This document shows, in pieces, positions 1-61,849 of a stretch of DNA of 61,849 nt. Below the pieces are notes generated by a model. That model was given only the letters and a program-made list of their open reading frames with translations. It made no database searches and had not been told where the DNA came from. The DNA lies in IMG/VR virus record IMGVR_UViG_3300033141_002871, positions 1-61,849 of that record; one strand, 5' to 3'. A program made the position numbers and the translations under genes. Numbering within the stretch: position 1 is the stretch's first letter; each line of letters begins with the position of its first letter. The stretch comes from a virus.

Positions 1-1
1 G

Positions 2-2758
2 GTTCTGGCGCAGCTCTGCAACAGGTTCTTGGACGACCGGGCGCTGCATGCGGCACACCTGGTCGACGGGTTCGTACTGAGGTACGCGGCGAAGGACCTG
101 GGGGGCACGGTGAGGTTCCCGACGAACTGGAGGGAGCACAGAGACGGCAAGGCGGGCTTCGAGGGGGCATACGTCATGGCTCCGGTCGTCGGAATGCACG
201 AGCAGGTATGCGACCTCGACTTCTCGTCCCTGTACCCGTCGATAGTGATCTCCCTGAACATCGGCCCGGAGACGAAGCTGGGAAGGGATAGGGAACCCGG
301 AGGCGGGGTCGTGGTCGCCGAGAACGGAGTTGCCTTCCGGGCGGAGCCGGAGGGCGTGTTCTCGGCGGTCTCCAGGAGAGCGTTGAAAGCGCGGGCCGGC
401 TGGAAGAAGAAGGCGCGGGAATTGGAGGCCGAGGGGAAGGACGGGAGCCTGGAGCACCGGATCGCGAAGCAGAGGTCAGACGCCTGGAAGGTCCTGGCGA
501 ACTCCCTCTACGGCGTGGTCTCCTCGCCGTTCTCCCGGTTTGCGGACAAGGAGTGCGGGGAGGCGATCACGCTCACGGCGAAGGCGGTGATCAAGACAGT
601 CATCAAGGAAGCGAAAAAGGACGGCTTTCGAGTTGTATATGGGGATAGCATTACCGAAGACCGTACTGTTGTCTTACAGAAGCCAAACGGAGCGATTCTG
701 ATAGACTCTATCGGCAATGTTTGGAGGAGGTTCGTTAGGGATTGCGCGAGGGGAAGAAAGGAGAGGGGCACACTTCCGGGGTTCAAGGCACTTGCGAGGG
801 ATAAAAATGGCAGGGTCGGGTGGTTTCCAGTTCGTTTGATTATTCGTCATAAAACCAAGAAAGAGGTATGGCTGGTATCGATGAAGCGGGGGCAGACAGA
901 GGTTACAGAGGATCATGGGATTGTCATAGGCAATGATGTCTACAGGCCCTCGGAGGTTATCGAGAAGAATCTGTGGTTTGAGTCGCTACCCGCTTTACCA
1001 CCAAATCACAAGGGTTTCGGAGTTCTCGACTTGTTTCAGTATCTTCAAGATGTGGAGGTAACGTGGGACTATAAAGGGAGACTTGTCGAGAGATATTTCA
1101 ATGTCGATTCTGAGAGCATTGTGCTTACTGGCTGGGGGAAAGACAGGAGGATGCGGAGGTTTTATCGCCGTGGCAGCCCGGAGATGATGTCGCTTCTCAG
1201 ATTGATAGGGGCCTACGTTGCGGAGGGTAGCGTCACAACTCCAGACTCCGGCAATAGATGGTGTCTTTCAATCTCACAAAATGACGTTGATTGGCTGAAT
1301 GGGATTAGGGAGGATTTCGCGACTGTTTTCCCCGGGACTTACATTTCGCGCCCATTTCATACTTGTGGGTCATATGTGTTGCGGGCGGGTTCAATTTTGC
1401 CATCGATTGCGATGATGGGTCTTTGTGGCATGGGCTCCAGAGAAAAGCGACTTCCAGAGTTTGTATTTGAGCTGCAGAAGGCAGAGTTTGCGGTTCTCTT
1501 TGAAAAGTTGCTTGAGGGGGATGGTTCGGTTAAGAGCAACGGTGTGACTTACACGACAATCTCGCAAGTTCTGATTGCACAGTTGTCGTATCTCTTGGCG
1601 CTCCAAGGATTAGACCATGCGATCCATTATCGAGAGTCAAAAGGCTCATGGAATATCAGATTGCGACCTCCGAATAGTGAGAGGGTGCGTGGGAGGATAA
1701 AGCATACCAAGAGGACTTCAAACGGATATGTCTATGACCTAGAGGTGGAAGGGGCTCACACGTTTGTTGATGGCGTCGGCAGAGTATTATTGCACAACAC
1801 TGATTCGGTGTTCATCAAGTCGACGAAGGAGGTGGCCGAGGAGTTCGCGGAGAAGAGGTGCGCCGAGGTAGTCGACGAGTACATGGCGGCGAGGGGTGCG
1901 AAGACGGGGCTAGTTCGGCTCAAGGTCGATGCGATGTTCGACCGGATTTTCTTCTTGGCGAAGAAGCGGTATGCGGGAAGGAAGGATACCGGCAAGTGGG
2001 AGATCCGGGGCCTGGAGCTTATCAGGTCCGACGGTTGCAGGTACGCGCGGGAGATGCAGCGCAGGATCATCACGTTCCTCCTGGAGTCCGGAACGCCGCG
2101 CCCGCAGGTTGCCGCGAACATTGTCAAGAAGTGGGCGGACAAGTTGTTTGCCGGGGAGGTTCCGGTCGACGATCTCATGTTCGCTCAGTCGCTCTCCAGG
2201 AAGCCGGAGGAGTACAAGACGAAGCCGGTGCATGTTCGTATCGCCGAAAAGATGCTTGGCGACGGTAAGGAGGTTTATGTGGGGATGAAGATCCCCTACG
2301 TGTTGACTGGGGCGTCGGGTGGTAGGTTGGAGGCGGTGCACGTTGACGATTTCGACGGCAAGCTGAACGCCGCACTCTACTGGAAGCGGAAGGTCTACCT
2401 GCCTACTCGCCGGATACTCGACGCGGTGTTTCCGGAGCAGAAGGACGTGTGGGCGTCGCTGCTGAACTATGAGCCGGCGCGGCGGCAGCGGGAGATGTTC
2501 GAGCGGCCGGAGGAGAATGTTGCCGACCCAGTGCTGCTGAAGCTGGGAGCGCCGACCACCGGGCAGATGGAGGAGGTGAAGGGGGTTGTTGAAAAATATC
2601 CTGGGAAGCACGAGATGAAGCTGGAGGTGGATACTGGGGACTCGCTGGTGGTTCTGAGTACTGAGACGAGGGTGAGGATCTGCCCCGACCTTGTCAAGGA
2701 CGTGGAGCGGATTGTCGGACGCAGGGTGTACTATGGGCCTGAGAACTGGGATAAGTGA
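2..2758 (+). CDS. Family B DNA polymerase, 5' partial, interrupted by an intein
   Basis: Replicative DNA polymerase that extends primed template. The frame is open from the window edge, so the exonuclease domain and the true start lie upstream. Visible catalytic motifs are motif A (DLDFSSLYPS, nt 212-241), motif B (KVLANSLYG, nt 488-514) and motif C, YGD-TDS, which is split by the intein at nt 647-1798. KKRYAG follows at nt 1961. The spliced product within the window is about 534 residues. The next gene starts 12 bases after the stop, at the head of the recombination cluster. The polymerase assignment is secure; the upstream portion cannot be judged. Confidence 0.95.
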   Translation, partial: VLAQLCNRFLDDRALHAAHLVDGFVLRYAAKDLGGTVRFPTNWREHRDGKAGFEGAYVMAPVVGMHEQVCDLDFSSLYPSIVISLNIGPETKLGRDREPGGGVVVAENGVAFRAEPEGVFSAVSRRALKARAGWKKKARELEAEGKDGSLEHRIAKQRSDAWKVLANSLYGVVSSPFSRFADKECGEAITLTAKAVIKTVIKEAKKDGFRVVYGDSITEDRTVVLQKPNGAILIDSIGNVWRRFVRDCARGRKERGTLPGFKALARDKNGRVGWFPVRLIIRHKTKKEVWLVSMKRGQTEVTEDHGIVIGNDVYRPSEVIEKNLWFESLPALPPNHKGFGVLDLFQYLQDVEVTWDYKGRLVERYFNVDSESIVLTGWGKDRRMRRFYRRGSPEMMSLLRLIGAYVAEGSVTTPDSGNRWCLSISQNDVDWLNGIREDFATVFPGTYISRPFHTCGSYVLRAGSILPSIAMMGLCGMGSREKRLPEFVFELQKAEFAVLFEKLLEGDGSVKSNGVTYTTISQVLIAQLSYLLALQGLDHAIHYRESKGSWNIRLRPPNSERVRGRIKHTKRTSNGYVYDLEVEGAHTFVDGVGRVLLHNTDSVFIKSTKEVAEEFAEKRCAEVVDEYMAARGAKTGLVRLKVDAMFDRIFFLAKKRYAGRKDTGKWEIRGLELIRSDGCRYAREMQRRIITFLLESGTPRPQVAANIVKKWADKLFAGEVPVDDLMFAQSLSRKPEEYKTKPVHVRIAEKMLGDGKEVYVGMKIPYVLTGASGGRLEAVHVDDFDGKLNAALYWKRKVYLPTRRILDAVFPEQKDVWASLLNYEPARRQREMFERPEENVADPVLLKLGAPTTGQMEEVKGVVEKYPGKHEMKLEVDTGDSLVVLSTETRVRICPDLVKDVERIVGRRVYYGPENWDK
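647..1798 (+). other. Intein with LAGLIDADG homing endonuclease in PolB motif C
   Basis: In-frame insertion of 384 codons between the Asp of YGD and the Thr of TDS in the polymerase active site. It begins with Ser (SITEDRTVVL) and ends with His-Asn before Thr+1, the expected splice chemistry for this site. Two LAGLIDADG-type helices are visible: LLRLIGAYVAEGSV (nt 1193-1234) and LFEKLLEGDGSV (nt 1496-1531). Base composition is clearly more AT-rich than the exteins, which suggests separate acquisition. A terminal block GAHTFVDGVGRVLLHN matches the intein C-terminal splicing region. Splicing and endonuclease activity are inferred from intact motifs only. Confidence 0.92.
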
Positions 2759-2769
2759 AAGGAGAGGAC

Positions 2770-3351
2770 ATGCCGAAGATTCCAAAGTCGAGAAGGAAGG
2801 AGATCGTGGAGGAGGTCAGAGCTTCCAAGCTGGCCGGAGGATTTGACGAGGACACGCTTGCTTACTTCCGGAAGGAACTGGACATCGACATCGTGGAGGA
2901 GTACCGGGAGCTGAAGGGTGTCGCGCGGGTTCCGGCAGACAAACTGATGGACCGGATGGAACTGGCCCGGGCGGTCAACGCTTGCGGGCTCTCCGCGAGG
3001 AGGGCGAACCTGATCTATCTGAAGGCAAGGGCGGAGCGGGAGTTGTTCCGGATCGAGTTCGACCGGAAGATGCGCGAACTTGCCCGCAAGGCGACAGAGA
3101 GGGTCGAGCGGTGGATGGAGGAGAACGAGGTCAAGAAGAAGCAGATCACGAAGGACATGGTACAGCAGGAGATCGCCAGCGACCCGGAGTTGCGGCGGGA
3201 GTACGAGTATCTGGTGAGACGACAGGAGGAGCTAAAGGCGATCCGGGACGACTGCCAGGTGCTCGCGAAGGAGTGGGCGGACCGGAAGTGGACTCTCCGG
3301 GCGCAGGTCCAGCTTGTTGTCTCGGAGCGGGAAGTGAAGATGTCAGACTGA
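2770..3351 (+). CDS. Hypothetical alpha-helical protein of the recombination cluster
   Basis: 193 residues, highly charged and predicted helical, with long heptad-like stretches from about residue 75 to 180. ATG at 2770 is preferred because AAGGAGAGG lies just upstream; a GTG at 2755 overlapping the polymerase stop is possible. Its place between PolB and the ssDNA-binding protein suggests a DNA-metabolism role, for example a UvsY-like recombination mediator. That is an inference from context, not from a motif. Confidence 0.7.
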   Translation: MPKIPKSRRKEIVEEVRASKLAGGFDEDTLAYFRKELDIDIVEEYRELKGVARVPADKLMDRMELARAVNACGLSARRANLIYLKARAERELFRIEFDRKMRELARKATERVERWMEENEVKKKQITKDMVQQEIASDPELRREYEYLVRRQEELKAIRDDCQVLAKEWADRKWTLRAQVQLVVSEREVKMSD

Positions 3352-3370
3352 CTATTTAGGAGATAAATAA
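3352..3370 (+). repeat. 19-bp AT-rich palindrome, copy 1
   Basis: TATTTA and TAAATA arms flank the 5-base loop GGAGA. It lies directly after the stop of the gene ending at 3351 and before the GTG at 3372. The loop GGAG is the only good ribosome binding site for that GTG, so a folded hairpin would mask it. Confidence 0.8.
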
Positions 3371-3371
3371 A

Positions 3372-3569
3372 GTGGAGGCGACTCCAGAGGACTTTGCTGC
3401 GTGGATACGGGAGTACGGCGACAGGAGGTACAGGGATGGATATCGTGACGCAATACGGGAGCTGTTCAAGGTTCGGGAATGGTTGATGCGGCAACAGGAC
3501 AAGAAGTGGCGACAGGAGGTCCGAGAGTGGGTTGACAATCTCATAGAGGAGATGGGAGCGAGAACATGA
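3372..3569 (+). CDS. Hypothetical small protein, 65 aa
   Basis: GTG start two bases after palindrome copy 1; the ribosome binding site GGAG sits in the palindrome loop. Charged helical protein with no recognised motif. Its stop overlaps the next ATG (ATGA). Function unknown. Confidence 0.6.
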   Translation: MEATPEDFAAWIREYGDRRYRDGYRDAIRELFKVREWLMRQQDKKWRQEVREWVDNLIEEMGART

Positions 3570-3793
3570 AGGCGAAGAAGGTCTGGGCGTTAAAGGGGAG
3601 GACATTGCATTTAGGAGACCACAATTTTGCCAAGTTCGAGTATGGCATCGAAGTGGAAGTCGAGGAGGACGAGAAGGCATTGGCGGCTCATAAGTATGCG
3701 AATGAATATGTCGACCGTCTGCTCAATGAGGAGCAATCACGGATTGAAGAGGTATATGGGCCGGTCAAAATCATAAGACGGAGAAGGAGGTGA
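3566..3793 (+). CDS. Hypothetical small protein, 75 aa
   Basis: ATG overlaps the upstream stop in an ATGA junction, so translation is probably coupled. The C-terminus is strongly basic (KIIRRRRR). No family recognised. It lies three bases before the ssDNA-binding protein gene and is likely co-transcribed with it. Confidence 0.6.
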   Translation: MKAKKVWALKGRTLHLGDHNFAKFEYGIEVEVEEDEKALAAHKYANEYVDRLLNEEQSRIEEVYGPVKIIRRRRR

Positions 3794-3796
3794 CAC

Positions 3797-5062
3797 ATGG
3801 GAAAGGTAGACAGGGACAAGTTCAAGAGCGATTCGGGTTCTCGGTTTCGGCGAGGCGGGAGGTTCTCCTCTTGGAAAAAGGAGGGAGAGACGGTCGGGTT
3901 CATCCACCCGATGTTCGGGCTGTGGGAGCGGTGGACCCACGGTACCTTGCCGTCGTTCGAGGAGCAGGACGACGGGACGTACATGGTGCGCCGCCGTGCT
4001 ATCAACTGCATGGCGACATCGTCGGACAAGGTGCCGAGCAGCGAGTGTCCGACCTGCCTGCTACAGGAGTTCGCGCGGCAGAAGATTGCCGAGGGAGTTG
4101 ACGACGACGAGGCGATCCTGGACGTCGGTAAGGGGAAGGACCGGATCGTCTACACTCTGAAGGATCTGGCCGGCGAGGCCGGTTACTACACGGACCCGAC
4201 CGCGCGGAAGCAGGTGGTGTTTGCTTGGATTCCTCGGGATAAGGAGTACGAGGAGCTACGCGACGCCGTCGAGATCATCACGGGGCCGCAGACCCTTGGG
4301 TCCCGGATCATCGAGGTGATCGAGGACGAGATCAAGGAGCGCGGTGAGGTCCGCGGGGACGTGGAGGTTCCCGCCGGTTTCGAGCTGGGCCTTCGCAAAG
4401 GCTCACTGGTTCTCATCTCAGACGACGAAGAGATCAAGTGGAGCCCGTTCGGCCTCAAGCTGAAGTACCGGAAGAACGAGACCGCGCAGAACAAGTACGG
4501 GGCCTCGAAGATGGACCGGGACCTGTGCGAGGTGACGCCGAAGATCGCTCAGGTCATGGTCGCGGACGAGGAGGAGCTGGGTATCGACTTGGAGAGGATG
4601 TGTGAGCCGACCAGCTACGACCGGCAGATGGAGATCATCGGGTCGTCGTGGTCGAGTCGCGCGGTGCCTTTCGAGGAGTTCGAGGAGTTCGCGAGGCTGA
4701 GGGGGAAGACCGCCGGCTCTTCGAGGGTCAGGAAGCCGAAGACGGCATCGCCCCGCAACAGGGAGAACGCCGGGAGGAGCGCGAAGGACTCCCGCGGGGT
4801 CTTCTGCCCCGAGTGTGGCGAGGAGAACCGAGCAGGCGCGAAGTTCTGCCAGGGCTGCGGGAGCAAGCTGGGAGGTCGGGAGAAGCCTGCCAGGGATTCC
4901 GATGACAAGGTCGACGACGGTGGCCAGAAGAAGACCGGCGGTGAGGTGGGGAAGGTTCGATGCCCTGAGTGTAACGAGATGGTCGAGCCGATGCGGCCGT
5001 CCGGTAGGTGCCCCGAGTGCGGAGTAAAGCTCGGGGGGCTGGACGACGACGTCCCGTTCTAA
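3797..5062 (+). CDS. Single-stranded DNA-binding protein, gp32-like, with two zinc ribbons and an SSB-type C-terminal tip
   Basis: 421 residues. The N-terminal 300 residues carry the gp32-like pattern seen in phage ssDNA-binding proteins, including a basic start and a Cys pair (CPTC, about residue 82). From about residue 336 the tail holds a zinc ribbon (CPECG...CQGCG), then a second one (CPECN...CPECG). It ends in LDDDVPF, closely resembling the acidic DDDIPF tip by which bacterial SSBs bind partner enzymes. The role is to coat unwound DNA and recruit repair proteins. The next gene is the RecA-type recombinase 10 bases downstream. The gp32-like fold is inferred; the ribbons and tip are directly visible. 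Confidence 0.75.
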   Translation: MGKVDRDKFKSDSGSRFRRGGRFSSWKKEGETVGFIHPMFGLWERWTHGTLPSFEEQDDGTYMVRRRAINCMATSSDKVPSSECPTCLLQEFARQKIAEGVDDDEAILDVGKGKDRIVYTLKDLAGEAGYYTDPTARKQVVFAWIPRDKEYEELRDAVEIITGPQTLGSRIIEVIEDEIKERGEVRGDVEVPAGFELGLRKGSLVLISDDEEIKWSPFGLKLKYRKNETAQNKYGASKMDRDLCEVTPKIAQVMVADEEELGIDLERMCEPTSYDRQMEIIGSSWSSRAVPFEEFEEFARLRGKTAGSSRVRKPKTASPRNRENAGRSAKDSRGVFCPECGEENRAGAKFCQGCGSKLGGREKPARDSDDKVDDGGQKKTGGEVGKVRCPECNEMVEPMRPSGRCPECGVKLGGLDDDVPF

Positions 5063-5072
5063 GAGGTGAAAG

Positions 5073-6161
5073 GTGAAAAAGAAGAAGGCGGCGAAGAAGA
5101 AAAGGCGGCGAAGCGGAAGCGGCGGCGCGACACTGGACGCTCTGCGCATGGTCTATGAGGGGATACAGGATGTCGTGCCGGTGGCCTCGATGCCGTCCGA
5201 ACAGGTGGTCCCGACTCTTCTGACGTCCTACAACAGGGCGACCGGCGTCGGAGGGCACCCGCTCGGGTGCATCACCCTGATTCACGGCCCGGAGCAGGTC
5301 GGAAAGTCGGTCCTGGCGCTGGCGATTGCAGAGTCGCTGCGCCGGGCCGGCCACCCGGCGATGGTGTTCGACACAGAGTTCGCCGGAGAACGGGAGTGGT
5401 ACAGCGCGATCACTCCGGAGAGCGGGTACAAGAGGGTCGGGGACCTGGACGAGGTCATTGCGAACGTCAACCGGATGATCGACAACCTCGCGAAGGCGAA
5501 GGCCAAGAAGCTCGTTCCGGAGGACGTCGGCTGTGTGTTCGTGGTTGACAGCTTGACGAAGCTGCTTCCGCGCTCGCTCCTGGAGAAGATCGAGAGCGAG
5601 GGAGTGGAGAAGCAGTACCCGCTCCAGGCGCAGTGGGTGTCGCTCTGGTCCAAGGCGCTCGTTCCGCTCCTCTACAGGTCCAACAGCTCGATGATCATCG
5701 TTCTGCAGGAGCGTGCGGCGCTGGACGCCACGAGGCCGGGGCAGAAGCAGTACAAAGTCACGTTGGGCAAGAGCGTTCAGTACGACAACCGGCTGCGGAT
5801 ACGGGTCGAGTACGCGAAGAAGGTGAAGCGGGGGGATCGGGTGGTCGGCATGGAGTGTCACTACCGGATCTGGAACAACAAGCTGACCGGGACCACGTTC
5901 GAGGAGGGCGTCTTCTACACGAGCAACGGCAAGGGGGACGTCCCGAAGGGACTGGACCTTGTCCGGGAGGCGGTCGAGGAGGCCCTGCTTCGGAAGCTGC
6001 TGAGATCGCGGAAGCGGAGGAAGATCGACTACATGATGATCGAGGTCGACGGGGAGACTGCGTTCGAGGTTTGCGGAGGGAAGAGCGACGTTCGGGAGCT
6101 GCTGTCTTCCGACCCGGAGGAGTTCGAGAGGTTCGTCGGCATTCTGAATAGGAGGGAGTGA
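5073..6161 (+). CDS. RecA/UvsX-type recombinase
   Basis: 362 residues, GTG start with an AGAGG-type ribosome binding site. A very basic N-terminus (Lys/Arg in 10 of the first 13 residues) precedes the ATPase core. Walker A is GPEQVGKS (residues 72-79) and Walker B is VGCVFVVDS (152-160). In recombinases of this family the protein forms filaments on ssDNA and catalyses strand exchange. It sits between the ssDNA-binding protein and the Mre11/Rad50 pair, a standard recombination-dependent replication set. Confidence 0.88.
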   Translation: MKKKKAAKKKRRRSGSGGATLDALRMVYEGIQDVVPVASMPSEQVVPTLLTSYNRATGVGGHPLGCITLIHGPEQVGKSVLALAIAESLRRAGHPAMVFDTEFAGEREWYSAITPESGYKRVGDLDEVIANVNRMIDNLAKAKAKKLVPEDVGCVFVVDSLTKLLPRSLLEKIESEGVEKQYPLQAQWVSLWSKALVPLLYRSNSSMIIVLQERAALDATRPGQKQYKVTLGKSVQYDNRLRIRVEYAKKVKRGDRVVGMECHYRIWNNKLTGTTFEEGVFYTSNGKGDVPKGLDLVREAVEEALLRKLLRSRKRRKIDYMMIEVDGETAFEVCGGKSDVRELLSSDPEEFERFVGILNRRE

Positions 6162-6162
6162 T

Positions 6163-6885
6163 ATGCGGATTCTATGCACCGGCGACTGGCATCTTGGCCT
6201 AGTTGTCGGGGGATACGACTTCCACGATGACATCGTCGAGATGTGCCAGGCGATAGTCGAGGACGCGGACAAGGCAGATCTGGTGGTTCACCTCGGCGAC
6301 CTGTTTCATTCCCCACGGCCGGACCCGAGGGCTTACGCGGCGGCGATAGAGCTGCTCGGCTCGTTCCATCCGAACGTCATGGTCCTGGCGGGGAATCACG
6401 ACGTGGGCCGGGGAACCGTGGCCGACTACAGGAACGGTGGAAGGGCACCGGCTCCTGACGCCTTCGAGCCGCTCCGGAAGGTACTGAAGAATGTCGCGTT
6501 CATCTCATACCCGACGATCTTCGAGTACGAGGACCTGTCGTTCGGCGTTCTGCCGTACGTGACGGACACGGTGGCGAGACACGTTGAAGGGTCGACGGCG
6601 CAGGAGTGGATCGAAAAGGTCTACAGGGAATCTCTCCGGGCCGGAGTGAAGGCGGTGTTTTCGCATCTGGAAGTCGAAGGGGCGAAGTTGGGAGAGAATA
6701 CGGTGATGCGGGGGACCGGGCTGTCGCTTCCGGAGACCTCGGCTCCGTGCCCGATAGTGAACGGGCACATCCACAGGAACCAGGTTGTCGGCGGCACGAT
6801 CATACCGGGCTCGGTGGTTCCGACCGAGTTCAAGCGGGAGCGCGAAGAGAAGGGCTACGTGGTCATCCGCGTTCTGGAGAACTGA
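6163..6885 (+). CDS. Mre11/SbcD-type metallophosphoesterase nuclease subunit
   Basis: 240 residues, starting one base after the recombinase stop. Calcineurin-like phosphoesterase motifs are all visible: GDWHLG (residues 7-12), GDLFHS (about 46-51), AGNHDVG (about 78-84) and NGHIHRN near the C-terminus. With the Rad50-like product of the next gene it should form the two-metal nuclease that processes DNA ends (T4 gp47 equivalent). It lacks the long C-terminal extension of cellular Mre11. Confidence 0.88.
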   Translation: MRILCTGDWHLGLVVGGYDFHDDIVEMCQAIVEDADKADLVVHLGDLFHSPRPDPRAYAAAIELLGSFHPNVMVLAGNHDVGRGTVADYRNGGRAPAPDAFEPLRKVLKNVAFISYPTIFEYEDLSFGVLPYVTDTVARHVEGSTAQEWIEKVYRESLRAGVKAVFSHLEVEGAKLGENTVMRGTGLSLPETSAPCPIVNGHIHRNQVVGGTIIPGSVVPTEFKREREEKGYVVIRVLEN

Positions 6886-6886
6886 T

Positions 6887-9259
6887 ATGGCGAAGAAGAG
6901 AAGGAAGAGACGACCGACAATCGACAGGCCGTCGTTCGAGTTCAGGAGCTTGCCGGCTCGGCAGGCGATTGTCGTAGACATCGGGGTGGACGACGACGGC
7001 GGGTACAGGGACGAGCCGCGAGCGGACATGATTCCCCGAGGCTGCGTCGTGAAGCCGGTCCTGAGGTACAGGGAGGGGAACGAGGCGGCGGCTTCGGCGG
7101 CTCTGGAGAAGGTCCGTGCGAGACTCCTTGAGACTGCGAGGTACGTGCGCCCGGCGGAGCGGATCGTGGCGAGGGCGCAGGGCGCGGAGGAGAAGGGTGT
7201 TCCGAGTCACCTGCCGCCCGGCACTGCGATCAAGGCGTGGCTTCGGGAACAGTCTTTCGCGGAGAGCGACCGAGAGGCCATCGAGAAGCTGGCTCTGGAG
7301 TATGTCGGGGACCATGAGTTCTCGCCGCCGGTCGTTCAACCATTCACCATCGATTCTGTCTCCGTCAAGAACTTCATGCCGTTCCGGGGAGAGTACACCT
7401 TGGAGGTGCCTGTCGGCTTGATCGGAGTGGTCGGCAGGTACGAGGGGCAGGAGGGCAGGAGCAACCGCGCGGGCAAGAGCGCCTTCCTGGACGCGATCCT
7501 GTACGCTCTTTACGACGAGGCGCGCGGGGCGAAGGTGTTGGATGACGCGGTCCACGCCGGCGAGTCGGAGATGGCGGTCCGCCTGTTGCTCGGCGGGACG
7601 GAGGTACAGCGCGGATACTCAGGTGGCAAGACGAGGATCTACATTGATGGCAACACGGTGAAATCCCGGGAGGCCGCGACGGAGGTATCGGAGAGGATCG
7701 TCGGCATGGGCAAGGCGGACTTCCTCCGGACCTGCTATGTCCGGCAGGGGGACCTGGAGGCGATCCTGAGCCAGACGTCCGGCAGGCTGAAGGAGGACAT
7801 TTTTCGGTGGCGCGGTCTCGACTACTGGCTGGAACTGGAGACCTTGGTCAAGGCAGACCTTTCCGTTGTCGAGCGGGGATACCAGGATCACAGATACGCG
7901 GAAGCCAAGCTTTCCGAAGAGCTAGAGGATCTGTCCGGGGTGACCGAGGCCAAGGTGGAGAAGGCGAAGGCCCGGGTGGAGGAGGCCCGGCGGCACCTTG
8001 CGAAGTTTACCTCTTTGGAGGCGGAGCTGAGGGCTGCACAGGCGGAGCACGACCGCGCGCTGCGCCATGTGCAGTCGAAGAAGAGGGCGAAGCTGTTTGC
8101 ATCGGCGGCGCGGAAGATTGGGAAGCTGAGGGCGAAGCTGGACGAGATGCAGGAGGTGCAGTCCAAGATTCGCTATGAGATGAGGCAGTTGGAGGACCAG
8201 ACCGCAGAAATCTCGAACTTTCTTCGCAAAGGATTTGACGGGGTGTGCCCTATCGACTCGGAACAGTGCCCGAGGTGCGACGAGATAAACAGCCGACAGG
8301 AGGTGTTTCGGAAGAAGAAGAAGGAACTGGAGGAGAAGCGCAAGCCGCTGGTAGCCGACCTTCGGAAGCTGTCCGACGAGATCATGAACGTAGAGGACGA
8401 TCTGCGGGAGGCGGAACGCGAGAAGACCCTGGGCGAGGATGCGAGACGAGAGGTCGACAGGTACGACGGTCCTTCCCTGGAGGAGGCCGAGAAGAGGTTG
8501 GAGGACCTGGAACGTCCGGAGGGTATCAGGGAGGCGAAGCGGAGCGTCGAGGCCGCGGAGCAGGAGTACGACGACATTCGCGCCGCGTTCCGGCGCAGGG
8601 AGTTGTGCGTGGAGAAGATTGCCGAGCACCGGAAGGCGGCGCAGGAGCTTGCCGGGGACCTTCGGGTTCTCCGGGCGGTGCGGCTCATGTTCTCCTCGCG
8701 GGGCATCCCGATGGCGATGGTGCAGGAGTCGCTCCGGCAGATCGAGCGGCAGGTCAACAGCATCCTGGAGAAGCTCGGCACGGACCACAGGTTGAGGTTC
8801 GAGACCGGTCGGGAGTTGAAATCTCTTGCCAAGGTGTGTCGGAAGTGCGGCGCGCCGTTCCCGGACTCTGCCAGGGTGAAGAAGTGCACCGAGTGCGGCG
8901 CGGACAGGCCGAGGGAGAGGAGCGACGAGCTGCGCCCGATGATCACGGAGGGTAGCCGGAAGCAGACCTTCGACCAGGACAGCGGCGCGGGGAGGGCTCT
9001 TATCGCTCTTGCCACCAGGGTGTCCATCGCGCTGTTTCTCGGAGCCAAGGTGCTGTTCCTCGACGAGGTCTGCGGGGCTCTGGACTCCTACCACCTGGAC
9101 CTGATGATTCGGCTGCTGCAGGAGCTTCCGAGGATGGGGTTCCGGCAGGTGTTCGTGATAAGCCACCAACAGGAGGTGGCCGACTCGATTCGGCAGAAGA
9201 TCGTGGCTACCCGGATTCAGGAGGAGAACAGGTCGGAGCTGTCGGTGGAGGCCGGTTGA
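6887..9259 (+). CDS. Rad50/SbcC-type ATPase with an added zinc ribbon
   Basis: 790 residues. The ATG at 6887, one base after the nuclease stop, is chosen over longer in-frame starts inside the previous gene. About 160 residues precede the usual N-lobe (SVKNFMPFRGEY). The P-loop is NRAGKS (about residue 192), preceded by long coiled coils and a CPRC zinc hook (about 461). Signature region SGAGRALIALATRVSI and Walker B VLFLDEV follow near the C-terminus. Unusually, a four-Cys ribbon (CRKCG...CTECG, about 650-673) is inserted just before the signature. Partner of the upstream nuclease. Confidence 0.88.
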   Translation: MAKKRRKRRPTIDRPSFEFRSLPARQAIVVDIGVDDDGGYRDEPRADMIPRGCVVKPVLRYREGNEAAASAALEKVRARLLETARYVRPAERIVARAQGAEEKGVPSHLPPGTAIKAWLREQSFAESDREAIEKLALEYVGDHEFSPPVVQPFTIDSVSVKNFMPFRGEYTLEVPVGLIGVVGRYEGQEGRSNRAGKSAFLDAILYALYDEARGAKVLDDAVHAGESEMAVRLLLGGTEVQRGYSGGKTRIYIDGNTVKSREAATEVSERIVGMGKADFLRTCYVRQGDLEAILSQTSGRLKEDIFRWRGLDYWLELETLVKADLSVVERGYQDHRYAEAKLSEELEDLSGVTEAKVEKAKARVEEARRHLAKFTSLEAELRAAQAEHDRALRHVQSKKRAKLFASAARKIGKLRAKLDEMQEVQSKIRYEMRQLEDQTAEISNFLRKGFDGVCPIDSEQCPRCDEINSRQEVFRKKKKELEEKRKPLVADLRKLSDEIMNVEDDLREAEREKTLGEDARREVDRYDGPSLEEAEKRLEDLERPEGIREAKRSVEAAEQEYDDIRAAFRRRELCVEKIAEHRKAAQELAGDLRVLRAVRLMFSSRGIPMAMVQESLRQIERQVNSILEKLGTDHRLRFETGRELKSLAKVCRKCGAPFPDSARVKKCTECGADRPRERSDELRPMITEGSRKQTFDQDSGAGRALIALATRVSIALFLGAKVLFLDEVCGALDSYHLDLMIRLLQELPRMGFRQVFVISHQQEVADSIRQKIVATRIQEENRSELSVEAG

Positions 9260-9957
9260 TGAAGAGGCGGAAGAAGAGCGTCGGGCTGTCTAAGGTGGTT
9301 GGGATGGACCTGTCGCTGAACCACGGTGCCATTGTGTGCCTGGACCGCGGAAGACTGTGGCGGGTCTTGTGGGCGACGACGAAGGCCGCGGCCTCGAAGA
9401 GGAAGGACGCCACAAGGATTGACATCCCGAAGAATCTGCAGCGAGAGGAGAAGGAGGTGTGGCGGCTCGACTGGTGGGCGAAGTACCTGCGCGAGGTGCT
9501 CGAATCGCTCTGCCCCGACATCGTTGCGTTCGAAGGCTACGCGATGGGCAAGTCGCAGAGGGCACACCAGATCGGAGAGCTGGGCGGGGTTGCCCGCCTA
9601 ACCTGCTGGCGGCTCGGCGTTCGATTCCGCATCTACGACCCGTCGACCATCAAGATGTTCGCGACCCACAACGGGGGAGCCGACAAGGTCGAGGTTGGCG
9701 ATGCTGTGAAGGAGAGGTGGGGAGTGAACTTCGATTCCCTGGATCCGCCTTCCCGGTCTCGGAAGAAGAGGAAGGAGACGAGCGAGGACTTGTACGACGC
9801 CTACGCCATCGCGCGGCTCGCGTGGACCGAGGTGTGGCTGAGGAGGGGTGTTATTCTTCTCAGCGATCTTCATGAGAAGGAGATACAGGCGTTCAACCGG
9901 GTGACTCGGGCAAATCCTGAGAACCTGTTGTCGAAGGACTGGTTGAGGAGGGGATAA
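9259..9957 (+). CDS. RuvC-like Holliday junction resolvase
   Basis: 232 residues; ATG overlaps the upstream TGA. The RNase H fold acidic residues can be placed: Asp in GMDLSLN, Glu in VAFEGYAMG, and Asp residues in the C-terminal EDLYDAYAIA. The role is to cleave branched DNA before packaging. It closes the recombination cluster. Phage resolvases of this type are often annotated as RuvC-like; the exact subfamily is not resolved. Confidence 0.8.
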   Translation: MKRRKKSVGLSKVVGMDLSLNHGAIVCLDRGRLWRVLWATTKAAASKRKDATRIDIPKNLQREEKEVWRLDWWAKYLREVLESLCPDIVAFEGYAMGKSQRAHQIGELGGVARLTCWRLGVRFRIYDPSTIKMFATHNGGADKVEVGDAVKERWGVNFDSLDPPSRSRKKRKETSEDLYDAYAIARLAWTEVWLRRGVILLSDLHEKEIQAFNRVTRANPENLLSKDWLRRG

Positions 9958-9959
9958 AG

Positions 9960-10523
9960 GTGATACCGGAAACTAAAATTAACGACGTCAGGGTCGAGCA
10001 CTTCGAGGTGTCGGAATCTGAATCCGCTCTGACCTACATTAGGGGACGCGGGGTTCCTCCGGGGAAGTATGTCCGGTTATTCGTTGACGGCGACCTGATG
10101 ATGTCTAACACGCCGGAAGAGATCCGCAGCAACATGGATTTCATTATTTTCGCGACTGGGGATGTGTTGGTAGCCGGGCTGGGTTTGGGAGTTATTTTGC
10201 ACAAGCCGCTGGAGCGGGAGGACGTGAAGAGCATCCTGGTGATCGAGAAGTCGCAGGACGTCATAGACGCGGTGCTGCCGCATATCGGGCACCCCAGGCT
10301 CGAAGTGGTCTGCGCCGATATCTTCGACTGGAGACCCCCGAAGGGTAGGAAGTGGGATACCATCTACTTCGACATCTGGCCGGATATTTGCGTCGACAAC
10401 CTGGAAGATATCTCCAGGCTCAAGCGCAAATTTGCGCGCCGGCTCCGGAGGGACAACCCGAAGGCGTGGATGGCGGCTTGGCAAGAGGACACTCTGCGTT
10501 ACATGAGAAGGAAGGGAAGATAA
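9960..10523 (+). CDS. Rossmann-fold protein, spermidine-synthase / SAM-methyltransferase-like
   Basis: 187 residues, GTG start. The motif I glycine loop is VAGLGLGVIL, followed by an acidic ribose-binding strand (VLVIEKS) and VVCADIFDW, then WDTIYFDIWPD. This order matches spermidine-synthase-like methyltransferase folds common in phages. Substrate unknown; the small C-terminal domain suggests a stand-alone Rossmann unit rather than a full polyamine synthase. Confidence 0.65.
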   Translation: MIPETKINDVRVEHFEVSESESALTYIRGRGVPPGKYVRLFVDGDLMMSNTPEEIRSNMDFIIFATGDVLVAGLGLGVILHKPLEREDVKSILVIEKSQDVIDAVLPHIGHPRLEVVCADIFDWRPPKGRKWDTIYFDIWPDICVDNLEDISRLKRKFARRLRRDNPKAWMAAWQEDTLRYMRRKGR

Positions 10524-11062
10524 TGTCGAAAAGAAGGAGGAAGCTGACGTTCGAGAAGGTAGTGGAGAAGGTTCTCGGAAATTCGCTGTTCAGTTTTATA
10601 CAGCGCATGTTTCAGCTTATGGAGATCACGGAGAACGAGATCGAGAAGGCGAAGCAGAGGTGGCCGGAGAGGACTGACATGCTTCACAGATCGTTCATGC
10701 TCCTGAGACCGACAAGCGAGGCAATGAGCGATGTCGGTGAGGTGTTCTACCGGCACCATTGCCGGGAGATTCTGAGGAGGGTCGCAGAAGGTGGGGACAC
10801 CAGGATGGGAACGACTCTGGAGGTGGTGCTGGCGCTGAGAGAGGCTTCGTTAGTGTCACCGCTGAAGAGAGACCCGGCCGTGCTTTATGCCAAGCTGTTC
10901 ATGCGATGCGGACAGAAAGTATTGAGCGAGGATTCCGAGCTGGCGAGGTTGATGTGGGACATGGCAAGGGACGAGAGCTACCGGGGAGCATGTGACGAGA
11001 TCGAGTCGGATCTGAGGAGGAAGCTATCTGTCTCTGACAGGGTCTTGCAACCGGAACGGTGA
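10523..11062 (+). CDS. Hypothetical protein, 179 aa
   Basis: ATG overlaps the TAA of the previous gene. Basic N-terminus (MSKRRRKLTFEKVVEKVLG), helical body, no recognised domain. Lies between the Rossmann protein and the NusG-like gene. Confidence 0.65.
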   Translation: MSKRRRKLTFEKVVEKVLGNSLFSFIQRMFQLMEITENEIEKAKQRWPERTDMLHRSFMLLRPTSEAMSDVGEVFYRHHCREILRRVAEGGDTRMGTTLEVVLALREASLVSPLKRDPAVLYAKLFMRCGQKVLSEDSELARLMWDMARDESYRGACDEIESDLRRKLSVSDRVLQPER

Positions 11063-11082
11063 GGGTGATATGATGCCTGGCA

Positions 11083-11715
11083 ATGGGTGCGAGATGGTAC
11101 ATTGCGGAAGTGGAAGAGGTAGCGCGGTTATCCCTGAAGAGGGCTGCCTCCAGGGCTTCCATTCGGGTCTGGGAGCCGCACCTGACAGTCAGGTACGTGA
11201 AGGACGGGAGGTGGACGGACGGAAGTGTCAGGCTCGCGGAGGGGTACGTGTTTCTTCGCGGGGAGTCGACGGAGGTGGTCGCGAAGGTAGTCGGGTCCGT
11301 GAGGGGCGCGAGACTGCTGCAGTCGAGGCGCAGGCCGGCGGTCCTTTCCGACGAGGACGTCGCGAGGTACGAGCAGGCGGAGAGGCTGGCGGTCCAGATC
11401 ACTCCGGGCATCGTGAGGTCGGGGGCGCGGGTCGCCGTTCGGAAGGACGTCCGTTCGCCGTACGCGGGATTGGTCGGAAGGTATCTCGACATGGGACTGG
11501 CGCTCAGGGGCGGGACGATGTACTCGCTGGTCGAGTTCGACATGTGGGGCCACACAAAGGTGGACTTCGTACCTGCCGATCATATTGAGGAGGCGCAGTG
11601 CGAGAGCCTGTTATCGTGTACGGATGGGATTATAGGGCGGTTAGGAGCGACGCTGTCGAGCCCGTTGCGACCGATCCGTTCGAGGGCCTCGACGGGGCAG
11701 GAGACAGAGGGGTGA
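11083..11715 (+). CDS. NusG-like transcription elongation / antitermination factor
   Basis: 210 residues. The NGN domain begins at RWYIAEV and contains the LAEGYVFLRG strand and SVRGARLL, equivalent to the NusG FPGYV and VP..F segments. A KOW domain follows (GARVAVRKDVRSPYAGLVGRY ... VDFVPADHIEE). The ribosome binding site for this ATG is weak. The last 40 codons overlap the next gene by 118 bases and look non-homologous, so the functional end is probably near residue 172. NusG-family proteins bind RNA polymerase and change pausing or termination; a phage copy suggests redirected host transcription. Confidence 0.78.
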   Translation: MGARWYIAEVEEVARLSLKRAASRASIRVWEPHLTVRYVKDGRWTDGSVRLAEGYVFLRGESTEVVAKVVGSVRGARLLQSRRRPAVLSDEDVARYEQAERLAVQITPGIVRSGARVAVRKDVRSPYAGLVGRYLDMGLALRGGTMYSLVEFDMWGHTKVDFVPADHIEEAQCESLLSCTDGIIGRLGATLSSPLRPIRSRASTGQETEG

Positions 11716-12641
11716 GCTGGGATGCGGTTCGCGAGATTGAGTGCCTGTTGTGGCCGAGGGAGCGACTGCTCCTCGGGCTTATGCGGCTCGGGAAGACACC
11801 GAGCGAGGTCGCGAGGATTCTGGGGTTTCCGAGGCGGCAGCGGGCGGCCGAGGAGATGCGGCGGGTCATCTCTGTCATATCCTTCTACGCGGGGCACTAC
11901 GAGACGGTCCGGAGGTTGTATCGGGGCAGGGTCAACCTTGACAGACGGCAGCTCATCGCGGTCCGGATGTACGCGGCCGGCAGAATCAATCAGAGGAGGG
12001 TCGCGGAGCTGCTCGGTTTTCGGCACAGGAGGGCTCTCTGCACCATGCTCCTACGGGCACGGGCCAGGCTCGCAGAGGCGGGCGACCATGAGGTATTACA
12101 ACTGCTCAGGGACTGCGCGAAGCGGAGGAAGAGCCTGCGGATGCGAAGGAGGAGACTGATGTCTACCGACGCTTGGCGAGATGACGTGAAGAGACGGCTG
12201 CTTCAGATGCTCGGGAAGGTCTGGTACGAGTGGGGCGGTCAGGACCTGGGGCGGCGCAGGGCGGACTGTTCTGGGCTGGTGCTTGAGGTCTTGAAGGAGG
12301 CAAGGGTTCTGCCTCCTACCGTCAAGGACATGACGGCGCACCAGCTCTCCAGGCTGTTCCGGCGTCGGGTCAAGAGGCCGCTGCCGGGGGATCTCGCGTT
12401 CTACGGCGGAAGCTGGTCTCGGGTTACTCACGTCATGTTTTACATGGGGGAAGTGGACGGGATCGAGGGGATGGTTGCCGGGATGTGCGGTGGCCGCAGG
12501 AACATGAAGGCTTCGTGGGCCAGGAAGGTCGGTGCCGGACTGTGGTTGCGACCGGCGAAGTACCGGAAGGACTTTCTCGGGTTTTCCCGGGTCGAGTTGA
12601 TTGTGGCGGATCAGCTCGGGATTTATTTATTGTCTAAATAA
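11598..12641 (+). CDS. Helix-turn-helix protein fused to an NlpC/P60 peptidase
   Basis: 347 residues. GTG at 11598 is preceded by GAGGAGG at good spacing. The N-terminal half has two sigma-region-4-like HTH segments (LGKTPSEVARILGF and AGRINQRRVAELLGF). From residue 188 an NlpC/P60 domain follows, with catalytic Cys224 in ADCSGLV and His278 in THVMFYMG. An internal ATG at 12159 has AGGAGG six bases upstream and would give a free 160-residue peptidase. The peptidase could cut host peptidoglycan in lysis or entry. The stop codon lies inside palindrome copy 2. Confidence 0.72.
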   Translation: MREPVIVYGWDYRAVRSDAVEPVATDPFEGLDGAGDRGVSWDAVREIECLLWPRERLLLGLMRLGKTPSEVARILGFPRRQRAAEEMRRVISVISFYAGHYETVRRLYRGRVNLDRRQLIAVRMYAAGRINQRRVAELLGFRHRRALCTMLLRARARLAEAGDHEVLQLLRDCAKRRKSLRMRRRRLMSTDAWRDDVKRRLLQMLGKVWYEWGGQDLGRRRADCSGLVLEVLKEARVLPPTVKDMTAHQLSRLFRRRVKRPLPGDLAFYGGSWSRVTHVMFYMGEVDGIEGMVAGMCGGRRNMKASWARKVGAGLWLRPAKYRKDFLGFSRVELIVADQLGIYLLSK

Positions 12642-12642
12642 A
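12622..12642 (+). repeat. AT-rich palindrome, copy 2
   Basis: TTTATTTA and TAAATAAA arms (8 bp) flank the loop TTGTC. It contains the stop codon of the HTH-peptidase gene and ends just before the AAGGAGG ribosome binding site of the gene at 12652. This copy has the least conserved centre. Confidence 0.8.
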
Positions 12643-12651
12643 GGAGGCGGT

Positions 12652-13044
12652 ATGGCGGACGTTATTGCAGAGATTTCGAAGGTCGTTGGGAGCGGGACTC
12701 TGACGGAGTACCAGAGGAGGTTCCTCCGGGCCAGGTGGCTTCTCGCGAACATGGGAAAGGAGAGGGTGGACGAGGCGGTCGCCGCCGGGATGCTGGAGCC
12801 GGACGCTAGGGCGTTCATCGAGGAGACGGCCGAGCTTGTCCGGAAGATCGAGGACGGCAGGGCCGAGCCGGGGGATCTTCAGCAGATAGTGCTGGACCGG
12901 CTGGAGGACACCTACATGTGGTCGCAGCCGAGGGCGAAGCTGACGGTCGCGGAGAAGAGGCAGGTTGCCGAGTGGTGCCGGAGAGACGGGCATAGCAACC
13001 TGGCCGACGAAGTCGAGAGAGGAATCAGGGAGGACAGCGGATGA
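12652..13044 (+). CDS. Hypothetical protein, 130 aa
   Basis: ATG with a strong AAGGAGG site directly downstream of palindrome copy 2. Helical acidic protein with no recognised motif. Stop overlaps the next ATG. Function unknown. Confidence 0.7.
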   Translation: MADVIAEISKVVGSGTLTEYQRRFLRARWLLANMGKERVDEAVAAGMLEPDARAFIEETAELVRKIEDGRAEPGDLQQIVLDRLEDTYMWSQPRAKLTVAEKRQVAEWCRRDGHSNLADEVERGIREDSG

Positions 13045-13574
13045 TCGGATCTCTCGGCAGGTGCCCCCGTTGCTGGGGGTATGAGTGTGACTGCGAGACC
13101 ACGGAGTTGAATAGGGCTAAGGTAGAGAGAAGGGAACCTAATGAAGAGAGGGAGGCAAGCATGGACGTATTCGGAAACGATAACTATCCGTTGAACGAGA
13201 ACCACAACCCGAGCCGACGGCTGGAGAACATGAAGCCGGCCCCGAGGTGCTACATCGTCTGGAAGCCGAAGACTCCGGATGCCAGGGAGGTTCGGGGAAT
13301 CATCCGTCCAGGCTCGGCGGTCTGGGAGCCGAACTGCGCGAAGGTAGTCGCGGCCGGGGACGGATGCGAGCTGGCGAAGCCGGGCGACTACGTGTTCTGG
13401 TCGATGTTCGGCCGGGTGGACCGGGAGACCGGGGAGATCGACCACGGCAACAAGCCGTCTCCGGTCGTCTGGGGCTTCACGGACGAGGAGCCGGCGTTTT
13501 ACACGATCCATGAGCGGGACGTCGTTGCGGTGACGAAGAGTGGCGCGGAGGATGAGAGGTTGAGCGAGTTGTAA
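13041..13574 (+). CDS. GroES-like co-chaperonin candidate with a CxxC N-terminal extension
   Basis: 177 residues. From about residue 64 the protein follows the Cpn10 pattern: RCYIVWKPK, then GIIRPGSA, KVVAAGDGCELAKPGDYVFW, and a last strand ending in HERDVVAV. Phages of the T4 group encode such proteins (gp31) to help host GroEL fold the capsid protein. The first 40 residues add a Cys cluster (CPRCWGYECDC). A second ATG at 13161 with GGGAGG upstream would give a 137-residue form closer to a normal GroES, so two products are possible. No GroEL gene is in the window. Confidence 0.6.
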   Translation: MIGSLGRCPRCWGYECDCETTELNRAKVERREPNEEREASMDVFGNDNYPLNENHNPSRRLENMKPAPRCYIVWKPKTPDAREVRGIIRPGSAVWEPNCAKVVAAGDGCELAKPGDYVFWSMFGRVDRETGEIDHGNKPSPVVWGFTDEEPAFYTIHERDVVAVTKSGAEDERLSEL

Positions 13575-14218
13575 TGCCGAAGCGTAAGAAAAAGAGAGTG
13601 CTTGACCCTTTCTCGGTCTATGTGCAGGACCCGGAGATGAGTCTTCCCGGGCTGTCTCGGAAAATCGGCGTGCCTCTCAACACCTTGAAGAAGATCTCGG
13701 CTCGGGAAGGGTGGGTCGAGAGGAAGAAGAAATTTTGGGATGACGTGAGGAGGCAGGCGACCGAGGACGCGGCGAGGCGGATCTCCGAGGAGATGGGCGA
13801 CGCGATAGTGGAGGCTACCCGGAGGCACAGGGACGAGGGGAAGGGTCTTCAGACAGTCGGCGTCAAGATGCTGAGGGAGGCCGACCGTCTGATAAAGGCG
13901 GCCGAGGAGGGCTGGAAGTGCCCGGAGTGCGGCAAGCCGGTCGGACTGCCGAAGCTGAAGCCGGGCGAGGCGCTGAGGGCCGCGGTGCAGAGCGTGAAGG
14001 GCGGGGTAGAGGTGGAGAGGCGCGCGCTCGGGCTCGCGGAAACGATAGTCAAGATCGAGTTCGCGAGGGAGTACGGGAAGGTGGTTGTTGATATTGTCGG
14101 GAAATACATTGACGACCCGGTGGTGCTGAGGAACATCGCGAGGGACTTGGACTCGTTCACCGCCGCGGAAGAGGAGAAGCTGGAGCAGTGGTCGGAGCAC
14201 GGCAAGCTGCTTCAGTGA
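13574..14218 (+). CDS. Terminase small subunit candidate
   Basis: 214 residues; ATG overlaps the previous TAA. An N-terminal HTH (SLPGLSRKIGVPLNTLKKIS) followed by AREGWVERKKKFW matches the start of many phage terminase small subunits, which recognise DNA for packaging. A CPECG pair sits at about residue 116, and the C-terminus is helical. It lies about 11.5 kb from the large subunit, farther than usual, so the assignment stays tentative. Confidence 0.5.
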   Translation: MPKRKKKRVLDPFSVYVQDPEMSLPGLSRKIGVPLNTLKKISAREGWVERKKKFWDDVRRQATEDAARRISEEMGDAIVEATRRHRDEGKGLQTVGVKMLREADRLIKAAEEGWKCPECGKPVGLPKLKPGEALRAAVQSVKGGVEVERRALGLAETIVKIEFAREYGKVVVDIVGKYIDDPVVLRNIARDLDSFTAAEEEKLEQWSEHGKLLQ

Positions 14219-14251
14219 GTCTTGAAACCCTAGTAGACAGGAGGTGAAGAG

Positions 14252-14656
14252 ATGCGGGAGGACGGTAGGATTGCGCGCCTGTTGCGCGACAAGGACCATG
14301 TGGAGTATCGACATCTGAGGTTCAGGAGGGGAGGCGCAGTTACCGTGGCTTTTCGGAAGGCTCAGCCTCCGGCGGATGAGGGTGTTCTGCAGATGGCTTT
14401 TTCATTCTGTAATCCAAAGGACCAATTTTCGAGGGCGGACGGCAGGGCGAGGTCGTTGATCCGGTTGCTCAGAAGGGGAGGCATCAGGATGGGCCACGAG
14501 AGGTTTCGAGTTGCCGTGAAGGTCAGAATATCGCTGGAAGATACGCTCTTTGCCGGATTGTCTGCACTAAGGAAACGGAAGAGGCTTCCGACTTGGCTTG
14601 TAAGGCAATTTGAGAAGGAGATCGGTGGTGAGGGTCTGGCTGCTCAGGCGCAGTGA
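14252..14656 (+). CDS. Hypothetical protein, 134 aa
   Basis: ATG with AGGAGG six bases upstream. Arg-rich protein with no recognised domain. First gene of the accessory block. Its 3' end overlaps the next reading frame. Confidence 0.6.
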   Translation: MREDGRIARLLRDKDHVEYRHLRFRRGGAVTVAFRKAQPPADEGVLQMAFSFCNPKDQFSRADGRARSLIRLLRRGGIRMGHERFRVAVKVRISLEDTLFAGLSALRKRKRLPTWLVRQFEKEIGGEGLAAQAQ

Positions 14657-14834
14657 CGGAAGGTTCTCCGGCATTATGGGTGCAATCCACGTGTTCATGT
14701 CGGAGGAAGCCGCCGCTACAGAGATGGAACTGACCGGAAGACGAGGGAGCAAGTGGAGAATTGTGAGGGCGAGGCTGGAGGTCGAGGATGACAACGAGGA
14801 AGATGGTTCCGGACAGGCGGAAGCTGGTCGGTAG
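14628..14834 (+). CDS. Hypothetical protein, 68 aa
   Basis: GTG at 14628 has AAGGAG seven bases upstream; GTG at 14625 is an alternative. It overlaps both neighbours. The C-terminus is acidic. Function unknown. Confidence 0.5.
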   Translation: MRVWLLRRSDGRFSGIMGAIHVFMSEEAAATEMELTGRRGSKWRIVRARLEVEDDNEEDGSGQAEAGR

Positions 14835-15000
14835 GTTCTGGACGCGCGACGACTGGTCCTGGCAAGGATACGTCAGTCTGGGCCTGCACGGCAGGGCATA
14901 CGTCGTGATCGAGCACAACCGGGCGGAGAACAGGAAGGGGCCGGGGGACTGCGACCTGGTCATGTATATCGCTGAGAGAGACGGCAATGGCAAGGAGTGA
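14788..15000 (+). CDS. Hypothetical protein, 70 aa
   Basis: ATG with CTGGAGG upstream, overlapping the preceding gene by 47 bases. Compact, Trp/Tyr-rich (WTRDDWSWQGYVSLG), perhaps a small beta fold. Function unknown. Confidence 0.55.
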   Translation: MTTRKMVPDRRKLVGRFWTRDDWSWQGYVSLGLHGRAYVVIEHNRAENRKGPGDCDLVMYIAERDGNGKE

Positions 15001-15003
15001 AAG

Positions 15004-15168
15004 ATGGAGAAATCCGGGGAGGCGCGCGAGGTCTACAGGTGCAGATTTTGCCGGAGGGAGTTCGGTTCGAGGATCGCGTTGAGTCGGCATATGAACGAGA
15101 GGGCGAGGCTGGGAACGTGTCCTGTGAAGTCGAGGAAGAGAGGTCGTCGAAGTACTGTCGGGACTTGA
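15004..15168 (+). CDS. Small C2HC zinc-finger protein, 54 aa
   Basis: Short frame with AAGGAG six bases before the ATG. It reads YRCRFCRREFGSRIALSRHM followed by a Cys 10 residues later: a classical finger spacing (Cys-x2-Cys-x12-His) with Cys as last ligand. A basic tail (KSRKRGRRS) follows. Probable nucleic-acid binder. An overlapping 75-codon frame starting at 14997 lacks any domain and is less likely. Confidence 0.65.
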   Translation: MEKSGEAREVYRCRFCRREFGSRIALSRHMNERARLGTCPVKSRKRGRRSTVGT

Positions 15169-15234
15169 AGCGGGCGTCTTGCGGCGAGTGGAACAAACAA
15201 GAGGACGTCGAGGAGTTTACGTGAGGGAGGAGAT

Positions 15235-15438
15235 ATGCTGGTAATATTTTCAAGACCGGAGAAGCTCGCGGAGTACCTGAAGGAACAAGGTTTCCGGGTA
15301 GAGACGGACGACATAGAGTTCTCAGGGGTGAGGATGAGAATTATACGGTGGGAGGGACCGGACAAGCGGCAGCTCTCGTTGCTGGAGGCTGCGAGGAGTC
15401 AGGAGTCTCTGTTTGTCGAGGAGGAAGATGATGAATAA
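15235..15438 (+). CDS. Hypothetical protein, 67 aa
   Basis: ATG with GGGAGGAG upstream. Acidic C-terminus (FVEEEDDE), no known motif. Ends inside the start of the methyltransferase gene, implying coupled translation. Confidence 0.6.
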   Translation: MLVIFSRPEKLAEYLKEQGFRVETDDIEFSGVRMRIIRWEGPDKRQLSLLEAARSQESLFVEEEDDE

Positions 15439-15961
15439 TCTGCCCGACAAGCGGTACTCCGTGATCTATGCAGATCCTCCTTGGTCCTACAGGGACAGGA
15501 GCATGAATAGAGGAGGGTCTGCGCGGCACTACGAGACCCTTCTGGTGAAAGATGTCATGTTGCTTCCGGTGCAGCGAATTTCCGCTTCCGACTGCATGTT
15601 GTTTCTCTGGACGACTTGTCCGATACTTCCGGTGGCTCTTTCGGTCATGACCGCCTGGGGCTTCTCGTACAGGACAGTCGCGTTCGTCTGGGTCAAGACT
15701 ACCGGCAAGGGAGATCTTGCCTGGGGCATGGGGCACTGGACCAGGGCGAACGCGGAGCTGTGCCTGCTCGGGATCAATGGCAAGCCGAAGCGGGTATCTG
15801 CCGGCGTTCATCAGGTCGTCATGTCACGGAGGCTGGAGCACAGCAGGAAGCCGGCAGAGGTGCGGGACCTGATAGTGCAGCTCGCCGGCGACGTGCCCCG
15901 GATCGAGCTGTTCGCCAGGGAGAGGGTTCCGGGCTGGGATGCCTGGGGAAAAGAGGTGTGA
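15428..15961 (+). CDS. MT-A70 family adenine N6-methyltransferase
   Basis: 177 residues. The catalytic motif DPPW occurs at YADPPWSY near the N-terminus and the SAM-binding part follows in MT-A70 order (LFLWTT, WGFSYRTVAFVWVKT, HQVVMSRRLEHSRKPAEV). In phages such enzymes methylate adenine in DNA and can block host restriction. ATG at 15428 or 15431; AGGAGG lies immediately upstream and favours the second. Recognition sequence unknown. Confidence 0.85.
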   Translation: MMNNLPDKRYSVIYADPPWSYRDRSMNRGGSARHYETLLVKDVMLLPVQRISASDCMLFLWTTCPILPVALSVMTAWGFSYRTVAFVWVKTTGKGDLAWGMGHWTRANAELCLLGINGKPKRVSAGVHQVVMSRRLEHSRKPAEVRDLIVQLAGDVPRIELFARERVPGWDAWGKEV

Positions 15962-15962
15962 G

Positions 15963-16289
15963 ATGGGAAGGAAGAAACACAGGTTATGCGGAGCGGATGG
16001 AGATTTCAGAGATGACTATTTTCAGGCTGTGAAGATGTGGGGGTGGACGGCACAGGAGATGGTACTGGCGGAGGAGTGCGCCGAGCTGGCCGCTGCGTAT
16101 CTTCGGAAAGGTAGAACCAACAGACCGGAGGCCCTAGAACAGTTCTATGAGGAGTGTGCCGACGTCTCTGTGATGATCGATCAGCTCTTGGTCGCGGCAC
16201 CTCTGGAGATTCGACAGCGTGTGTTGGAGAAGAAGGCGAAGAAGCTGGCGATGCTGAGGGAGAAACTCAGTGCCGAGGAAGGAGACTGA
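15963..16289 (+). CDS. MazG-like nucleotide pyrophosphohydrolase
   Basis: 108 residues. Two helical metal-binding motifs, EECAELAAA and EECADV, are spaced as in all-alpha NTP pyrophosphatases, which bind Mg through Glu and Asp residues and hydrolyse NTPs or alarmone-type nucleotides. Phages use them to clean nucleotide pools or counter starvation signals. The 3' end overlaps the nuclease gene by 20 bases. Confidence 0.7.
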   Translation: MGRKKHRLCGADGDFRDDYFQAVKMWGWTAQEMVLAEECAELAAAYLRKGRTNRPEALEQFYEECADVSVMIDQLLVAAPLEIRQRVLEKKAKKLAMLREKLSAEEGD

Positions 16290-16953
16290 GATCGCCGCTG
16301 CCGTCCTGAAGTGGCTCGGGGCGGACGGCTGGGACTGCTACCCAGAGGTGTCGTGGAAGGGGCAGGCGCGGGCGGACATCGTGGCTGTCCGGGGTCCGCT
16401 GCTCTGGGTCATCGAGACGAAGACCTCCCTGGGCCTGAAGGTGATCTCACAGGCGCGCTACTGGCTGCGACTCGGAGCGATGATGGCGAGCATCGCGGTT
16501 CCGAAACAGAGGAAATTTCGCAGGTCCGGGGCCGACCGGGAGTTGGCGAAGAGGGTCTGTGAGTGGCTCGGGGTCGGGATGCTGACGGTCGGCTCCGTTG
16601 GCAGCATTTCCGAGCCTATCCCGGCCCGGCTGCACAGGAGGAACCGGGGTCTCAGCAGGAGGATCGCCGACTACCTGACACCGGAGATGAAGCGGTACAC
16701 GGCGGGGAACGCGGAGTCAAGGTACTGGACTCCGTTCAAGGAGACGGTTAGACGGGCGCGGATGCACATCTCTGTCAATCAGGGTTGCACGGTCAAGGAC
16801 TTGGTCGACTCAATCCGGCACCACTATGCATCGTCGGCTTCGGCGCGGCAGCACCTTGTCGAACACATTTTGGAGGGCAGACTTCCGGGAGTGCGGGCGG
16901 AGAAGGATGGGAAAATTTGGAGACTATATTTTGAAAAAGGAGAGGGAAGATGA
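16270..16953 (+). CDS. PD-(D/E)XK nuclease domain protein
   Basis: 227 residues, GTG start with GGGAG upstream. The core reads ADIVAVRGPLLWVIETKTS, giving the Asp and Glu-x-Lys of the restriction-endonuclease fold (VRR-NUC / Holliday-resolvase-like group). Residues 90-227 form an added helical part of unknown function with a basic C-terminus. Likely DNA processing; substrate unknown. Confidence 0.65.
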   Translation: MPRKETEIAAAVLKWLGADGWDCYPEVSWKGQARADIVAVRGPLLWVIETKTSLGLKVISQARYWLRLGAMMASIAVPKQRKFRRSGADRELAKRVCEWLGVGMLTVGSVGSISEPIPARLHRRNRGLSRRIADYLTPEMKRYTAGNAESRYWTPFKETVRRARMHISVNQGCTVKDLVDSIRHHYASSASARQHLVEHILEGRLPGVRAEKDGKIWRLYFEKGEGR

Positions 16954-17543
16954 GGAAAGAAGGTTTGTTTCTGTGTCTGATTTTGGTGGCCGGTTTGGCG
17001 GTCAACGCGATGACTGGTCGATGCGTGTATTTGCGCGGCAAAGAGGACGGGAGAAATGACATCATCCAGAAAGAGAATCCCCGCGATTTATTCGCCGAAG
17101 AAGAGTTGCGGTGGGTCACACATTCTCATGTGCTCGACGGGCCTGCCGACTACAGGACCGGCGTGCTCTGCGAGTTGTACGATATCGGTCCGAACGAGGT
17201 TGGGTACTGCGGGTACATCGACATGAGGGGGGTCTACGCGATAGGCATACAGATACTCACCGATAATCCGCAGGCGAAGGATGAGATGTACCTACGCTTT
17301 GAATGCACGGCCGAGGATGACGACACGGAGCCTGCCAGGTGCGCGTACACTGACGTGACCGAGCAGGTGAGGGGATTTCCGGAGATAACAGACAGGAATT
17401 TGTATCTCATGTTCATGGGTTCGGCGCTCCCGATGCCTGCCAGGTATTGCCGGCTCAAGTACCTGGCATATGGAGATGTTGGAGACCAGACGTTGGTCGT
17501 TTTTTATACGACGCTGGGGCCTCCGGCAGGGGTGTGGAGATGA
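16950..17543 (+). CDS. Membrane-anchored paralog of the virion-region protein at 39782
   Basis: 197 residues. ATG overlaps the previous stop. An N-terminal hydrophobic segment (LFLCLILVAGLAVNAM) is a signal or anchor. The remainder matches the C-terminal third of the gene at 39782: YCGYIDM, GIQI, FEC, DDDTEPARCAYTDVTE, YCRLKY and VFY occur in the same order, including the Cys residues. It lacks the middle part of the longer protein. Probably surface exposed. Its location far from the structural genes suggests duplication and reuse. Confidence 0.65.
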   Translation: MRKEGLFLCLILVAGLAVNAMTGRCVYLRGKEDGRNDIIQKENPRDLFAEEELRWVTHSHVLDGPADYRTGVLCELYDIGPNEVGYCGYIDMRGVYAIGIQILTDNPQAKDEMYLRFECTAEDDDTEPARCAYTDVTEQVRGFPEITDRNLYLMFMGSALPMPARYCRLKYLAYGDVGDQTLVVFYTTLGPPAGVWR

Positions 17544-17818
17544 CAATGTGGTGGTTTGATCCTAGTTGGAGGAATGCACGATGCACAAACTGCGGCGTGA
17601 GGATAGTAGATACGGGGGGCGATCCCGATTGGGGATACTGTTATGACTGCTACAGTCACATGGTGAGCCAACAACAGGAATACGAGTCACCAGATTCGCC
17701 GATTGTTTGCTCAATCTGTAAGAACGATTACGCGGTCTGCATGGAAAGCGGGTTTGATGTTTGTTCGCCGGAGTGTGCCGACGAGGCGGTGAGAAGATCG
17801 CGCAGCCATTTTCGATAA
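17540..17818 (+). CDS. Cys-rich zinc-binding protein, 92 aa
   Basis: ATG overlaps the previous TGA. Two four-Cys sites are visible, CTNCG...CYDC and CSICKND...CSPEC. Likely two small zinc knuckles; function unknown. A second ATG six bases downstream is possible. Confidence 0.6.
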   Translation: MTMWWFDPSWRNARCTNCGVRIVDTGGDPDWGYCYDCYSHMVSQQQEYESPDSPIVCSICKNDYAVCMESGFDVCSPECADEAVRRSRSHFR

Positions 17819-17832
17819 CTGGAGGTGGAAAG

Positions 17833-18225
17833 ATGAGAGCCCCCAGAACAGCCAGAGAAGCCGCCTGGCTCTCGTTGGTCCACTGGCGGAAGATGAACCG
17901 GTGGGTTGAAAAGCAGAATCCTGCTGTGTACCCAAGCAACATCAACATGCGCGGGGCAATATTCGTCAACTGGAAGGGGCGGTACTGTGCCCTGTGCACA
18001 TGGTCACGGGCAGAGGCAAATCGCTGCCATGAGGATAGGGAGGGCTTTACGCCGTGTTTTTACTGCCCATTGGCCAAGAAGTATGGTCCTTGCGGTACTG
18101 AAGGGAATGCTTGGGCGGAGAATGTTTGGACATTGGTAAACTCGGCTGATACCTGGGCCGAGTGGCTCAAGTATGGCCGCCGCATGGAGCGGCAGATTGA
18201 GACCGTGTGGAGGGAATTGAGATGA
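17833..18225 (+). CDS. Cys-rich hypothetical protein, 130 aa
   Basis: ATG with GGAGGTGG upstream. Contains a six-Cys region (YCALC...CHED...CFYC...CG) that could bind metal, surrounded by Trp-rich helices. No family recognised. Confidence 0.6.
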   Translation: MRAPRTAREAAWLSLVHWRKMNRWVEKQNPAVYPSNINMRGAIFVNWKGRYCALCTWSRAEANRCHEDREGFTPCFYCPLAKKYGPCGTEGNAWAENVWTLVNSADTWAEWLKYGRRMERQIETVWRELR

Positions 18226-18542
18226 TGAAGTTCGGAGTTTTTCTGGACGGTCCGCTGGCAGGGGAGTTTAGAAGAGTGGAGGCCCTGCCGAAGATCAACA
18301 TTCCTCTGCCCAAGAGGATAACTGTATGTGACTGCGACCCGGAGTTTGAGTCGGTCACCGAGGACGCACCTGCGGGGGTATTCACGTATTACCGGATCGC
18401 CATCGGAGAACAGATCGCGTTCTACTCGAAGTACGAGGATGACTACGAGGCGATCAAGTGGAGTATCAAGACGATGTTGCTCTCCAACATCAACGCTGAT
18501 GTCTGGGTCCGCAACTGCAGAAGCCTGCGGGCCTACGAGTAG
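18222..18542 (+). CDS. Hypothetical protein, 106 aa
   Basis: ATGATG start overlaps the previous stop. Mixed alpha/beta composition with FLDGPLAGEFRRVEALP at the N-terminus, a pattern seen in small phage proteins of unknown role. Confidence 0.6.
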   Translation: MMKFGVFLDGPLAGEFRRVEALPKINIPLPKRITVCDCDPEFESVTEDAPAGVFTYYRIAIGEQIAFYSKYEDDYEAIKWSIKTMLLSNINADVWVRNCRSLRAYE

Positions 18543-18552
18543 GGGGTGTGTC

Positions 18553-18912
18553 ATGATTCTGGTATTTGTTTCTGGCCCGATAGCTGCGAACAATACGTGG
18601 CTGCGGGAGCGCAACATTCGGAGAGCGGAGGAGGTTGCCTTGGAGCTGTTGGAGTACGGCTACTCGGTGTTCTGCCCGCACACGATGACCCGGTTCTTCG
18701 AGGGTGCGTTACCACCGAAGGACTTTTACCAGGCAGACCTAGAGGTGCTGCGTCGCTGCGACGCGGTCCTTCTCATTCCGGGCTGGGAGGACAGTACTGG
18801 ATCGCGTGAGGAGCTGAGGGAGGCGAACCGGAGAGGGATTCCGGCGTTCACGGACCTGAACGTACTGAAGATGGCGCTTCCGCCCTGCGGCGGAGAGGAG
18901 GAAGGAACATGA
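18553..18912 (+). CDS. DUF4406 / nucleoside deoxyribosyltransferase-like protein
   Basis: 119 residues. Starts VFVSGPIAANN, then GYSVFCPHTM, DFYQADLEVLRRCDAVLLIPGWEDSTGSREEL. The terminal Gly-Trp-x-x-Ser with a following Glu matches the DUF4406 branch of the deoxyribosyltransferase superfamily. Such proteins may act on nucleotides; substrate unknown. Confidence 0.65.
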   Translation: MILVFVSGPIAANNTWLRERNIRRAEEVALELLEYGYSVFCPHTMTRFFEGALPPKDFYQADLEVLRRCDAVLLIPGWEDSTGSREELREANRRGIPAFTDLNVLKMALPPCGGEEEGT

Positions 18913-19163
18913 AGTGCGATATCTGCGGTTGGGAGGCGGCGGTCGAGTACGAGTTATCTCGGTTCAAGAGCAGCTTCCGGGTCGAGACGGACACGGACAA
19001 GGTGTGCCAGGCGTGCCTTTCCGCTCTGGAGAAGATGGAGCGGGAGGCGAGGGAGCGGGTCCAGGAGTTCGTGGAGAAGGAGACGATGGAGTTGGGGCAG
19101 AGGATCGTCGACATGAAGGCGAAGTTCAGGGGGGAGATTGTTGAGGACGATACCGATGGCTGA
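18909..19163 (+). CDS. Zinc-binding coiled-coil protein, 84 aa
   Basis: ATGA overlap with the previous gene. CDIC near the N-terminus and CQAC at about residue 33 form a four-Cys site, followed by a charged helix from residue 38 on. Function unknown. Confidence 0.6.
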   Translation: MKCDICGWEAAVEYELSRFKSSFRVETDTDKVCQACLSALEKMEREARERVQEFVEKETMELGQRIVDMKAKFRGEIVEDDTDG

Positions 19164-19377
19164 GGAGCAGATCAGCCTGTTCCTTCAGGAAAGGAAACCG
19201 GAGGAGCCGGAGCTTCCGCGCTGTGTGAACTGCGGGAGAAGGGAGGGGACGGCGAAGGTCTATGTCCAGTCGGCGCAGGAGCTGGCGCCTGGTATCTACA
19301 AGGGTGTTTGTCATGAGAAGTGCCTGCGTCGTAGGTTCTGCGAAAAGACGAGTAGCAAGGGGAGTCCAGCGCCGTGA
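19156..19377 (+). CDS. Small Cys-rich protein, 73 aa
   Basis: Overlaps its upstream neighbour by 8 bases. CVNCGRREG with a later HEKC and a further Cys gives a possible zinc site. Function unknown. Confidence 0.55.
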   Translation: MAEEQISLFLQERKPEEPELPRCVNCGRREGTAKVYVQSAQELAPGIYKGVCHEKCLRRRFCEKTSSKGSPAP

Positions 19378-19796
19378 GCAAGGCAACCGAGCTGGAGGTT
19401 GTCTGTCCTTACTGTGGCAGGCCTGCAGAGCTTGTGGATATCCAGGTGATCTATGGCAAGAGCTACGGGTTGATCTGGCTTTGTCGGCCATGCGAGGCCT
19501 GGGTTGGGACGCACAAGAACAGCAAGAAGCACGCACCTCTCGGCAGGCTTGCGAACGAGGAGTTGCGGAACTGGAAGAAGCGAGCGCATGAGCGCTTTGA
19601 TCTGCTATGGCAGCGCAAGGTTAGGAAGGAGGGGTGCACTGTAACAGCTGCAAGGCGGGCCGCTTATAAGTGGTTGGCGGAGCAACTCGGGATCTCAATG
19701 CGGGCTTGTCACATCGGCAGGTTTGACGTTGAGCAGTGCAAGAGGACCGTGGCGATTTGTGCGATGAAAGGAGGCAAGAATGAAAGTGTTGCCTGA
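19374..19796 (+). CDS. DUF3268-type zinc-finger protein
   Basis: 140 residues, GTG overlapping the previous stop. CPYCG and CRPC flank a beta region (VIYGKSYGLIWL), then GTHKNSKKHAPLGRLANEELR, which matches the DUF3268 zinc-finger family found in phages. The C-terminal half looks like a small helical DNA-binding segment. Function unknown. Confidence 0.7.
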   Translation: MSKATELEVVCPYCGRPAELVDIQVIYGKSYGLIWLCRPCEAWVGTHKNSKKHAPLGRLANEELRNWKKRAHERFDLLWQRKVRKEGCTVTAARRAAYKWLAEQLGISMRACHIGRFDVEQCKRTVAICAMKGGKNESVA

Positions 19797-20094
19797 AGGA
19801 ACAGAGAGCAAGGAAAGGGAGAAGAAGAGGTGGGATGTCTACATGGCTTGGCAAAGGACGGTGGCAGATTTGAGGGGACTGTCGGAAGTTGCCCGGCAGT
19901 TTGGCAGCATAGTACAGAACCCTGTGCTTATGCAGGCCGATGAGCCGTTGTTGGTGGAGTATGTGGAGCGGTGCGCTAGCTTTGTGGCGAGGATCGAAGA
20001 TACGGTTGAGCAGGTGCGCAAGCTATGCGCCAAGTCGGTTGTCGTGGTCACAAGCACTGAAGGAGTGGAGTTGAGCGAAGGAGGAGAGCCATGA
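19780..20094 (+). CDS. Hypothetical protein, 104 aa
   Basis: ATG with AGGAGGCAAGA upstream, overlapping the preceding gene. Helical, no motif recognised. Stop overlaps the next ATG. Confidence 0.55.
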   Translation: MKVLPEGTESKEREKKRWDVYMAWQRTVADLRGLSEVARQFGSIVQNPVLMQADEPLLVEYVERCASFVARIEDTVEQVRKLCAKSVVVVTSTEGVELSEGGEP

Positions 20095-20564
20095 CAAAGA
20101 CGTGTGGAGAATGTCCGTGGTGGGCGGTAGAGGACCGCGAGTTGCCTGGCTCGAAATGGGGAATGTGTAGGTATCACAGGTTTTTGCAAGCGAAGGACTA
20201 TAAGACTTGCAAAGAGCGTCGCATGTTTGAGTCCCTGCGCGATGAAGTGAGGAGGTTGCGGGCGGGAAACAAGTCGCTTGGATCAGACCTGGAGAAAACG
20301 AAGCGTGACCTGGAGTTTCTACGCGGACAGTCTCCTACGTGCCCGAACTGCGGTGTTCGTTCGCTGGATTACGATCCAGACGGGAAAGTGTATGCATGCA
20401 GGATCTGTGGAGAGAGGTACACTGAGCACGCCCTGGAGTTCATCGGAAGAGATGGGCGCATGCCAGCAAGCACGTTTCAACTGCTGGAGCAACTGCGAGC
20501 AGAGGTACAGCGACTGCAGAGGGAGCTGAACGTCGTTCTCAAGAACAAAGGAGGTATAGAGTGA
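20091..20564 (+). CDS. Zinc-ribbon coiled-coil protein, 157 aa
   Basis: Four parts: a Cys-rich start (CGECPWW...CRYH...C), a short coiled coil (residues 45-78), a zinc ribbon (CPNCG...CRICG) and a second coiled coil at the C-terminus. Architecture suggests a nucleic-acid-associated scaffold; function unknown. Confidence 0.6.
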   Translation: MTKTCGECPWWAVEDRELPGSKWGMCRYHRFLQAKDYKTCKERRMFESLRDEVRRLRAGNKSLGSDLEKTKRDLEFLRGQSPTCPNCGVRSLDYDPDGKVYACRICGERYTEHALEFIGRDGRMPASTFQLLEQLRAEVQRLQRELNVVLKNKGGIE

Positions 20565-20779
20565 AGCGGAAGGAGAGACAGATGGGTAGCGGGGATTATT
20601 CCAATCGGATCTTTTACTGCAGAGCGGAACACATATGGCAACCTGGTATCAAGGCCTTCAAGGTCTTGCACCCGGATGCGGTGGAACTACGGCAGGAGGA
20701 TGGTTGGCCGGGTGGCGATGTGGTGGTTTATGAGTGCCCGCACTGCAAGCATCGCTTCAGGATAGAACTTCCGCAGTGA
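20561..20779 (+). CDS. Small zinc-binding protein, 72 aa
   Basis: GTG overlapping the previous stop. A single C-terminal CPHCKHRF motif plus upstream YCRAEH may make a zinc site. Function unknown; an ATG at 20582 would shorten it. Confidence 0.5.
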   Translation: MKRKERQMGSGDYSNRIFYCRAEHIWQPGIKAFKVLHPDAVELRQEDGWPGGDVVVYECPHCKHRFRIELPQ

Positions 20780-20799
20780 ACAAGAAAAGGAGATGTAGA

Positions 20800-20829
20800 A
20801 TGAAACTGAGCAAGGCAGAGGAGAGCTAG
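20800..20829 (+). other. In-frame upstream start and nine codons ending in an amber codon
   Basis: AAAAGGAGATGTAGA precedes an ATG at 20800 that reads MKLSKAEES and then TAG at 20827-20829. The same frame continues as the next gene. The nine residues look like the natural N-terminus of the downstream protein, so the TAG appears to interrupt one gene. Confidence 0.6.
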
Positions 20830-20832
20830 TTG

Positions 20833-21120
20833 ATGTACCTGGAGACGCGGGCGGTGGATCATAGGGGTTGGGTGGATGCAAGCTTGATGAGCGAGGAGGA
20901 TTTCACCACTGCAAAAAAGTGGAACGAGGAAGGCTACGTCAAGTTCGGCCGGGTGGTCTTCGATGACGCCAACCGTGCTTCCAGCCTCCACCACCACCTT
21001 ACGCACTGGTGCGAGTTGTCGGAGGCGGTCTGGGAGGATGTAATCCGGTTGCGCAGGGAGCGGGCCGAGCGTGGCCTTCAGAATCGCACTTACAAGCGCA
21101 CGGAGGAGAAGCAAACATGA
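20833..21120 (+). CDS. Hypothetical protein, 95 aa, probably truncated at its N-terminus by an amber codon
   Basis: Reads MYLETRAVDHRGWVDASLMS, a pattern I recall from small phage and bacterial proteins that begin with a LSKAEE-type segment. Here that segment lies upstream in the same frame, separated by TAG. Translation may restart at TTG 20830 or ATG 20833. TAG serves as an ordinary stop elsewhere in the window, so general reassignment is unlikely. Confidence 0.55.
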   Translation: MYLETRAVDHRGWVDASLMSEEDFTTAKKWNEEGYVKFGRVVFDDANRASSLHHHLTHWCELSEAVWEDVIRLRRERAERGLQNRTYKRTEEKQT

Positions 21121-21374
21121 GGGTATGCGTGAATTATAGAGATGGATATTCACCTACTACCGGTCTGGAAGGAAAGAACCCCCCAGGGAATGTATCAGAT
21201 ACAGCGGTCAAAATGTGGGAGTGCCCCGAGTTCCTGAAGGTCGACATCAATGAACTGCTGTTCAAATACGCGCCAAAGAGCATGACCATCGGGGAGTTCG
21301 ACGAACTGGCGGGCAAAGTCTATGCGACGATAGTCGAGAGGTGCGAGAAATTTTCGGCTGACAAGGAGGATTGA
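21117..21374 (+). CDS. Hypothetical protein, 85 aa, paralog of the gene at 24044
   Basis: ATGA overlap with the previous gene. The C-terminal 40 residues (INELLF...MTIGEFDELAGKVY) align with those of the gene at 24044 (VNNLLF...MTIGKFEEIAAGLY). The N-terminal half differs. Function unknown. Confidence 0.6.
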   Translation: MRVCVNYRDGYSPTTGLEGKNPPGNVSDTAVKMWECPEFLKVDINELLFKYAPKSMTIGEFDELAGKVYATIVERCEKFSADKED

Positions 21375-21376
21375 CC

Positions 21377-21457
21377 TTGAGGTGGCCGATGACAGTTTTA
21401 TGGGACTTGGTTCGATGCAGTGACAAACGACTGAAGAGGCAAGGAGTAGTATCATGA
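21377..21457 (+). CDS. Possible 26-aa peptide
   Basis: TTG start seven bases after an AGGAGG; ends in an ATGA overlap with the next gene. It may be a coupling leader rather than a functional peptide. Weak evidence. Confidence 0.25.
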   Translation: MRWPMTVLWDLVRCSDKRLKRQGVVS

Positions 21458-21705
21458 AAAATCGCGAGGTACAGGTGATGGTTGAAGCTTGTCGGCTAAC
21501 AGATGAGATGCTGGACGCACAGTACCCCAGTGATTTACACATACCGGGTGTCGTGTACGATCCCAAGAACAGGTGCGCCTATATCGACACATCGGAAGGT
21601 CGAATGCGGGTAGTCGTGGGTGACTACATCGTCAGGGACTGGAACGGGGATCTCTACCTATGCAAGCCCGATGAATTTGAGGCAATCTACGAGGTGCTGC
21701 CATGA
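21454..21705 (+). CDS. Small phage protein, 83 aa
   Basis: The central VVVGDYIVRDWNGDLYLCKPDEFEAIYE follows the GDWIIRG-x-GE-YPCKP-x-FE-x-TYE pattern seen in many small siphophage proteins of unknown function. Stop overlaps the next ATG. Confidence 0.65.
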   Translation: MKNREVQVMVEACRLTDEMLDAQYPSDLHIPGVVYDPKNRCAYIDTSEGRMRVVVGDYIVRDWNGDLYLCKPDEFEAIYEVLP

Positions 21706-21911
21706 CCGTCATCGACCGGGCGAGAAATCTAGCCGCCATGTGGAATCCGATCATGTCACGAACAGCCGAGGTGCTTAACGAGTTGGCCGACAAGCTGGAA
21801 GCTGTGGTTGCCAACATTGGGGACAAGTGCCCGCCGGGTGCTGACTGCGAACACGAGCACCCGGACGATCTTGCTTGCGCGAAGTGCTGGCGCAAATGGC
21901 TGGAGGGATGA
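21702..21911 (+). CDS. Small Cys-rich protein, 69 aa, paralog of the next gene
   Basis: MTVIDRARNLAAM at the start and CPPGADCE...CAKCWRKWLEG at the end match the start and end of the next gene. The Cys cluster may bind zinc. Compared with its neighbour it lacks the central part. Confidence 0.6.
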   Translation: MTVIDRARNLAAMWNPIMSRTAEVLNELADKLEAVVANIGDKCPPGADCEHEHPDDLACAKCWRKWLEG

Positions 21912-22270
21912 CCATGACCATTCTTGAGCGGGCACGGGAGTTGGCGGCCCTGGCCGAGAAGACGACCAGGGGGCCGTGGACCGCATTTACCGATGACAGC
22001 AGGTACCCACCGCACACGAACATCGCGGCTGTCACCAGAAAGGGAACATCGTTGGTTTTCTCGCTGCCGGGGCACGACAAAGAGGAACCGGATGTTGAAC
22101 TCATCGCCGCCGCCCCCGAGATGGCCGAACTGTTGGGCAGGCTGGCGGGGAAGCTGGAGGATCTGCTTCCGGACTCGATGGGCAAGTGCCCGCCGTCTCG
22201 GCGCTATCGGAACTGCCCGGCGAATATCGACAGTTGCCCCGATTGCTGGCAGGAGTGGCTTGAAAGATGA
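21908..22270 (+). CDS. Ead/Ea22-like protein with Cys-rich C-terminus
   Basis: 120 residues. MTMTILERARELAALAEKT and then GPWT...DVELIAAAPEMAELLGRLAGKLE follow the pattern of the Ead/Ea22 phage family (function unknown, early-region proteins). The C-terminus CPPS...CPANIDSCPDCWQEWLER repeats the motif of the previous gene. ATGA overlap with the upstream stop. Confidence 0.65.
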   Translation: MTMTILERARELAALAEKTTRGPWTAFTDDSRYPPHTNIAAVTRKGTSLVFSLPGHDKEEPDVELIAAAPEMAELLGRLAGKLEDLLPDSMGKCPPSRRYRNCPANIDSCPDCWQEWLER

Positions 22271-22338
22271 ATCGAACTGTCGCTGTATTACCAGGAGCCC
22301 GACGAATGACCATCCTCGCCACCAAAGAAAGGAAGTGA
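22267..22338 (+). CDS. Possible 23-aa peptide, perhaps a remnant
   Basis: ATGA overlap with the previous gene. Contains an internal MTILATKERK that resembles the MTILERAREL start of the upstream paralog, so it may be the remnant of a third copy. Confidence 0.25.
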   Translation: MNRTVAVLPGARRMTILATKERK

Positions 22339-22342
22339 GACA

Positions 22343-22747
22343 ATGAGAAGAAAGATAAAGACTGTTCCAATGTCCGAGGCTGCCGAGGCCATAGCAGAGG
22401 CAGTAGGAGCAAAGCCCGGGGATACGATAGAGATTGCGGCTCCACAATTCACGCGCACACCAGACATGCCGGCATCAGCGTGCCCACCGGGTAGCAGCGT
22501 TGAGTGGAGTGACTTGAAGAAAATGACGGTCAAGCAACTCAAGGAGCTTGGCTGTGGAAACTGGGACGGCAGACTGATGCTGTTCCCTGGCGAGTGGTAT
22601 CATCATATCCCTGCCGGTTACGAAGTGGAAGGTATTTCTGGGAACAAGGAAGCATTTATTGCCGGTGTAACCGATGACGACATCAGGTTTGGGTGCTTGC
22701 CGTACGGTGTCCCCGCGGTTGATGGCAAGGTTGAGGTCGAAGACTAG
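22343..22747 (+). CDS. Hypothetical protein, 134 aa
   Basis: ATG with GGAAGTGAG upstream. Contains a segment LKKMTVKQLKELGCGN typical of SAP/HeH-like helices, then an aromatic-rich beta part. Function unknown. Confidence 0.55.
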   Translation: MRRKIKTVPMSEAAEAIAEAVGAKPGDTIEIAAPQFTRTPDMPASACPPGSSVEWSDLKKMTVKQLKELGCGNWDGRLMLFPGEWYHHIPAGYEVEGISGNKEAFIAGVTDDDIRFGCLPYGVPAVDGKVEVED

Positions 22748-22749
22748 CC

Positions 22750-22941
22750 ATGGCCACCCTCGCCATCGACCCGGGCCGGCGCAGTGGCAGGTGTCTGATT
22801 TGGAACGACAAGCCCACCTCGGGCATCGTGGACGGGACGACCTGCCTGTCCGAGGTGGAGAAGTGCGCTGCTCATGACCTGGCTGGAGAGGATGTCGTGC
22901 CGTTTTGCCTCGGTTGTTGGCAGGAGCGGCTTGACAGTTGA
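22750..22941 (+). CDS. Hypothetical protein, 63 aa, with RNase-H-like start and Cys-rich end
   Basis: Begins MATLAIDPGRRSG, which resembles the first strand of RuvC/RNase H folds, but is far too short to be one. The end (CAAHD...CLGCWQERLDS) repeats the Cys-Trp motif of the genes at 21702 and 21908. May be a recombinant fragment. Confidence 0.45.
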   Translation: MATLAIDPGRRSGRCLIWNDKPTSGIVDGTTCLSEVEKCAAHDLAGEDVVPFCLGCWQERLDS

Positions 22942-22986
22942 TCGAAGGTCCTGGGGCTGATACTATCCGGAGCCGAGGAGGACAAG

Positions 22987-23274
22987 ATGAGAGAAAATGA
23001 GGAGCATACTGAAAAGATCCATATTCGGGTGAAGCTGAACGTTAGGGCGGGCGTGCCGACATTGAACGGGTCGGTATACCCCAAGGAGCTGCTGGACAGG
23101 GCCATCAAGGAGAGGCGCGAGGACTTCCGGCTCGGCAAGGTGCTCCTCACCTCGGACTACGAGTTCCCTCCGCGGGGAATGCTCGGCCAGGTGCAGGACA
23201 TCCGGGTCGACGACGACGACGAGGTCTGGGCGGAGGTGGAGGTGGACAGGGGCGCGGTGCCGATACCCGAATGA
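22987..23274 (+). CDS. Hypothetical protein, 95 aa, resembling the start of prohead-protease-like proteins
   Basis: ATG with GGAGGACAAG upstream. LNGSVYPKELLDRAIKERRE and later GMLGQVQDIRVDDDDEVWAEVEV resemble the opening strand and a later strand of phage prohead-protease-like folds, but no Ser or His catalytic site is present. The frame ends in TGA, after which the same frame stays open for about 70 codons; a nonsense truncation is possible. Confidence 0.5.
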   Translation: MRENEEHTEKIHIRVKLNVRAGVPTLNGSVYPKELLDRAIKERREDFRLGKVLLTSDYEFPPRGMLGQVQDIRVDDDDEVWAEVEVDRGAVPIPE

Positions 23275-23483
23275 GCGACGGAGCCAGTCATTGAGGAGTG
23301 TGTGGTGGAAACGTTGTTGATGAGGACGGCGGGCCGAATCCCCATGTGGTCAAGCCGACCGTCCAATAGTCCGGTGGCAACCAGTTGGGGCCAACCCGAC
23401 GGGACCTGCTGGGGCACGTACCAGCCAAACCCGGCGAGCTGGGTGGAAGGCCCGGCATTTTATTTACAACGGAAGGGAGGAAG
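23275..23483 (+). other. 209-base stretch without a convincing gene
   Basis: The frame of the previous gene continues past its TGA to 23487 but reads like low-quality protein. A neighbouring frame gives 23 residues rich in Gly and Asn (GGNVVDEDGGPNPHVV). It looks like decayed coding sequence; no terminator or promoter stands out. Confidence 0.4.
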
Positions 23484-23723
23484 ATGATGGAGATCGAACC
23501 GGTGACGGAGGGCATGGTGGACGCATTGATTCGTGCTGTGGGTCCCATGTCCGCCCAGGTTAGCGGACTGTACGAGGTAGACCTTGAAAGAGGCCGTGGC
23601 GTGCTGGGCAAGTTGAAGCACTGCCTGTGGGACACCAGTGGTAGGCGCATCACGGTAGTGGTGTCATCCGATGGTGGGGTGATTATAAGTCGGAGCAAAG
23701 AGAAGGACGGAGAGGACTATTGA
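23484..23723 (+). CDS. Hypothetical protein, 79 aa
   Basis: ATGATG with GGAAGGGAGG upstream. Basic/acidic mixed protein, no known motif. Confidence 0.5.
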   Translation: MMEIEPVTEGMVDALIRAVGPMSAQVSGLYEVDLERGRGVLGKLKHCLWDTSGRRITVVVSSDGGVIISRSKEKDGEDY

Positions 23724-23884
23724 GCGACAATAGCTCACGAAACGATATCAGGAAGTATTGCCCAGACTGGTACGACGGTCCGTCAGATCCACATCTACGG
23801 GTAAGTCCTGTATTTGAGAATGGTAAAAGGACTGGGTTGTGGAGGTGTCACTACACAAGGAGGCGGCATGGGACAATCGTGTGA
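23720..23884 (+). CDS. Possible 54-aa protein
   Basis: TTG start overlapping the previous TGA. KYCPDWYDGPSDPHLRV and CHYTRRRHG have a protein-like composition. It overlaps the next gene by 17 bases. Weak start signal, so low confidence. Confidence 0.35.
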   Translation: MSDNSSRNDIRKYCPDWYDGPSDPHLRVSPVFENGKRTGLWRCHYTRRRHGTIV

Positions 23885-24128
23885 AAAATGCGGCAGCGAC
23901 GAGCTAGAGATCATTTCCGAGGAGCCGGCTCCGCACATCGGTCCGGGCTATGTGCTGGCGACCAAGAGGTGCCGCAGATGTGGGGCGGTCCAGGAGCAGA
24001 AGGGAGTCGGCAGGGAAGACGCCCAGGGTCAGGAGGGTGAGGGATGTACCCGGACAACTGTCACGGTAGGGGCGGCATCCGGTGGGGCGTCAGAAGGGAC
24101 GAGCCCTGGACCCCGCCGGACGACCTGA
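23868..24128 (+). CDS. Zinc-ribbon protein, 86 aa
   Basis: ATG with AAGGAGG upstream. CEKCGSDEL...KRCRRCGAVQ is a clear four-Cys zinc ribbon in the first 50 residues; the rest overlaps the next gene by 85 bases and is low complexity. Function unknown. Confidence 0.55.
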   Translation: MGQSCEKCGSDELEIISEEPAPHIGPGYVLATKRCRRCGAVQEQKGVGREDAQGQEGEGCTRTTVTVGAASGGASEGTSPGPRRTT

Positions 24129-24259
24129 AGGAGAGGGTCAACAACCTGCTGTTCCCGGTGGTGCCGGAGGACATGACCATCGGAAAGTTCGAGGAGATCG
24201 CCGCCGGGCTGTACGATCTGATCTGCGACTCTGTCGAAAATTATTTATCGGATAAATAA
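24044..24259 (+). CDS. Hypothetical protein, 71 aa, paralog of the gene at 21117
   Basis: ATG with AGGAGGGTGAGGG upstream. C-terminal 40 residues match those of the gene at 21117. The last codons and stop (LSDK-stop) lie within palindrome copy 3. Confidence 0.6.
   Translation: MYPDNCHGRGGIRWGVRRDEPWTPPDDLKERVNNLLFPVVPEDMTIGKFEEIAAGLYDLICDSVENYLSDK
24241..24259 (+). repeat. 19-bp AT-rich palindrome, copy 3
   Basis: Perfect palindrome TTATTTATC-G-GATAAATAA. It encodes the last six codons and the stop of the upstream gene. The ParB-PAPS-reductase gene begins 24 bases later. Confidence 0.85.
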
Positions 24260-24282
24260 GAGACTTAATTTAGGAGGACCAG

Positions 24283-25518
24283 ATGGGCAAGAAGCGTAGG
24301 TCGAAGGTCGCGGGAGTACCTACAGAGAGAAGGCGCTTGTCTGAGTTGATTCCTGCCAGCTACAACCCGCGCAAGATTTCCGACGAAGCCAAACTTGCCC
24401 TGAGAAGGAGCATCGAGGAGTTCGGGCTGGTCCAGCCGATAGTCTGGAACAGGAGGACCGGGAGGGTTGTCGGCGGGCATCAGAGGCTCTCGATCCTGGC
24501 GGAAATGGGTGTCAGGGAGGTCGAGGTGGCCGAGGTGGATCTCGACGACTCCCATGAGAAAGCCTTGAACATAGCTTTGAACAGCGAGCGGTTGCAGGGA
24601 GAGTGGGATCTGCCGGCGCTGCGGGAGGTCCTGGGTGGCCTGGAGGCCGAGGGTTTGGGCGGGTTGTTGAAGGATCTGGATGTCGAAGGCCTGTTGTCCG
24701 ATATGGTGAGGGAGTACGAGAGCGACCCGAGGTGCTTGCTGGACAAACCCAAGTCCGCAGGATCCGCGCCGGCCTACCCCGAGCCGGACGCGGATGCCTC
24801 AGAGGTTGTCAGAGAGTGCGACCGGATGGTCGTCGAGTTCTCGGGCGGGAAGGACTCCACGGTCGCACTGGGATGGGCGCGGGCGGTATCGGAGAGGACG
24901 GGTCGGCCGTTGACGGCCCTGTTCGTCGAGACGGGCGCGGAGTTCCCGGATCTGACACTTCATGTGGCGAGGGTGTGCCGGGAGATGGGTGTCGACCTGA
25001 AAATGCTGCACCCGGAGCGAAACATCGTGGCGCACTATTACGGTGTCGGGAAGTGGCCAAGCCCCATTTACAGGGACTGCCAGTCCAGGTTCATAAACGA
25101 CGTGGTCGACCGGTACTGCCGACAGCAGTTCGGAGAAGAGATAGTGGCGACTATCAGGGGAGGACGCAAGGATCAGAAGACGTCCCGGACAAGGGGCATC
25201 GCATGCAAGAGGGTGTCCGGTAAGGGGCCGGTCAAGTGGCTGATTAGCCCGATGTACGGACAAGACTCCGAGTCTTACGCCGCCGAGTTGAAGAGAGTGG
25301 AAAGGCACCTGTGGCGCGGCTACAACTTGGGGTTCGTGCGGACCGCCTGCTGGATGTGCCCGTTCCAACTGACCGAGCAGTGGGAGGCGATGAAGAAACA
25401 CTACCCGCTGCTGTGGAGAGGCATGCTGCACCTGTCGAAGACCTTGGAGTTCCAGGTGGCCAGAGGGGACAGATACTGGCCCAGGTTCAGAAACTACTGG
25501 AGGAGAGCCTCCGAGTAA
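24283..25518 (+). CDS. ParB-like N-terminal domain fused to a PAPS reductase-like domain
   Basis: 411 residues, ATG with TAGGAGG upstream. Residues 17-110 form a ParB/Srx fold (SYNPRKIS, GLVQPIVWNRRTG, VVGGHQRL). From about residue 180 a PP-loop SGGKDST opens an adenylate-binding, PAPS-reductase-like domain, with a Cys pair ACWMC near the C-terminus. Such fusions occur in phages and plasmids; related DndC proteins act in DNA phosphorothioation. ParB folds of this type can bind NTP and cut or mark DNA. DNA modification or anti-defence is a reasonable inference, not shown here. Confidence 0.78.
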   Translation: MGKKRRSKVAGVPTERRRLSELIPASYNPRKISDEAKLALRRSIEEFGLVQPIVWNRRTGRVVGGHQRLSILAEMGVREVEVAEVDLDDSHEKALNIALNSERLQGEWDLPALREVLGGLEAEGLGGLLKDLDVEGLLSDMVREYESDPRCLLDKPKSAGSAPAYPEPDADASEVVRECDRMVVEFSGGKDSTVALGWARAVSERTGRPLTALFVETGAEFPDLTLHVARVCREMGVDLKMLHPERNIVAHYYGVGKWPSPIYRDCQSRFINDVVDRYCRQQFGEEIVATIRGGRKDQKTSRTRGIACKRVSGKGPVKWLISPMYGQDSESYAAELKRVERHLWRGYNLGFVRTACWMCPFQLTEQWEAMKKHYPLLWRGMLHLSKTLEFQVARGDRYWPRFRNYWRRASE

Positions 25519-25566
25519 GCATGGGAGTGCACGGCATGCAAATCCCCAAAGATATTTTCTCCGTAA

Positions 25567-25585
25567 TTATTTATCGGATAAATAA
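25567..25585 (+). repeat. 19-bp AT-rich palindrome, copy 4
   Basis: Perfect TTATTTATC-G-GATAAATAA, identical to copy 3. This is the only copy lying well away (more than 40 bases) from the nearest stop and start codons. Confidence 0.85.
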
Positions 25586-25629
25586 AACGGGGACCGAACC
25601 GGCATGCTCGTTATTTTCAGGAGGAATAA

Positions 25630-25716
25630 ATGCCCCTTTGTTTCCCGAGGAAAATAGTTCCGAGAACACTCCGGCCCGGAACTGGTCCGGTGCTCCCGAA
25701 TAAAGAGGAAAAATAA
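25630..25716 (+). CDS. Possible 28-aa leader peptide
   Basis: AGGAGG five bases before an ATG; 28 codons rich in Pro and basic residues, ending four bases before the terminase ATG. The terminase itself has a poorly placed ribosome site, so translational coupling is plausible. Confidence 0.35.
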   Translation: MPLCFPRKIVPRTLRPGTGPVLPNKEEK

Positions 25717-25719
25717 ATA

Positions 25720-27786
25720 ATGGGCAGCGGAAGGACGTTCGCGGAGCAGGTCACCCGGCTCCTGGAACAGAGGGCCAGGGAGCTGGAGGTGCGCCGCCAG
25801 GTCCTGGACTTCGCGGAGATGTCGAGGGAGGAGGCGGAGCGGAGGCTCCGGGAGGACAGGGAGCCGCTGCCGCCCCGCAAGTGGATCGAGAACGAGTACT
25901 TCTCCGGCCCGCTGGCCCGCGGCATGTACGACGTCCTGAAGGAGAGGTTCTGCGAGGTCTTCGAGAGGAACGCCTTCGAGGTCCTCATGGCCGGCGCGAT
26001 CGGTTTCGGCAAGACGACTCTGTCCATCGGCATCCACCTCTACAGTCTCTACCTGCTCTCCTGCTACGGGGTGCCCCAGAGGGCGTTCCGCGACATGGTG
26101 GAGTCGGCGCAGATTCTCATGCTGAACCTGAACACGACGAAGGACAAGGCGAAGAACAGCTACTACATGGACCTGTACCGGCTGGTCCACAGCACGCCGT
26201 ACTTCCAGAGGGACTTCCCTCCGATGAAGGGAGTGGTGAACGAGCTGAGGTTTCCGCAGAAGAACGTCATGTGCTCGTTCGCCGGCGCGACGAAGACGGC
26301 GGCCGAGTCCGAGCACCTCGTCTTCTGCGTGCTCGACGAGGCGAACCTGTACGACGTCGTGGAGAGGTCGAGGCGGAGCGAGAGGGCGGACGCGAAGTAC
26401 GACGAGGCGGAGGTCGTTTACGCATCCGCGCTGCGGCGTATGCAGACCCGGTACATGCTGCCGGACGGCACGATGCCCCCGCCTTGCAAGTTGATCTCCC
26501 TCTGCAAGGAGACCTACCCCAACAGCTTCATGCGCCGGAAGATCCGGGAGGCGAGGCAGAAGGGGTGGACGGAGCCGGACCAGAACGGCAGGGTCCGGAC
26601 GATCGTTATCGAGTACGCGGAGTGGGAGACGAAGCCGCCGGAGACCTACGAGAAGAGCTACTTCTGGATTCGCACCGGGACGCGGACGGAGAGCCCGAGG
26701 ATAATCGAGGACGAGAAGGAGGCGGAGCGGGAGAGGAGGGAGCAAGAGAAGAGGAAGGTACAGGGAGTACCGGAGGACGAGCTGTGCGAGGTGATACAGG
26801 TCCCGAGGGCCGGCGGCGAGTACCTCGTGTCCGCCCGGTCGAACCTGTCCGACTTCATTCGCGACATCTGCGGCCGGGCGACGGAGGCGTCTCAGATGTT
26901 CTTCCCGAGACGGGAGTCCCTGTTCAAGGCAGTGCGGAAGGAGGGGGAGGGGCCGTGGAAGGGGGAGGTCTGCCATCACCCGTACACGGCCGAGGAGACG
27001 ACCCTGCTCGACGGGGCCTTTCTGATCAAGGAGAGACTCGCCGAGAAGAGGGACGGTGTCTGGAGACCGCTGGTGAACCCGGCCGCGATTCGGCACGTAC
27101 ACGTCGACATCGGCCTGACCGGGGACGCTGCGGGCATCGCGATGGGGCATGTCTCGGACTGGAAGGACGTCGTGAGGTCCTCCCCCGGAGGTTCCCCGAC
27201 GATGGTCCGGCTTCCGGTTCTCTGGTACGACTTCCTGCTGAGGGTGATTCCGCCGCTCGGCGGAGAGATTCCCTACTCTGGGATTCGCGGCATCATCTAC
27301 TCGCTGAGGGGGCTCGGGTTCAAGGCAGGGCTCGTGACCTACGACAGCTTTCAGCGCACCTGGGCGCAGGAGCTTTCCACCGAGGGGTTCCGGTGCGAGC
27401 TGCTGAGCGTGGACTCCGGCATCGACCCCTACATCGAGCTGAAGGCGGCGTACCTGGAGGACAGGCTGAGCGTCTACCCGTACCCGCAGGTCGAGGGAGA
27501 GCTGGCGGCCCTGGAGAGGGTCTATACCGGGCAGGTAAGGGACGGCAGGCCGGTCGAGAAGATAGACCACCCTCCTGGCGGCGAGAAGGACGTGGCCGAT
27601 GCGATGGCGGGGGTCGCGTATACCCTGGTGAGGGTGGCGTCCACCCGCATTCCGGTCTCGCCGTTCTCCGTGGAGGTCGCGGAGAACGAGTCGGTCGGGG
27701 AGAAGGAGTCGAAGAAGCGGAGGCTGTTCGAGGAGGGGAGGTGGGACGAGCTGTACGATCTGATGAAGCGAGAGGAAGAGGGTTGA
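25720..27786 (+). CDS. Terminase large subunit
   Basis: 688 residues. The ATPase shows GAIGFGKTT as Walker A (about residue 93) and LVFCVLDEAN as Walker B (about 200). The nuclease domain follows, with HVHVDIGLTGD (about 458) and the later acidic KDVADAMAG (about 620). It powers DNA entry into the capsid through the portal and cuts concatemers. Strongly GC-rich coding gives long antisense open frames that are not genes. The stop is followed immediately by palindrome copy 5. Confidence 0.92.
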   Translation: MGSGRTFAEQVTRLLEQRARELEVRRQVLDFAEMSREEAERRLREDREPLPPRKWIENEYFSGPLARGMYDVLKERFCEVFERNAFEVLMAGAIGFGKTTLSIGIHLYSLYLLSCYGVPQRAFRDMVESAQILMLNLNTTKDKAKNSYYMDLYRLVHSTPYFQRDFPPMKGVVNELRFPQKNVMCSFAGATKTAAESEHLVFCVLDEANLYDVVERSRRSERADAKYDEAEVVYASALRRMQTRYMLPDGTMPPPCKLISLCKETYPNSFMRRKIREARQKGWTEPDQNGRVRTIVIEYAEWETKPPETYEKSYFWIRTGTRTESPRIIEDEKEAERERREQEKRKVQGVPEDELCEVIQVPRAGGEYLVSARSNLSDFIRDICGRATEASQMFFPRRESLFKAVRKEGEGPWKGEVCHHPYTAEETTLLDGAFLIKERLAEKRDGVWRPLVNPAAIRHVHVDIGLTGDAAGIAMGHVSDWKDVVRSSPGGSPTMVRLPVLWYDFLLRVIPPLGGEIPYSGIRGIIYSLRGLGFKAGLVTYDSFQRTWAQELSTEGFRCELLSVDSGIDPYIELKAAYLEDRLSVYPYPQVEGELAALERVYTGQVRDGRPVEKIDHPPGGEKDVADAMAGVAYTLVRVASTRIPVSPFSVEVAENESVGEKESKKRRLFEEGRWDELYDLMKREEEG

Positions 27787-27787
27787 T

Positions 27788-27806
27788 TTATTTATCTGCT
27801 AAATAA
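27788..27806 (+). repeat. 19-bp AT-rich palindrome, copy 5
   Basis: TTATTTA-TCTGC-TAAATAA, starting two bases after the terminase stop and ending 17 bases before the first possible start of the lipoprotein gene. Left half intact, right inner bases changed. Confidence 0.8.
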
Positions 27807-27852
27807 GGACGGGAGGTGGCGAGTGGCGTTCAAAGAAGAAAGGAGGTTGGCG

Positions 27853-28239
27853 ATGAGAGCGGCGATTGTTTTCTTGGCGGTTCTCTTGATCTCCGGATGC
27901 GGGGCGGACCCTGGGGGTTCCCTGGCCGACGGAGGCGGAGAGGAGCAGGACTGGTTCGCGGAGTACTACGCGGACTGCGTGGAGGCGTGCGGCCTCTACA
28001 ACGAGGCGATGGTTACGTGCGGAAAGGTCCCGGTCGAGGACTGCGTGAGGCTCCAGTGGGACCACGGCTCGACGAACGAGGAGTGCCGGGGCTGGCGCAA
28101 CGAGGCGACCGGCGACATGTGGGGCGTCGAGTGCTGGAGGGCGGTTCTGCAGCGGCTCGCATACGGGGAGTACGACTGCGCGAAGCTGGAGCAGCCCTGC
28201 GACGGGTGCGTTCCGAACGTGACGGGGTGCGCGCTTTGA
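27853..28239 (+). CDS. Phage-encoded lipoprotein, 128 aa
   Basis: ATG with AAAGGAGG upstream; a GTG at 27823 could extend it by ten residues. The N-terminus MRAAIVFLAVLLISGCGAD is a signal peptide with lipobox (LISGC), so the mature protein should be lipidated at the Cys and held in a membrane. The mature part is acidic and has nine more Cys residues. It sits between terminase and portal. Lysis-associated or superinfection-exclusion roles are possible; neither is shown by a motif. Confidence 0.75.
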   Translation: MRAAIVFLAVLLISGCGADPGGSLADGGGEEQDWFAEYYADCVEACGLYNEAMVTCGKVPVEDCVRLQWDHGSTNEECRGWRNEATGDMWGVECWRAVLQRLAYGEYDCAKLEQPCDGCVPNVTGCAL

Positions 28240-28320
28240 CGGCTGGTGCCATACACGGGACTTGCGGAGGATGGTGTGAGTGGCGTGGATTCGCCGCCCA
28301 CGCCGCCTCCTGTCTTTGGC

Positions 28321-28366
28321 GGCGGGAGAGCTTGGTCGAGAGGCCCGGCTCTCCCGCCTCCTTTTT
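28321..28366 (+). terminator. Intrinsic terminator after the lipoprotein gene
   Basis: Perfect 11-bp stem GGCGGGAGAGC (28321-28331) with GCTCTCCCGCC (28348-28358), 16-base loop, followed by TCCTTTTTG. It separates the terminase-lipoprotein transcript from the portal group. Confidence 0.8.
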
Positions 28367-28387
28367 GCGTTTCGAGGAGGTGTCGCG

Positions 28388-28579
28388 GTGAAAGATCCTT
28401 TCTGGTGTCCGGATGCGGGGAAGTACGCGAAGGACGGAGTCGTCTACAACCAGGTCAACGGGATGTGGGTCAGCAACGCGCGGTGCGCGAAGTGGGGCAG
28501 ATGCAGGGACTGCGCGACCGAGAATGAGAAGAAGGAGAAAGCCGGCGAGGTCAAGGAACTGCTGGAGGTGGACAGATGA
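28388..28579 (+). CDS. Small Cys-rich protein, 63 aa
   Basis: GTG with GAGGAGG upstream. Four Cys residues (WCPDAG, ARCAKWGRCRDC) may bind metal. First gene after the terminator; stop overlaps the next ATG. Function unknown. Confidence 0.55.
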   Translation: MKDPFWCPDAGKYAKDGVVYNQVNGMWVSNARCAKWGRCRDCATENEKKEKAGEVKELLEVDR

Positions 28580-29049
28580 GCGGCGAGAATAATCTGGCGG
28601 CCCGGCTAGAGGCCGCGGTGATGAGCGACGGCAAGCTGGACGGCGGGGAGTTCGAGGCTTTGGAGCGGGAGTTCGCTCCGGCCCTGAACCTGTCTCCGTG
28701 TCCCTGTGGGAGCGGAAAGAAGTTCAACGAGTGCTGCAAGGCGAACTGGCAGCTCCTCCAGCGGACTCGGAACCGGGCCAGGGAAGAGCAGAGGGCGACC
28801 CGGAAGGAGCAGGCAGGGGAGGGCCGGGGTCTGGAGTGGCTGCTGCGGATAGGAGTGGATCCGAGGGGCGGCCTGGTGATAGACGACGCCGGCAGCGGAA
28901 AGAGGCTGCCGATGATCGGGGTCGTCGAGCTGCTGTTCAAGGCGTGGATGGACGCATTCCTCCGCCTCTCCTCGATGGAGGCGATGAGGGCGGCGCAGCA
29001 GGCCACCAGGCCCGAGTCGAAACCGGGACCTGGAAAGATCGTGTTGTGA
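28576..29049 (+). CDS. SEC-C motif protein, 157 aa
   Basis: CPCGSGKKFNECC at residues 42-54 is a textbook SEC-C metal-binding motif, otherwise known from SecA C-termini and many small proteins. Helical flanks on both sides. Lies directly before the portal gene and could be a head-assembly accessory; no direct evidence. Confidence 0.7.
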   Translation: MSGENNLAARLEAAVMSDGKLDGGEFEALEREFAPALNLSPCPCGSGKKFNECCKANWQLLQRTRNRAREEQRATRKEQAGEGRGLEWLLRIGVDPRGGLVIDDAGSGKRLPMIGVVELLFKAWMDAFLRLSSMEAMRAAQQATRPESKPGPGKIVL

Positions 29050-29059
29050 GGAGGTCGAC

Positions 29060-30688
29060 GTGGCGAACGAGTACCCCGTGATCCTGTACCGGAGGGACGA
29101 CGGAGAGCTGGAGAAGAGGGTCGTCATTCCGGAGAGCGTGTTCACCGAGATGACCAGCGCGGAGGCGATGGCGAAGCAGGCCAGGGCCGCCGGCTTCTGG
29201 ACTCGGCTCCGGCGCTGGTTCGGGCAGAGGACAGACGAGGCCCCGGACGAGCAGACGACAGAGATCGGCGGGGTGCCTGTCGCCGACGTCGGAGGTTCCC
29301 TCGCGGAAGAGGAGACTGCCCGGAGGGACGAGACGACCCGACTGGCTCGGTATCGCGACTACATCCGGATGGACGAGGACTGCGTCGAGCTTGGCAGGGC
29401 TCTCACGGTCACGGCCCGCAATGTGTTCATGTCCAAGGAGGGGGACGAGGAGTCGTACAAGGTGGTGGCGGACAACCCGTCGACCCAGAAGATGCTTGAC
29501 GACTTGGACGACCGGATCGACCTGCCGGAGGCGATGCCCGGCATCTGCCGGAGCGCGCTCCTCTACGGAGACGAGTTCGAGGAGGTGGTCGCGGAGGAGC
29601 GCACGAACCTCGTGGTGCGGCTCAAGTGGCTGGACCCGGAGATGACGACCCGGAACGAGGACGAGTACGGGAGGTTGATCGCCAAGGCCGCCTTCACCGT
29701 GAAGACCGAGGGTGAGATGGACGGGGTGCCCCTGCACGCCTGGCAGGTGATTCATCTGCGGCACGCGCACCAGAGGGGGGCGAGGTACGGCAGATCCTTC
29801 CTCTTCCATGCGCGCCGGCCCTGGCGGCTCCTGGAGCCGATGGAGGACAACGTGGTGAACACCCGCTATACTCGGTCCTCCGACATCTTGGCGGTCACGA
29901 TTCCGCTGCCTCCGAACTGCACGTCTGACGAGGCGGAGCGGATTGTCTCCAAGTTCATCCACAAGCTGAAGAAGCGGCGGGTAGTCGACTCTAGCGGGAA
30001 GGTCGACTGGAGACGTGCTCCCTTGCCGGACTCTGCGGACATCGTGATAGGGCAGCCGAGCGGGGAGAACGTGGCGAAGGCGACGATCCAGAGGCTCGGG
30101 GTGTCCGGCGCTCTCGGGGAGGTGACCGACGTCAAGTACTTCCAGCGCAAGCTGCTGACGGCGACCGGCGTCCCCCCCTCCTATCTCGGGATCGAGGAGA
30201 GCGTGAACGCCAAGGCGACGTTAAGTTGGGAGGACTTAAATTTCGCGAGAGAAATAAGAGCGATACAGAAGGAGATGGCGTGGTTTCAGCGGCAGCTCTA
30301 CAACCGCCAGATCGTCCTGCTCGGTGGGACTCCGGAGAAGGATCTCTACAGGATCGTCTATCCGGCGATAAGCATGGTCGACGAGGAGCTGAAGATGAGC
30401 GTCGAGCAGATGCGGTGGACGATCTTCGGCCAGGCCAGGGGCAGCGGCATTCCGGTCCGGTGGCTCCTGCGAAGGATCATCGGCCTGTCGGAGGAGGATG
30501 TCGAGGAGCTGTACGCGATGGGCCTCCGGGACGAGCCCGGGACTTCGGAGAAGCCGCCGGTCGGCGCGGAGGAGCACGCGAGGGACCGGGTGTTCCGGGA
30601 CATGCGGCTGGCGAACGACATACAGACCCTGCGGGACATGATCCGGGTCATCCGGAGAGAGAGGCTGAACAGGCCGCTGGAGGCTTGA
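29060..30688 (+). CDS. Portal protein, T4 gp20-like
   Basis: 542 residues, GTG with GAGGAGG upstream. The conserved T4-type portal block DIVIGQPSGENVAKATI...GEVTDVKYFQRKLL...GVPPSYLG is present, followed by the NAKATLSWEDLNFAR helix region. Forms the dodecameric vertex through which DNA passes. A short stretch at 30221-30255 uses AT-rich codons and contains two palindromes, unlike the rest of the gene. Confidence 0.88.
   Translation: MANEYPVILYRRDDGELEKRVVIPESVFTEMTSAEAMAKQARAAGFWTRLRRWFGQRTDEAPDEQTTEIGGVPVADVGGSLAEEETARRDETTRLARYRDYIRMDEDCVELGRALTVTARNVFMSKEGDEESYKVVADNPSTQKMLDDLDDRIDLPEAMPGICRSALLYGDEFEEVVAEERTNLVVRLKWLDPEMTTRNEDEYGRLIAKAAFTVKTEGEMDGVPLHAWQVIHLRHAHQRGARYGRSFLFHARRPWRLLEPMEDNVVNTRYTRSSDILAVTIPLPPNCTSDEAERIVSKFIHKLKKRRVVDSSGKVDWRRAPLPDSADIVIGQPSGENVAKATIQRLGVSGALGEVTDVKYFQRKLLTATGVPPSYLGIEESVNAKATLSWEDLNFAREIRAIQKEMAWFQRQLYNRQIVLLGGTPEKDLYRIVYPAISMVDEELKMSVEQMRWTIFGQARGSGIPVRWLLRRIIGLSEEDVEELYAMGLRDEPGTSEKPPVGAEEHARDRVFRDMRLANDIQTLRDMIRVIRRERLNRPLEA
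30221..30255 (+). repeat. Two short palindromes inside the portal gene
   Basis: TTAAGT-TGGGAGG-ACTTAA (30221-30239, 19 bases in all) and ATTTC-GCGAGA-GAAAT (30240-30255) lie side by side in coding sequence. Codons here (TTA, AGT, TTT, ATA) are rare in the gene. The first has a GGGAGG loop like a ribosome binding site. Confidence 0.5.
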
Positions 30689-30691
30689 CCG

Positions 30692-31291
30692 ATGAAGCTG
30701 TGGATTCTGAGACGGCTGACCTGGTTCTCGCTGAGGTGCGGGATCTACTATCTCTGGTCCAGAATCTACCAGAGGCTGTTCGAGTCCACCTGGCTCGACT
30801 ACACGAAGGTCCCGCTGTTTCCCAGTGTCGGAGCGATAGAAGACTGTGTCGAGAAGATGAAGTGGCGACCGGACAAGTGGTGGATGTTCTGGGACGCTGT
30901 TTCCGCCCCGGGGGCGGTCTGGGCCAGGTACTTCGAGGGGAAGGAGGCAGGCGACTGTGAAGATGTGTCCTTGGCTGCCGCCACGGCCCTGAGGGAGTGG
31001 CTGAGGCACCATCGGATGCACGTCGAGGTGACTGGCCTGTACCTCCTCACGGTTCCCTGGCTGGGCAGGGACGGGAAGGTGGGGGGGCACAGCGTCTGCG
31101 CCATCTCCTACGTCGATGTCGACGGAACGAAGAAGTGGGCGCACTGGAGCAACTGGAACCGAATACTGTGGGGACGCGAGACGGTCGAGGACGTCGTACG
31201 CGAGATCCTGCGCGGCAACTACTCTTTGGGCTGGGCTCTTGCGGACCTGGACCTGAGGCTTGTGAGATACGGGGGATGGGAGAATCCGTGA
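30692..31291 (+). CDS. Transglutaminase-like cysteine protease fold protein
   Basis: 199 residues. GDCEDVSLAAATALR supplies a candidate catalytic Cys, GGHSVCAI the His, and HWSNWN the third residue, in the order of transglutaminase-like proteases. A hydrophobic Trp-rich N-terminus precedes. Lies between portal and minor head protein. Could process a head protein or peptidoglycan; inference only. Confidence 0.5.
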   Translation: MKLWILRRLTWFSLRCGIYYLWSRIYQRLFESTWLDYTKVPLFPSVGAIEDCVEKMKWRPDKWWMFWDAVSAPGAVWARYFEGKEAGDCEDVSLAAATALREWLRHHRMHVEVTGLYLLTVPWLGRDGKVGGHSVCAISYVDVDGTKKWAHWSNWNRILWGRETVEDVVREILRGNYSLGWALADLDLRLVRYGGWENP

Positions 31292-32391
31292 ACGCTTCGC
31301 TGGCAGAAGAGCTGCTGTCCCTTTCCGAGGACGATCTAGAGGACCTGGAGACCGTGCTTGTCGGGGCGGCCCCCGAGTTCGAGGAGGCGGCCCCGCGTGT
31401 TCTGAGACTGGCGAGTGGGATGGACAAGGTCCGGGCCTCCTACTACCGGAGGTTCGAGAAGCTGACGGCGGACCTGGAGAGGAAGGCGATCACCCTGCGG
31501 CAGTTCGAGAAGGAGGCACACGACCTCATCTCGACGACGTTCCGGGACGTCTACAGGACGCACCGGGGCAGGACGCTGACTCCGGGGGACGAGGAGTGGC
31601 TCTCCAGGGCCAGCGCGGAGGAGCTGAGGTACGCCTCGAAGTTCGGCAAGGACATCGATGCAGGCAATCTGAAGATGCCGAGACAGAGGCGGGCGATGCT
31701 GTACGCGCAGACCCTGAACGGGATCGCCCTGAACGCGAAGATCGAGGCGCTCCCGGACAACTCGCGGATCTGGTGGCGTCTAGGTCGTGGGGAGCATTGC
31801 ATTGACTGCTTGATTCTCGCCGCGAACTCGCCTTACACGAAGTGGAACCTCCCGACAACTCCGAGATCCGGTGATACCCGCTGCGTCAGTAATTGTTTGT
31901 GCAAACTTGAAGTGAATCTGGGAGTACTGAGCCGGGCGGAGCGGGAGGACGCCGCGGAGTACGCGCAGAAGCGGGACCAGAGCCTGAACGACATGCTGAG
32001 GCCGGTGAAGCCGCCGCGGGGGATGAGACTGGCGGAGCCGGCCGAGCTGAGGGTAATCGACGGGCTGCGGATGCGGATGAACCTGCTGCGGCGGAGGATG
32101 GCGGAGCCCGGCCTGGATCCGAAGGAGCTTCGGAAGCTGGCAGCGGAGAGGAGCAGGATCAACGCGAAGCTGATCGACTATCTGGAGGAGCGGGGCATCT
32201 ACGACGTCCCGGTCTGGAGTGTCGACGACGTGCTGGACGAGCGCCATGTCGGGCGCAGGGCGGTCCAGGAGCTGTTTCGGCACGGGATAGACGGCCGGAG
32301 CCTCTCTCTGGTCGAGAAGCGGCACCTCACCGCGATGCTCGACCGGTACGAGAAGGAGGTCGGGGAGCTGTTCTCCGACGAGGTTATTTAG
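31288..32391 (+). CDS. Minor head / head morphogenesis protein
   Basis: 367 residues; GTG overlaps the upstream stop and has GGGAG upstream (ATG 31276 is an alternative). The segment CIDCLILAANSPY...LPTTPRSGDTRC...NCLCKLEV is the Cys block typical of phage Mu F / SPP1 gp7-type head morphogenesis proteins, which usually follow the portal. The stop TAG is part of palindrome copy 6. Confidence 0.7.
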   Translation: MNASLAEELLSLSEDDLEDLETVLVGAAPEFEEAAPRVLRLASGMDKVRASYYRRFEKLTADLERKAITLRQFEKEAHDLISTTFRDVYRTHRGRTLTPGDEEWLSRASAEELRYASKFGKDIDAGNLKMPRQRRAMLYAQTLNGIALNAKIEALPDNSRIWWRLGRGEHCIDCLILAANSPYTKWNLPTTPRSGDTRCVSNCLCKLEVNLGVLSRAEREDAAEYAQKRDQSLNDMLRPVKPPRGMRLAEPAELRVIDGLRMRMNLLRRRMAEPGLDPKELRKLAAERSRINAKLIDYLEERGIYDVPVWSVDDVLDERHVGRRAVQELFRHGIDGRSLSLVEKRHLTAMLDRYEKEVGELFSDEVI

Positions 32392-32402
32392 GGGATAAAT
32401 AA
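32384..32402 (+). repeat. 19-bp AT-rich palindrome, copy 6
   Basis: TTATTTA-GGGGA-TAAATAA. It contains the stop of the minor head gene, and the next ATG follows with no gap at 32403. The loop GGGGA is seven bases before that ATG and is its only ribosome binding site. Confidence 0.85.
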
Positions 32403-32663
32403 ATGGTCGAGACCTGGAACTACGTGGCCGGAGATCTGAGGGGCGTCGGGCTGATGCTGGCGGAGGCGCTGCGGGCGGCGGTCGGGACGAGGGTCCGGGT
32501 AGCGCCCCTGGAGATGTCCATCGCCTCCAAGCTGGGGCTGTGGCTGAGGGGCGAAACGGAGGACGTCAAGACAGTCCGTGAGAGGCTTGAGAAAGTCTTG
32601 GACGAGAGGAAGATCGAGTGGCACGCGCTGAGGTGGACGGAGAACCGGGCGAGAGGAGGCTGA
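32403..32663 (+). CDS. Hypothetical protein, 86 aa
   Basis: ATG immediately after palindrome copy 6. Small alpha/beta protein with no known motif. Next gene starts two bases after its stop. Confidence 0.65.
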   Translation: MVETWNYVAGDLRGVGLMLAEALRAAVGTRVRVAPLEMSIASKLGLWLRGETEDVKTVRERLEKVLDERKIEWHALRWTENRARGG

Positions 32664-32664
32664 G

Positions 32665-33075
32665 ATGGCATTGTCGATGACGAAGAGCGAGCTGGTGAAG
32701 ATGCTGGACGCGAAGATCCGGTCGAGGGTCAGGTGGAGGCTGGACGAGATAGTGGACCGGGAGTCCGGGTTCGGGAATCCACCGACCGTTGACGAGAAGA
32801 AGCTGAAGGCCCTGGCCGCCCGGATCTACGACGACGTCATCTCGGACAGCAGCTACGACGAGAACCTGCTGAAGGCGACGAGGGCGCTGGGGGACGGTAA
32901 GTTCACCGCGACCTACGTCCGGCGGCTGATCAAGAGGGGCCTCGGGGACGGCACGTTCACGGTCGAATCGGCTCGGTTGGCCAAGCTGGTCACTGAGGCT
33001 GTGAAGGTGGAGACCGAGAGGAAGGCAGTTACCTTCACGACGAAGAGCGGAAAAAAGGTGGTCTTCAAGGGATGA
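32665..33075 (+). CDS. Hypothetical protein, 136 aa
   Basis: ATG with GAGGAGG upstream. Basic helical protein ending in KSGKKVVFKG. Stop overlaps the epimerase start (ATGA). Head-region context suggests a virion or assembly role. Confidence 0.6.
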   Translation: MALSMTKSELVKMLDAKIRSRVRWRLDEIVDRESGFGNPPTVDEKKLKALAARIYDDVISDSSYDENLLKATRALGDGKFTATYVRRLIKRGLGDGTFTVESARLAKLVTEAVKVETERKAVTFTTKSGKKVVFKG

Positions 33076-34028
33076 AGGTCCTGGTCACTGGAGGGCTCGG
33101 GTTCATCGGCTCGGCCCTGGTTCGGAAGCTGCTGAGGCGGGGGGACTCGGTCCTGAACGTGGACACGATGACCTACGCCGCCGATCCACAGAATGTCAAC
33201 GAGGTGATGCCGAGCGATCGGTACGAGTTCGCGAAGCGGGACGTTGCCGATTCGGAAGCCTTCGCCGACATTTGCCTCCGGTACGGGCCGGACGCTATCG
33301 TCCACCTCGCTGCGCACTCCCACGTCGGCAACTCGATCAAGGAGCCGGCACCGTTCTACCGGGCGAACTACCTCGGGACGGTCTCTGTGCTTGAGGCCGC
33401 GAAGAGGCTCGGATGCAGGGTGCTCTGCGTCGGCACCGACGAGGTGTACGGAGACAGGGAGGGGGCGGAGCCGGCGACGGAGAACACTGCGATGAAGCCG
33501 TCGAGCCCCTACTCCGCCTCTAAGGCGGCCGCGGACCTCGTCTGTGGTGCGTATCGTCGGACCTACGGGGTGGACGTCGTGGTGGCGAGGCCCTGCAACT
33601 GCTACGGACCCTATCAGCACCCGGAGAAGCTGGTCCCGAAGGCCCTGATCTCGATGGCGTGTGGATCGAAGGTGCCGCTCTACGGGGACGGGCAACAGGT
33701 CCGGGAGTGGCTCTACGTCGAGGACTGTGCGGAGGCCCTGCTCATCCTCCTGGAGAAGGGGGAGGCCGGAGATGCGTACAACGTGGGTAGCGGGGAGAGG
33801 CTGTCGAACGTCGAGCTGCTGAAGACGCTGGCGGACCTCTGCGGTGTGAGCTACGCGGACTCGATCCGGCCGGTTCAGGACAGGCCGGGGCACGACCGGA
33901 AGTACGCGATGGACAGCTCCAGGCTGGCGGCCCTCGGCTGGAAGCCGGGCTTCGACCCGGAGGAGGGGTTCGCGGCGACCGCCGAGTGGTACAGGCTGAA
34001 CGACTGGTGGTGGAGGTGGAAGATATGA
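33072..34028 (+). CDS. NAD-dependent epimerase/dehydratase, dTDP-glucose 4,6-dehydratase-like
   Basis: 318 residues. NAD-binding GGLGFIGS at the N-terminus, TDEVYGD and the catalytic YSASK mark the extended short-chain dehydrogenase family acting on nucleotide sugars. The TDEVYG block points to the RmlB branch, which makes 4-keto-6-deoxy sugars. It lies alone among head genes, 10 kb before the glycosyltransferase cassette that could use its product. Substrate not determined. Confidence 0.85.
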   Translation: MKVLVTGGLGFIGSALVRKLLRRGDSVLNVDTMTYAADPQNVNEVMPSDRYEFAKRDVADSEAFADICLRYGPDAIVHLAAHSHVGNSIKEPAPFYRANYLGTVSVLEAAKRLGCRVLCVGTDEVYGDREGAEPATENTAMKPSSPYSASKAAADLVCGAYRRTYGVDVVVARPCNCYGPYQHPEKLVPKALISMACGSKVPLYGDGQQVREWLYVEDCAEALLILLEKGEAGDAYNVGSGERLSNVELLKTLADLCGVSYADSIRPVQDRPGHDRKYAMDSSRLAALGWKPGFDPEEGFAATAEWYRLNDWWWRWKI

Positions 34029-34264
34029 GCGACCCTGCGAAGGAGCTGTTCTCGGAGATTCGGGGCAGGGTCTACGCGGCCCAGGCGAAGAAGCTGAAGG
34101 GGCTGGTCGGGAGGCACGTGGTGAGGGACGGAGTGACGTTCCTGGTCGTCTCAGCGTCGAAGGGGAAGGTCGTGGTGAGCGACACGAAGACGCCGCTGAA
34201 GCAGACGACGACGTTCTCCGCGAGGTCCTTTCTGAGCAAGGCCGTCGAGATCATGGAGGTGTGA
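34025..34264 (+). CDS. Hypothetical protein, 79 aa
   Basis: ATGA overlap with the epimerase. Small beta-rich, basic protein. Function unknown. Confidence 0.6.
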   Translation: MSDPAKELFSEIRGRVYAAQAKKLKGLVGRHVVRDGVTFLVVSASKGKVVVSDTKTPLKQTTTFSARSFLSKAVEIMEV

Positions 34265-34265
34265 G

Positions 34266-34559
34266 ATGCCGACGACTACCGGAGACATCGCGACGTTCCC
34301 AGGAGTCGTCGCGAGGAAGCGGAAGAGGAAGAAGAGGGCGAAGGCGTCGGCCCGGTGGAAGCTGGTCGGCTCCGCGGTCGACGAGCACTTCGCGTCCCTC
34401 CTGGAGAAGGTCAAGACCGGAGACAGCCGGGAGGGCGGGATGTCGATGCTCCGAGCATGGTTCGGACTCGGCTTGCTCAAGAAGAAGCTGCCGAAGGCGG
34501 GCAGGCACGTAATCACGAAGCTGGGCAAGGGAAGGTACAGGATCACGAGGGTAAAATGA
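34266..34559 (+). CDS. Basic hypothetical protein, 97 aa
   Basis: A Lys/Arg run (RKRKRKKRAK) near the N-terminus and a basic C-terminus suggest nucleic-acid binding or an internal virion role. No family recognised. Confidence 0.6.
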   Translation: MPTTTGDIATFPGVVARKRKRKKRAKASARWKLVGSAVDEHFASLLEKVKTGDSREGGMSMLRAWFGLGLLKKKLPKAGRHVITKLGKGRYRITRVK

Positions 34560-34852
34560 AGGTGAGAAGGAAGAGACTGCTGGAGCATGCAGAGTACCCG
34601 AGACCGCATCCGCATACGAGGTGCCGGATACTCGGGCCGGAGCTGGTCAACGGGATGCAGACATGGCGGGTCTTCAGGTACGACCGGGCGCGGGACGGAA
34701 GGATCGTCGAGCGGCAGGTCGGAGACCGGTGCCTCAGCTTCCGGGAGGCTGAGCGGAGGGTCCAGGACGTGCTGAGCGGCCGGCGGGTCGTCTACTTCGG
34801 CCCGCACCGGTTCGAGCCGAAGCCATATGCGGGACAGGCTGCAAGTGGTTGA
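34556..34852 (+). CDS. Hypothetical protein, 98 aa
   Basis: ATGA overlap with the previous gene. Arg-rich with a central RVFRYDRARDGRIVER beta hairpin. Function unknown. Confidence 0.55.
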   Translation: MKVRRKRLLEHAEYPRPHPHTRCRILGPELVNGMQTWRVFRYDRARDGRIVERQVGDRCLSFREAERRVQDVLSGRRVVYFGPHRFEPKPYAGQAASG

Positions 34853-34867
34853 GGAGGGTATTGTTTC

Positions 34868-35152
34868 ATGTCGGTATTGGAAGACGCGGTGAGAAGGGCT
34901 GTGGACGAGATCCTCTTGGAGTACGGCACGAGTGCCGGTGCGAAGAAGGGCTGGAAGACCAGGAGACGCGGGAAGAGATGGTCAAGGAAGAGGATCGGCC
35001 AGGTGATGCGGAGAATGCGCGGGAAGAGGATGGAGTATGGCCAGCCGGCGATCAAGGTGAACTACCGGACCCGGAGGAAGGCGTCTAGCCCGAAGGTTCC
35101 TGTCCGGTTCGGCGGTGGGAATCCTTCGGACTACGGGTTCAAGCGAGGTTGA
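34868..35152 (+). CDS. Very basic small protein, 94 aa
   Basis: A helical start (MSVLEDAVRRAVDEILLEYG) then a dense Lys/Arg region from about residue 25 on. Likely binds DNA or a negatively charged capsid surface. Confidence 0.6.
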   Translation: MSVLEDAVRRAVDEILLEYGTSAGAKKGWKTRRRGKRWSRKRIGQVMRRMRGKRMEYGQPAIKVNYRTRRKASSPKVPVRFGGGNPSDYGFKRG

Positions 35153-35154
35153 CG

Positions 35155-35400
35155 ATGACCGAGAAGACGAGAGAAGCGGTGAAAGAGGCGGTCCTGGACG
35201 TGATCGAGAAGTACGTCGGGTTCGCCAAGCTGAAGAAGCAGTTGGCGAAGCGGGGCGCGCATACTCCCGCGGCCCTGGCCGCCTGGATCGGTCGATCCAA
35301 GTACGGGGCGAAGAAGTTTACCAAGTACGCGGCCAAGGGCAAGAAGATGCGCGGAGTCGCCCCGATCAAGAAGAGCAGGAAGAAGCGCCGGAGGAAGTGA
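35155..35400 (+). CDS. Very basic small protein, 81 aa
   Basis: An acidic helix, then AAWIGRSKYGAKKFTKYAAKG and a terminal KSRKKRRRK. The IGR-KYG-KKF-AAKG pattern recurs in small basic phage proteins near capsid genes. Role unknown, perhaps DNA-associated inside the head. Confidence 0.6.
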   Translation: MTEKTREAVKEAVLDVIEKYVGFAKLKKQLAKRGAHTPAALAAWIGRSKYGAKKFTKYAAKGKKMRGVAPIKKSRKKRRRK

Positions 35401-35402
35401 GA

Positions 35403-35912
35403 GTGGCAGTGCACTGGACATCGCTAGAGGCGATCCGACTCTGGGGCGTTCCCGTCGAGGTGGACGGGAGCGATCTCACGCTGACCCAGGCCCGGGTTCT
35501 GGCCGGCATGGTCGGGAAGCTCATGGTGGAGGCGGAGCACTCCAAGGAGGTCGCTGTCAAGATGGCCCTGGAGGCGTTCCGCCGGATGTACGAGCGGAGC
35601 GACGATGGTTGGAGGGCGAGGAGGTCTGTCGAGGTGCACGGAGGAAAGAAGGTGCGGAACCGGCACTACGTGAAGGACGCGCTGGAGCGTCGAGCCGACG
35701 ACACCGGTGATAGTGGGAAAGCCGCAGTCCTGCTGGTGAGGTCCATGCTGGAGGCCGGGAGGCGAAACAGCGGACAGGACAGGAGTAGGATAGCGGCGGC
35801 GATGTCGAGCCTGCTCGACGTCCTTGACAACGCGGACCAGGAGGCGGTGCTCCGAGACCTTGGCAAGCGGCTCGGAGCGAGTGTCAGGCTGGTCAGGAGG
35901 AAGGCGAAGTGA
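35403..35912 (+). CDS. Hypothetical protein, 169 aa
   Basis: GTG at 35403 has GGAGG eight bases upstream; GTG 35397 overlaps the previous stop. Helical charged protein. Its stop overlaps the GTG of the protease gene. Confidence 0.6.
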   Translation: MAVHWTSLEAIRLWGVPVEVDGSDLTLTQARVLAGMVGKLMVEAEHSKEVAVKMALEAFRRMYERSDDGWRARRSVEVHGGKKVRNRHYVKDALERRADDTGDSGKAAVLLVRSMLEAGRRNSGQDRSRIAAAMSSLLDVLDNADQEAVLRDLGKRLGASVRLVRRKAK

Positions 35913-37267
35913 ATCTGCTTACCGAACAGGTGCCCTACTACACCCGGATGGAGGTCCTGACGGAGGACGCGAAGTCCCTCCCGAAGGGCGTCATCATGCG
36001 GGCGAAGGGCAAGCTGGCGCACGCCGGGAAGGTCACCGCCAACGGCCGGCTCTATCGGGTTCCGCTGATGCAGCGGGAGATCGAGAGAGTGATGAGGCAG
36101 GGCGGCGAGATCGAGGAGCGTGCGATGATCGGCGAGACGGACCACCCCAACGCGGAGCGGGGAGGTCCTTCGGTGCGCCAGTCGGCGTTCATCGTGACGG
36201 GGCTCGGGATGAACGCGGACGGCGAGGTGATGGGCGAGATCGAGGTGGTCGGCACGGAGGCGGGCAAGGACCTGGCCGCGCTGATCCGGGCAGGAGCGCA
36301 GGTCGGCTTCTCGTCGAGGGCCAGGGGCTCGGCGACGACGAAGCGGATGACCAGCCAGGACCCGGACTACGAGCGGAACAGGGACTGGGACGGCCGCGAG
36401 TTCGAGGAGGTCAACGACGACTTCCGGCTCGTGACGTTCGACTCCGTGATCGGGCCTGCCGTCTCGGACGCCCACGTCAGTGACTACAACGAACAGAAGG
36501 AGGATGTCATGGAGATCAAGCTGGAGGACGTTCTCAAGAACGAGGAGCTGCTGAAGCAGGTCCTGGAGAGCGAGCCGGCGAAGAAGCGGGTCGAGGACGC
36601 CGTGAAGGAGGCCCTCGCGAAGCAGGAGGAGAAGTTCGCCGGCGAGGTGAAGGAGATGGTCCGGGAGTACCTCGGCTCGGAGGAGTTCATGTCGCAGTTC
36701 GAGGTGGAGGAAGGCGAGGACCAGAACGAGGGTGACGAGGAGCTGAAGTGCGCGGAATGCGGCACTCCTCTCCTGGCGGAGGGCAAGTTCTGCCCCGGCT
36801 GCGGCATCCCGATCTCCCGCGCCCTGCCCGAGAAGAACGAGGGCAAGAGGGACCCCGACGAGAAGGACAAGGAGATCGAGGAGCTTCGGAAGCGCGTCGA
36901 GCAGATCGAGAAGGTCGCGAAGGAGAAGGACGAGAAGATCGCCGCGCTGGAGTCCCGCGAGGAGGAGCGGAAGCTGGCCGCCGAGGTGGACCGGGCGGTC
37001 GCGGAGGCCCTGGAGGGACAGCCCGTCGTGATCGCGGACCATGTCCGGGCGGACATCGACGAGCTGCGGGAGCGCGACAAGGGTCTGGACGCCGACGCCG
37101 CCAAGGAGTTTGTCGAGGCCCGGATCAAGAAGTACAGGGGCGTCGTCGAGGCAGTCGGCGGGGACCTGACCGAGGCCGCCGGCTTCGCACGGGTCAACCC
37201 TTCGGACCGCCAGCGGGACGCCGGCGGGGACGACGAGCTGACCCACTTGCTCGACGCCTACGACTGA
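35909..37267 (+). CDS. Prohead protease, T4 gp21-like, fused to a scaffold-like C-terminus
   Basis: 452 residues. The protease part (1-195) has ANGRLYR, the His of GETDHPN (about residue 78), and the Ser of VGFSSRA (about 135), the layout of T4-type prohead proteases. After residue 200 comes an acidic helical region, a zinc ribbon (CAECG...CPGCG, about 281-300) and a long coiled coil (310-355), like a capsid scaffold. One polypeptide thus seems to combine scaffold and maturation protease, placed directly before the capsid gene. Confidence 0.8.
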   Translation: MNLLTEQVPYYTRMEVLTEDAKSLPKGVIMRAKGKLAHAGKVTANGRLYRVPLMQREIERVMRQGGEIEERAMIGETDHPNAERGGPSVRQSAFIVTGLGMNADGEVMGEIEVVGTEAGKDLAALIRAGAQVGFSSRARGSATTKRMTSQDPDYERNRDWDGREFEEVNDDFRLVTFDSVIGPAVSDAHVSDYNEQKEDVMEIKLEDVLKNEELLKQVLESEPAKKRVEDAVKEALAKQEEKFAGEVKEMVREYLGSEEFMSQFEVEEGEDQNEGDEELKCAECGTPLLAEGKFCPGCGIPISRALPEKNEGKRDPDEKDKEIEELRKRVEQIEKVAKEKDEKIAALESREEERKLAAEVDRAVAEALEGQPVVIADHVRADIDELRERDKGLDADAAKEFVEARIKKYRGVVEAVGGDLTEAAGFARVNPSDRQRDAGGDDELTHLLDAYD

Positions 37268-37283
37268 GGAAGGAGGTATTACC

Positions 37284-38510
37284 ATGAACCTGACCGAGCA
37301 ACTGAAGAGCATGCAGGCGGACGGCCTGCTCAACCCGGCCGAGGCCCCCTGGGTCTTCGAGGACGAGCGGCGTCGTGCCAGGTGGGGCAAGTGGTTCGAG
37401 GGCAAGCACGATCTGGCCGAGGACCGCGTGCTCAAGAGTATGCAGATGGACGAGTCCGAGCTGGGCCTGATCCGGCGGCAGACCGAAGTCCTGCTCGACA
37501 ACTACCTGTCCGAGGCGGTGGGTGCGTACCACGCCCTGTCGGGACGGCGCATCCGCTCCCTGGAGGAGGCGACCAACACGTCCGACATCGCGACCTTCAC
37601 CACGCAGGCGCTTCCGCTGATCCGGAAGATCTGGCCGCGCCTCTTCGCGAACCAGGTCGCCTCCGTGCAGCCGATGAAGGGGCCGACAGCGAAGGCGCAC
37701 ACGCTCGACTTCACGTACTGCAGCGCCGGGGAGACCTACAGCTCCGGCTCCTCGATCTACGCGAACGAGGACCCGGACTACAGCGACGACCCGGGCGAGT
37801 GCAGCGACCCGAACGAGATGTGCCTCAAGATAACCTCCGCGACCATCACCGCAGAGACGAAGAAGCTGGCCGCGGAGTGGAGCCAGGAGGCCAGCCAGGA
37901 CCTCGGCTCGCAGTACGGTCTGTCCCTGAACAACGAGATGACCAAGATCATGGGGATGCAGATCGAGCGCGAGATCAACCGCGTGGTTATCAACGGGATC
38001 GTCAGCGCCGCGACGACCAACACGAACTGGACCAGGACGCACCCGGCCGCTCCGAGCGCGTGGGCCAACGCGACTCCGCGGCAGTACGCCGAGTCGATCT
38101 TCGACGCGATCTGCGATGCCGACAACCAGATCTTCACCAGGGTCTACGAGCACGGGAACTTCATCCTGTGCGGTGCAAACTTCGCGAACCGGCTCCGGAA
38201 GCTCAACAGCTTCCGGTCACTGGACACCACCGCGGGCCAGAGCCGGGTCGTGACCGGCCCCAACCTGTTCGGCACGCTGTCCGAGCAGTACCGGTGCTAC
38301 CACGATCCGTTCTTCACGGCTGACAAGGCGGTGGTCGGACTGAAGAGCGGAAACTGGCCCTTCACCGGCTACGTACACATGCCCTACGTCCCGCTGTGGA
38401 GCACCCCGATCATCTGGAACAGCAAGATGTGCCCCAGCAAGGGAGTGATGACCCGCTACGGGAAGTACGCCAAGAACGGCGACTTCTACGCGACCGTGAC
38501 CGTGGTGTAA
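37284..38510 (+). CDS. Major capsid protein, T4 gp23-like
   Basis: 408 residues, ATG with AAGGAGG upstream. TTQALPLIRKIWPRLFANQVASVQPMKGPTAK is the hallmark block of gp23-type HK97-fold capsid proteins, followed by a TLDFTY strand. The N-terminal 70 residues are helical and charged, as in a cleaved delta-like segment. Two U-tract terminators lie downstream, consistent with high, separately controlled expression. Confidence 0.88.
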   Translation: MNLTEQLKSMQADGLLNPAEAPWVFEDERRRARWGKWFEGKHDLAEDRVLKSMQMDESELGLIRRQTEVLLDNYLSEAVGAYHALSGRRIRSLEEATNTSDIATFTTQALPLIRKIWPRLFANQVASVQPMKGPTAKAHTLDFTYCSAGETYSSGSSIYANEDPDYSDDPGECSDPNEMCLKITSATITAETKKLAAEWSQEASQDLGSQYGLSLNNEMTKIMGMQIEREINRVVINGIVSAATTNTNWTRTHPAAPSAWANATPRQYAESIFDAICDADNQIFTRVYEHGNFILCGANFANRLRKLNSFRSLDTTAGQSRVVTGPNLFGTLSEQYRCYHDPFFTADKAVVGLKSGNWPFTGYVHMPYVPLWSTPIIWNSKMCPSKGVMTRYGKYAKNGDFYATVTVV

Positions 38511-38522
38511 CCGTGAACGTCT

Positions 38523-38568
38523 GGGCTGCGCGGTTCGAGTTAGGTATTGTGCCGCGCAGTCCTTTTTT
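38523..38568 (+). terminator. Intrinsic terminator after the major capsid gene
   Basis: 11-bp stem GGGCTGCGCGG (38523-38533) with CCGCGCAGTCC (38552-38562), one G-U pair, 18-base loop, then six T. Confidence 0.85.
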
Positions 38569-38612
38569 GTATATTCGCGGCGGAGTCGAACCTTAACCGA
38601 CAGGAGGAGAGA

Positions 38613-39251
38613 ATGGCGAAGCGCAGGAAGCTGGTGGTCAAGAAGGAAGATGGTTCGATGGCTCAGATCGAGCTGGGAGATCCGGTCAACTTCTCGGAGC
38701 CGCTGAAGGACGATGACCTCGGGGTCGTTCCGGAGTTCGTCAACATCACGATGAAGGTGCAGCTCGTCACGGTTCCGCACGATCCGAACGCGACGATTTC
38801 CGTGCCCCCGATGGGGATTCTGAGGGGAGCACAGTGGCGCAGCCTCTCGGAACCCGCGCCGGGCTGGGGTCGGACTCCTCCGTTCCTGGAGCGGAAGCTC
38901 AGGAGCGACGGAAGCTACGATCCGAAGTACCTGTTGACGGAGGAGCAGGCTCTTGCCGAGATCAACGGGGTGCCGGGGGTCAAGCCGGGTCTTTCGAACC
39001 GGCAGCGGATTCAGATGCTGGTGCAGAACGGGGTGATCGTCGAGACGGACGAGGTGACCCGGCTCGGATACCGGAGTTCGTTCATGGGTCCGAGCACGTA
39101 CCGGAACACGGACGCTGTGGATGCTCGGAGGAGAGCGCCCGACGACAGGCCGCGCGTGACCGGCGCTGCGATGGAGCGGATCTTCGCGCTGCAGGAGGCG
39201 GAGCGGAGACGCCAGGAGGAGACAGGCATGCTGGAGGCGGGGACCGTGTAG
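38613..39251 (+). CDS. Hypothetical virion-region protein, 212 aa
   Basis: ATG with CAGGAGGAG upstream. Basic N-terminus, then mixed alpha/beta. Bracketed by two terminators, so it forms its own transcription unit directly after the capsid gene; a decoration or head-completion role is possible. No family recognised. Confidence 0.65.
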   Translation: MAKRRKLVVKKEDGSMAQIELGDPVNFSEPLKDDDLGVVPEFVNITMKVQLVTVPHDPNATISVPPMGILRGAQWRSLSEPAPGWGRTPPFLERKLRSDGSYDPKYLLTEEQALAEINGVPGVKPGLSNRQRIQMLVQNGVIVETDEVTRLGYRSSFMGPSTYRNTDAVDARRRAPDDRPRVTGAAMERIFALQEAERRRQEETGMLEAGTV

Positions 39252-39269
39252 GGCGGTCCCTTCTTTTTT
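39240..39269 (+). terminator. Intrinsic terminator overlapping a stop codon
   Basis: 7-bp perfect stem GGGACCG (39240-39246) with CGGTCCC (39254-39260), 7-base loop, then TTCTTTTTT. The stop codon TAG of the gene ending at 39251 lies inside the loop. Confidence 0.78.
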
Positions 39270-39297
39270 CTCCGGGGGGAGAAAGAGGGGATAGGAG

Positions 39298-39777
39298 ATG
39301 CCGGCCGACGAGAAGAAGATGATCGAGGAGATTGTGAAGGCAATCGACTCGCGTCTGACTCTGCACCACAGGAACAATGGCTACGCGACGAAGGGAGAGT
39401 TGAACGCGAAGGTCGAGGTTCTGCAGAGGGGGATGGACTCGGTCGCGACTCTCGTCGGAGAGGTGAAGCGGGGAGTGGAGCGGCAGGAGAAGACCACCGG
39501 GAAGCTGGAGAGGGTAGTGAACGAGTTGAAGACGGGGCTTGACGTCCACCTGGGGCAGCACCAACAGGAGGAGAAGATTCGGCAGGCGAATGTCGCGGAG
39601 GGGAGCCTCCGGGTGAAGGGGAGGGGGAATCTGATAGCCGTGACCGGTCTGGCACTGACGATGGCGGCGATGCTGGCCGCCGCCGTGCTCTGGGTGTCCG
39701 GGCTGAGGTCGGACATACAGAGGCTGACGACGAACATGGCCCCGCCCCACCTGGAGGCGGAAGGGTCTGGGAGGTAG
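39298..39777 (+). CDS. Coiled-coil protein with one transmembrane segment
   Basis: 159 residues. Helical coiled coil (residues 35-85) and then a hydrophobic span (GLALTMAAMLAAAVLWVSG, about 118-138). This resembles XhlA/holin-associated membrane proteins. It starts the run of exported or membrane proteins. Lysis role possible, not shown. Confidence 0.6.
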   Translation: MPADEKKMIEEIVKAIDSRLTLHHRNNGYATKGELNAKVEVLQRGMDSVATLVGEVKRGVERQEKTTGKLERVVNELKTGLDVHLGQHQQEEKIRQANVAEGSLRVKGRGNLIAVTGLALTMAAMLAAAVLWVSGLRSDIQRLTTNMAPPHLEAEGSGR

Positions 39778-39781
39778 TAAG

Positions 39782-40648
39782 ATGAGAAGATTGATTCTGG
39801 TTCTTCTGGGCGTTCTGCTCGCTTTCTCCGCAGGGGCGGACGCGAAGGTCGGGTACCCGCAGCAGTGCTGCGACAACGCGACGGACCCGACGAGCTGCGA
39901 GTGGTTGACCTGTGACGAGCTGAGGTCCGGCTCCTCCAGCAGCTTGCCGACATACGTCGACCTCTACAGGGTCGGTGGTGTGAGCGTGAACGTCAACGGC
40001 GGGAACCGGGACGGCGGGACACAGACCGTCACGCTGGCCGACGACGATCCGGCGGTGACCTCTCTAGGCGTCATGGACGACTGGGACGCGACGGAGGGCG
40101 AAGCGGCATCGAGCGACGGCGCGACTATCATGGTCGAGGCCAAGTCCTCTCAGAAGAGCGCGGTCGACGACGGGGACGCGGTGATGCCGGTAGCGAACCT
40201 GAACGGTGAGTTGGTGACCGCGGGCTACTCCTGGACCACGAACAGCAACAGGTCCGAGGAGCAGGACCCGATATCTTCTCACCACAATGAGAATACCCTC
40301 TGCGACCTGACGAACATCGCCACCAACACGACCGACTACTGCGGCTACATCGACATGGACGATTACAGGTCGTTGGGAATTCAGATAGAGACCTCGGGTA
40401 CTGCGCCGACCGACGTGTTGACCGTGACGTTCGAGTGCTCGATTCAGGACGACAATACGGCTCCTGCAAGTTGTACGTACCAAGACATAACGAACGACTT
40501 GTTCGGGGTGGCGAGCGTGGTTGACTCAAATGATTTTTGGATTGTCAGTACGCCGCTGCCAGTCAAGTACTGTCGGGTCAAGTACGTTACCTCGAACGAC
40601 GGTGGCAACGACGCCGACCTGACGGTGTTCTACAAGGTACTGTACTGA
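39782..40648 (+). CDS. Exported virion-type protein with the YIDM domain
   Basis: 288 residues. Signal peptide MRRLILVLLGVLLAFSAGADA with a likely cut after ADA. The middle (DDDPAVTSLGVMDDWD, later GYSWTTNSNRSEEQDPIS) and end (YCGYIDMDDYRSLGIQIE...YCRVKY...LTVFYKVLY) follow a beta-rich family recalled near phage structural genes. The C-terminal third is duplicated in the gene at 16950. A signal peptide on such a protein is unusual. Confidence 0.65.
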   Translation: MRRLILVLLGVLLAFSAGADAKVGYPQQCCDNATDPTSCEWLTCDELRSGSSSSLPTYVDLYRVGGVSVNVNGGNRDGGTQTVTLADDDPAVTSLGVMDDWDATEGEAASSDGATIMVEAKSSQKSAVDDGDAVMPVANLNGELVTAGYSWTTNSNRSEEQDPISSHHNENTLCDLTNIATNTTDYCGYIDMDDYRSLGIQIETSGTAPTDVLTVTFECSIQDDNTAPASCTYQDITNDLFGVASVVDSNDFWIVSTPLPVKYCRVKYVTSNDGGNDADLTVFYKVLY

Positions 40649-41250
40649 TGCTACCCCGTCGTAGCGCGATATTCCTGGGCCTGGCCGGCCTGCTGCTGGC
40701 GGGCGTCGGCGTGTTCGGCTGGGACGGCTCGAAGTGGTGGCGGGTCAGGGTGGACCAGAACAGCCAGTCGGTCGTGTCCATTCAGGAGGTGCACCATCAC
40801 ATTCACGACGGCGACCATTTCTTTGTCGGCGGCTACGACAGCTTGGACAACGGGGACACCACGGAGTTTGTGATCGACACGCCGGCCACGGGTGAAATCC
40901 ATATGGAGTTCGCCTACAGTTCGAACAAGGCGTACACGCTGGAACTGTGGGAAGGGGCAACGTACACCGGGGGCACTTCGGTGGACCCGGTGAACAGCAA
41001 CCGGCAGAGCACGAACACCGCCGCGCTGGTGGTGAAGAAGAACCCGACGACCGTTGACACCTCGGGGGCAACCAAGCTGCTGGAGATCGCCATAGGCGCC
41101 GGGGGCCGGTTTGCCTCGGCCACGGAGGTAGCCGACAGCCGCGAAAACGAGATGGTGTTGAAACAGTCTGAGGTATATTACTACAAGATCACGAGCAACG
41201 AAGCCGGGGCTACGCTGACCTACCTGGGCTCGTGGTACGAGATTGACTGA
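40648..41250 (+). CDS. Phage structural-family protein with N-terminal hydrophobic anchor
   Basis: 200 residues; ATG overlaps the previous TGA. After a hydrophobic start (AIFLGLAGLLLAGVGVFG) the body carries HHHIHDGDHFFVGGYDSL, ELWEGATYTGGT, SNRQSTNTA and a terminal TYLGSWYEI. This is the order of a beta-sandwich family often coded beside phage capsid genes. Probably decorates the virion, or the cell surface if exported. Confidence 0.65.
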   Translation: MLPRRSAIFLGLAGLLLAGVGVFGWDGSKWWRVRVDQNSQSVVSIQEVHHHIHDGDHFFVGGYDSLDNGDTTEFVIDTPATGEIHMEFAYSSNKAYTLELWEGATYTGGTSVDPVNSNRQSTNTAALVVKKNPTTVDTSGATKLLEIAIGAGGRFASATEVADSRENEMVLKQSEVYYYKITSNEAGATLTYLGSWYEID

Positions 41251-41264
41251 CAGGAGGAACGGAG

Positions 41265-41627
41265 ATGAACACGCGAATCGCACTGGTAATGGCCGCCGCG
41301 CTGGGCATGGCCGTGGGCGGGGCAGGACTGTTGATGGCAAAGAAGGGAGACCGGGAAGTGGTGGACCACACCGTGGACTCGATGAGCGAGCAGGAGCTGA
41401 CGCCCGCTGCCCGGCCGGAGAGACCGTCGCGGCCGCCCGAGTTGACGCCGCAGCAGGTGCGGCAGATCGTCGGCGCACTGCGCGATGTTGAGGCCCACAA
41501 CGGGCTGCTGGGCATCGCCCACGAGTTCGGGTGCTCGCTGGGCCAAGTGAAGATGATCAAGCAGGCCAGGGATCGGCGGTTGCGGGAGCTGCACCCGGCC
41601 GAGCCCGAGCCCGGCGAAATCGAGTAG
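41265..41627 (+). CDS. Membrane-anchored protein with HTH-like C-terminus
   Basis: 120 residues, ATG with CAGGAGG upstream. Hydrophobic N-terminus (ALVMAAALGMAVGGAGLLMA), a Pro-rich linker, and a helical region LLGIAHEFGCSLGQVKMIKQARDRRL that looks like a helix-turn-helix. Function unknown. Confidence 0.55.
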   Translation: MNTRIALVMAAALGMAVGGAGLLMAKKGDREVVDHTVDSMSEQELTPAARPERPSRPPELTPQQVRQIVGALRDVEAHNGLLGIAHEFGCSLGQVKMIKQARDRRLRELHPAEPEPGEIE

Positions 41628-41637
41628 GAGCGCGGAC

Positions 41638-42987
41638 ATGAGACGGCTTGCGCTGGCAATGCTGCTGGTGGCCTGTGCCTGGCCGGCGCGGGCTGGTATC
41701 ATCGACGACCTCAAGGCCGAGGGGGTGCTGGTTCTCTACCACGACTATCGGAGCCGCTCGTTCCACGACTTCTCGGGCAACGGCAACGACGGTACGCCTA
41801 CCGATGTCCATTTCTCCGGCAACAGGGGTGTGCGGTTCCCGGCCAGTACTAGCGTAATCACCGTGTCCGATTCGCCGGAACTCCAGTTGACGGAGGGGAC
41901 GCTGGTGGTGTTCGGGGAGTTTTTGAGCCAAGAATATAACGAGCGAATAATCAGCAAGCGAGACAACGGTGGAACGAACTATGAAATGCACTTGCAAGTA
42001 ACTCCGGTTCCTAGGCTCTATTTGTACGATGGCACCTACGGAAGGTTTATTAACGCCAATATTACCGGAAGGAAGTATATTGCGATCAACATGAAGGACG
42101 GGGAAGCATGTGAAGCATACGTAGATGGTGTATCTATCGGATTGTTTTACAACACCAGTGTGATCAGCGTAGACGATGCACCATTGTTGATCGGTCACAG
42201 ATATGGAAATCTTTACAATCTCCGCTCCACCCTCACCGCCGCTCTGATCATCAACCGCAAGCTCACCGCCAGCGAGCACGCCGAACTCTACGCCGAGCTA
42301 TCGGGCATGCGGTGGCCTAGCCGGGGCTTCTTCCGCGACAAGGACGCCGACAGCACGGACGGGCGAGTCCAGTTCGCGACCACCTGGGCGGCGGAAGAAT
42401 CGTACAGCCTGACAAGCGGCTGGATTCCGAACACGCCGCTGAAAATCTCCAGCGGCACCTGGAGCGTGATCACCGAGCAGGTGGACGGCAAGCTCTCGAA
42501 GGTGCTCCGGTGCGACAGCGCGGGCATCGTCTACCTGGACACCAGCATCGTGACCGGGAGCCCGACGGAGGACGCTTATGGGACGTGGGAGTGGTGGTTG
42601 AACAAGGGGGCCAGCACCGTGCCGAACGTGATCTTTGCGTCCAACTCTGCGGGCACCGCTGGCTATCAAATCAAGCTCAAGGCCGACGAATCGGTATACC
42701 TGCAAAAGCTAGCCAGCACAGACCTGGCCTACTCGGCGTCGTCTTACGTGAGCGCGTCCGCATGGCACCGATACCGCGTCACCCGCCGGGATACCGATGG
42801 GCGGTTCCACGTCTACGTCGACGGCTCGCTGATGACCGTGGCCGGTGGCAGCAACCCGGTGACCAACAACGATGTGACCACGGCGGTGGTGCTGGCTCTC
42901 GACCTGGACGCCGGGGACAAGGTGTCCCTCGGCGCCCTGAAGGGCGGCAACCAGCTAGTCAAGTGGCGCGGTGTCAACGCGCCGTAA
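41638..42987 (+). CDS. Exported LamG/concanavalin-A-like protein
   Basis: 449 residues. Signal peptide MRRLALAMLLVACAWPARA. Two lectin-like beta-sandwich repeats are suggested: residues 20-225 (FHDFSGNGNDGTPTDVHFSGNRGVRFP, LIINRKLTASEHAELYAELSG) and 230-449 (LKISSGTWSV, GTWEWWLNK, YRVTRRDTDGRFHVYVDGSL). LamG-type folds bind sugars or surfaces; the neighbouring glycan genes make carbohydrate binding plausible. Nt 41920-42230 are more AT-rich than their surroundings. Confidence 0.7.
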   Translation: MRRLALAMLLVACAWPARAGIIDDLKAEGVLVLYHDYRSRSFHDFSGNGNDGTPTDVHFSGNRGVRFPASTSVITVSDSPELQLTEGTLVVFGEFLSQEYNERIISKRDNGGTNYEMHLQVTPVPRLYLYDGTYGRFINANITGRKYIAINMKDGEACEAYVDGVSIGLFYNTSVISVDDAPLLIGHRYGNLYNLRSTLTAALIINRKLTASEHAELYAELSGMRWPSRGFFRDKDADSTDGRVQFATTWAAEESYSLTSGWIPNTPLKISSGTWSVITEQVDGKLSKVLRCDSAGIVYLDTSIVTGSPTEDAYGTWEWWLNKGASTVPNVIFASNSAGTAGYQIKLKADESVYLQKLASTDLAYSASSYVSASAWHRYRVTRRDTDGRFHVYVDGSLMTVAGGSNPVTNNDVTTAVVLALDLDAGDKVSLGALKGGNQLVKWRGVNAP

Positions 42988-42999
42988 AGGAGGCCCACG

Positions 43000-43152
43000 A
43001 TGACGACACGGAGACCGAGAAGGGACGGAAGCGGCAGAGGCAGGGGACAGCCCGGAGGAGGCCGGCGCGGCCGGAACACGGGCGGTTGCTCGAAGGGCGG
43101 CCCCGGCCACGGCAGGGGTGGCGGACGTGGGAGAGGTACGGGGAGGAGATAG
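43000..43152 (+). CDS. Arg/Gly-rich 50-aa peptide
   Basis: ATG with AAGGAGG six bases upstream. The composition is almost entirely Gly and Arg with one Cys and one His. The terminal TAG overlaps the GTG of the next gene. RGG-like peptides bind nucleic acids; function here unknown. Confidence 0.55.
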   Translation: MTTRRPRRDGSGRGRGQPGGGRRGRNTGGCSKGGPGHGRGGGRGRGTGRR

Positions 43153-43346
43153 TGAAGGTGAAGCGGACGAGGCTGTGCCCGAGCTGCGGGTCCATTCAGC
43201 GCGTCGGCTATCCGTGCTCTGTCTGCCGCTACCCAATATGCGAGGAGAAGATGCAGGAGCCGTTGAAACGATGTCCCGACTGTGGCACGATGATTCCTGC
43301 GGACGGTATTTGCCCCTGGTGCGGCAATGACAATAGGAGCGGCTGA
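43152..43346 (+). CDS. Double zinc-ribbon protein, 64 aa
   Basis: GTG with GGGGAGGAG upstream. Four CxxC pairs or single-Cys sites (CPSCG, CSVCRYPIC, CPDCG, CPWCG) give two complete zinc sites. Stop overlaps the connector ATG. Function unknown. Confidence 0.65.
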   Translation: MKVKRTRLCPSCGSIQRVGYPCSVCRYPICEEKMQEPLKRCPDCGTMIPADGICPWCGNDNRSG

Positions 43347-44047
43347 TGGCGACCCTGTCAGACATGAGAGACGAGGTGAGGCGGAGGATCGGAAGCCCGG
43401 ACACCACCGAGGTTCCGAACAGCGACATCGAGGCGGTGATTCAGAGCGAGGCGCTTGACTGGCTGAACAGGAGGCTCCCGGGTCGGAAGATCTCCTCGTT
43501 CACGACGGTCAAGGACCAGCAGGACTACGATGAGAAGCCGGCCAACGCCTACCTCGTGACTGCCGTCTGGTGGATGGAGAGCGACTTCCAGTTCTTCTCC
43601 CCGTCGATGAAGTACGTCGCGCAGGACCAGGACATCAACGAGAAGCTGGCGGGGTTCGACATCTACAAGGACACTGCGCTGGTCGAGGCGTTCTACAAGC
43701 AGCTTGAGACGTACAAGCACAACTTCAAGGGGGAGGGCTTCGAGACGGACGAGGGGAAGATCCGGCTGGAGCCCGTCCCGTCCTCCGGGGGAGACACGGT
43801 CTACTTCGAGTACAGCTACCCGAGGTGGAGCGACCCGACGGGCGTTCCGGACCGCCTTGTTCCCGGACTGAAGAAGAAGGCCGCCGCGATAATCCTCGAC
43901 TACCTGGCCGTGAGGCGCGGCCGGGTAAGGGGCGGCCGCAACTTCACCGGGGGCGGGGGAGAGAGGGAGGCGAACCTTGCCGGGAAGTTCCACGCGGAGG
44001 CGGATGGGGAGGTTCCGGCGCTAACAGTCGCTATCGGGCGGGGATGA
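43346..44047 (+). CDS. Head-tail connector (adaptor) protein
   Basis: 233 residues. The helical start SDMRDEVRRRIGSPD...VPNSDIEAVIQSEALDWLNR and the later KKKAAAIILDYLAVRRGR fit the phage adaptor family that plugs beneath the portal. It is separated from the next connector (54396) by the glycan cassette. Family call from pattern only. Confidence 0.6.
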   Translation: MATLSDMRDEVRRRIGSPDTTEVPNSDIEAVIQSEALDWLNRRLPGRKISSFTTVKDQQDYDEKPANAYLVTAVWWMESDFQFFSPSMKYVAQDQDINEKLAGFDIYKDTALVEAFYKQLETYKHNFKGEGFETDEGKIRLEPVPSSGGDTVYFEYSYPRWSDPTGVPDRLVPGLKKKAAAIILDYLAVRRGRVRGGRNFTGGGGEREANLAGKFHAEADGEVPALTVAIGRG

Positions 44048-46908
44048 TGAGCAAGAAAAAGGGTCGTCCTCTGTGGAGACAGAACGTCAGCGGGAAGCGG
44101 CAGATCGTCTCGCAGTATCCGAAATCAATCGTTGTGGAGCCTGGAGAGTGGGTGAGATCGGACGTCGTCGGCTGGGACACAGACGATTTCTCGGAGCCTA
44201 CAAAGATGAGTTCGTCGTTCAGTCGGATGGCAGAGGTGCGGGACGTGCACGGAAACGTCGTGCGGATTCTCGTTCCTGATACCGGGCCAACATCTCCAGG
44301 CGTCGAGGTTCCGGGAGGATCCGTCTCCATTGTTGTTCCGGTCTATGGACAGCACGAGTACCTGGCGGAGTGTCTCCGGGCGATCCGGAGGTCCAGTTCC
44401 CACGCCTTGGCGGAGGTCGTGGTCGTCGACGACAAGCCGGACGAGCCGGTCCCGGACGAGTTGGCGGCCGGGTGCGTTCTGGTGCGGAACGAGAGGAACG
44501 TGGGGTTCGGTGCCGCGTGCAACCGGGGCGCGGAGAAGTCGGCCGCCCCGTGGATTCTGTTCCTGAACAGCGACTGCGTGCCGGCCGGGGACTGGCTCTC
44601 GGATCTGCTCCGGACCGCGAGGCGGATGGCCGCGGAGGTGGTCGGAGCGCGGCTCCTCTACCCTCAGAGCCGCTCGGTGCAGCACGGCGGGATGAAGCGG
44701 GACGGTGACCTGTTCGTCCACGAGAAGGGAAAGTTGTCGGAGTTCTCGGAGGATCGGCACGTCCTCGCGGTCAGCGGGGCCTGCATGCTGGTGAGTCGGC
44801 AGGCGTGGGAGAGGCTCGGCGGGTTCGATCCGGAGTACGGGAAGGGGTACTTCGAGGACGTCGACCTGTGCCTGAGCTGGATCGAGGTCGGCGGCAGGGT
44901 CGCCTACTGCGGCTCGACGGAGATCGAGCACCACGAGTCGGTGTCGCAGGGGAAGCGGACGAAGGAGTGGGAGGAGCGGTTACAGAGGTCCGCCTCCGTG
45001 TTCCGGAAGAAGTGGCCGGCGACGCGGCTGGACGCGGCTGTAGAGAAGTATCCGCCGGTCCCGAGGGTGGATATCGTGGTCGCGGTGCACAACGCGCTGA
45101 GGCAGACGGCGGACTGCCTCAGGTCAATCGAGGAGAGGACTCCCGGCTGGATCGACTGGGAGGTGACGGTCCTGGACGACGCGAGCGAGCGGTTCGTCTC
45201 CGAGTGGCTCCGGGCCTGGTGCCGGGAGCACGAGAGGTTCTGCTACGTCCGGAGCGAGGTGAACCGTGGCTACCTTTCCTCGATAGACGAGGCAACGAGA
45301 ATCACTAGCCGTGAGTGGATCTGCTACGTGAACAGCGACGTCATCGTTACGGACGGCTGGCTCGGCGCGATGCTCTGCGCCGCCGAGGCCGACCCGAGGG
45401 TCAAGATCGTGAACCCGCACACGAACAGCGCCGCCCACCTGTCGATCCAACCGCCGCCCGGCTCCAACTACGTTGATGCAGACGCCCGGCTCATGGTGTC
45501 GAGCCCGCGCCGCAGGTTCGACGTCGTGACCCCGGTCGGCTTCTGCATGTTGGTCGAGCGGGAGGCCCTGGCCGAGTGCGGCGGCTGGGACGTCGAGTAC
45601 TACGGGAGGGGGTACGGCGAGGAGTGCGACCTCTACATGAGGATGCTGGAGCGCGGGTACAGGTCGGTCGTCGCGGACGACTGCTACGTCCTGCACGAGG
45701 GCGGGGCGACGTTCGGCCTGTTCGGCAGCAAGGCGGACCAGGAGCGGGCCGGCTACCTCCGCTTCATGAAGCGGTGGAAGGCAGGCATCGAGCCGATGCT
45801 GGCCCGGTTCAACCGGGAGGCCCCGCACCGGGTCTCCGAGGCCGCGATGACCGGGGCGACGACGGAGCGTCCGAGGGTCGTGTTCGCCTTCTCCGGGGAG
45901 GCGACCCTATGCGGCGGGGTGCTGGCGGTCGTCCACATCTGCAACCGGCTAATCGAGCACGGGTGGAACGCCACGTTCGCCTGCACGAGGCTCTCCCCCG
46001 AGACCCTGAAGCTGCTCGGCGCGAGGTTCAGGCCCCTGGTCTACTCGGATCGGGCGAGACTGATTTCCGGCCTGGCGGCCCAGGCACCCGCCGTGATCGT
46101 GGCGACGATCTGGTTCAGCGTGCGGGACGTGCTGGCGGCCTGCGGGAAGGCCGAGGGACTCGTTCCCGCTTACTTCGTCCAGGACGTCGAGTACATGTTT
46201 CGGTATCCGAGCGGGGAGCCCTACGTCTCGGAGGAGGAGGTCGTCGGGACGTGGCTGTCGATTGACAGCATTGTGGCCAATTCGGACTGGGTTCTGGAGA
46301 CCATTCGCGAGAAGACTGGGGATTCCTCTCTGGGCCGGAAGATCGGGATCGGGGTGGACCCGCTAGTATTCTACCCGAGGGAGAAGCCGTCCGACCGGAT
46401 CGTCGTGATGGCGCATTGCCGACCGTCGACTCCTCGGAGAGGATGGGACGTGCTGGCAAGGGTTCTGGCCGGGCTGAAGGCGTCGTTCGGGGACGCTGTG
46501 CGGACGGTCGTCTACGACCAGAAGCCGGTCGGCATTCGAGTCGACGAGTCGATGGGCCGGGTTTCCCCGCACGAGCTGGCGAGGCGGATGGGGGAGGCGC
46601 ACCTGTTCCTGGAGGGCTCCAGGTTCCAGGGCTGGGGAATGCAGGCCCTGGAGGCGATGTCGTGCGGCTGCGCTTTAGTGAGTACGGAGAACCGGGGCAT
46701 CGACAACTACGGTACGGACGGCTACGACTGCGTCGTTGTTCCTCCCCACTCTCCGGAGGCGATGCTCGGGGCGGCGAGCGCATTGGTACGTGATGCCGGT
46801 TTGAGGGCTGGTATCGGGCACTGCGCACGCGAAACTGCCAAGCGGTTCGACTGGTCGGTCGTCGGGGAGGCGTGGCACGGATTCCTCTCCGATTTATTTA
46901 GCGGATAA
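44044..46908 (+). CDS. Triple glycosyltransferase (GT2-GT2-GT4) with an N-terminal SGK module
   Basis: 954 residues; ATG overlaps the connector stop. Residues 1-85 hold the module QNVSGKRQIV...VEPGEWV also found at 52700 and 53067. First GT2 domain (about 92-330): VSIVVPVYGQ, VVVVDDKPDE, LFLNSDCVP. Second GT2 (about 340-600): VDIVVAVHN, VLDDASE, YVNSDVIV, GEECDLYMRM. Third, GT4-like (about 608-954): a GGVLAVVHICN start and GSRFQGWGMQALEAMSCG acceptor/donor motif. Three sugar transfers could be made by one chain. The stop lies in palindrome copy 7. Confidence 0.85.
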   Translation: MMSKKKGRPLWRQNVSGKRQIVSQYPKSIVVEPGEWVRSDVVGWDTDDFSEPTKMSSSFSRMAEVRDVHGNVVRILVPDTGPTSPGVEVPGGSVSIVVPVYGQHEYLAECLRAIRRSSSHALAEVVVVDDKPDEPVPDELAAGCVLVRNERNVGFGAACNRGAEKSAAPWILFLNSDCVPAGDWLSDLLRTARRMAAEVVGARLLYPQSRSVQHGGMKRDGDLFVHEKGKLSEFSEDRHVLAVSGACMLVSRQAWERLGGFDPEYGKGYFEDVDLCLSWIEVGGRVAYCGSTEIEHHESVSQGKRTKEWEERLQRSASVFRKKWPATRLDAAVEKYPPVPRVDIVVAVHNALRQTADCLRSIEERTPGWIDWEVTVLDDASERFVSEWLRAWCREHERFCYVRSEVNRGYLSSIDEATRITSREWICYVNSDVIVTDGWLGAMLCAAEADPRVKIVNPHTNSAAHLSIQPPPGSNYVDADARLMVSSPRRRFDVVTPVGFCMLVEREALAECGGWDVEYYGRGYGEECDLYMRMLERGYRSVVADDCYVLHEGGATFGLFGSKADQERAGYLRFMKRWKAGIEPMLARFNREAPHRVSEAAMTGATTERPRVVFAFSGEATLCGGVLAVVHICNRLIEHGWNATFACTRLSPETLKLLGARFRPLVYSDRARLISGLAAQAPAVIVATIWFSVRDVLAACGKAEGLVPAYFVQDVEYMFRYPSGEPYVSEEEVVGTWLSIDSIVANSDWVLETIREKTGDSSLGRKIGIGVDPLVFYPREKPSDRIVVMAHCRPSTPRRGWDVLARVLAGLKASFGDAVRTVVYDQKPVGIRVDESMGRVSPHELARRMGEAHLFLEGSRFQGWGMQALEAMSCGCALVSTENRGIDNYGTDGYDCVVVPPHSPEAMLGAASALVRDAGLRAGIGHCARETAKRFDWSVVGEAWHGFLSDLFSG

Positions 46909-46912
46909 ATAA
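46894..46912 (+). repeat. 19-bp AT-rich palindrome, copy 7
   Basis: TTATTTA-GCGGA-TAAATAA. Contains the stop codon of the triple glycosyltransferase; the next ATG is at 46924 behind a GGGAGG site. Confidence 0.85.
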
Positions 46913-46923
46913 GGGAGGTCCCG

Positions 46924-47934
46924 ATGAGGATCATGTTGAACAACTACTCGTATCCTGGCCTGGTCCGCGCGCTGGAGGATGCGGGGCACGAGGTCCTCGG
47001 GAAGACCGCCGGGCCGGACGAGTTCAACTGGTGGCATCACCTGATCAACCTGGGGAGGTCAAACGAGGAGTACGACGCGATTCTCCGCTCCCAGATCGAG
47101 GAGCACCGGCCCGACGTCTACTTGTGCGGCAAGGGCTGGCACTTCTCGAAGATGATCTCTCCGGAGACGACCGAGTGGATTCGGGAGAGGGTCGGCTGCA
47201 CCCTGTACTGGAGCCTCGACGATCCGGACTTCATGCAGACGTTCTCGGAGCTGGAGATGTGGCGCGGCTACGACGTCGCCCTGACCTGCTGCGGCGAGTG
47301 CGTGAGGCAGTACGAGGAGATGGGTCTGGAGGCGCACCTGTTCTGGCCGGCCTGGGACCAGGAGGCGAGGGAGCCGGTCGTCGAGGTCCCGGAGGACAAG
47401 AGGTTCGCTGACTTCCTGATCGTCGGGACTCCCTACGCGCACACGGTTCCGGCGAGGCGGGACGTCGCGAAGGCGGTGTCGGAGCTGGGCGCGGACCTCT
47501 GGCTCTACGGTCCTGATAGCTGGGTGAAGCAGGAGCACGGCGGTTACTCGTCGCTCTGGAAGCACTACCACGGGTACTGGAAGGAGTGGGGCAGGGTCCA
47601 CGACCTGTTCGCCGGTGCCAGGGTCAACTTCTCGAATCATGTCAGGCGGGCCGAGGGTTACTTGAATGATCGGGTTCCGATGGTGATGGGGGTTGGCGGG
47701 GTGCTCTTTCTCGACCGGCAGCCGGGCCTGGACAAGTGGTTCGTCGACGGGGAGGAGGTCGTGTTCTTCGACGACCTGAAGGACCTCGTCTCGAAGCTGA
47801 TGTACTACCTTCCGAGGCCGGAAGAGAGGGCGAGGATCGGCAGGGCCGCGAGGGAGAAGACGCTGTCGGCGCACACGTACAGGCACCGGGCTGAGCAGCT
47901 CCTTGACATCCTGGCGGCGAGGGGGCTGAAGTGA
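46924..47934 (+). CDS. CgeB-like glycosyltransferase (GT-B fold)
   Basis: 336 residues. Short N-terminal Rossmann part, then YWSLDDPDFMQTF, LTCCGECVRQYEEMGL, and the C-terminal block VNFSNHVRRAEGYLNDRVPMVMGVGGVLFLDRQPGLDKWF. This layout matches CgeB/DUF3880-type glycosyltransferases of spore coats and phages. Second gene of the glycan cassette; GTGA overlap with the next gene. Confidence 0.75.
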   Translation: MRIMLNNYSYPGLVRALEDAGHEVLGKTAGPDEFNWWHHLINLGRSNEEYDAILRSQIEEHRPDVYLCGKGWHFSKMISPETTEWIRERVGCTLYWSLDDPDFMQTFSELEMWRGYDVALTCCGECVRQYEEMGLEAHLFWPAWDQEAREPVVEVPEDKRFADFLIVGTPYAHTVPARRDVAKAVSELGADLWLYGPDSWVKQEHGGYSSLWKHYHGYWKEWGRVHDLFAGARVNFSNHVRRAEGYLNDRVPMVMGVGGVLFLDRQPGLDKWFVDGEEVVFFDDLKDLVSKLMYYLPRPEERARIGRAAREKTLSAHTYRHRAEQLLDILAARGLK

Positions 47935-48353
47935 AGACCCGGGGTAACGTAAACGTCCATCCGACCGCGGAGATTCGCAGCGACGTGGAGCAGGTGTCGA
48001 TGATTGCCCTGGAGGGCGGCTTGATTGAGATCGGGGAGGGAGTGTTCGTCAACAACGGGGTCTGGATTCGCTCCGCGGCAAGCGTGTCTATCGGAGCCTG
48101 GTCGAAGATCGGCCCGAGAGTGATGATCATGGATTCCGACTCCCACGACACCGCTCCGGGACACGGGCCAGCGTCGGGGGCGAAGCCGGTCGTCATTGAG
48201 GAGGACGTCTGGATCGGGGCTGGGGCGATCATCCTGAAAGGTGTCCGGATCGGAAAGCACTCGGTCGTCGGAGCCGGCTCCGTAGTTACCCGGGACATAC
48301 CTGCGTCCACCATCGTTGCCGGAAACCCTGCGAGGGTTCTGAGGCAGGTATGA
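47931..48353 (+). CDS. Hexapeptide-repeat acyltransferase
   Basis: 140 residues, GTG start overlapping the upstream stop. Left-handed beta-helix repeats (IEIGEGVFVNNGV, VSIGAWSKIGPRV, VVIEEDVWIGAGA, VRIGKHSVVGAGS) and the end IVAGNPARVLRQ identify the sugar O-acetyltransferase group. The His in SDSHD is the likely catalytic base. Would acylate a sugar made or transferred by its neighbours. Confidence 0.85.
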   Translation: MKTRGNVNVHPTAEIRSDVEQVSMIALEGGLIEIGEGVFVNNGVWIRSAASVSIGAWSKIGPRVMIMDSDSHDTAPGHGPASGAKPVVIEEDVWIGAGAIILKGVRIGKHSVVGAGSVVTRDIPASTIVAGNPARVLRQV

Positions 48354-49477
48354 GGCTCCTTTTTGTCAACCCGAGGGGGAGCGTTTCGGACGGCAAGTGG
48401 CTGCCGCTCGGGTTCGCCGGCGTGGCGACCCTGGCGATTCGGGCCGGGCACGAGGTGCTCCTTGTCGACGAAGAAGCGGGCCGTGGGTTCTCCGGGAAGG
48501 ATCTGGGCTGGTGCGACGTCGTTTGCGTAACTGGGATGACTCATCAGGCTGCCGGGATTCGGAGAGTCGCTGAGAGATCTCTGGAGGTCGGTCGGCGGGT
48601 GATTGTCGGCGGCGTGCACGCGAGCCTGACAGCGGACGGACTGCCGGAGGGCGCGGAGAGGTTCCGGGGGCCTGCAGAACATGCCTTTCTGGAGGCCCTG
48701 GAGGCCCCTGGGAGCGCGAGGGCCGGAAGACCCGACCCGGACCACCTGATGCCGCCGAACAGGCTCAGAACGGGCTGGAGGCGCTACAGGGAGGCGGTTG
48801 ATGGCAGGAGGGCAGCGCGGGTTCTCGGAGCGGTGGGCTGCCCGTTCCGATGCAAGTACTGCTGCAACCGGACACTGACCGGCGGACGATTCAAGCCGAG
48901 GTCCCCCGGTTCAGTCGCCAGGGAATTCAAGTGGCTGAAGCGGGAGGGGGTGGAGATCGTCCTGTTCGCGATGTCCGCCTTCTCGATCCGGCGCGCCTGG
49001 GTCGAGGACGTGTGTGGGCGACTGGCGAAGATCGGCATTCCTTGGCGGGCGACGACCCGGGTGGACCTGGTAGACGCCGATCTGCTTCGGACGATGAAGG
49101 CCGGAGGATGCGAGCGGCTCGGGTTCGGGGTGGAGTCGGGAGACGACGAGATTCTGAGGATCATCGGCAAGGGGACGACCGTGGAGCAGGCGGAACGCGC
49201 CTTCCGGCTCTGCCGAGAGGTTGGACTAGATACTTGGGCGATGTTGATGACCCACGTGCCCGGGGAGACTCATGCGAGCCTGCGGAGAACAAGGAGATTC
49301 GCCGATCGGCTCCGTTCCGAGTTCGGGGCTGAAGTGACCTTCCAGCGGTTCAGTCCGCTACCCGGCAGCGCGTTCTGGGACGAGCTGGACCGGTGGGGAG
49401 TGGTCGACGAGGCGGACGGGACCGGGTTCGGCCCGGTCAAGTTCACGCCCTGGGACTTCGTGGAGGTGGGGAGATGA
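48350..49477 (+). CDS. B12-binding radical SAM enzyme
   Basis: 375 residues, ATGA overlap. N-terminal cobalamin-binding-type fold (residues 1-120; GVATLAIRAGHEVLLVD, IVGGVHASL), then the radical SAM cluster motif CPFRCKYC (about residue 165) and a TIM-barrel pattern (VESGDDEILRIIGKGTT). Members methylate or rearrange unactivated carbons, often in natural products and glycans. Within this cassette it may C- or P-methylate a sugar; substrate unknown. Confidence 0.82.
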   Translation: MRLLFVNPRGSVSDGKWLPLGFAGVATLAIRAGHEVLLVDEEAGRGFSGKDLGWCDVVCVTGMTHQAAGIRRVAERSLEVGRRVIVGGVHASLTADGLPEGAERFRGPAEHAFLEALEAPGSARAGRPDPDHLMPPNRLRTGWRRYREAVDGRRAARVLGAVGCPFRCKYCCNRTLTGGRFKPRSPGSVAREFKWLKREGVEIVLFAMSAFSIRRAWVEDVCGRLAKIGIPWRATTRVDLVDADLLRTMKAGGCERLGFGVESGDDEILRIIGKGTTVEQAERAFRLCREVGLDTWAMLMTHVPGETHASLRRTRRFADRLRSEFGAEVTFQRFSPLPGSAFWDELDRWGVVDEADGTGFGPVKFTPWDFVEVGR

Positions 49478-50412
49478 AGTTGCTTCTGACGAACCACGGG
49501 ATGTCCGACTTCGCCGGTTCGGAGCTGGCGACCTACACGCTGGCGCACATGCTGAGGCGGCAGGGGCACGACCCGTGGGTCTACACGCCGAGGCCGGGCC
49601 AGGTGTCGGCCAGGCTCGGAGACGTGGGCTTCAAGGTAACCGGCGACGTGACCGAGTGGAGAGAGGAGAGGTTTGACGTCGTCCACTTCCACCACAGGGT
49701 CTGCGTGCCCCCGGTGCGTGCGGTGTTCCCGGACCTGCCCGCGATTTACGTGAGCCACGGAGTGATCCCCGACCTGGAGAAGCCGCCCCTGGACGCCGGG
49801 ATCGACAGGTTCGTCGCGGTCAGCGAGGAGGTGGAGGGGATGCTGCAGAGACTCGGAGTTTCACCGGACCGGATCTCCGTCATCCGGAACGGAGTGAACC
49901 TGTGCCGGTTCAAGCCGCTCAGGCGCGTCTCTGCAAAGTTGAATCGGGTGCTGGTGATCTCCAACCACTTTCCCACGTCGCTCTGGAAGCTGCTGCAGAC
50001 CGCATGCAAGAGGCTCGGCGCGGAACTGCGCGGCATCGGGATCGGTCTGGACCGGGGTCCGACGTGGGAGACAGAGACCCTTATGAACTGGGCGGATCTC
50101 GTCGTGTCCCTGGGCCGGGGCGCTTTGGAGGCGATGGCGTGCGCGAGGGCGGTCCTGGTCTGGGACGTGCACGGCGGGGACGGTCTGGTCACTCCGGACA
50201 CGTACCCGGCGATTCGGAAGTGCAACTTCTCCGGGCGCGCGGTTGGCGAGGACTACGGCCTGGAGAGGCTGGTCGACCTGCTGCGGCAGTACCGGCCCGA
50301 TATGGGCGCTGTGAACCGGAAGCTGGCGATGTACAGGCACGACTCAGAGAGGTTGATATGGGATTACGAGAGGGTCTACGAGTGGGCAGTCGAGAGGAGG
50401 TCATCATGCTGA
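49474..50412 (+). CDS. GT4-type glycosyltransferase
   Basis: 312 residues, ATG with GGAGGTGGGG upstream, overlapping the previous stop. N-domain NHGMSDFAGSELATYTLAHML and FDVVHFHHR, linker VAVSEEVEGML...VIRNGVNLCRFKP, then a shortened C-domain with SLGRGALEAMACARAVLVWD. The EX7E-like motif is partial. Short for the family (usually about 370), but the order is intact. Confidence 0.8.
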   Translation: MKLLLTNHGMSDFAGSELATYTLAHMLRRQGHDPWVYTPRPGQVSARLGDVGFKVTGDVTEWREERFDVVHFHHRVCVPPVRAVFPDLPAIYVSHGVIPDLEKPPLDAGIDRFVAVSEEVEGMLQRLGVSPDRISVIRNGVNLCRFKPLRRVSAKLNRVLVISNHFPTSLWKLLQTACKRLGAELRGIGIGLDRGPTWETETLMNWADLVVSLGRGALEAMACARAVLVWDVHGGDGLVTPDTYPAIRKCNFSGRAVGEDYGLERLVDLLRQYRPDMGAVNRKLAMYRHDSERLIWDYERVYEWAVERRSSC

Positions 50413-51962
50413 GACTGAGATACGCTTCCCCCGTTCCGAACGAGCAGGTCAACCTCGCGTTCGGGCCGACAAGGGAGAGGCACTACAGCAGGGTTCGCGA
50501 TGTGTCCAGCTTCTCCGGGGAGGGCGAGAACCTGATCTTCATAGTCGGAGCGCCGAGGAGCGGGACGACGTGGCTCCTGAAGCTGCTGGAGGAGCACCCG
50601 GACGTCGTCGGGGTGAGGCGCGGCGACCTCGGGCTCGGGGATCCGGTCGGCCCGTACCTGGAGACCGGTGCGTTCACGGAGGCCGCCGGTCTTCCGGACT
50701 CGGAGATCCGGGAGAGGTTCCGAGTCTTGACCGAGAGGAACCCCGGTAAGGTGCTGGTGGAGAAGACTCCGATGCACCTGATGTGCGTCGACCGGATAAG
50801 GGAGGTCTTCCCGAAGGCCGCGATCATCCTGACGAGGCGGGAGGGGCGGGACGCCTTCGCGTCCATACTGGCGGCCGGGAAGGACCCGGAATCCTGGTGG
50901 AGGGACGCCCCGACGACCGCGGAGGCCGCCGCGAAGCTGTGGCTTGATTACGCCATCGCGTCGAGTCGCTGCGAGGGCTGCTACAATCCCTACGTCGTGC
51001 GGTACGAGGACCTGGTGTTCGACACCGAGGGCACCTTGGAGGAGCTGCTGAGAGCCCATGGTCTTGACCAGGCATATGTCAGGAGCCAGGTGGAGGCGTG
51101 CGTCGGCGGGAGGAACATCGAGGTCCCCGGAGTGTTTCGGCGCGGTATCGTCGGCGGGTGGAAGGGAGACCTGAGCCCGGCAGAGCTGGAGACCTTCGAG
51201 ATCGTCGCGGGCAAGATGAACTGGCGGCCGGCATGGAAGCGTAGCGAGCAGCCGGACCTGACGGTCGTTCTGTCCTGCTTCGAGCGGCCGAGGAGCCTGA
51301 GCCGGTCGGTTCAGTCTCTCCTCGACCAGACGATCCTTCCGAGGATGGAGGTCATCGTATGCGACGACGGATCGTCGAACCCGGCGACCCGCCGAATGCT
51401 GCGGATGCTGGAGAACCGGGAAGGGTTCCGCGTGATTCGCGGGGACAGGACATCGCCGACCCACAAGGAGGGTTTCTGCACGTTCACCCAGTTGATCAAC
51501 CGGGCGATGCACTGCGCCTCCGGGCGCTACGTGACCTACTTGTGCGACGGGGACGAGTACCGGCCGAACCGGTGCGGACTCCACGTCAGGCACCTCGACG
51601 AGAACCCAGACTGCTTCGCGGTCTGGTCGAGGAGCGAGTGGCTGAGGGACGGCGTGCCGGAGGCGGAGCGGGGATTCAATGGCTCGGCTTCGGAACTGAG
51701 GAATGCGATCGCGAACGGCAACTTCATCCACCACTGTGAGTTCACGCACCGGAGGACCGGGCTGAGGTGGAGCACGTCGCCGGACTCCTGGCGGTTCGCG
51801 GACTGGCTGTTCCTGCAGCGGCTGTTGCTCGACGGAAAGAGGTTCGAGGAGCTGGACGCGGTAACCCAGGTGAAGCACTACGACTCGGAGAGTCTCGGCA
51901 GGTCGATGGGCGAAAGGAAGGAGGCATTCGTGGACGTCGTGAGGAGGAGGATGAAGGGATGA
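50406..51962 (+). CDS. Sulfotransferase fused to a GT2 glycosyltransferase
   Basis: 518 residues. Residues 40-280 form a PAPS-dependent sulfotransferase: P-loop GAPRSGTTWLLKLL (about 48), VEKTPMH, and AIILTRREGRDAFAS as the 3'-phosphate loop. Residues 285-518 are a GT2 domain (LTVVLSCFERPRSLSRSVQS, VIVCDDGSSN, YLCDGDEY), paralogous to the next gene. The protein may add a sugar and then sulfate it. Confidence 0.82.
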   Translation: MLRLRYASPVPNEQVNLAFGPTRERHYSRVRDVSSFSGEGENLIFIVGAPRSGTTWLLKLLEEHPDVVGVRRGDLGLGDPVGPYLETGAFTEAAGLPDSEIRERFRVLTERNPGKVLVEKTPMHLMCVDRIREVFPKAAIILTRREGRDAFASILAAGKDPESWWRDAPTTAEAAAKLWLDYAIASSRCEGCYNPYVVRYEDLVFDTEGTLEELLRAHGLDQAYVRSQVEACVGGRNIEVPGVFRRGIVGGWKGDLSPAELETFEIVAGKMNWRPAWKRSEQPDLTVVLSCFERPRSLSRSVQSLLDQTILPRMEVIVCDDGSSNPATRRMLRMLENREGFRVIRGDRTSPTHKEGFCTFTQLINRAMHCASGRYVTYLCDGDEYRPNRCGLHVRHLDENPDCFAVWSRSEWLRDGVPEAERGFNGSASELRNAIANGNFIHHCEFTHRRTGLRWSTSPDSWRFADWLFLQRLLLDGKRFEELDAVTQVKHYDSESLGRSMGERKEAFVDVVRRRMKG

Positions 51963-51993
51963 ACCGGAGGGTGAAGGGATGAACCGGAGGGTG
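51954..51993 (+). repeat. 20-bp tandem duplication at a gene junction
   Basis: AAGGGATGAACCGGAGGGTG occurs twice in a row (51954-51973 and 51974-51993). It duplicates the start region of the next gene; the first ATG (51959) overlaps the upstream stop but is out of frame with the second. Confidence 0.9.
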
Positions 51994-52698
51994 AGCGCGA
52001 TAGTGAGCAGCTTCAACCGGCCGGAGGGCCTGCGCAGGTCCCTGGAGTCGGTGATTCAACAGACAATCGACGCGGAGATCATCGTGTGCGACGACGCCTC
52101 GACGGACCAGGAGGTGATGGAGATCCTGGAGGACGCCGAGGCCCGGTTCGGTGCGAGGATCGTCCGGGGAGAGCCGGTGTCGGTGAGCCGGAAGACCGAG
52201 GTCTGTACGTTCACGCGCCTGATAAACCGGGCGATGGACCTGGCGACCGGGGACTACGTTAGCTACCTGACGGACGGCAACTCGTGGCTCCCGGGCAGGT
52301 GCGCGGAGTACGTGAAGGTCCTGGACACGAGGCCGGACATATTTCTGGTCTGGGGCATGGTGCAGAACGTGAGGGACGGGGTGCCGCAGTCCATGCCCGC
52401 CTTCTTCCCGCTGAGGCACTGGCAGGTGGTGAACCAGTTGCGCCGGTTCAACATCATCGATCACAGCTCGGTGATGCATCGTCGGACCGCTGTGCGGTGG
52501 GACGAGGGGCCGGAGTCGTGGCGCTGCGCCGACTGGCTGTTCTGGAAAAGGCTCCTCGCGGCAGGACACGGGAAGTTTGTCAATCTGCCGGTGCACGGGG
52601 AGGTGTTCTATGACGAACCCGACAGTCTCGGTCGCTCGATGGTCGAGCGGGGCGAGGCGCTCGGAGACGTGCTCGCTTCGCGAGCAGAAGGAGGCTGA
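51979..52698 (+). CDS. GT2 glycosyltransferase
   Basis: 239 residues, ATG in the second copy of the tandem duplication. VSAIVSSFNRPEGLRRSLES, EIIVCDDAST, and YLTDGNSWLP give a standard GT2 fold; WRCADWLFWKRLL and DEPDSLGRSM near the end match the C-terminal half of the previous protein, showing recent gene duplication. Confidence 0.82.
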   Translation: MNRRVSAIVSSFNRPEGLRRSLESVIQQTIDAEIIVCDDASTDQEVMEILEDAEARFGARIVRGEPVSVSRKTEVCTFTRLINRAMDLATGDYVSYLTDGNSWLPGRCAEYVKVLDTRPDIFLVWGMVQNVRDGVPQSMPAFFPLRHWQVVNQLRRFNIIDHSSVMHRRTAVRWDEGPESWRCADWLFWKRLLAAGHGKFVNLPVHGEVFYDEPDSLGRSMVERGEALGDVLASRAEGG

Positions 52699-52699
52699 G

Positions 52700-53038
52700 A
52701 TGGGCCTGAGGTATGCGAGGAACGTGAGCGGGAAGATCCAGATCGTCCCGAACTACGAGACGGGCGTTGCCCTGGAGATTGCCCCGGGGGAGATCGTGCT
52801 GTACGAGAAGGTGGCTCCGGACGGAAAGCTGTTTCCCGGATTTGAGCTACACTCAGAGGTCGAGCCGTACAGTCCGAAGGCCCCGAAGAGGCCGCCGACC
52901 CCAAAGGTTCCGGTGCCTCCGAAGACTCCGGTTCCGGAAAAGGAGAAGGCCATCGCCCCGAAGAGGACCGCGAAGCCGAGGAAGAAGACCGGGGCGAAGC
53001 CGAGGAAGCGGGCGACTCGGAAGAAGGCGGCCAAGTGA
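52700..53038 (+). CDS. SGK-module protein with Lys/Pro-rich tail, 112 aa
   Basis: ATG with GAAGGAGG upstream. Residues 1-55 hold the module RNVSGKIQIV...IAPGEIVLYEK, shared with the genes at 44044 and 53067. Residues 58-112 are Pro/Lys repeats (KAPKRPPTPKVPVPPKTPVP) ending in a basic run like histone tails. May be a virion-bound linker or DNA-associated protein. Confidence 0.65.
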   Translation: MGLRYARNVSGKIQIVPNYETGVALEIAPGEIVLYEKVAPDGKLFPGFELHSEVEPYSPKAPKRPPTPKVPVPPKTPVPEKEKAIAPKRTAKPRKKTGAKPRKRATRKKAAK

Positions 53039-53047
53039 CCCGGCCGC

Positions 53048-53066
53048 TCATTTATCGGATAAATAA
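53048..53066 (+). repeat. 19-bp AT-rich palindrome, copy 8
   Basis: TCATTTATC-G-GATAAATAA, one mismatch in the left arm. The next ATG follows directly at 53067; only the internal CGGA could act as its ribosome site. Confidence 0.8.
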
Positions 53067-53243
53067 ATGAAGCTGACGGCGGTCAGAAACCTGAGCGGGA
53101 AGATCCAGGTGATCAACGGGCGGTCCTACGCGCCGGGCGATCTGGTGCCGGTGGAGGATTCGATCCTGGCGGATGGTAGGGTTCTCCCGACCCTCGGGCC
53201 GCCGCCGGACACGCGCAGGATTGCCAATCGAGGTGGCGGGTGA
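53067..53243 (+). CDS. Stand-alone SGK-module protein, 58 aa
   Basis: ATG abuts palindrome copy 8. Reads VRNLSGKIQVINGRSYAPGD, the same module as in the genes at 44044 and 52700, followed by a short Pro-rich end. GTGA overlap with the following glycosyltransferase suggests coupled expression. Probably a small beta domain. Confidence 0.65.
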   Translation: MKLTAVRNLSGKIQVINGRSYAPGDLVPVEDSILADGRVLPTLGPPPDTRRIANRGGG

Positions 53244-54379
53244 AAGCGCGAGAGGTACGAGGAGCGGGTTCTCCTCGCGGAGCAAGTGTAGACCTCTACA
53301 CCTACGGTCAGGGCGGGAACAGCGTCTTGATCGTGAACCGAGCAATCGCGACCGGCCTGCGGGAGGCCGGTCTGCTGAGGAGGGACCTGACGCCTCCGCT
53401 GCGGCCGGAGAAGGGCGGGGTGGACTGGGAAGGCGTCGCGGCGATGCGAGGGAAGGTGGAGCCGGGAGCGGACGCGGTCGTGTGCCAGGCCGGAGTTTCT
53501 CTGGAGGTGATGGAGAGGGTCCGGGCGGTCGATCCTGGAGCGACGATATTCCTGCAGCGGGACTCCTCCCATTGCAGGACGTGGCGCGACCTCATGCTGA
53601 GGGAGATGGACAGGTTCGGCATCCGCTGGGAGGTCTACGGGGGCGGGCTGCTGGAGCGGGAGGAGCGGGAGTACGAGCTGGCGGACCGGATAACGGTCCT
53701 CTCAGGCTGGGTCAGAAGCACGTTCAAGGAGCACGGTCTGGGGGAGAAGGTGGTCTACGTCGGACCGCAGACGTTCGACCGGGCGCAGTGGCCGGCGATG
53801 CCTCCTCCGCAGGGCCGGATGTTCCGGGTGCTGTTCGCCGGGCAGACCGGCCTTCGCAAAGGGCTGTTCTACCTCTTGGAGGCGTGGAAGCGGCTCTCGC
53901 TGAGGGACGCGCAGTTGCTGGTGGCCGGCATGCCGGAGCCGTCGTGCCCGGAGCTGGGCCGAGAGGTCGCCCGGAGGGTCGCGGACACCCCGTCCTGCGT
54001 CTCCCTCGGGTTCGTCCCGATGCACAAGATGCACAGCCTCTACGCGAGCTGCCACGTGCTTTGCATTCCGTCGATAGAGGAGGGGTCGACGATGACGGCG
54101 CTTGAGGCGCTCTCAACCGGTCGGCCGGTCATCGCATCGACCCAGGCCGGAGTGGACGTGCTGGAGCACGGGGTCAACGGGTTCCTGGTAGAGCCGGGCG
54201 AGTGGGAGCCGATAGCGGACGCACTCGCCTGGTACGCGGAACACAGAGACGTGTGGAGGGAACACTCGGAGGCGGCCCCGGAGGCTGTGAGGGAATGCGA
54301 CGTCCCGCAGTTCGGCAGGAGGTACGCGGAGAATCTACTAGGGGTCCTTTCAGGCCATACCGGGGACGAGCACGGATAG
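53240..54379 (+). CDS. GT4-type glycosyltransferase
   Basis: 379 residues, GTG start. N-domain with YTYGQGGNSVLIVNRAIA, linker ITVLSGWVRSTFKEHGL...VVYVGPQTFDR, C-domain VLFAGQTGLRKGLFYLLEAW and the donor motif PSIEEGSTMTALEALSTGRPVIAS with its EX7E Glu pair. A typical retaining GT-B enzyme and the last gene of the glycan cassette. Confidence 0.85.
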   Translation: MKAREVRGAGSPRGASVDLYTYGQGGNSVLIVNRAIATGLREAGLLRRDLTPPLRPEKGGVDWEGVAAMRGKVEPGADAVVCQAGVSLEVMERVRAVDPGATIFLQRDSSHCRTWRDLMLREMDRFGIRWEVYGGGLLEREEREYELADRITVLSGWVRSTFKEHGLGEKVVYVGPQTFDRAQWPAMPPPQGRMFRVLFAGQTGLRKGLFYLLEAWKRLSLRDAQLLVAGMPEPSCPELGREVARRVADTPSCVSLGFVPMHKMHSLYASCHVLCIPSIEEGSTMTALEALSTGRPVIASTQAGVDVLEHGVNGFLVEPGEWEPIADALAWYAEHRDVWREHSEAAPEAVRECDVPQFGRRYAENLLGVLSGHTGDEHG

Positions 54380-54395
54380 TGCAGAGGAGCGAGAA

Positions 54396-54839
54396 ATGGG
54401 AACGAAAATCGACTCGAACGTTGCTGGCAGCTCGATCCACGGAGATGCGCTGGGTACTCAGGCGATCATCGAGGAGAAGTATGCGTGGCAGCAGGAGCGG
54501 GGCTGGCAGTTCAACCCGACCCTGGACGTGAAAAGGTACACGGAAACGAGTGGAGATCCGTCCGCGCATATCCAGCCGACTCGAACCCAGGTGACCAGCG
54601 TAGGCGGGGTTTCCCTGGAGTCCATGCCGTGCACTGTGGACGAGTACAAGAAGACGTACGAGCACCGGTGGGGTGGTGTGGCGGAGGCGGGGGATCGGGT
54701 GTTCGTGATCTACGACGTCGAGGTTCTGCCTTCCGACCGGATCGAGTACGACGGGAACGTCTACGAGCCGGTGTCCGTCGACTACAGGAGGGAGTCGGGC
54801 CGGTGCGAGATCCTGGCGAGGCGTGCCTCGGCCGCCTGA
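54396..54839 (+). CDS. Head-tail connector candidate, 147 aa
   Basis: The C-terminal beta strands VFVIYDVEVLPSDRIEYDGNVYEPVSVDYR resemble head-closure/stopper proteins, which precede the gp10-like gene in siphophages. N-terminus helical. Family call from order and pattern. Confidence 0.5.
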   Translation: MGTKIDSNVAGSSIHGDALGTQAIIEEKYAWQQERGWQFNPTLDVKRYTETSGDPSAHIQPTRTQVTSVGGVSLESMPCTVDEYKKTYEHRWGGVAEAGDRVFVIYDVEVLPSDRIEYDGNVYEPVSVDYRRESGRCEILARRASAA

Positions 54840-54883
54840 TTTGCCAAACGTAGGACGCGGAGGGGATCGGTGAAGGAGGTTCT

Positions 54884-55459
54884 GTGTTTACGTTGACTCA
54901 CAACACCCCGCAGATCCGTGACAGGCTGATTCGACTGAAGGCACTGATCGACGGAGGTTGGCAGAGGGACATCGTGCGGATGATGGAGCGGGCCAGGGAC
55001 ACTGTGTCGAGACTCACTCCGAGGTCCGAGGCGGTTCCGGGAGTCAAGGCATCGCGGAAGCGGCGTGGGCACGTCGCGGACGGCTGGACCCTGAAGGTGA
55101 TCGGCGGGAAGGCGAAGTCCCGGATTCCCGTCCTGACCGTCGTCTACAACCGATACACTCACCGACCGGACGGGAAGAAGCTGGCGAACGCCATCCTCGG
55201 GGAGTCGAGGGGGCACAAGTTCACGGTGTTGGAGATCCTGGAGTACGGGACCAGACCTCACAAGATTTTGCCGAAAGAAAAGAGCGTTTTGCACTTCCGC
55301 ACGAGGGAAGGCGAGGAAGTGTTCACGATGCACGCGAACCATCCTGGTACGAGGCCCTACGCGATGGTTCGCATGACCAGGGCCAAACTGCACATGTGGT
55401 CGGTGGCGTTGAACCGGAAGTGGAAGAGGAAGATCGAGAGACACTGGAGGAGAGGTTGA
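54884..55459 (+). CDS. HK97 gp10-like tail completion protein
   Basis: 191 residues, GTG with AAGGAGG upstream. LEYGTRPHKILPKEKSVLHF followed by HPGTRPYAMVRM is the characteristic block of HK97 gp10-like proteins, which join head connector and tail. An adjacent GTG starts the next gene. Confidence 0.78.
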   Translation: MFTLTHNTPQIRDRLIRLKALIDGGWQRDIVRMMERARDTVSRLTPRSEAVPGVKASRKRRGHVADGWTLKVIGGKAKSRIPVLTVVYNRYTHRPDGKKLANAILGESRGHKFTVLEILEYGTRPHKILPKEKSVLHFRTREGEEVFTMHANHPGTRPYAMVRMTRAKLHMWSVALNRKWKRKIERHWRRG

Positions 55460-55966
55460 GTGGCTGTTCCGGCGAAGAGGAAGAGCAGCAACATCGTGCT
55501 GTCGATCAACAGGTTCGTGAGGGATAACTTCGCGACGCCGAACAGCATCACTGTCAATTATCAGGATCGGGCGTTTGACTCGTCCGACAAGGACCTGTGG
55601 GTAGACGTCAGCGTGCTGAACCACGGCGCAGGGCGGAAAGGAGAGACTCTGGTGCAGTTCGACGTGTACAGCCGAATCGAGGGTCCGGTTCCCGGCGGAG
55701 ACCAGTACGGGCAGACCCTCGCGGAGACGGTGGACAAGCTCCACGCGGCGATGCACGTCGACACTGTTCCGGTGTACGACTTCTCGACGCCCACGAGCCC
55801 CAGCGCCACGGGCAGCGTGCTGATCGTCCAGAACAGCGCAGGCAAGCTCCGAGAGCCGGAGGACGACCGGGAGTTGTTCTTCGAGGACGGAGTCGCGAGG
55901 CGCAGCGTGACCTACAGGTTCGTGATGGCAGGCGACCTTAGCAGGTCGCCGTCGTACTACGACTAG
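55460..55966 (+). CDS. Tail terminator candidate
   Basis: 168 residues, GTG directly after the previous stop. A start NRFVRDNFATPNSITVNYQD followed by LVQFDVYSR fits the tail-terminator fold, and its place between the gp10-like and tube genes is the expected one. Caps the tail tube. Confidence 0.6.
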   Translation: MAVPAKRKSSNIVLSINRFVRDNFATPNSITVNYQDRAFDSSDKDLWVDVSVLNHGAGRKGETLVQFDVYSRIEGPVPGGDQYGQTLAETVDKLHAAMHVDTVPVYDFSTPTSPSATGSVLIVQNSAGKLREPEDDRELFFEDGVARRSVTYRFVMAGDLSRSPSYYD

Positions 55967-55980
55967 GAAGGAGGTGCGCA

Positions 55981-56529
55981 GTGTACGCAGGCTTCACGAA
56001 GCAGGGTGGAGTCGACGAGAGCGCCTACGTGGTCGGTCACTGGAGCGAGGTGCTGGCGAACGTATCCGCCACGGACTACTACATCGGCAACTGCCCGGAT
56101 GGGACGCTGGAGATCTCCCGCGAGTACTACACTCACGAGGACACGTCCCTACCGCGCAAGGTCGACCTGGTGGTTCCGATCCGGACCGGCATGAAGTTCA
56201 GCGGGACTGTCGAGGAGATCAACCGACAGAACGTGAGTTGGCTGCTGGGGCAGACGCTGGCCCCGTCGTCCAACTACATCTATGTCGGCGCGATGGCTCC
56301 GGCGCAGTTCTTCACCTTCAGGGGCCGCCGACACCGGCCGAGCGACAACGTCGCGATTGAGTTCTGCATGTGGAAGTGCATGGTCTCTTCGCTGTTCTCG
56401 CTCGGGAGCGGAGACGACGCGCAGGGTAGCCCGCTGGAGGTGATTGCTCTCGACGACACGGACGGAGACTACGGCGGAGGTTCCACGGATCCGCTCGGGT
56501 ACATCTGGGTGCCCGACAAGGGATCGTGA
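55981..56529 (+). CDS. Major tail tube protein candidate
   Basis: 182 residues, GTG with AAGGAGG upstream. A beta-rich protein with PDGTLEISREYYTHEDTSLPR and AIEFCMWKCMVSS; position before the chaperone pair and tape measure identifies it as tube. No sheath gene follows, so the tail is likely non-contractile. Confidence 0.65.
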   Translation: MYAGFTKQGGVDESAYVVGHWSEVLANVSATDYYIGNCPDGTLEISREYYTHEDTSLPRKVDLVVPIRTGMKFSGTVEEINRQNVSWLLGQTLAPSSNYIYVGAMAPAQFFTFRGRRHRPSDNVAIEFCMWKCMVSSLFSLGSGDDAQGSPLEVIALDDTDGDYGGGSTDPLGYIWVPDKGS

Positions 56530-56568
56530 TCCTCGCCTGGCGGGACGCCCCTCGCCCCAGAGTTGATC

Positions 56569-56594
56569 ACCGCGGCCCGGGCGTGGGCCGCGGT
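56569..56594 (+). terminator. Strong hairpin without U tract after the tube gene
   Basis: Perfect 10-bp stem ACCGCGGCCC with GGGCCGCGGT, loop GGGCGT. It is followed by ACCTTGTTG, so it is not a clear intrinsic terminator. May attenuate transcription or protect the tube mRNA. Confidence 0.45.
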
Positions 56595-56622
56595 ACCTTG
56601 TTGACAGGACAGGAGGCGGGAA

Positions 56623-57183
56623 GTGGATAGCTACAAGGAGTTCATGCCGCGAAGGATGGACGTGATGGTCGGCGGGAAGAAGCTGGTGGTTCGGGAGTTC
56701 AACGCGGCGAAGCGGGATGCGATAGTCCGGATGGTGGTGGACGACCTGGACCTCGGCGCGGCCGGCCGATCTTTCAGCGAGGCCGTCGCGAGGTTTCGCG
56801 AGAGCCAGGAGGGCGAGGAGCCGGGGGCCGAGAAGGTCGGCGCAGTGTTCCAGCAGATGAGAGGGATCGTGAAGAAGGTCCTGGGCAGGGACCTGACGTC
56901 TCTGATGTGCGTGACCCTGGACGTCGCGGAGAACCGAGAGGCCGTCGGTCTCGGGAAGGAGAAGATCGAGGAGCACCCGCAGCACAGGTTCCGGCACTGC
57001 CCCGCGATGTGGCGGTGGGTCGAGGACAACCTGCTGCTGCGGAACGAGCCCGAGATCGTGAAGGCAATCGTCGAGGTCAACGACTTCTCGACGCTCGTAA
57101 AAAACTGGTCGACCCTCGTCGCGGACCTGACCGGCGCGGCGGGGGAGGAGAGCGAGGAGACGAGCGGGCAGGCTTCGGACTGA
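56623..57183 (+). CDS. Tail assembly chaperone, upstream frame
   Basis: 186 residues, GTG with GGAGG upstream. Helical, acidic C-terminus, located between tube and tape measure as G-type chaperones are. The in-frame heptamer A-AAA-AAC at 57099-57105 would let ribosomes shift -1 into the frame of the next gene, giving a fusion of about 297 residues. Confidence 0.75.
   Translation: MDSYKEFMPRRMDVMVGGKKLVVREFNAAKRDAIVRMVVDDLDLGAAGRSFSEAVARFRESQEGEEPGAEKVGAVFQQMRGIVKKVLGRDLTSLMCVTLDVAENREAVGLGKEKIEEHPQHRFRHCPAMWRWVEDNLLLRNEPEIVKAIVEVNDFSTLVKNWSTLVADLTGAAGEESEETSGQASD
57099..57105 (+). other. Candidate -1 frameshift site A-AAA-AAC
   Basis: X-XXY-YYZ heptamer in the zero frame of the chaperone gene (GTA AAA AAC). 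The -1 frame is open from here through 57515, the end of the next gene, with no intervening stop. Confidence 0.75.
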
Positions 57184-57515
57184 TGGACGTCGTGACCCTC
57201 GTGGCTACCGCGAGGGGGACGACCGAGTGGGAGGTTGTAGAGATGTACACGGCCCGGCAGATAGAGCACATCGCGAAGGTCTACATGAAGGACAAGATGC
57301 TCGTTCTGGAGACCGTTGCCGGGTCGTTCAAGTCGGCCCAGAAGTCGGGCAGGAGCGGCAGTCTGGAGCGGATACTACGGCAGCAGCCGCTTCGGCCCGG
57401 AATGGAGAGGAAGATCCACGTCATCGACATCGACAAGGAGCCTGCGGACTCGCTGCGGGCCAAGGTCGACGCGCTGATGCGCGGAAAGGCGCTGATGCGC
57501 GGAAAGGCGCTGTGA
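57183..57515 (+). CDS. Tail assembly chaperone, downstream frame
   Basis: 110 codons from an ATG that overlaps the previous TGA, but probably made mainly as the C-terminal part of the frameshift fusion. VATARGTTEWEVVEMYTARQIEHIAK fits the T-domain that contacts tape measure and tube. The end repeats LMRGKA through an 18-bp tandem duplication. Confidence 0.7.
   Translation: MDVVTLVATARGTTEWEVVEMYTARQIEHIAKVYMKDKMLVLETVAGSFKSAQKSGRSGSLERILRQQPLRPGMERKIHVIDIDKEPADSLRAKVDALMRGKALMRGKAL
57471..57506 (+). repeat. 18-bp tandem duplication in the chaperone 3' end
   Basis: GCGCTGATGCGCGGAAAG occurs twice (57471-57488 and 57489-57506), with a further partial GCGCTG. It duplicates six residues in frame. 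Confidence 0.9.
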
Positions 57516-57516
57516 T

Positions 57517-60500
57517 ATGCCGGAAAGAACGGACCTAGTACTCGGACTGAAGGGCGATCCATCGTCCGCGGTTGCGACGCTGGAGAAGATCGTCAAGGCT
57601 CTGGACCGGCTCGACAAGAAGCTGGACCGGGTCGGAACAGAGGCGGAGAATACCGCGAAGCGGTTTGAGACTGGGTTCGCGAGGGCCGCGCAGCGGATGT
57701 CCTCCAGCATCGGCAGGATGGTCAAGTACCTGGTGGCCGGTGCGGGAGTCGGGCTTGTCGGCTCGTTCTACAAGGCGATTGGAGCTGCCCGGGAGTTCGA
57801 GACGGCCCTGGGCGAGGTCTCCACGCTTCTCGGCGGCAAGGCCGTGCAGCAGATGGCGAAGTACCGGAAGGAGATCATCGAGCTGTCGAAGCGGTCGTCT
57901 TCCGGAGCCAACGAGCTGACGAGAGCCCTGTACCAGGTAATCTCCGCCGGGACGAAGGGAAGCCAGACCGTCGCCGGTGCGATGAAGCTATTGGAGACGG
58001 CACAGCACGCGGCGGTCGCCGGGGTGTCCGACACGTTCACCGCGGTCGACGTGCTCACGACCGCCCTGAACGCCTACGGGAAGTCGACCGAGGACGCCGA
58101 GAGGTTCTCCGACTCGCTGTTCGTGGCTGTTCGAGAGGGCAAGTTGACCTTCGGAGAGTTGGCCTCGCAGCTCGGCATGGTCGCCAGCATCGCGGCGAAC
58201 GCCGGAGTGTCCTTCGAGGAGGTGAACGCGGCGGTCGCGGCAATGACGAAGGCCGGCTTGTCGACCGACATCGCGGTGACTGCCCTCCGGGGAACCCTCG
58301 TTTCTCTGATGAAGCCGAGCAAGGACTTGAAGGCTGTCCTGGGCGATCCGGCAAAGACGCTGCGGGAGCGCGGGCTACTCGGCGCGATGGAGCTGATCGG
58401 CAAGGCTGCGGCCGGCGATTCCGCGAAGATGAGCAAGCTGATTCCCGACGTCCGCGCGTTGACCGGCGCGTCCATCCTCGCCGGGACCGGCCTGCAGAAC
58501 TTCCGCGACATCATGGAGAAGATGGGCGAGTCGACCGGGGCGATGGACACCGCCTACAGGAAGATGTCCGACACCTTCGAGGAGCAGACCCGGAGGTTCT
58601 GGAACACGGTCAACGCCGCCTTCATCGAGATCGGCAGCCGGCTCATGCCTGTCCTGATGGAGTACATGGAGAAGTTCTCCGCCTGGTTTGCGGAGAACGG
58701 GGACGAGGTGATCGACTGGATCACGAAGGCCGTCGAGACGATGGTCGAGTTCGGCAAGTGGGTCCTGGCGAACGGCAAGACCATCGTCACGATCCTCGCC
58801 TCAATGTGGGCGGTCGGGAAGATCACTGCGTTCGTCGGGGTTCTCAGGACGGCGGTCGGTCTCTACAAGGACCTGGCGAAGATTCCGATGACCGGGGCTC
58901 TCGGTCTGATGACTCGGCTCGCGGCCGCCGCAGCTCCTGCCGCTCTGATGTTCGGGGCGTGGAGCAAGACAGCCAGCGCGATCCAAGAGGCGAAGGCTGC
59001 CGGAAAGGCGGAGGCCGCGAAGCTCGCTGCCGGGTACGCGCCAGCGGTCCGGATCGCAGCCCCGGCCCTGGCCGGGATGTCTCCGGAGCAGCTCGCGGGA
59101 CTGCGAGGGGGAACCGCGCCCTACGAGTACTTGTTCGGCCAGGTGAAGGGGCAGTACCGGAGGCTGACCGGGTACGGCGCGACATACGGCATGGAGCAGA
59201 AGCTCCGGAAGGAGCTGGACCGGCTAATCGCGGACATGACGGAGCAGGCGGCGCAGCGAGGTGCCGAGGCCGTGGAGCAGGCCGTGGAGAAGGGAGCGGA
59301 GGCCGGAGCGCCGGAGGCCGCCAAGGTGTTGTCGAAGGAGGAGAAGAAGCGGAGGAAGGAGCTGCTGGCCGCTCGGAAGTCGTGGGCGCAGCTCCTGTCG
59401 TCCCTGGAGATGAGCCTGTCGACCCGGAGGCAGCGGCTGGAGCTGCGGTTCGCCGAAGAGTTGAAGAGGGTCCGGACGCTGGCGGCGAAGGCCGGGAAGG
59501 ACGCGGCGGTCGCGGAGGGGATGCTGAGGGAGAAGTTCGAGCGGGATCTGCAGAAGCTCCGGGAGGCCGACAGGAAGAGGCAGCTTGAGCACTGGCAGAA
59601 GGTGATCGACAGGTTCCAGAGGCAGCAGAAGATCTGGAGGGAGATCGAGGCGTCCGCGGCCGCGGGGATATCCGGCTGGTACGGGAAGATCGGCGGCGCG
59701 GAGCTGGAGACGGAGCAGGAGCGCAGGTTCTACAGGCTGGCTGCCGGGAGGAAGAAGGAGGGGGGAGGCTTCTGGTCGGACGTCTGGAGGGGCGCGAAGG
59801 AGCGGGGCGGCGCGATGATCACCGACGCCGCGATGGCGGCCGCCGGCGGCATCATGCGACCGTTCGGCCAGATCTGGGATCTTCTCGGATCCGCGATGGG
59901 CGGCGAGGGAGTGAGCGGTACCCGGCAGATGGTCGGAGGGATTGTCCAGGGTTGGGAGAACCTCGCGAGGAACCTGGGGCCGGTGCTCGACTACCTGGCG
60001 GAGGAGGGAATCCCGAAGCTGCTCTCCGCCTTCGTCGACGCCTTGCCGGAAGTGATCGACGCCATTGTGTCCCATGTCGACGATATCGTAGTCGCGGTGG
60101 TCGACAGGGTTCCTGACATCATAGACGCGGTGATCGAACAGATCCCGAACATCATACAGGAGATCATCAGGTCGATACCGATCATCGCGTGGGAGCTAGC
60201 GAAGGCGGTGGCCGAGGCGATAGGGAACATCGTCACGCTCGGCGGCGGGCTCGGGTACACGAAGAAGTGGGGAGGCAAGGTCCCGGTGCTCGGGCACGCC
60301 GCTGGCTTCGTCGCGGATATTGGAAAGGGGGCCTGGGGCTTTCTGAAGGGTCTCTTCTCGAAGCACGGGGGCGGGGTTGTCGGAGAGTTCGGGAGGACCG
60401 GGCTCGGCGGTATTCTACCGGGAGTCAGGGCGTACCATAGCGGCGGGATAGTCGGCGTGCTGGAGGGGTTCGTGTCCGCGTCCGACGCCTTCGTCGGCGC

Positions 60501-60819
60501 GGTGCGGGCGCACAGCGGAATGTTCGTCCGGCCCCGACTCGCGGCCGACGAGGTCCCGGTCATCGCGCAGGCCGGCGAGGGGATCATCCGGAGGAGCGTC
60601 GTCGAGGCGCTGGGCGGTGCGCCGGCGATTGAGGCGTTGAACCGTGGAGTAGTTCCGGGCGGGGACGTCCACTACCATGTTCATGCAGGAACGTTGTTTG
60701 CCAGGGACGCCGCGGAGATCGTCGATGAGCTTCAGGCAGAGAACTTTAGGCGTGGCAAGGGTAGATTGAGGGACTCAGTCATCACCGGTGTGCCGGGGTT
60801 CGAATCGAGGCGGAAGTAG
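57517..60819 (+). CDS. Tape measure protein
   Basis: 1100 residues, the longest uninterrupted gene in the window. A TP901-type core (AREFETALGEVSTLLGG...NELTRALYQVISAGTKG...SFEEVNAAVAAMTKAGLSTD) fills residues 90-270. Hydrophobic segments around 65-80 and 410-485, a coiled coil (about 590-720) and a Gly-rich end follow. Sets tail length and may aid DNA entry through the membrane. Confidence 0.88.
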   Translation: MPERTDLVLGLKGDPSSAVATLEKIVKALDRLDKKLDRVGTEAENTAKRFETGFARAAQRMSSSIGRMVKYLVAGAGVGLVGSFYKAIGAAREFETALGEVSTLLGGKAVQQMAKYRKEIIELSKRSSSGANELTRALYQVISAGTKGSQTVAGAMKLLETAQHAAVAGVSDTFTAVDVLTTALNAYGKSTEDAERFSDSLFVAVREGKLTFGELASQLGMVASIAANAGVSFEEVNAAVAAMTKAGLSTDIAVTALRGTLVSLMKPSKDLKAVLGDPAKTLRERGLLGAMELIGKAAAGDSAKMSKLIPDVRALTGASILAGTGLQNFRDIMEKMGESTGAMDTAYRKMSDTFEEQTRRFWNTVNAAFIEIGSRLMPVLMEYMEKFSAWFAENGDEVIDWITKAVETMVEFGKWVLANGKTIVTILASMWAVGKITAFVGVLRTAVGLYKDLAKIPMTGALGLMTRLAAAAAPAALMFGAWSKTASAIQEAKAAGKAEAAKLAAGYAPAVRIAAPALAGMSPEQLAGLRGGTAPYEYLFGQVKGQYRRLTGYGATYGMEQKLRKELDRLIADMTEQAAQRGAEAVEQAVEKGAEAGAPEAAKVLSKEEKKRRKELLAARKSWAQLLSSLEMSLSTRRQRLELRFAEELKRVRTLAAKAGKDAAVAEGMLREKFERDLQKLREADRKRQLEHWQKVIDRFQRQQKIWREIEASAAAGISGWYGKIGGAELETEQERRFYRLAAGRKKEGGGFWSDVWRGAKERGGAMITDAAMAAAGGIMRPFGQIWDLLGSAMGGEGVSGTRQMVGGIVQGWENLARNLGPVLDYLAEEGIPKLLSAFVDALPEVIDAIVSHVDDIVVAVVDRVPDIIDAVIEQIPNIIQEIIRSIPIIAWELAKAVAEAIGNIVTLGGGLGYTKKWGGKVPVLGHAAGFVADIGKGAWGFLKGLFSKHGGGVVGEFGRTGLGGILPGVRAYHSGGIVGVLEGFVSASDAFVGAVRAHSGMFVRPRLAADEVPVIAQAGEGIIRRSVVEALGGAPAIEALNRGVVPGGDVHYHVHAGTLFARDAAEIVDELQAENFRRGKGRLRDSVITGVPGFESRRK

Positions 60820-60820
60820 C

Positions 60821-61309
60821 ATGATAGGACAGAGACTACCAGACCATCGCAGCATTGCGCGAGTGCTTGCGGACCTTCCCGAGATTGCGGATTGGGTTGA
60901 GAAGAGGGGAAGGAACTCCAAGGGTGTGAACTGCTGGGGCGACATGCTGTTCGAGGCACAGAAGCTGTTTCCTTCTCGTCGGATAGCGGCGGCGATCCGG
61001 AGGCTGGAGCTTTGCGGTTGGGGCCGACTAGTCGTTCTGACCTGGTGTCCCTGGGATGAGGAACTGGACGTTCTGTGGACGGAAACCCGGAGCATCTTGC
61101 TGGACCGGGGAGGTATCCTGAGTTGGCGGCTGATAAGGCGGAGATTGCTGTACGGCGCGTTCGGGGAGGTCCGGCAGAGGTGGACAATCGTCCGAGAGGA
61201 ATGGATACGCAGGGTCGGTTTGACCGGGGAGGAAGATCCTAGGTTCTTGAGGCACGTCATTGACTGGCTTGAAGCCGGCGGAAAGGCAGCCTCCGGGCTT
61301 GGAGGGTGA
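60821..61309 (+). CDS. Hypothetical tail-region protein, 162 aa
   Basis: ATG one base after the tape measure stop. Arg- and Trp-rich alpha/beta protein, no family recognised. Position suggests a distal tail or tip accessory. Confidence 0.6.
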   Translation: MIGQRLPDHRSIARVLADLPEIADWVEKRGRNSKGVNCWGDMLFEAQKLFPSRRIAAAIRRLELCGWGRLVVLTWCPWDEELDVLWTETRSILLDRGGILSWRLIRRRLLYGAFGEVRQRWTIVREEWIRRVGLTGEEDPRFLRHVIDWLEAGGKAASGLGG

Positions 61310-61311
61310 AG

Positions 61312-61849
61312 ATGCGGCAGCTACTCGTTGGAGCTTTGCAGGACGAGAAGAACCTGGAGTGGATCAAGAGACCCTACGGCGAGGGGTGGACTCTGGACGT
61401 TCCGGAGCCGAACTCTTCCAACATCGGCAAGACGGGATTCTTCGGTTTCGGGTGTCGACCGTTATCGGACCAGAAGCTGACAGTTACTGTCGAACGGAGT
61501 GGGGATTACGTCGATTACTGGGAGCGCGGCGGCTTACGTGGAGGTGCACGCTTTATTTTCGAGCCTGAGTACCTGAAGGACTCTGACGGAAACGACGCAG
61601 TTGATGAAGTGAATCGGTTAGGCGGAGAGCGCGGAGACATTGCGTGGGTCGCCGCTAGTCTGGTGAACATCGGGCTCGGAATGCCGGCCAACAGCGGATA
61701 TCAGATTGGATCTATAAAAGCGAAGAAACTCACCAAGTGGGATTACCAGTCGGATCAAGTCGGGTATCAGGCGATAGCTGTGGCGGCGTCCAGGAAGATC
61801 AGTGACAACTCTTTGAAGTTCCACGTGTGGAGGATGAGTAGCGGCGTCA
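61312..61849 (+). CDS. Tail-tip candidate, 3' partial
   Basis: ATG with GGAGGGTGAAG upstream; the frame stays open to the window end (179 codons). Beta-rich start (MRQLLVGALQDEKNLEWIKR, later FGFGCRPLSDQ). Located where distal tail proteins lie in siphophages. The rest is outside the window. Confidence 0.55.
   Translation, partial: MRQLLVGALQDEKNLEWIKRPYGEGWTLDVPEPNSSNIGKTGFFGFGCRPLSDQKLTVTVERSGDYVDYWERGGLRGGARFIFEPEYLKDSDGNDAVDEVNRLGGERGDIAWVAASLVNIGLGMPANSGYQIGSIKAKKLTKWDYQSDQVGYQAIAVAASRKISDNSLKFHVWRMSSGV

Follow-up and report, generated by a model that had tools for sequence, protein, structure and literature searches.

Two overlapping genes on the plus strand occupy positions 11083 to 12641 of the window, by which we mean the whole 61,849-base stretch of DNA that was analysed. 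The first encodes a NusG-family protein and the second a protein in which two helix-turn-helix (HTH) segments are fused to an NlpC/P60 domain (HTH-NlpC below). The features of this locus are as follows.

11083-11715, plus strand: NusG-family gene, 210 aa (Pfam NusG, PHROG 6386, AF2 model with Foldseek, homologue in G002)
11083-11598, plus strand: conserved NGN+KOW part of the NusG gene, residues 1-172
11092-11367, plus strand: NGN domain (Pfam NusG match; model pLDDT supports most of the domain)
11410-11598, plus strand: KOW-type beta barrel, residues about 110-172 (model strands, motif kept in G002)
11587-11593, plus strand: Shine-Dalgarno (SD) sequence GAGGAGG of the HTH-NlpC gene, within the NusG coding sequence (from the sequence)
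11598-12641, plus strand: HTH-HTH-NlpC/P60 fusion gene of 347 aa that starts at GTG; 118-nt overlap with the NusG gene, -1 frame
11754-11867, plus strand: HTH 1, residues 53-90, sigma-region-4 / HTH_23-like (matches below cut-off)
11937-12077, plus strand: HTH 2, residues 114-160, LuxR/sigma-4-like (UPF0175 match below cut-off; GerE in G002)
12171-12596, plus strand: NlpC/P60 papain-fold domain, residues 192-333 (PF00877, Cys224 and His278 conserved)

The phage genome and its relatives

The window is an IMG/VR virus record with 62% GC, and its plus strand holds nearly all genes. It comes from an uncultured tailed phage. The structural and packaging genes include those for a T4-gp23-type capsid protein, a portal, a protease, a tape measure and a terminase, and the replication block encodes DNA polymerase, UvsX, SbcC/SbcD and RuvC. 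Relatives were sought by scanning IMG/VR with the major capsid protein (MCP), and four related contigs with 58 to 64% identity were found (G001, G002, G003 and G004). G002 (IMG/VR 3300017971_007887), whose MCP is 64% identical to that of the window, spans the NusG region. The NusG and HTH-NlpC genes were not found in G001, G003 and G004, which are late-gene fragments (55.8 kb in the case of G004) whose lack of the pair carries no information; the window and G002 are the only two genomes known to carry the pair. A tblastn search of 50,697 phage records with the window NusG protein gave no match up to E=10, and single-protein scans of IMG/VR with NusG and HTH-NlpC as queries found nothing. The pattern VAGMCGG occurs at 18 IMG/VR loci, among which the real one is the known relative only. 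Alignment-based scans added no relative beyond G002. A genome scan for NusG gave a single match, in ANME-1 (L010), which was discarded as a false positive, as it sits in a hydrolase-like ORF.

Comparison with G002 indicates that the window is incomplete: about 23 kb that G002 carries between the last and first window genes is missing. In this region G002 encodes an ArdC-type anti-restriction protein with an MPTase-PolyVal domain (L054:2998-3945). Elsewhere in the window, glycosyltransferase and sulfotransferase genes form a run (44044-54379) amid the adaptor and tail genes, and exact short tandem repeats with 18 and 20 bp units are found at gene ends (57471-57515 and 51953-51995).

The phage NusG protein

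The 11083-11715 product, encoded by the sole NusG-family gene in the record, matches Pfam NusG (PF02357) with E=4.5e-6 and 27.5 bits (curated cut-off 22.2) and PHROG 6386 'transcription antiterminator' with E=7.9e-10. A structure model was made with AlphaFold2 from two sequences. Block means of pLDDT in the modelled NGN domain are mostly 82 to 95, falling to 56-57 at residues 31-50, and the C-terminal barrel has five strands at pLDDT of about 61 to 79. Foldseek searches of solved structures with this model placed NusG, RfaH and archaeal Spt5 on top (best E=4e-9). The NGN matches have TMt of 0.57 to 0.70 and an rmsd of about 3 Å to RfaH/NusG, and the alignment to NusG is full-length. The original prediction of a phage NusG-like protein has support from family models, from the fold and from a syntenic homologue in G002, and membership of the NusG/Spt5 family is well supported. 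A phage-encoded NusG is not new in itself, since the best named matches among viral models include proteins called NusG and RfaH.

The same prediction described the protein as a complete NGN plus KOW protein. The NGN part stands on both the Pfam match and the fold. For the KOW part, which gave no Pfam KOW match, the evidence is the model together with an alignment in which the motif V.V..D.RSP[YF]AGL ... VDFVPADH is conserved between the window and G002 (RSP[YF]AGL...VPxDH). A KOW-type barrel following the NGN domain is predicted at moderate confidence. Profile comparison of the NusG pairs by hhalign was weak (E=0.0011, probability 20%, from tiny alignments) and reaches only the start of the KOW domain. 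The remaining C-terminal tail of about 38 residues past KOW falls in the gene overlap and is neither coding-like nor conserved. Since codon preference switches frame at about 11598, behind GAGGAGG, the ORF probably runs on for its final 38 residues without selection.

Overlap and conservation of the gene pair

The NusG gene was predicted to lie directly upstream of the HTH gene and to overlap it, and the overlap amounts to 118 nt. At about 11598 codon usage leaves the NusG frame and enters that of HTH-NlpC; this switch, together with the GAGGAGG sequence, makes it likely that translation of the two genes is coupled. A programmed frameshift joining NusG to HTH-NlpC was considered and rejected, since visual inspection around the overlap showed no slippery heptamer and GTG 11598 has a good SD sequence ahead of it. 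An alternative start of HTH-NlpC at GTG 11712, which would leave a 4-base overlap with NusG, was also rejected, since the sequence upstream of it already codes better in the HTH-NlpC frame and a YGW motif there is conserved in G002.

The G002 NusG protein is 30 to 33% identical to that of the window (E=7.6e-15), and its HTH-NlpC protein is 46% identical over nearly the whole length (E=1.7e-77). Both genomes share the gene order RuvC - NusG - HTH-NlpC - g13 - g14; in the window a methyltransferase gene and one further gene separate RuvC from NusG, and no counterpart of either was found in G002. NusG and HTH-NlpC overlap by 121 nt in G002, with the same frame relation as in the window. Judged from the sequences, the pair is real and retained, since G002 keeps both genes, their order and a nearly identical overlap. 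A small, weakly GroES-like protein is encoded behind the pair (13161-13574) and is conserved in G002.

Domains and likely role of HTH-NlpC

The two N-terminal HTH segments that had been predicted in the downstream gene are present, and the C-terminal half of the protein, its larger part, had been missed: it matches NlpC/P60 (PF00877) with E=2.7e-8 over residues 209-288. The scores are 34.2 bits in the window and 31.8 bits in G002 (cut-off 23). The description of the HTH part as sigma-region-4-like survives as a plausible fold class, with every match below its cut-off. HTH_23 matches the whole window protein with E=2e-4, slightly under the cut-off; the G002 homologue matches Sigma70_r4_2 at HTH 1 (E=0.0055) and GerE at HTH 2 (E=0.11), both under cut-off. 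The best Sigma70_r4_2 score is 16.8 bits in the G002 homologue against a cut-off of 25.7, and the window protein gave none. Pfam found no sigma region 2 in HTH-NlpC, the remainder of which is NlpC/P60. Assignment of the protein to the sigma-70 family is not supported by its sequence. The structure model of HTH-NlpC is poor (pLDDT 58) and gave no significant fold match in Foldseek.

The NlpC/P60 domain raises the possibility that HTH-NlpC is a peptidoglycan hydrolase for lysis or entry, that its N-terminal helices form no regulator, and that its position next to NusG is mere operon packing. The Pfam match is above the cut-off, Cys224 and His278 are conserved in the domains of both phages, the best PHROG match is PHROG 329 'minor tail protein' (E=3.9e-11), and homologues in phages Mx8/Mx9 match the NlpC half. 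However, the gene is placed in the replication/recombination block, away from the tail or lysis genes; the protein has two HTH segments and no recognised cell-wall-binding domain, and a hand alignment places Ala (reading VAG) at the usual third polar catalytic position in the two phages. The sequence points to NlpC/P60 membership at the level of the fold, with catalysis uncertain, and we regard a hydrolase role as rather unlikely.

Palindrome families at gene starts

The HTH-NlpC gene ends in a palindrome (12623-12641), and in the window its product runs past the C-terminus of the G002 homologue by 14 residues. The 19-bp palindromes that had been reported for this genome are real: eight TTATTTA-N5-TAAATAA sites are found when the weaker copies are included, and such sites are absent from 100 of 100 shuffled sequences, far above chance. 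They are listed here with no strand assigned.

3352-3370: CTATTTA-GGAGA-TAAATAA in the g2/g3 gap, one mismatch (position matches G002r 33484)
12623-12641: TTATTTA-TTGTC-TAAATAA, gives the HTH-NlpC stop codon and is followed by the SD and ATG of g13 (position matches G002r 41180)
24241-24259: ahead of g42 (ParB-like + PAPS-reductase-like)
25567-25585: ahead of the terminase large subunit gene (position matches G004 11345)
27788-27806: between terminase and g44 (also in the 97% relative L007/G005)
32384-32402: touching the g50 ATG
46894-46912: ahead of g70 (glycosyltransferase)
53048-53066: touching the g77 ATG, one mismatch

Each of the eight is either in a gap ahead of a start codon or overlaps the stop codon of the gene before. 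By our own gene calls, no more than 46 nt separate the palindrome end from a start at seven of them (P=3.7e-8), and two abut an ATG. The arms are invariant except for two single mismatches, and the 5-base centre is variable. The ParB-like and PAPS-reductase-like fusion gene (24283-25518) comes right after the palindrome at 24241, and its product is an alternative candidate for a palindrome-associated protein. At the window junctions 38511-38612 and 56530-56622, behind the capsid and major tail protein genes, terminator-like hairpins are found and no palindrome; the relatives have palindromes there.

Each relative has a family of its own. No TTATTTA-N5-TAAATAA site was found in G002, which carries eight TTAAACA-N-TGTTTAA sites, and three more of this type are in G001. 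G003 and G004 have TGTTTAAC-N3-GTTAAACA sites, seven of them in G004. The families in the window, G002 and G004 thus have 7 to 8 sites each, compared with a largest family of two in shuffled genomes. Palindromes stand at matching junctions of two genomes after HTH-NlpC, g2, capsid and major tail protein and before terminase, an overlap that, with so few sites and taken alone, is only suggestive. Three of 23 sites, all in G002 and G004, are directly behind strong intrinsic terminators and before an SD and ATG (P=3e-4). Two G004 sites (24708 and 49351; L056/L057) share an identical stretch of terminator tail, palindrome, SD and ATG, tatcaatcTGTTTAACGGTGTTAAACAaaaacaggagaaaaaacaaATGGGCAA, a duplicated 5' region behind the capsid and major tail protein genes.

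It had been suggested that the palindromes load the phage NusG protein as ops loads RfaH: polymerase would pause, the exposed strand would fold and NusG would be recruited. The sites are just upstream of genes, both NusG-bearing phages have a palindrome family, and the pause consensus G-10 Y-1 G+1 occurs in 7 of 7 G004 sites and 4 of 8 G002 sites, so that the palindromes of these two genomes may have a role in pausing. The remaining evidence argues against loading. The pause consensus occurs in none of the eight window sites, where 8.9 occurrences are expected by chance, and the ops consensus GGCGGTAGNNT was not found in the window, G002 or G004. In an ops-type hairpin the loop is the part that is read. 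The window palindromes show the reverse, with fixed arms and a variable centre, and their two-fold symmetry fits a protein dimer and not a monomeric NusG. G002, the only relative seen to keep NusG, has a different palindrome family. The three sites of the relatives behind terminators mark transcription-unit starts and not leader sites that precede a terminator, with little room for an upstream promoter. NusG loading at these sites is in our view highly improbable. Reading of the palindromes as RNA hairpins was also rejected for the window and G002, where the hairpin energies are near zero (0 to -1.5 kcal/mol), and these energies favour DNA recognition. As RNA, the G004 palindromes would form a modest hairpin (-4.6 kcal/mol).

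The positions of the palindromes argue that they act at the points where transcription starts anew. A dimeric DNA-binding protein is indicated as their reader by the constant arms around a variable centre, by the two-fold symmetry and, in the window and G002, by the negligible RNA stability, and the palindromes fit fast-evolving DNA operators or promoter elements. Their right arm resembles a T4-late-type TATAAATA promoter, a reading that may still hold although the sites that abut ATG leave no leader. They could also be dispersed repressor operators, like the stoperators of cluster A mycobacteriophages, that block transcription in a lysogen and diverge to give immunity groups. The sites are dispersed, intergenic and near gene starts, and they differ from one relative to the next, partly at equal junctions; cluster A stoperators diverge comparably between subclusters (PMC6550527). 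The palindromes are symmetric, however, whereas the stoperators of cluster A lack symmetry and have an orientation (PMC9283540), there are only 7 to 8 sites, and the proteins scanned include no recognisable integrase or repressor. We consider such a repressor system somewhat improbable.

A possible phage transcription module

The reading that we prefer, with a probability of about 0.5, is a translationally coupled phage transcription module that consists of an elongation factor and a DNA-binding partner, with the palindromes as its sites. The phage NusG (NGN+KOW) would bind elongating host RNA polymerase, displacing or outcompeting host NusG, and the polymerase would then read the long one-directional phage genome processively, presumably by antitermination. 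It would need no site and would act, like housekeeping NusG, on any elongating host polymerase. NusG could instead poison the host: by occupying RNA polymerase it would block those functions of host NusG that are coupled to Rho or to the ribosome, and it would play no part in phage expression. The NusG domains are present and the sequence is divergent, as such a poison would allow, but a long one-directional phage genome would itself gain from antitermination, and we think pure poisoning quite unlikely.

In the module that we favour, HTH-NlpC would be the DNA-binding partner, with a papain-fold NlpC/P60 domain joined to its two HTH units, and its most likely role would be that of a phage regulator of transcription or host takeover. 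The palindromes would serve as DNA operators or promoter elements at transcription-unit starts, with a sequence that changes between relatives, and HTH-NlpC is the best visible candidate for their reader. This is the weakest step of the explanation, and we put the protein forward as a candidate. Between the window and G002 the HTH recognition segments are 29 to 31% identical and the NlpC part 56%, as would be expected if the DNA specificity had changed along with the palindromes; HTH 2 is divergent throughout, beyond its recognition helix. HTH-NlpC is the only HTH regulator candidate seen in both genomes (the small-terminase-like g15 aside), and no other clear DNA-binding transcription regulator was found among the proteins scanned. 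Several observations speak against the module. No HTH match reaches its cut-off, the HTH-NlpC model is poor, and the NlpC/P60 domain suggests action on the cell wall and not in transcription. Another regulator, encoded in the unseen part of the genome (about 23 kb), may read the palindromes. G004 has palindromes, yet its 55.8 kb fragment yielded neither gene.

In a more elaborate form, HTH-NlpC would be a new kind of regulator that is complexed with the phage NusG, selects the palindromes and passes the elongation factor to polymerase. The papain fold would then be a regulatory domain, and HTH-NlpC would co-evolve with the palindromic start sites. We see this form as distinctly doubtful. For the preferred module, a NusG gene beside a coupled gene for a putative DNA-binding protein, retained in two divergent phages, gives a defined pair to test, and phage-encoded NusG factors are annotated and scarcely studied as far as the literature covered shows. 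We view the pair as a conserved module that is moderately novel. Of greater interest are the palindrome families, whose divergence between related phages offers a natural experiment in how a regulator and its sites change specificity together.

Comparison with known systems

Bacterial NusG (E. coli NusG, PDB 6tqn and 6gov) has the same order of NGN then KOW and gives a full-length fold match, but the window protein is phage-encoded and only 22% identical to E. coli NusG. In the FPGY motif of NusG, FP is replaced by AE in the window protein, and the motif reads YPGY in G002. RfaH, ActX/PrfaH, LoaP, UpxY and TaA are alike in being extra NusG-type factors carried by, or serving, horizontally acquired operons; the specialised paralogues differ from the present case, in which no ops-like element was found. 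The C-terminal domain of RfaH has an alpha-helical, autoinhibited form, whereas that of the window protein is modelled as an all-beta KOW barrel, in a single-state prediction from two sequences. A phage-carried class was not found among the paralogues in a review of these factors (PMC7819879). Phage proteins that are annotated as NusG/RfaH (PHROG 6386 and the BFVD entries A0A6J5PZH6 and A0A6J5MAV8) are similar in size and fold, but the tblastn search of phage records detected no relation to them.

With regard to the palindromes, cluster A stoperators (PMC9283540, PMC6550527) are likewise dispersed repeats with sequence turnover between relatives, but each is an asymmetric 13-bp site oriented with transcription, unlike the sites found here. 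In cluster K mycobacteriophages, the start-associated sequences (PMC3203893) are dispersed short repeats that lie a few bases from start codons, and the window palindromes resemble them in layout, seven of eight being no further than 46 nt from a start and two touching the ATG. The cluster K sites are asymmetric and those of the window are AT-rich palindromes, and membership of this class is not claimed. For the HTH partner, the group 2 jumbo phages, which have gp23-type capsids as does the phage studied here, offer a parallel: they use minimal HTH sigma factors and gp33, small HTH proteins that recruit host RNA polymerase (PMC7824862). The passages of this paper covered here describe no NlpC/P60 fusion, and HTH-NlpC is likened to these proteins by analogy only; as a functional analogy for a putative HTH partner of a phage NusG, the minimal sigma/gp33 system appears reasonable.
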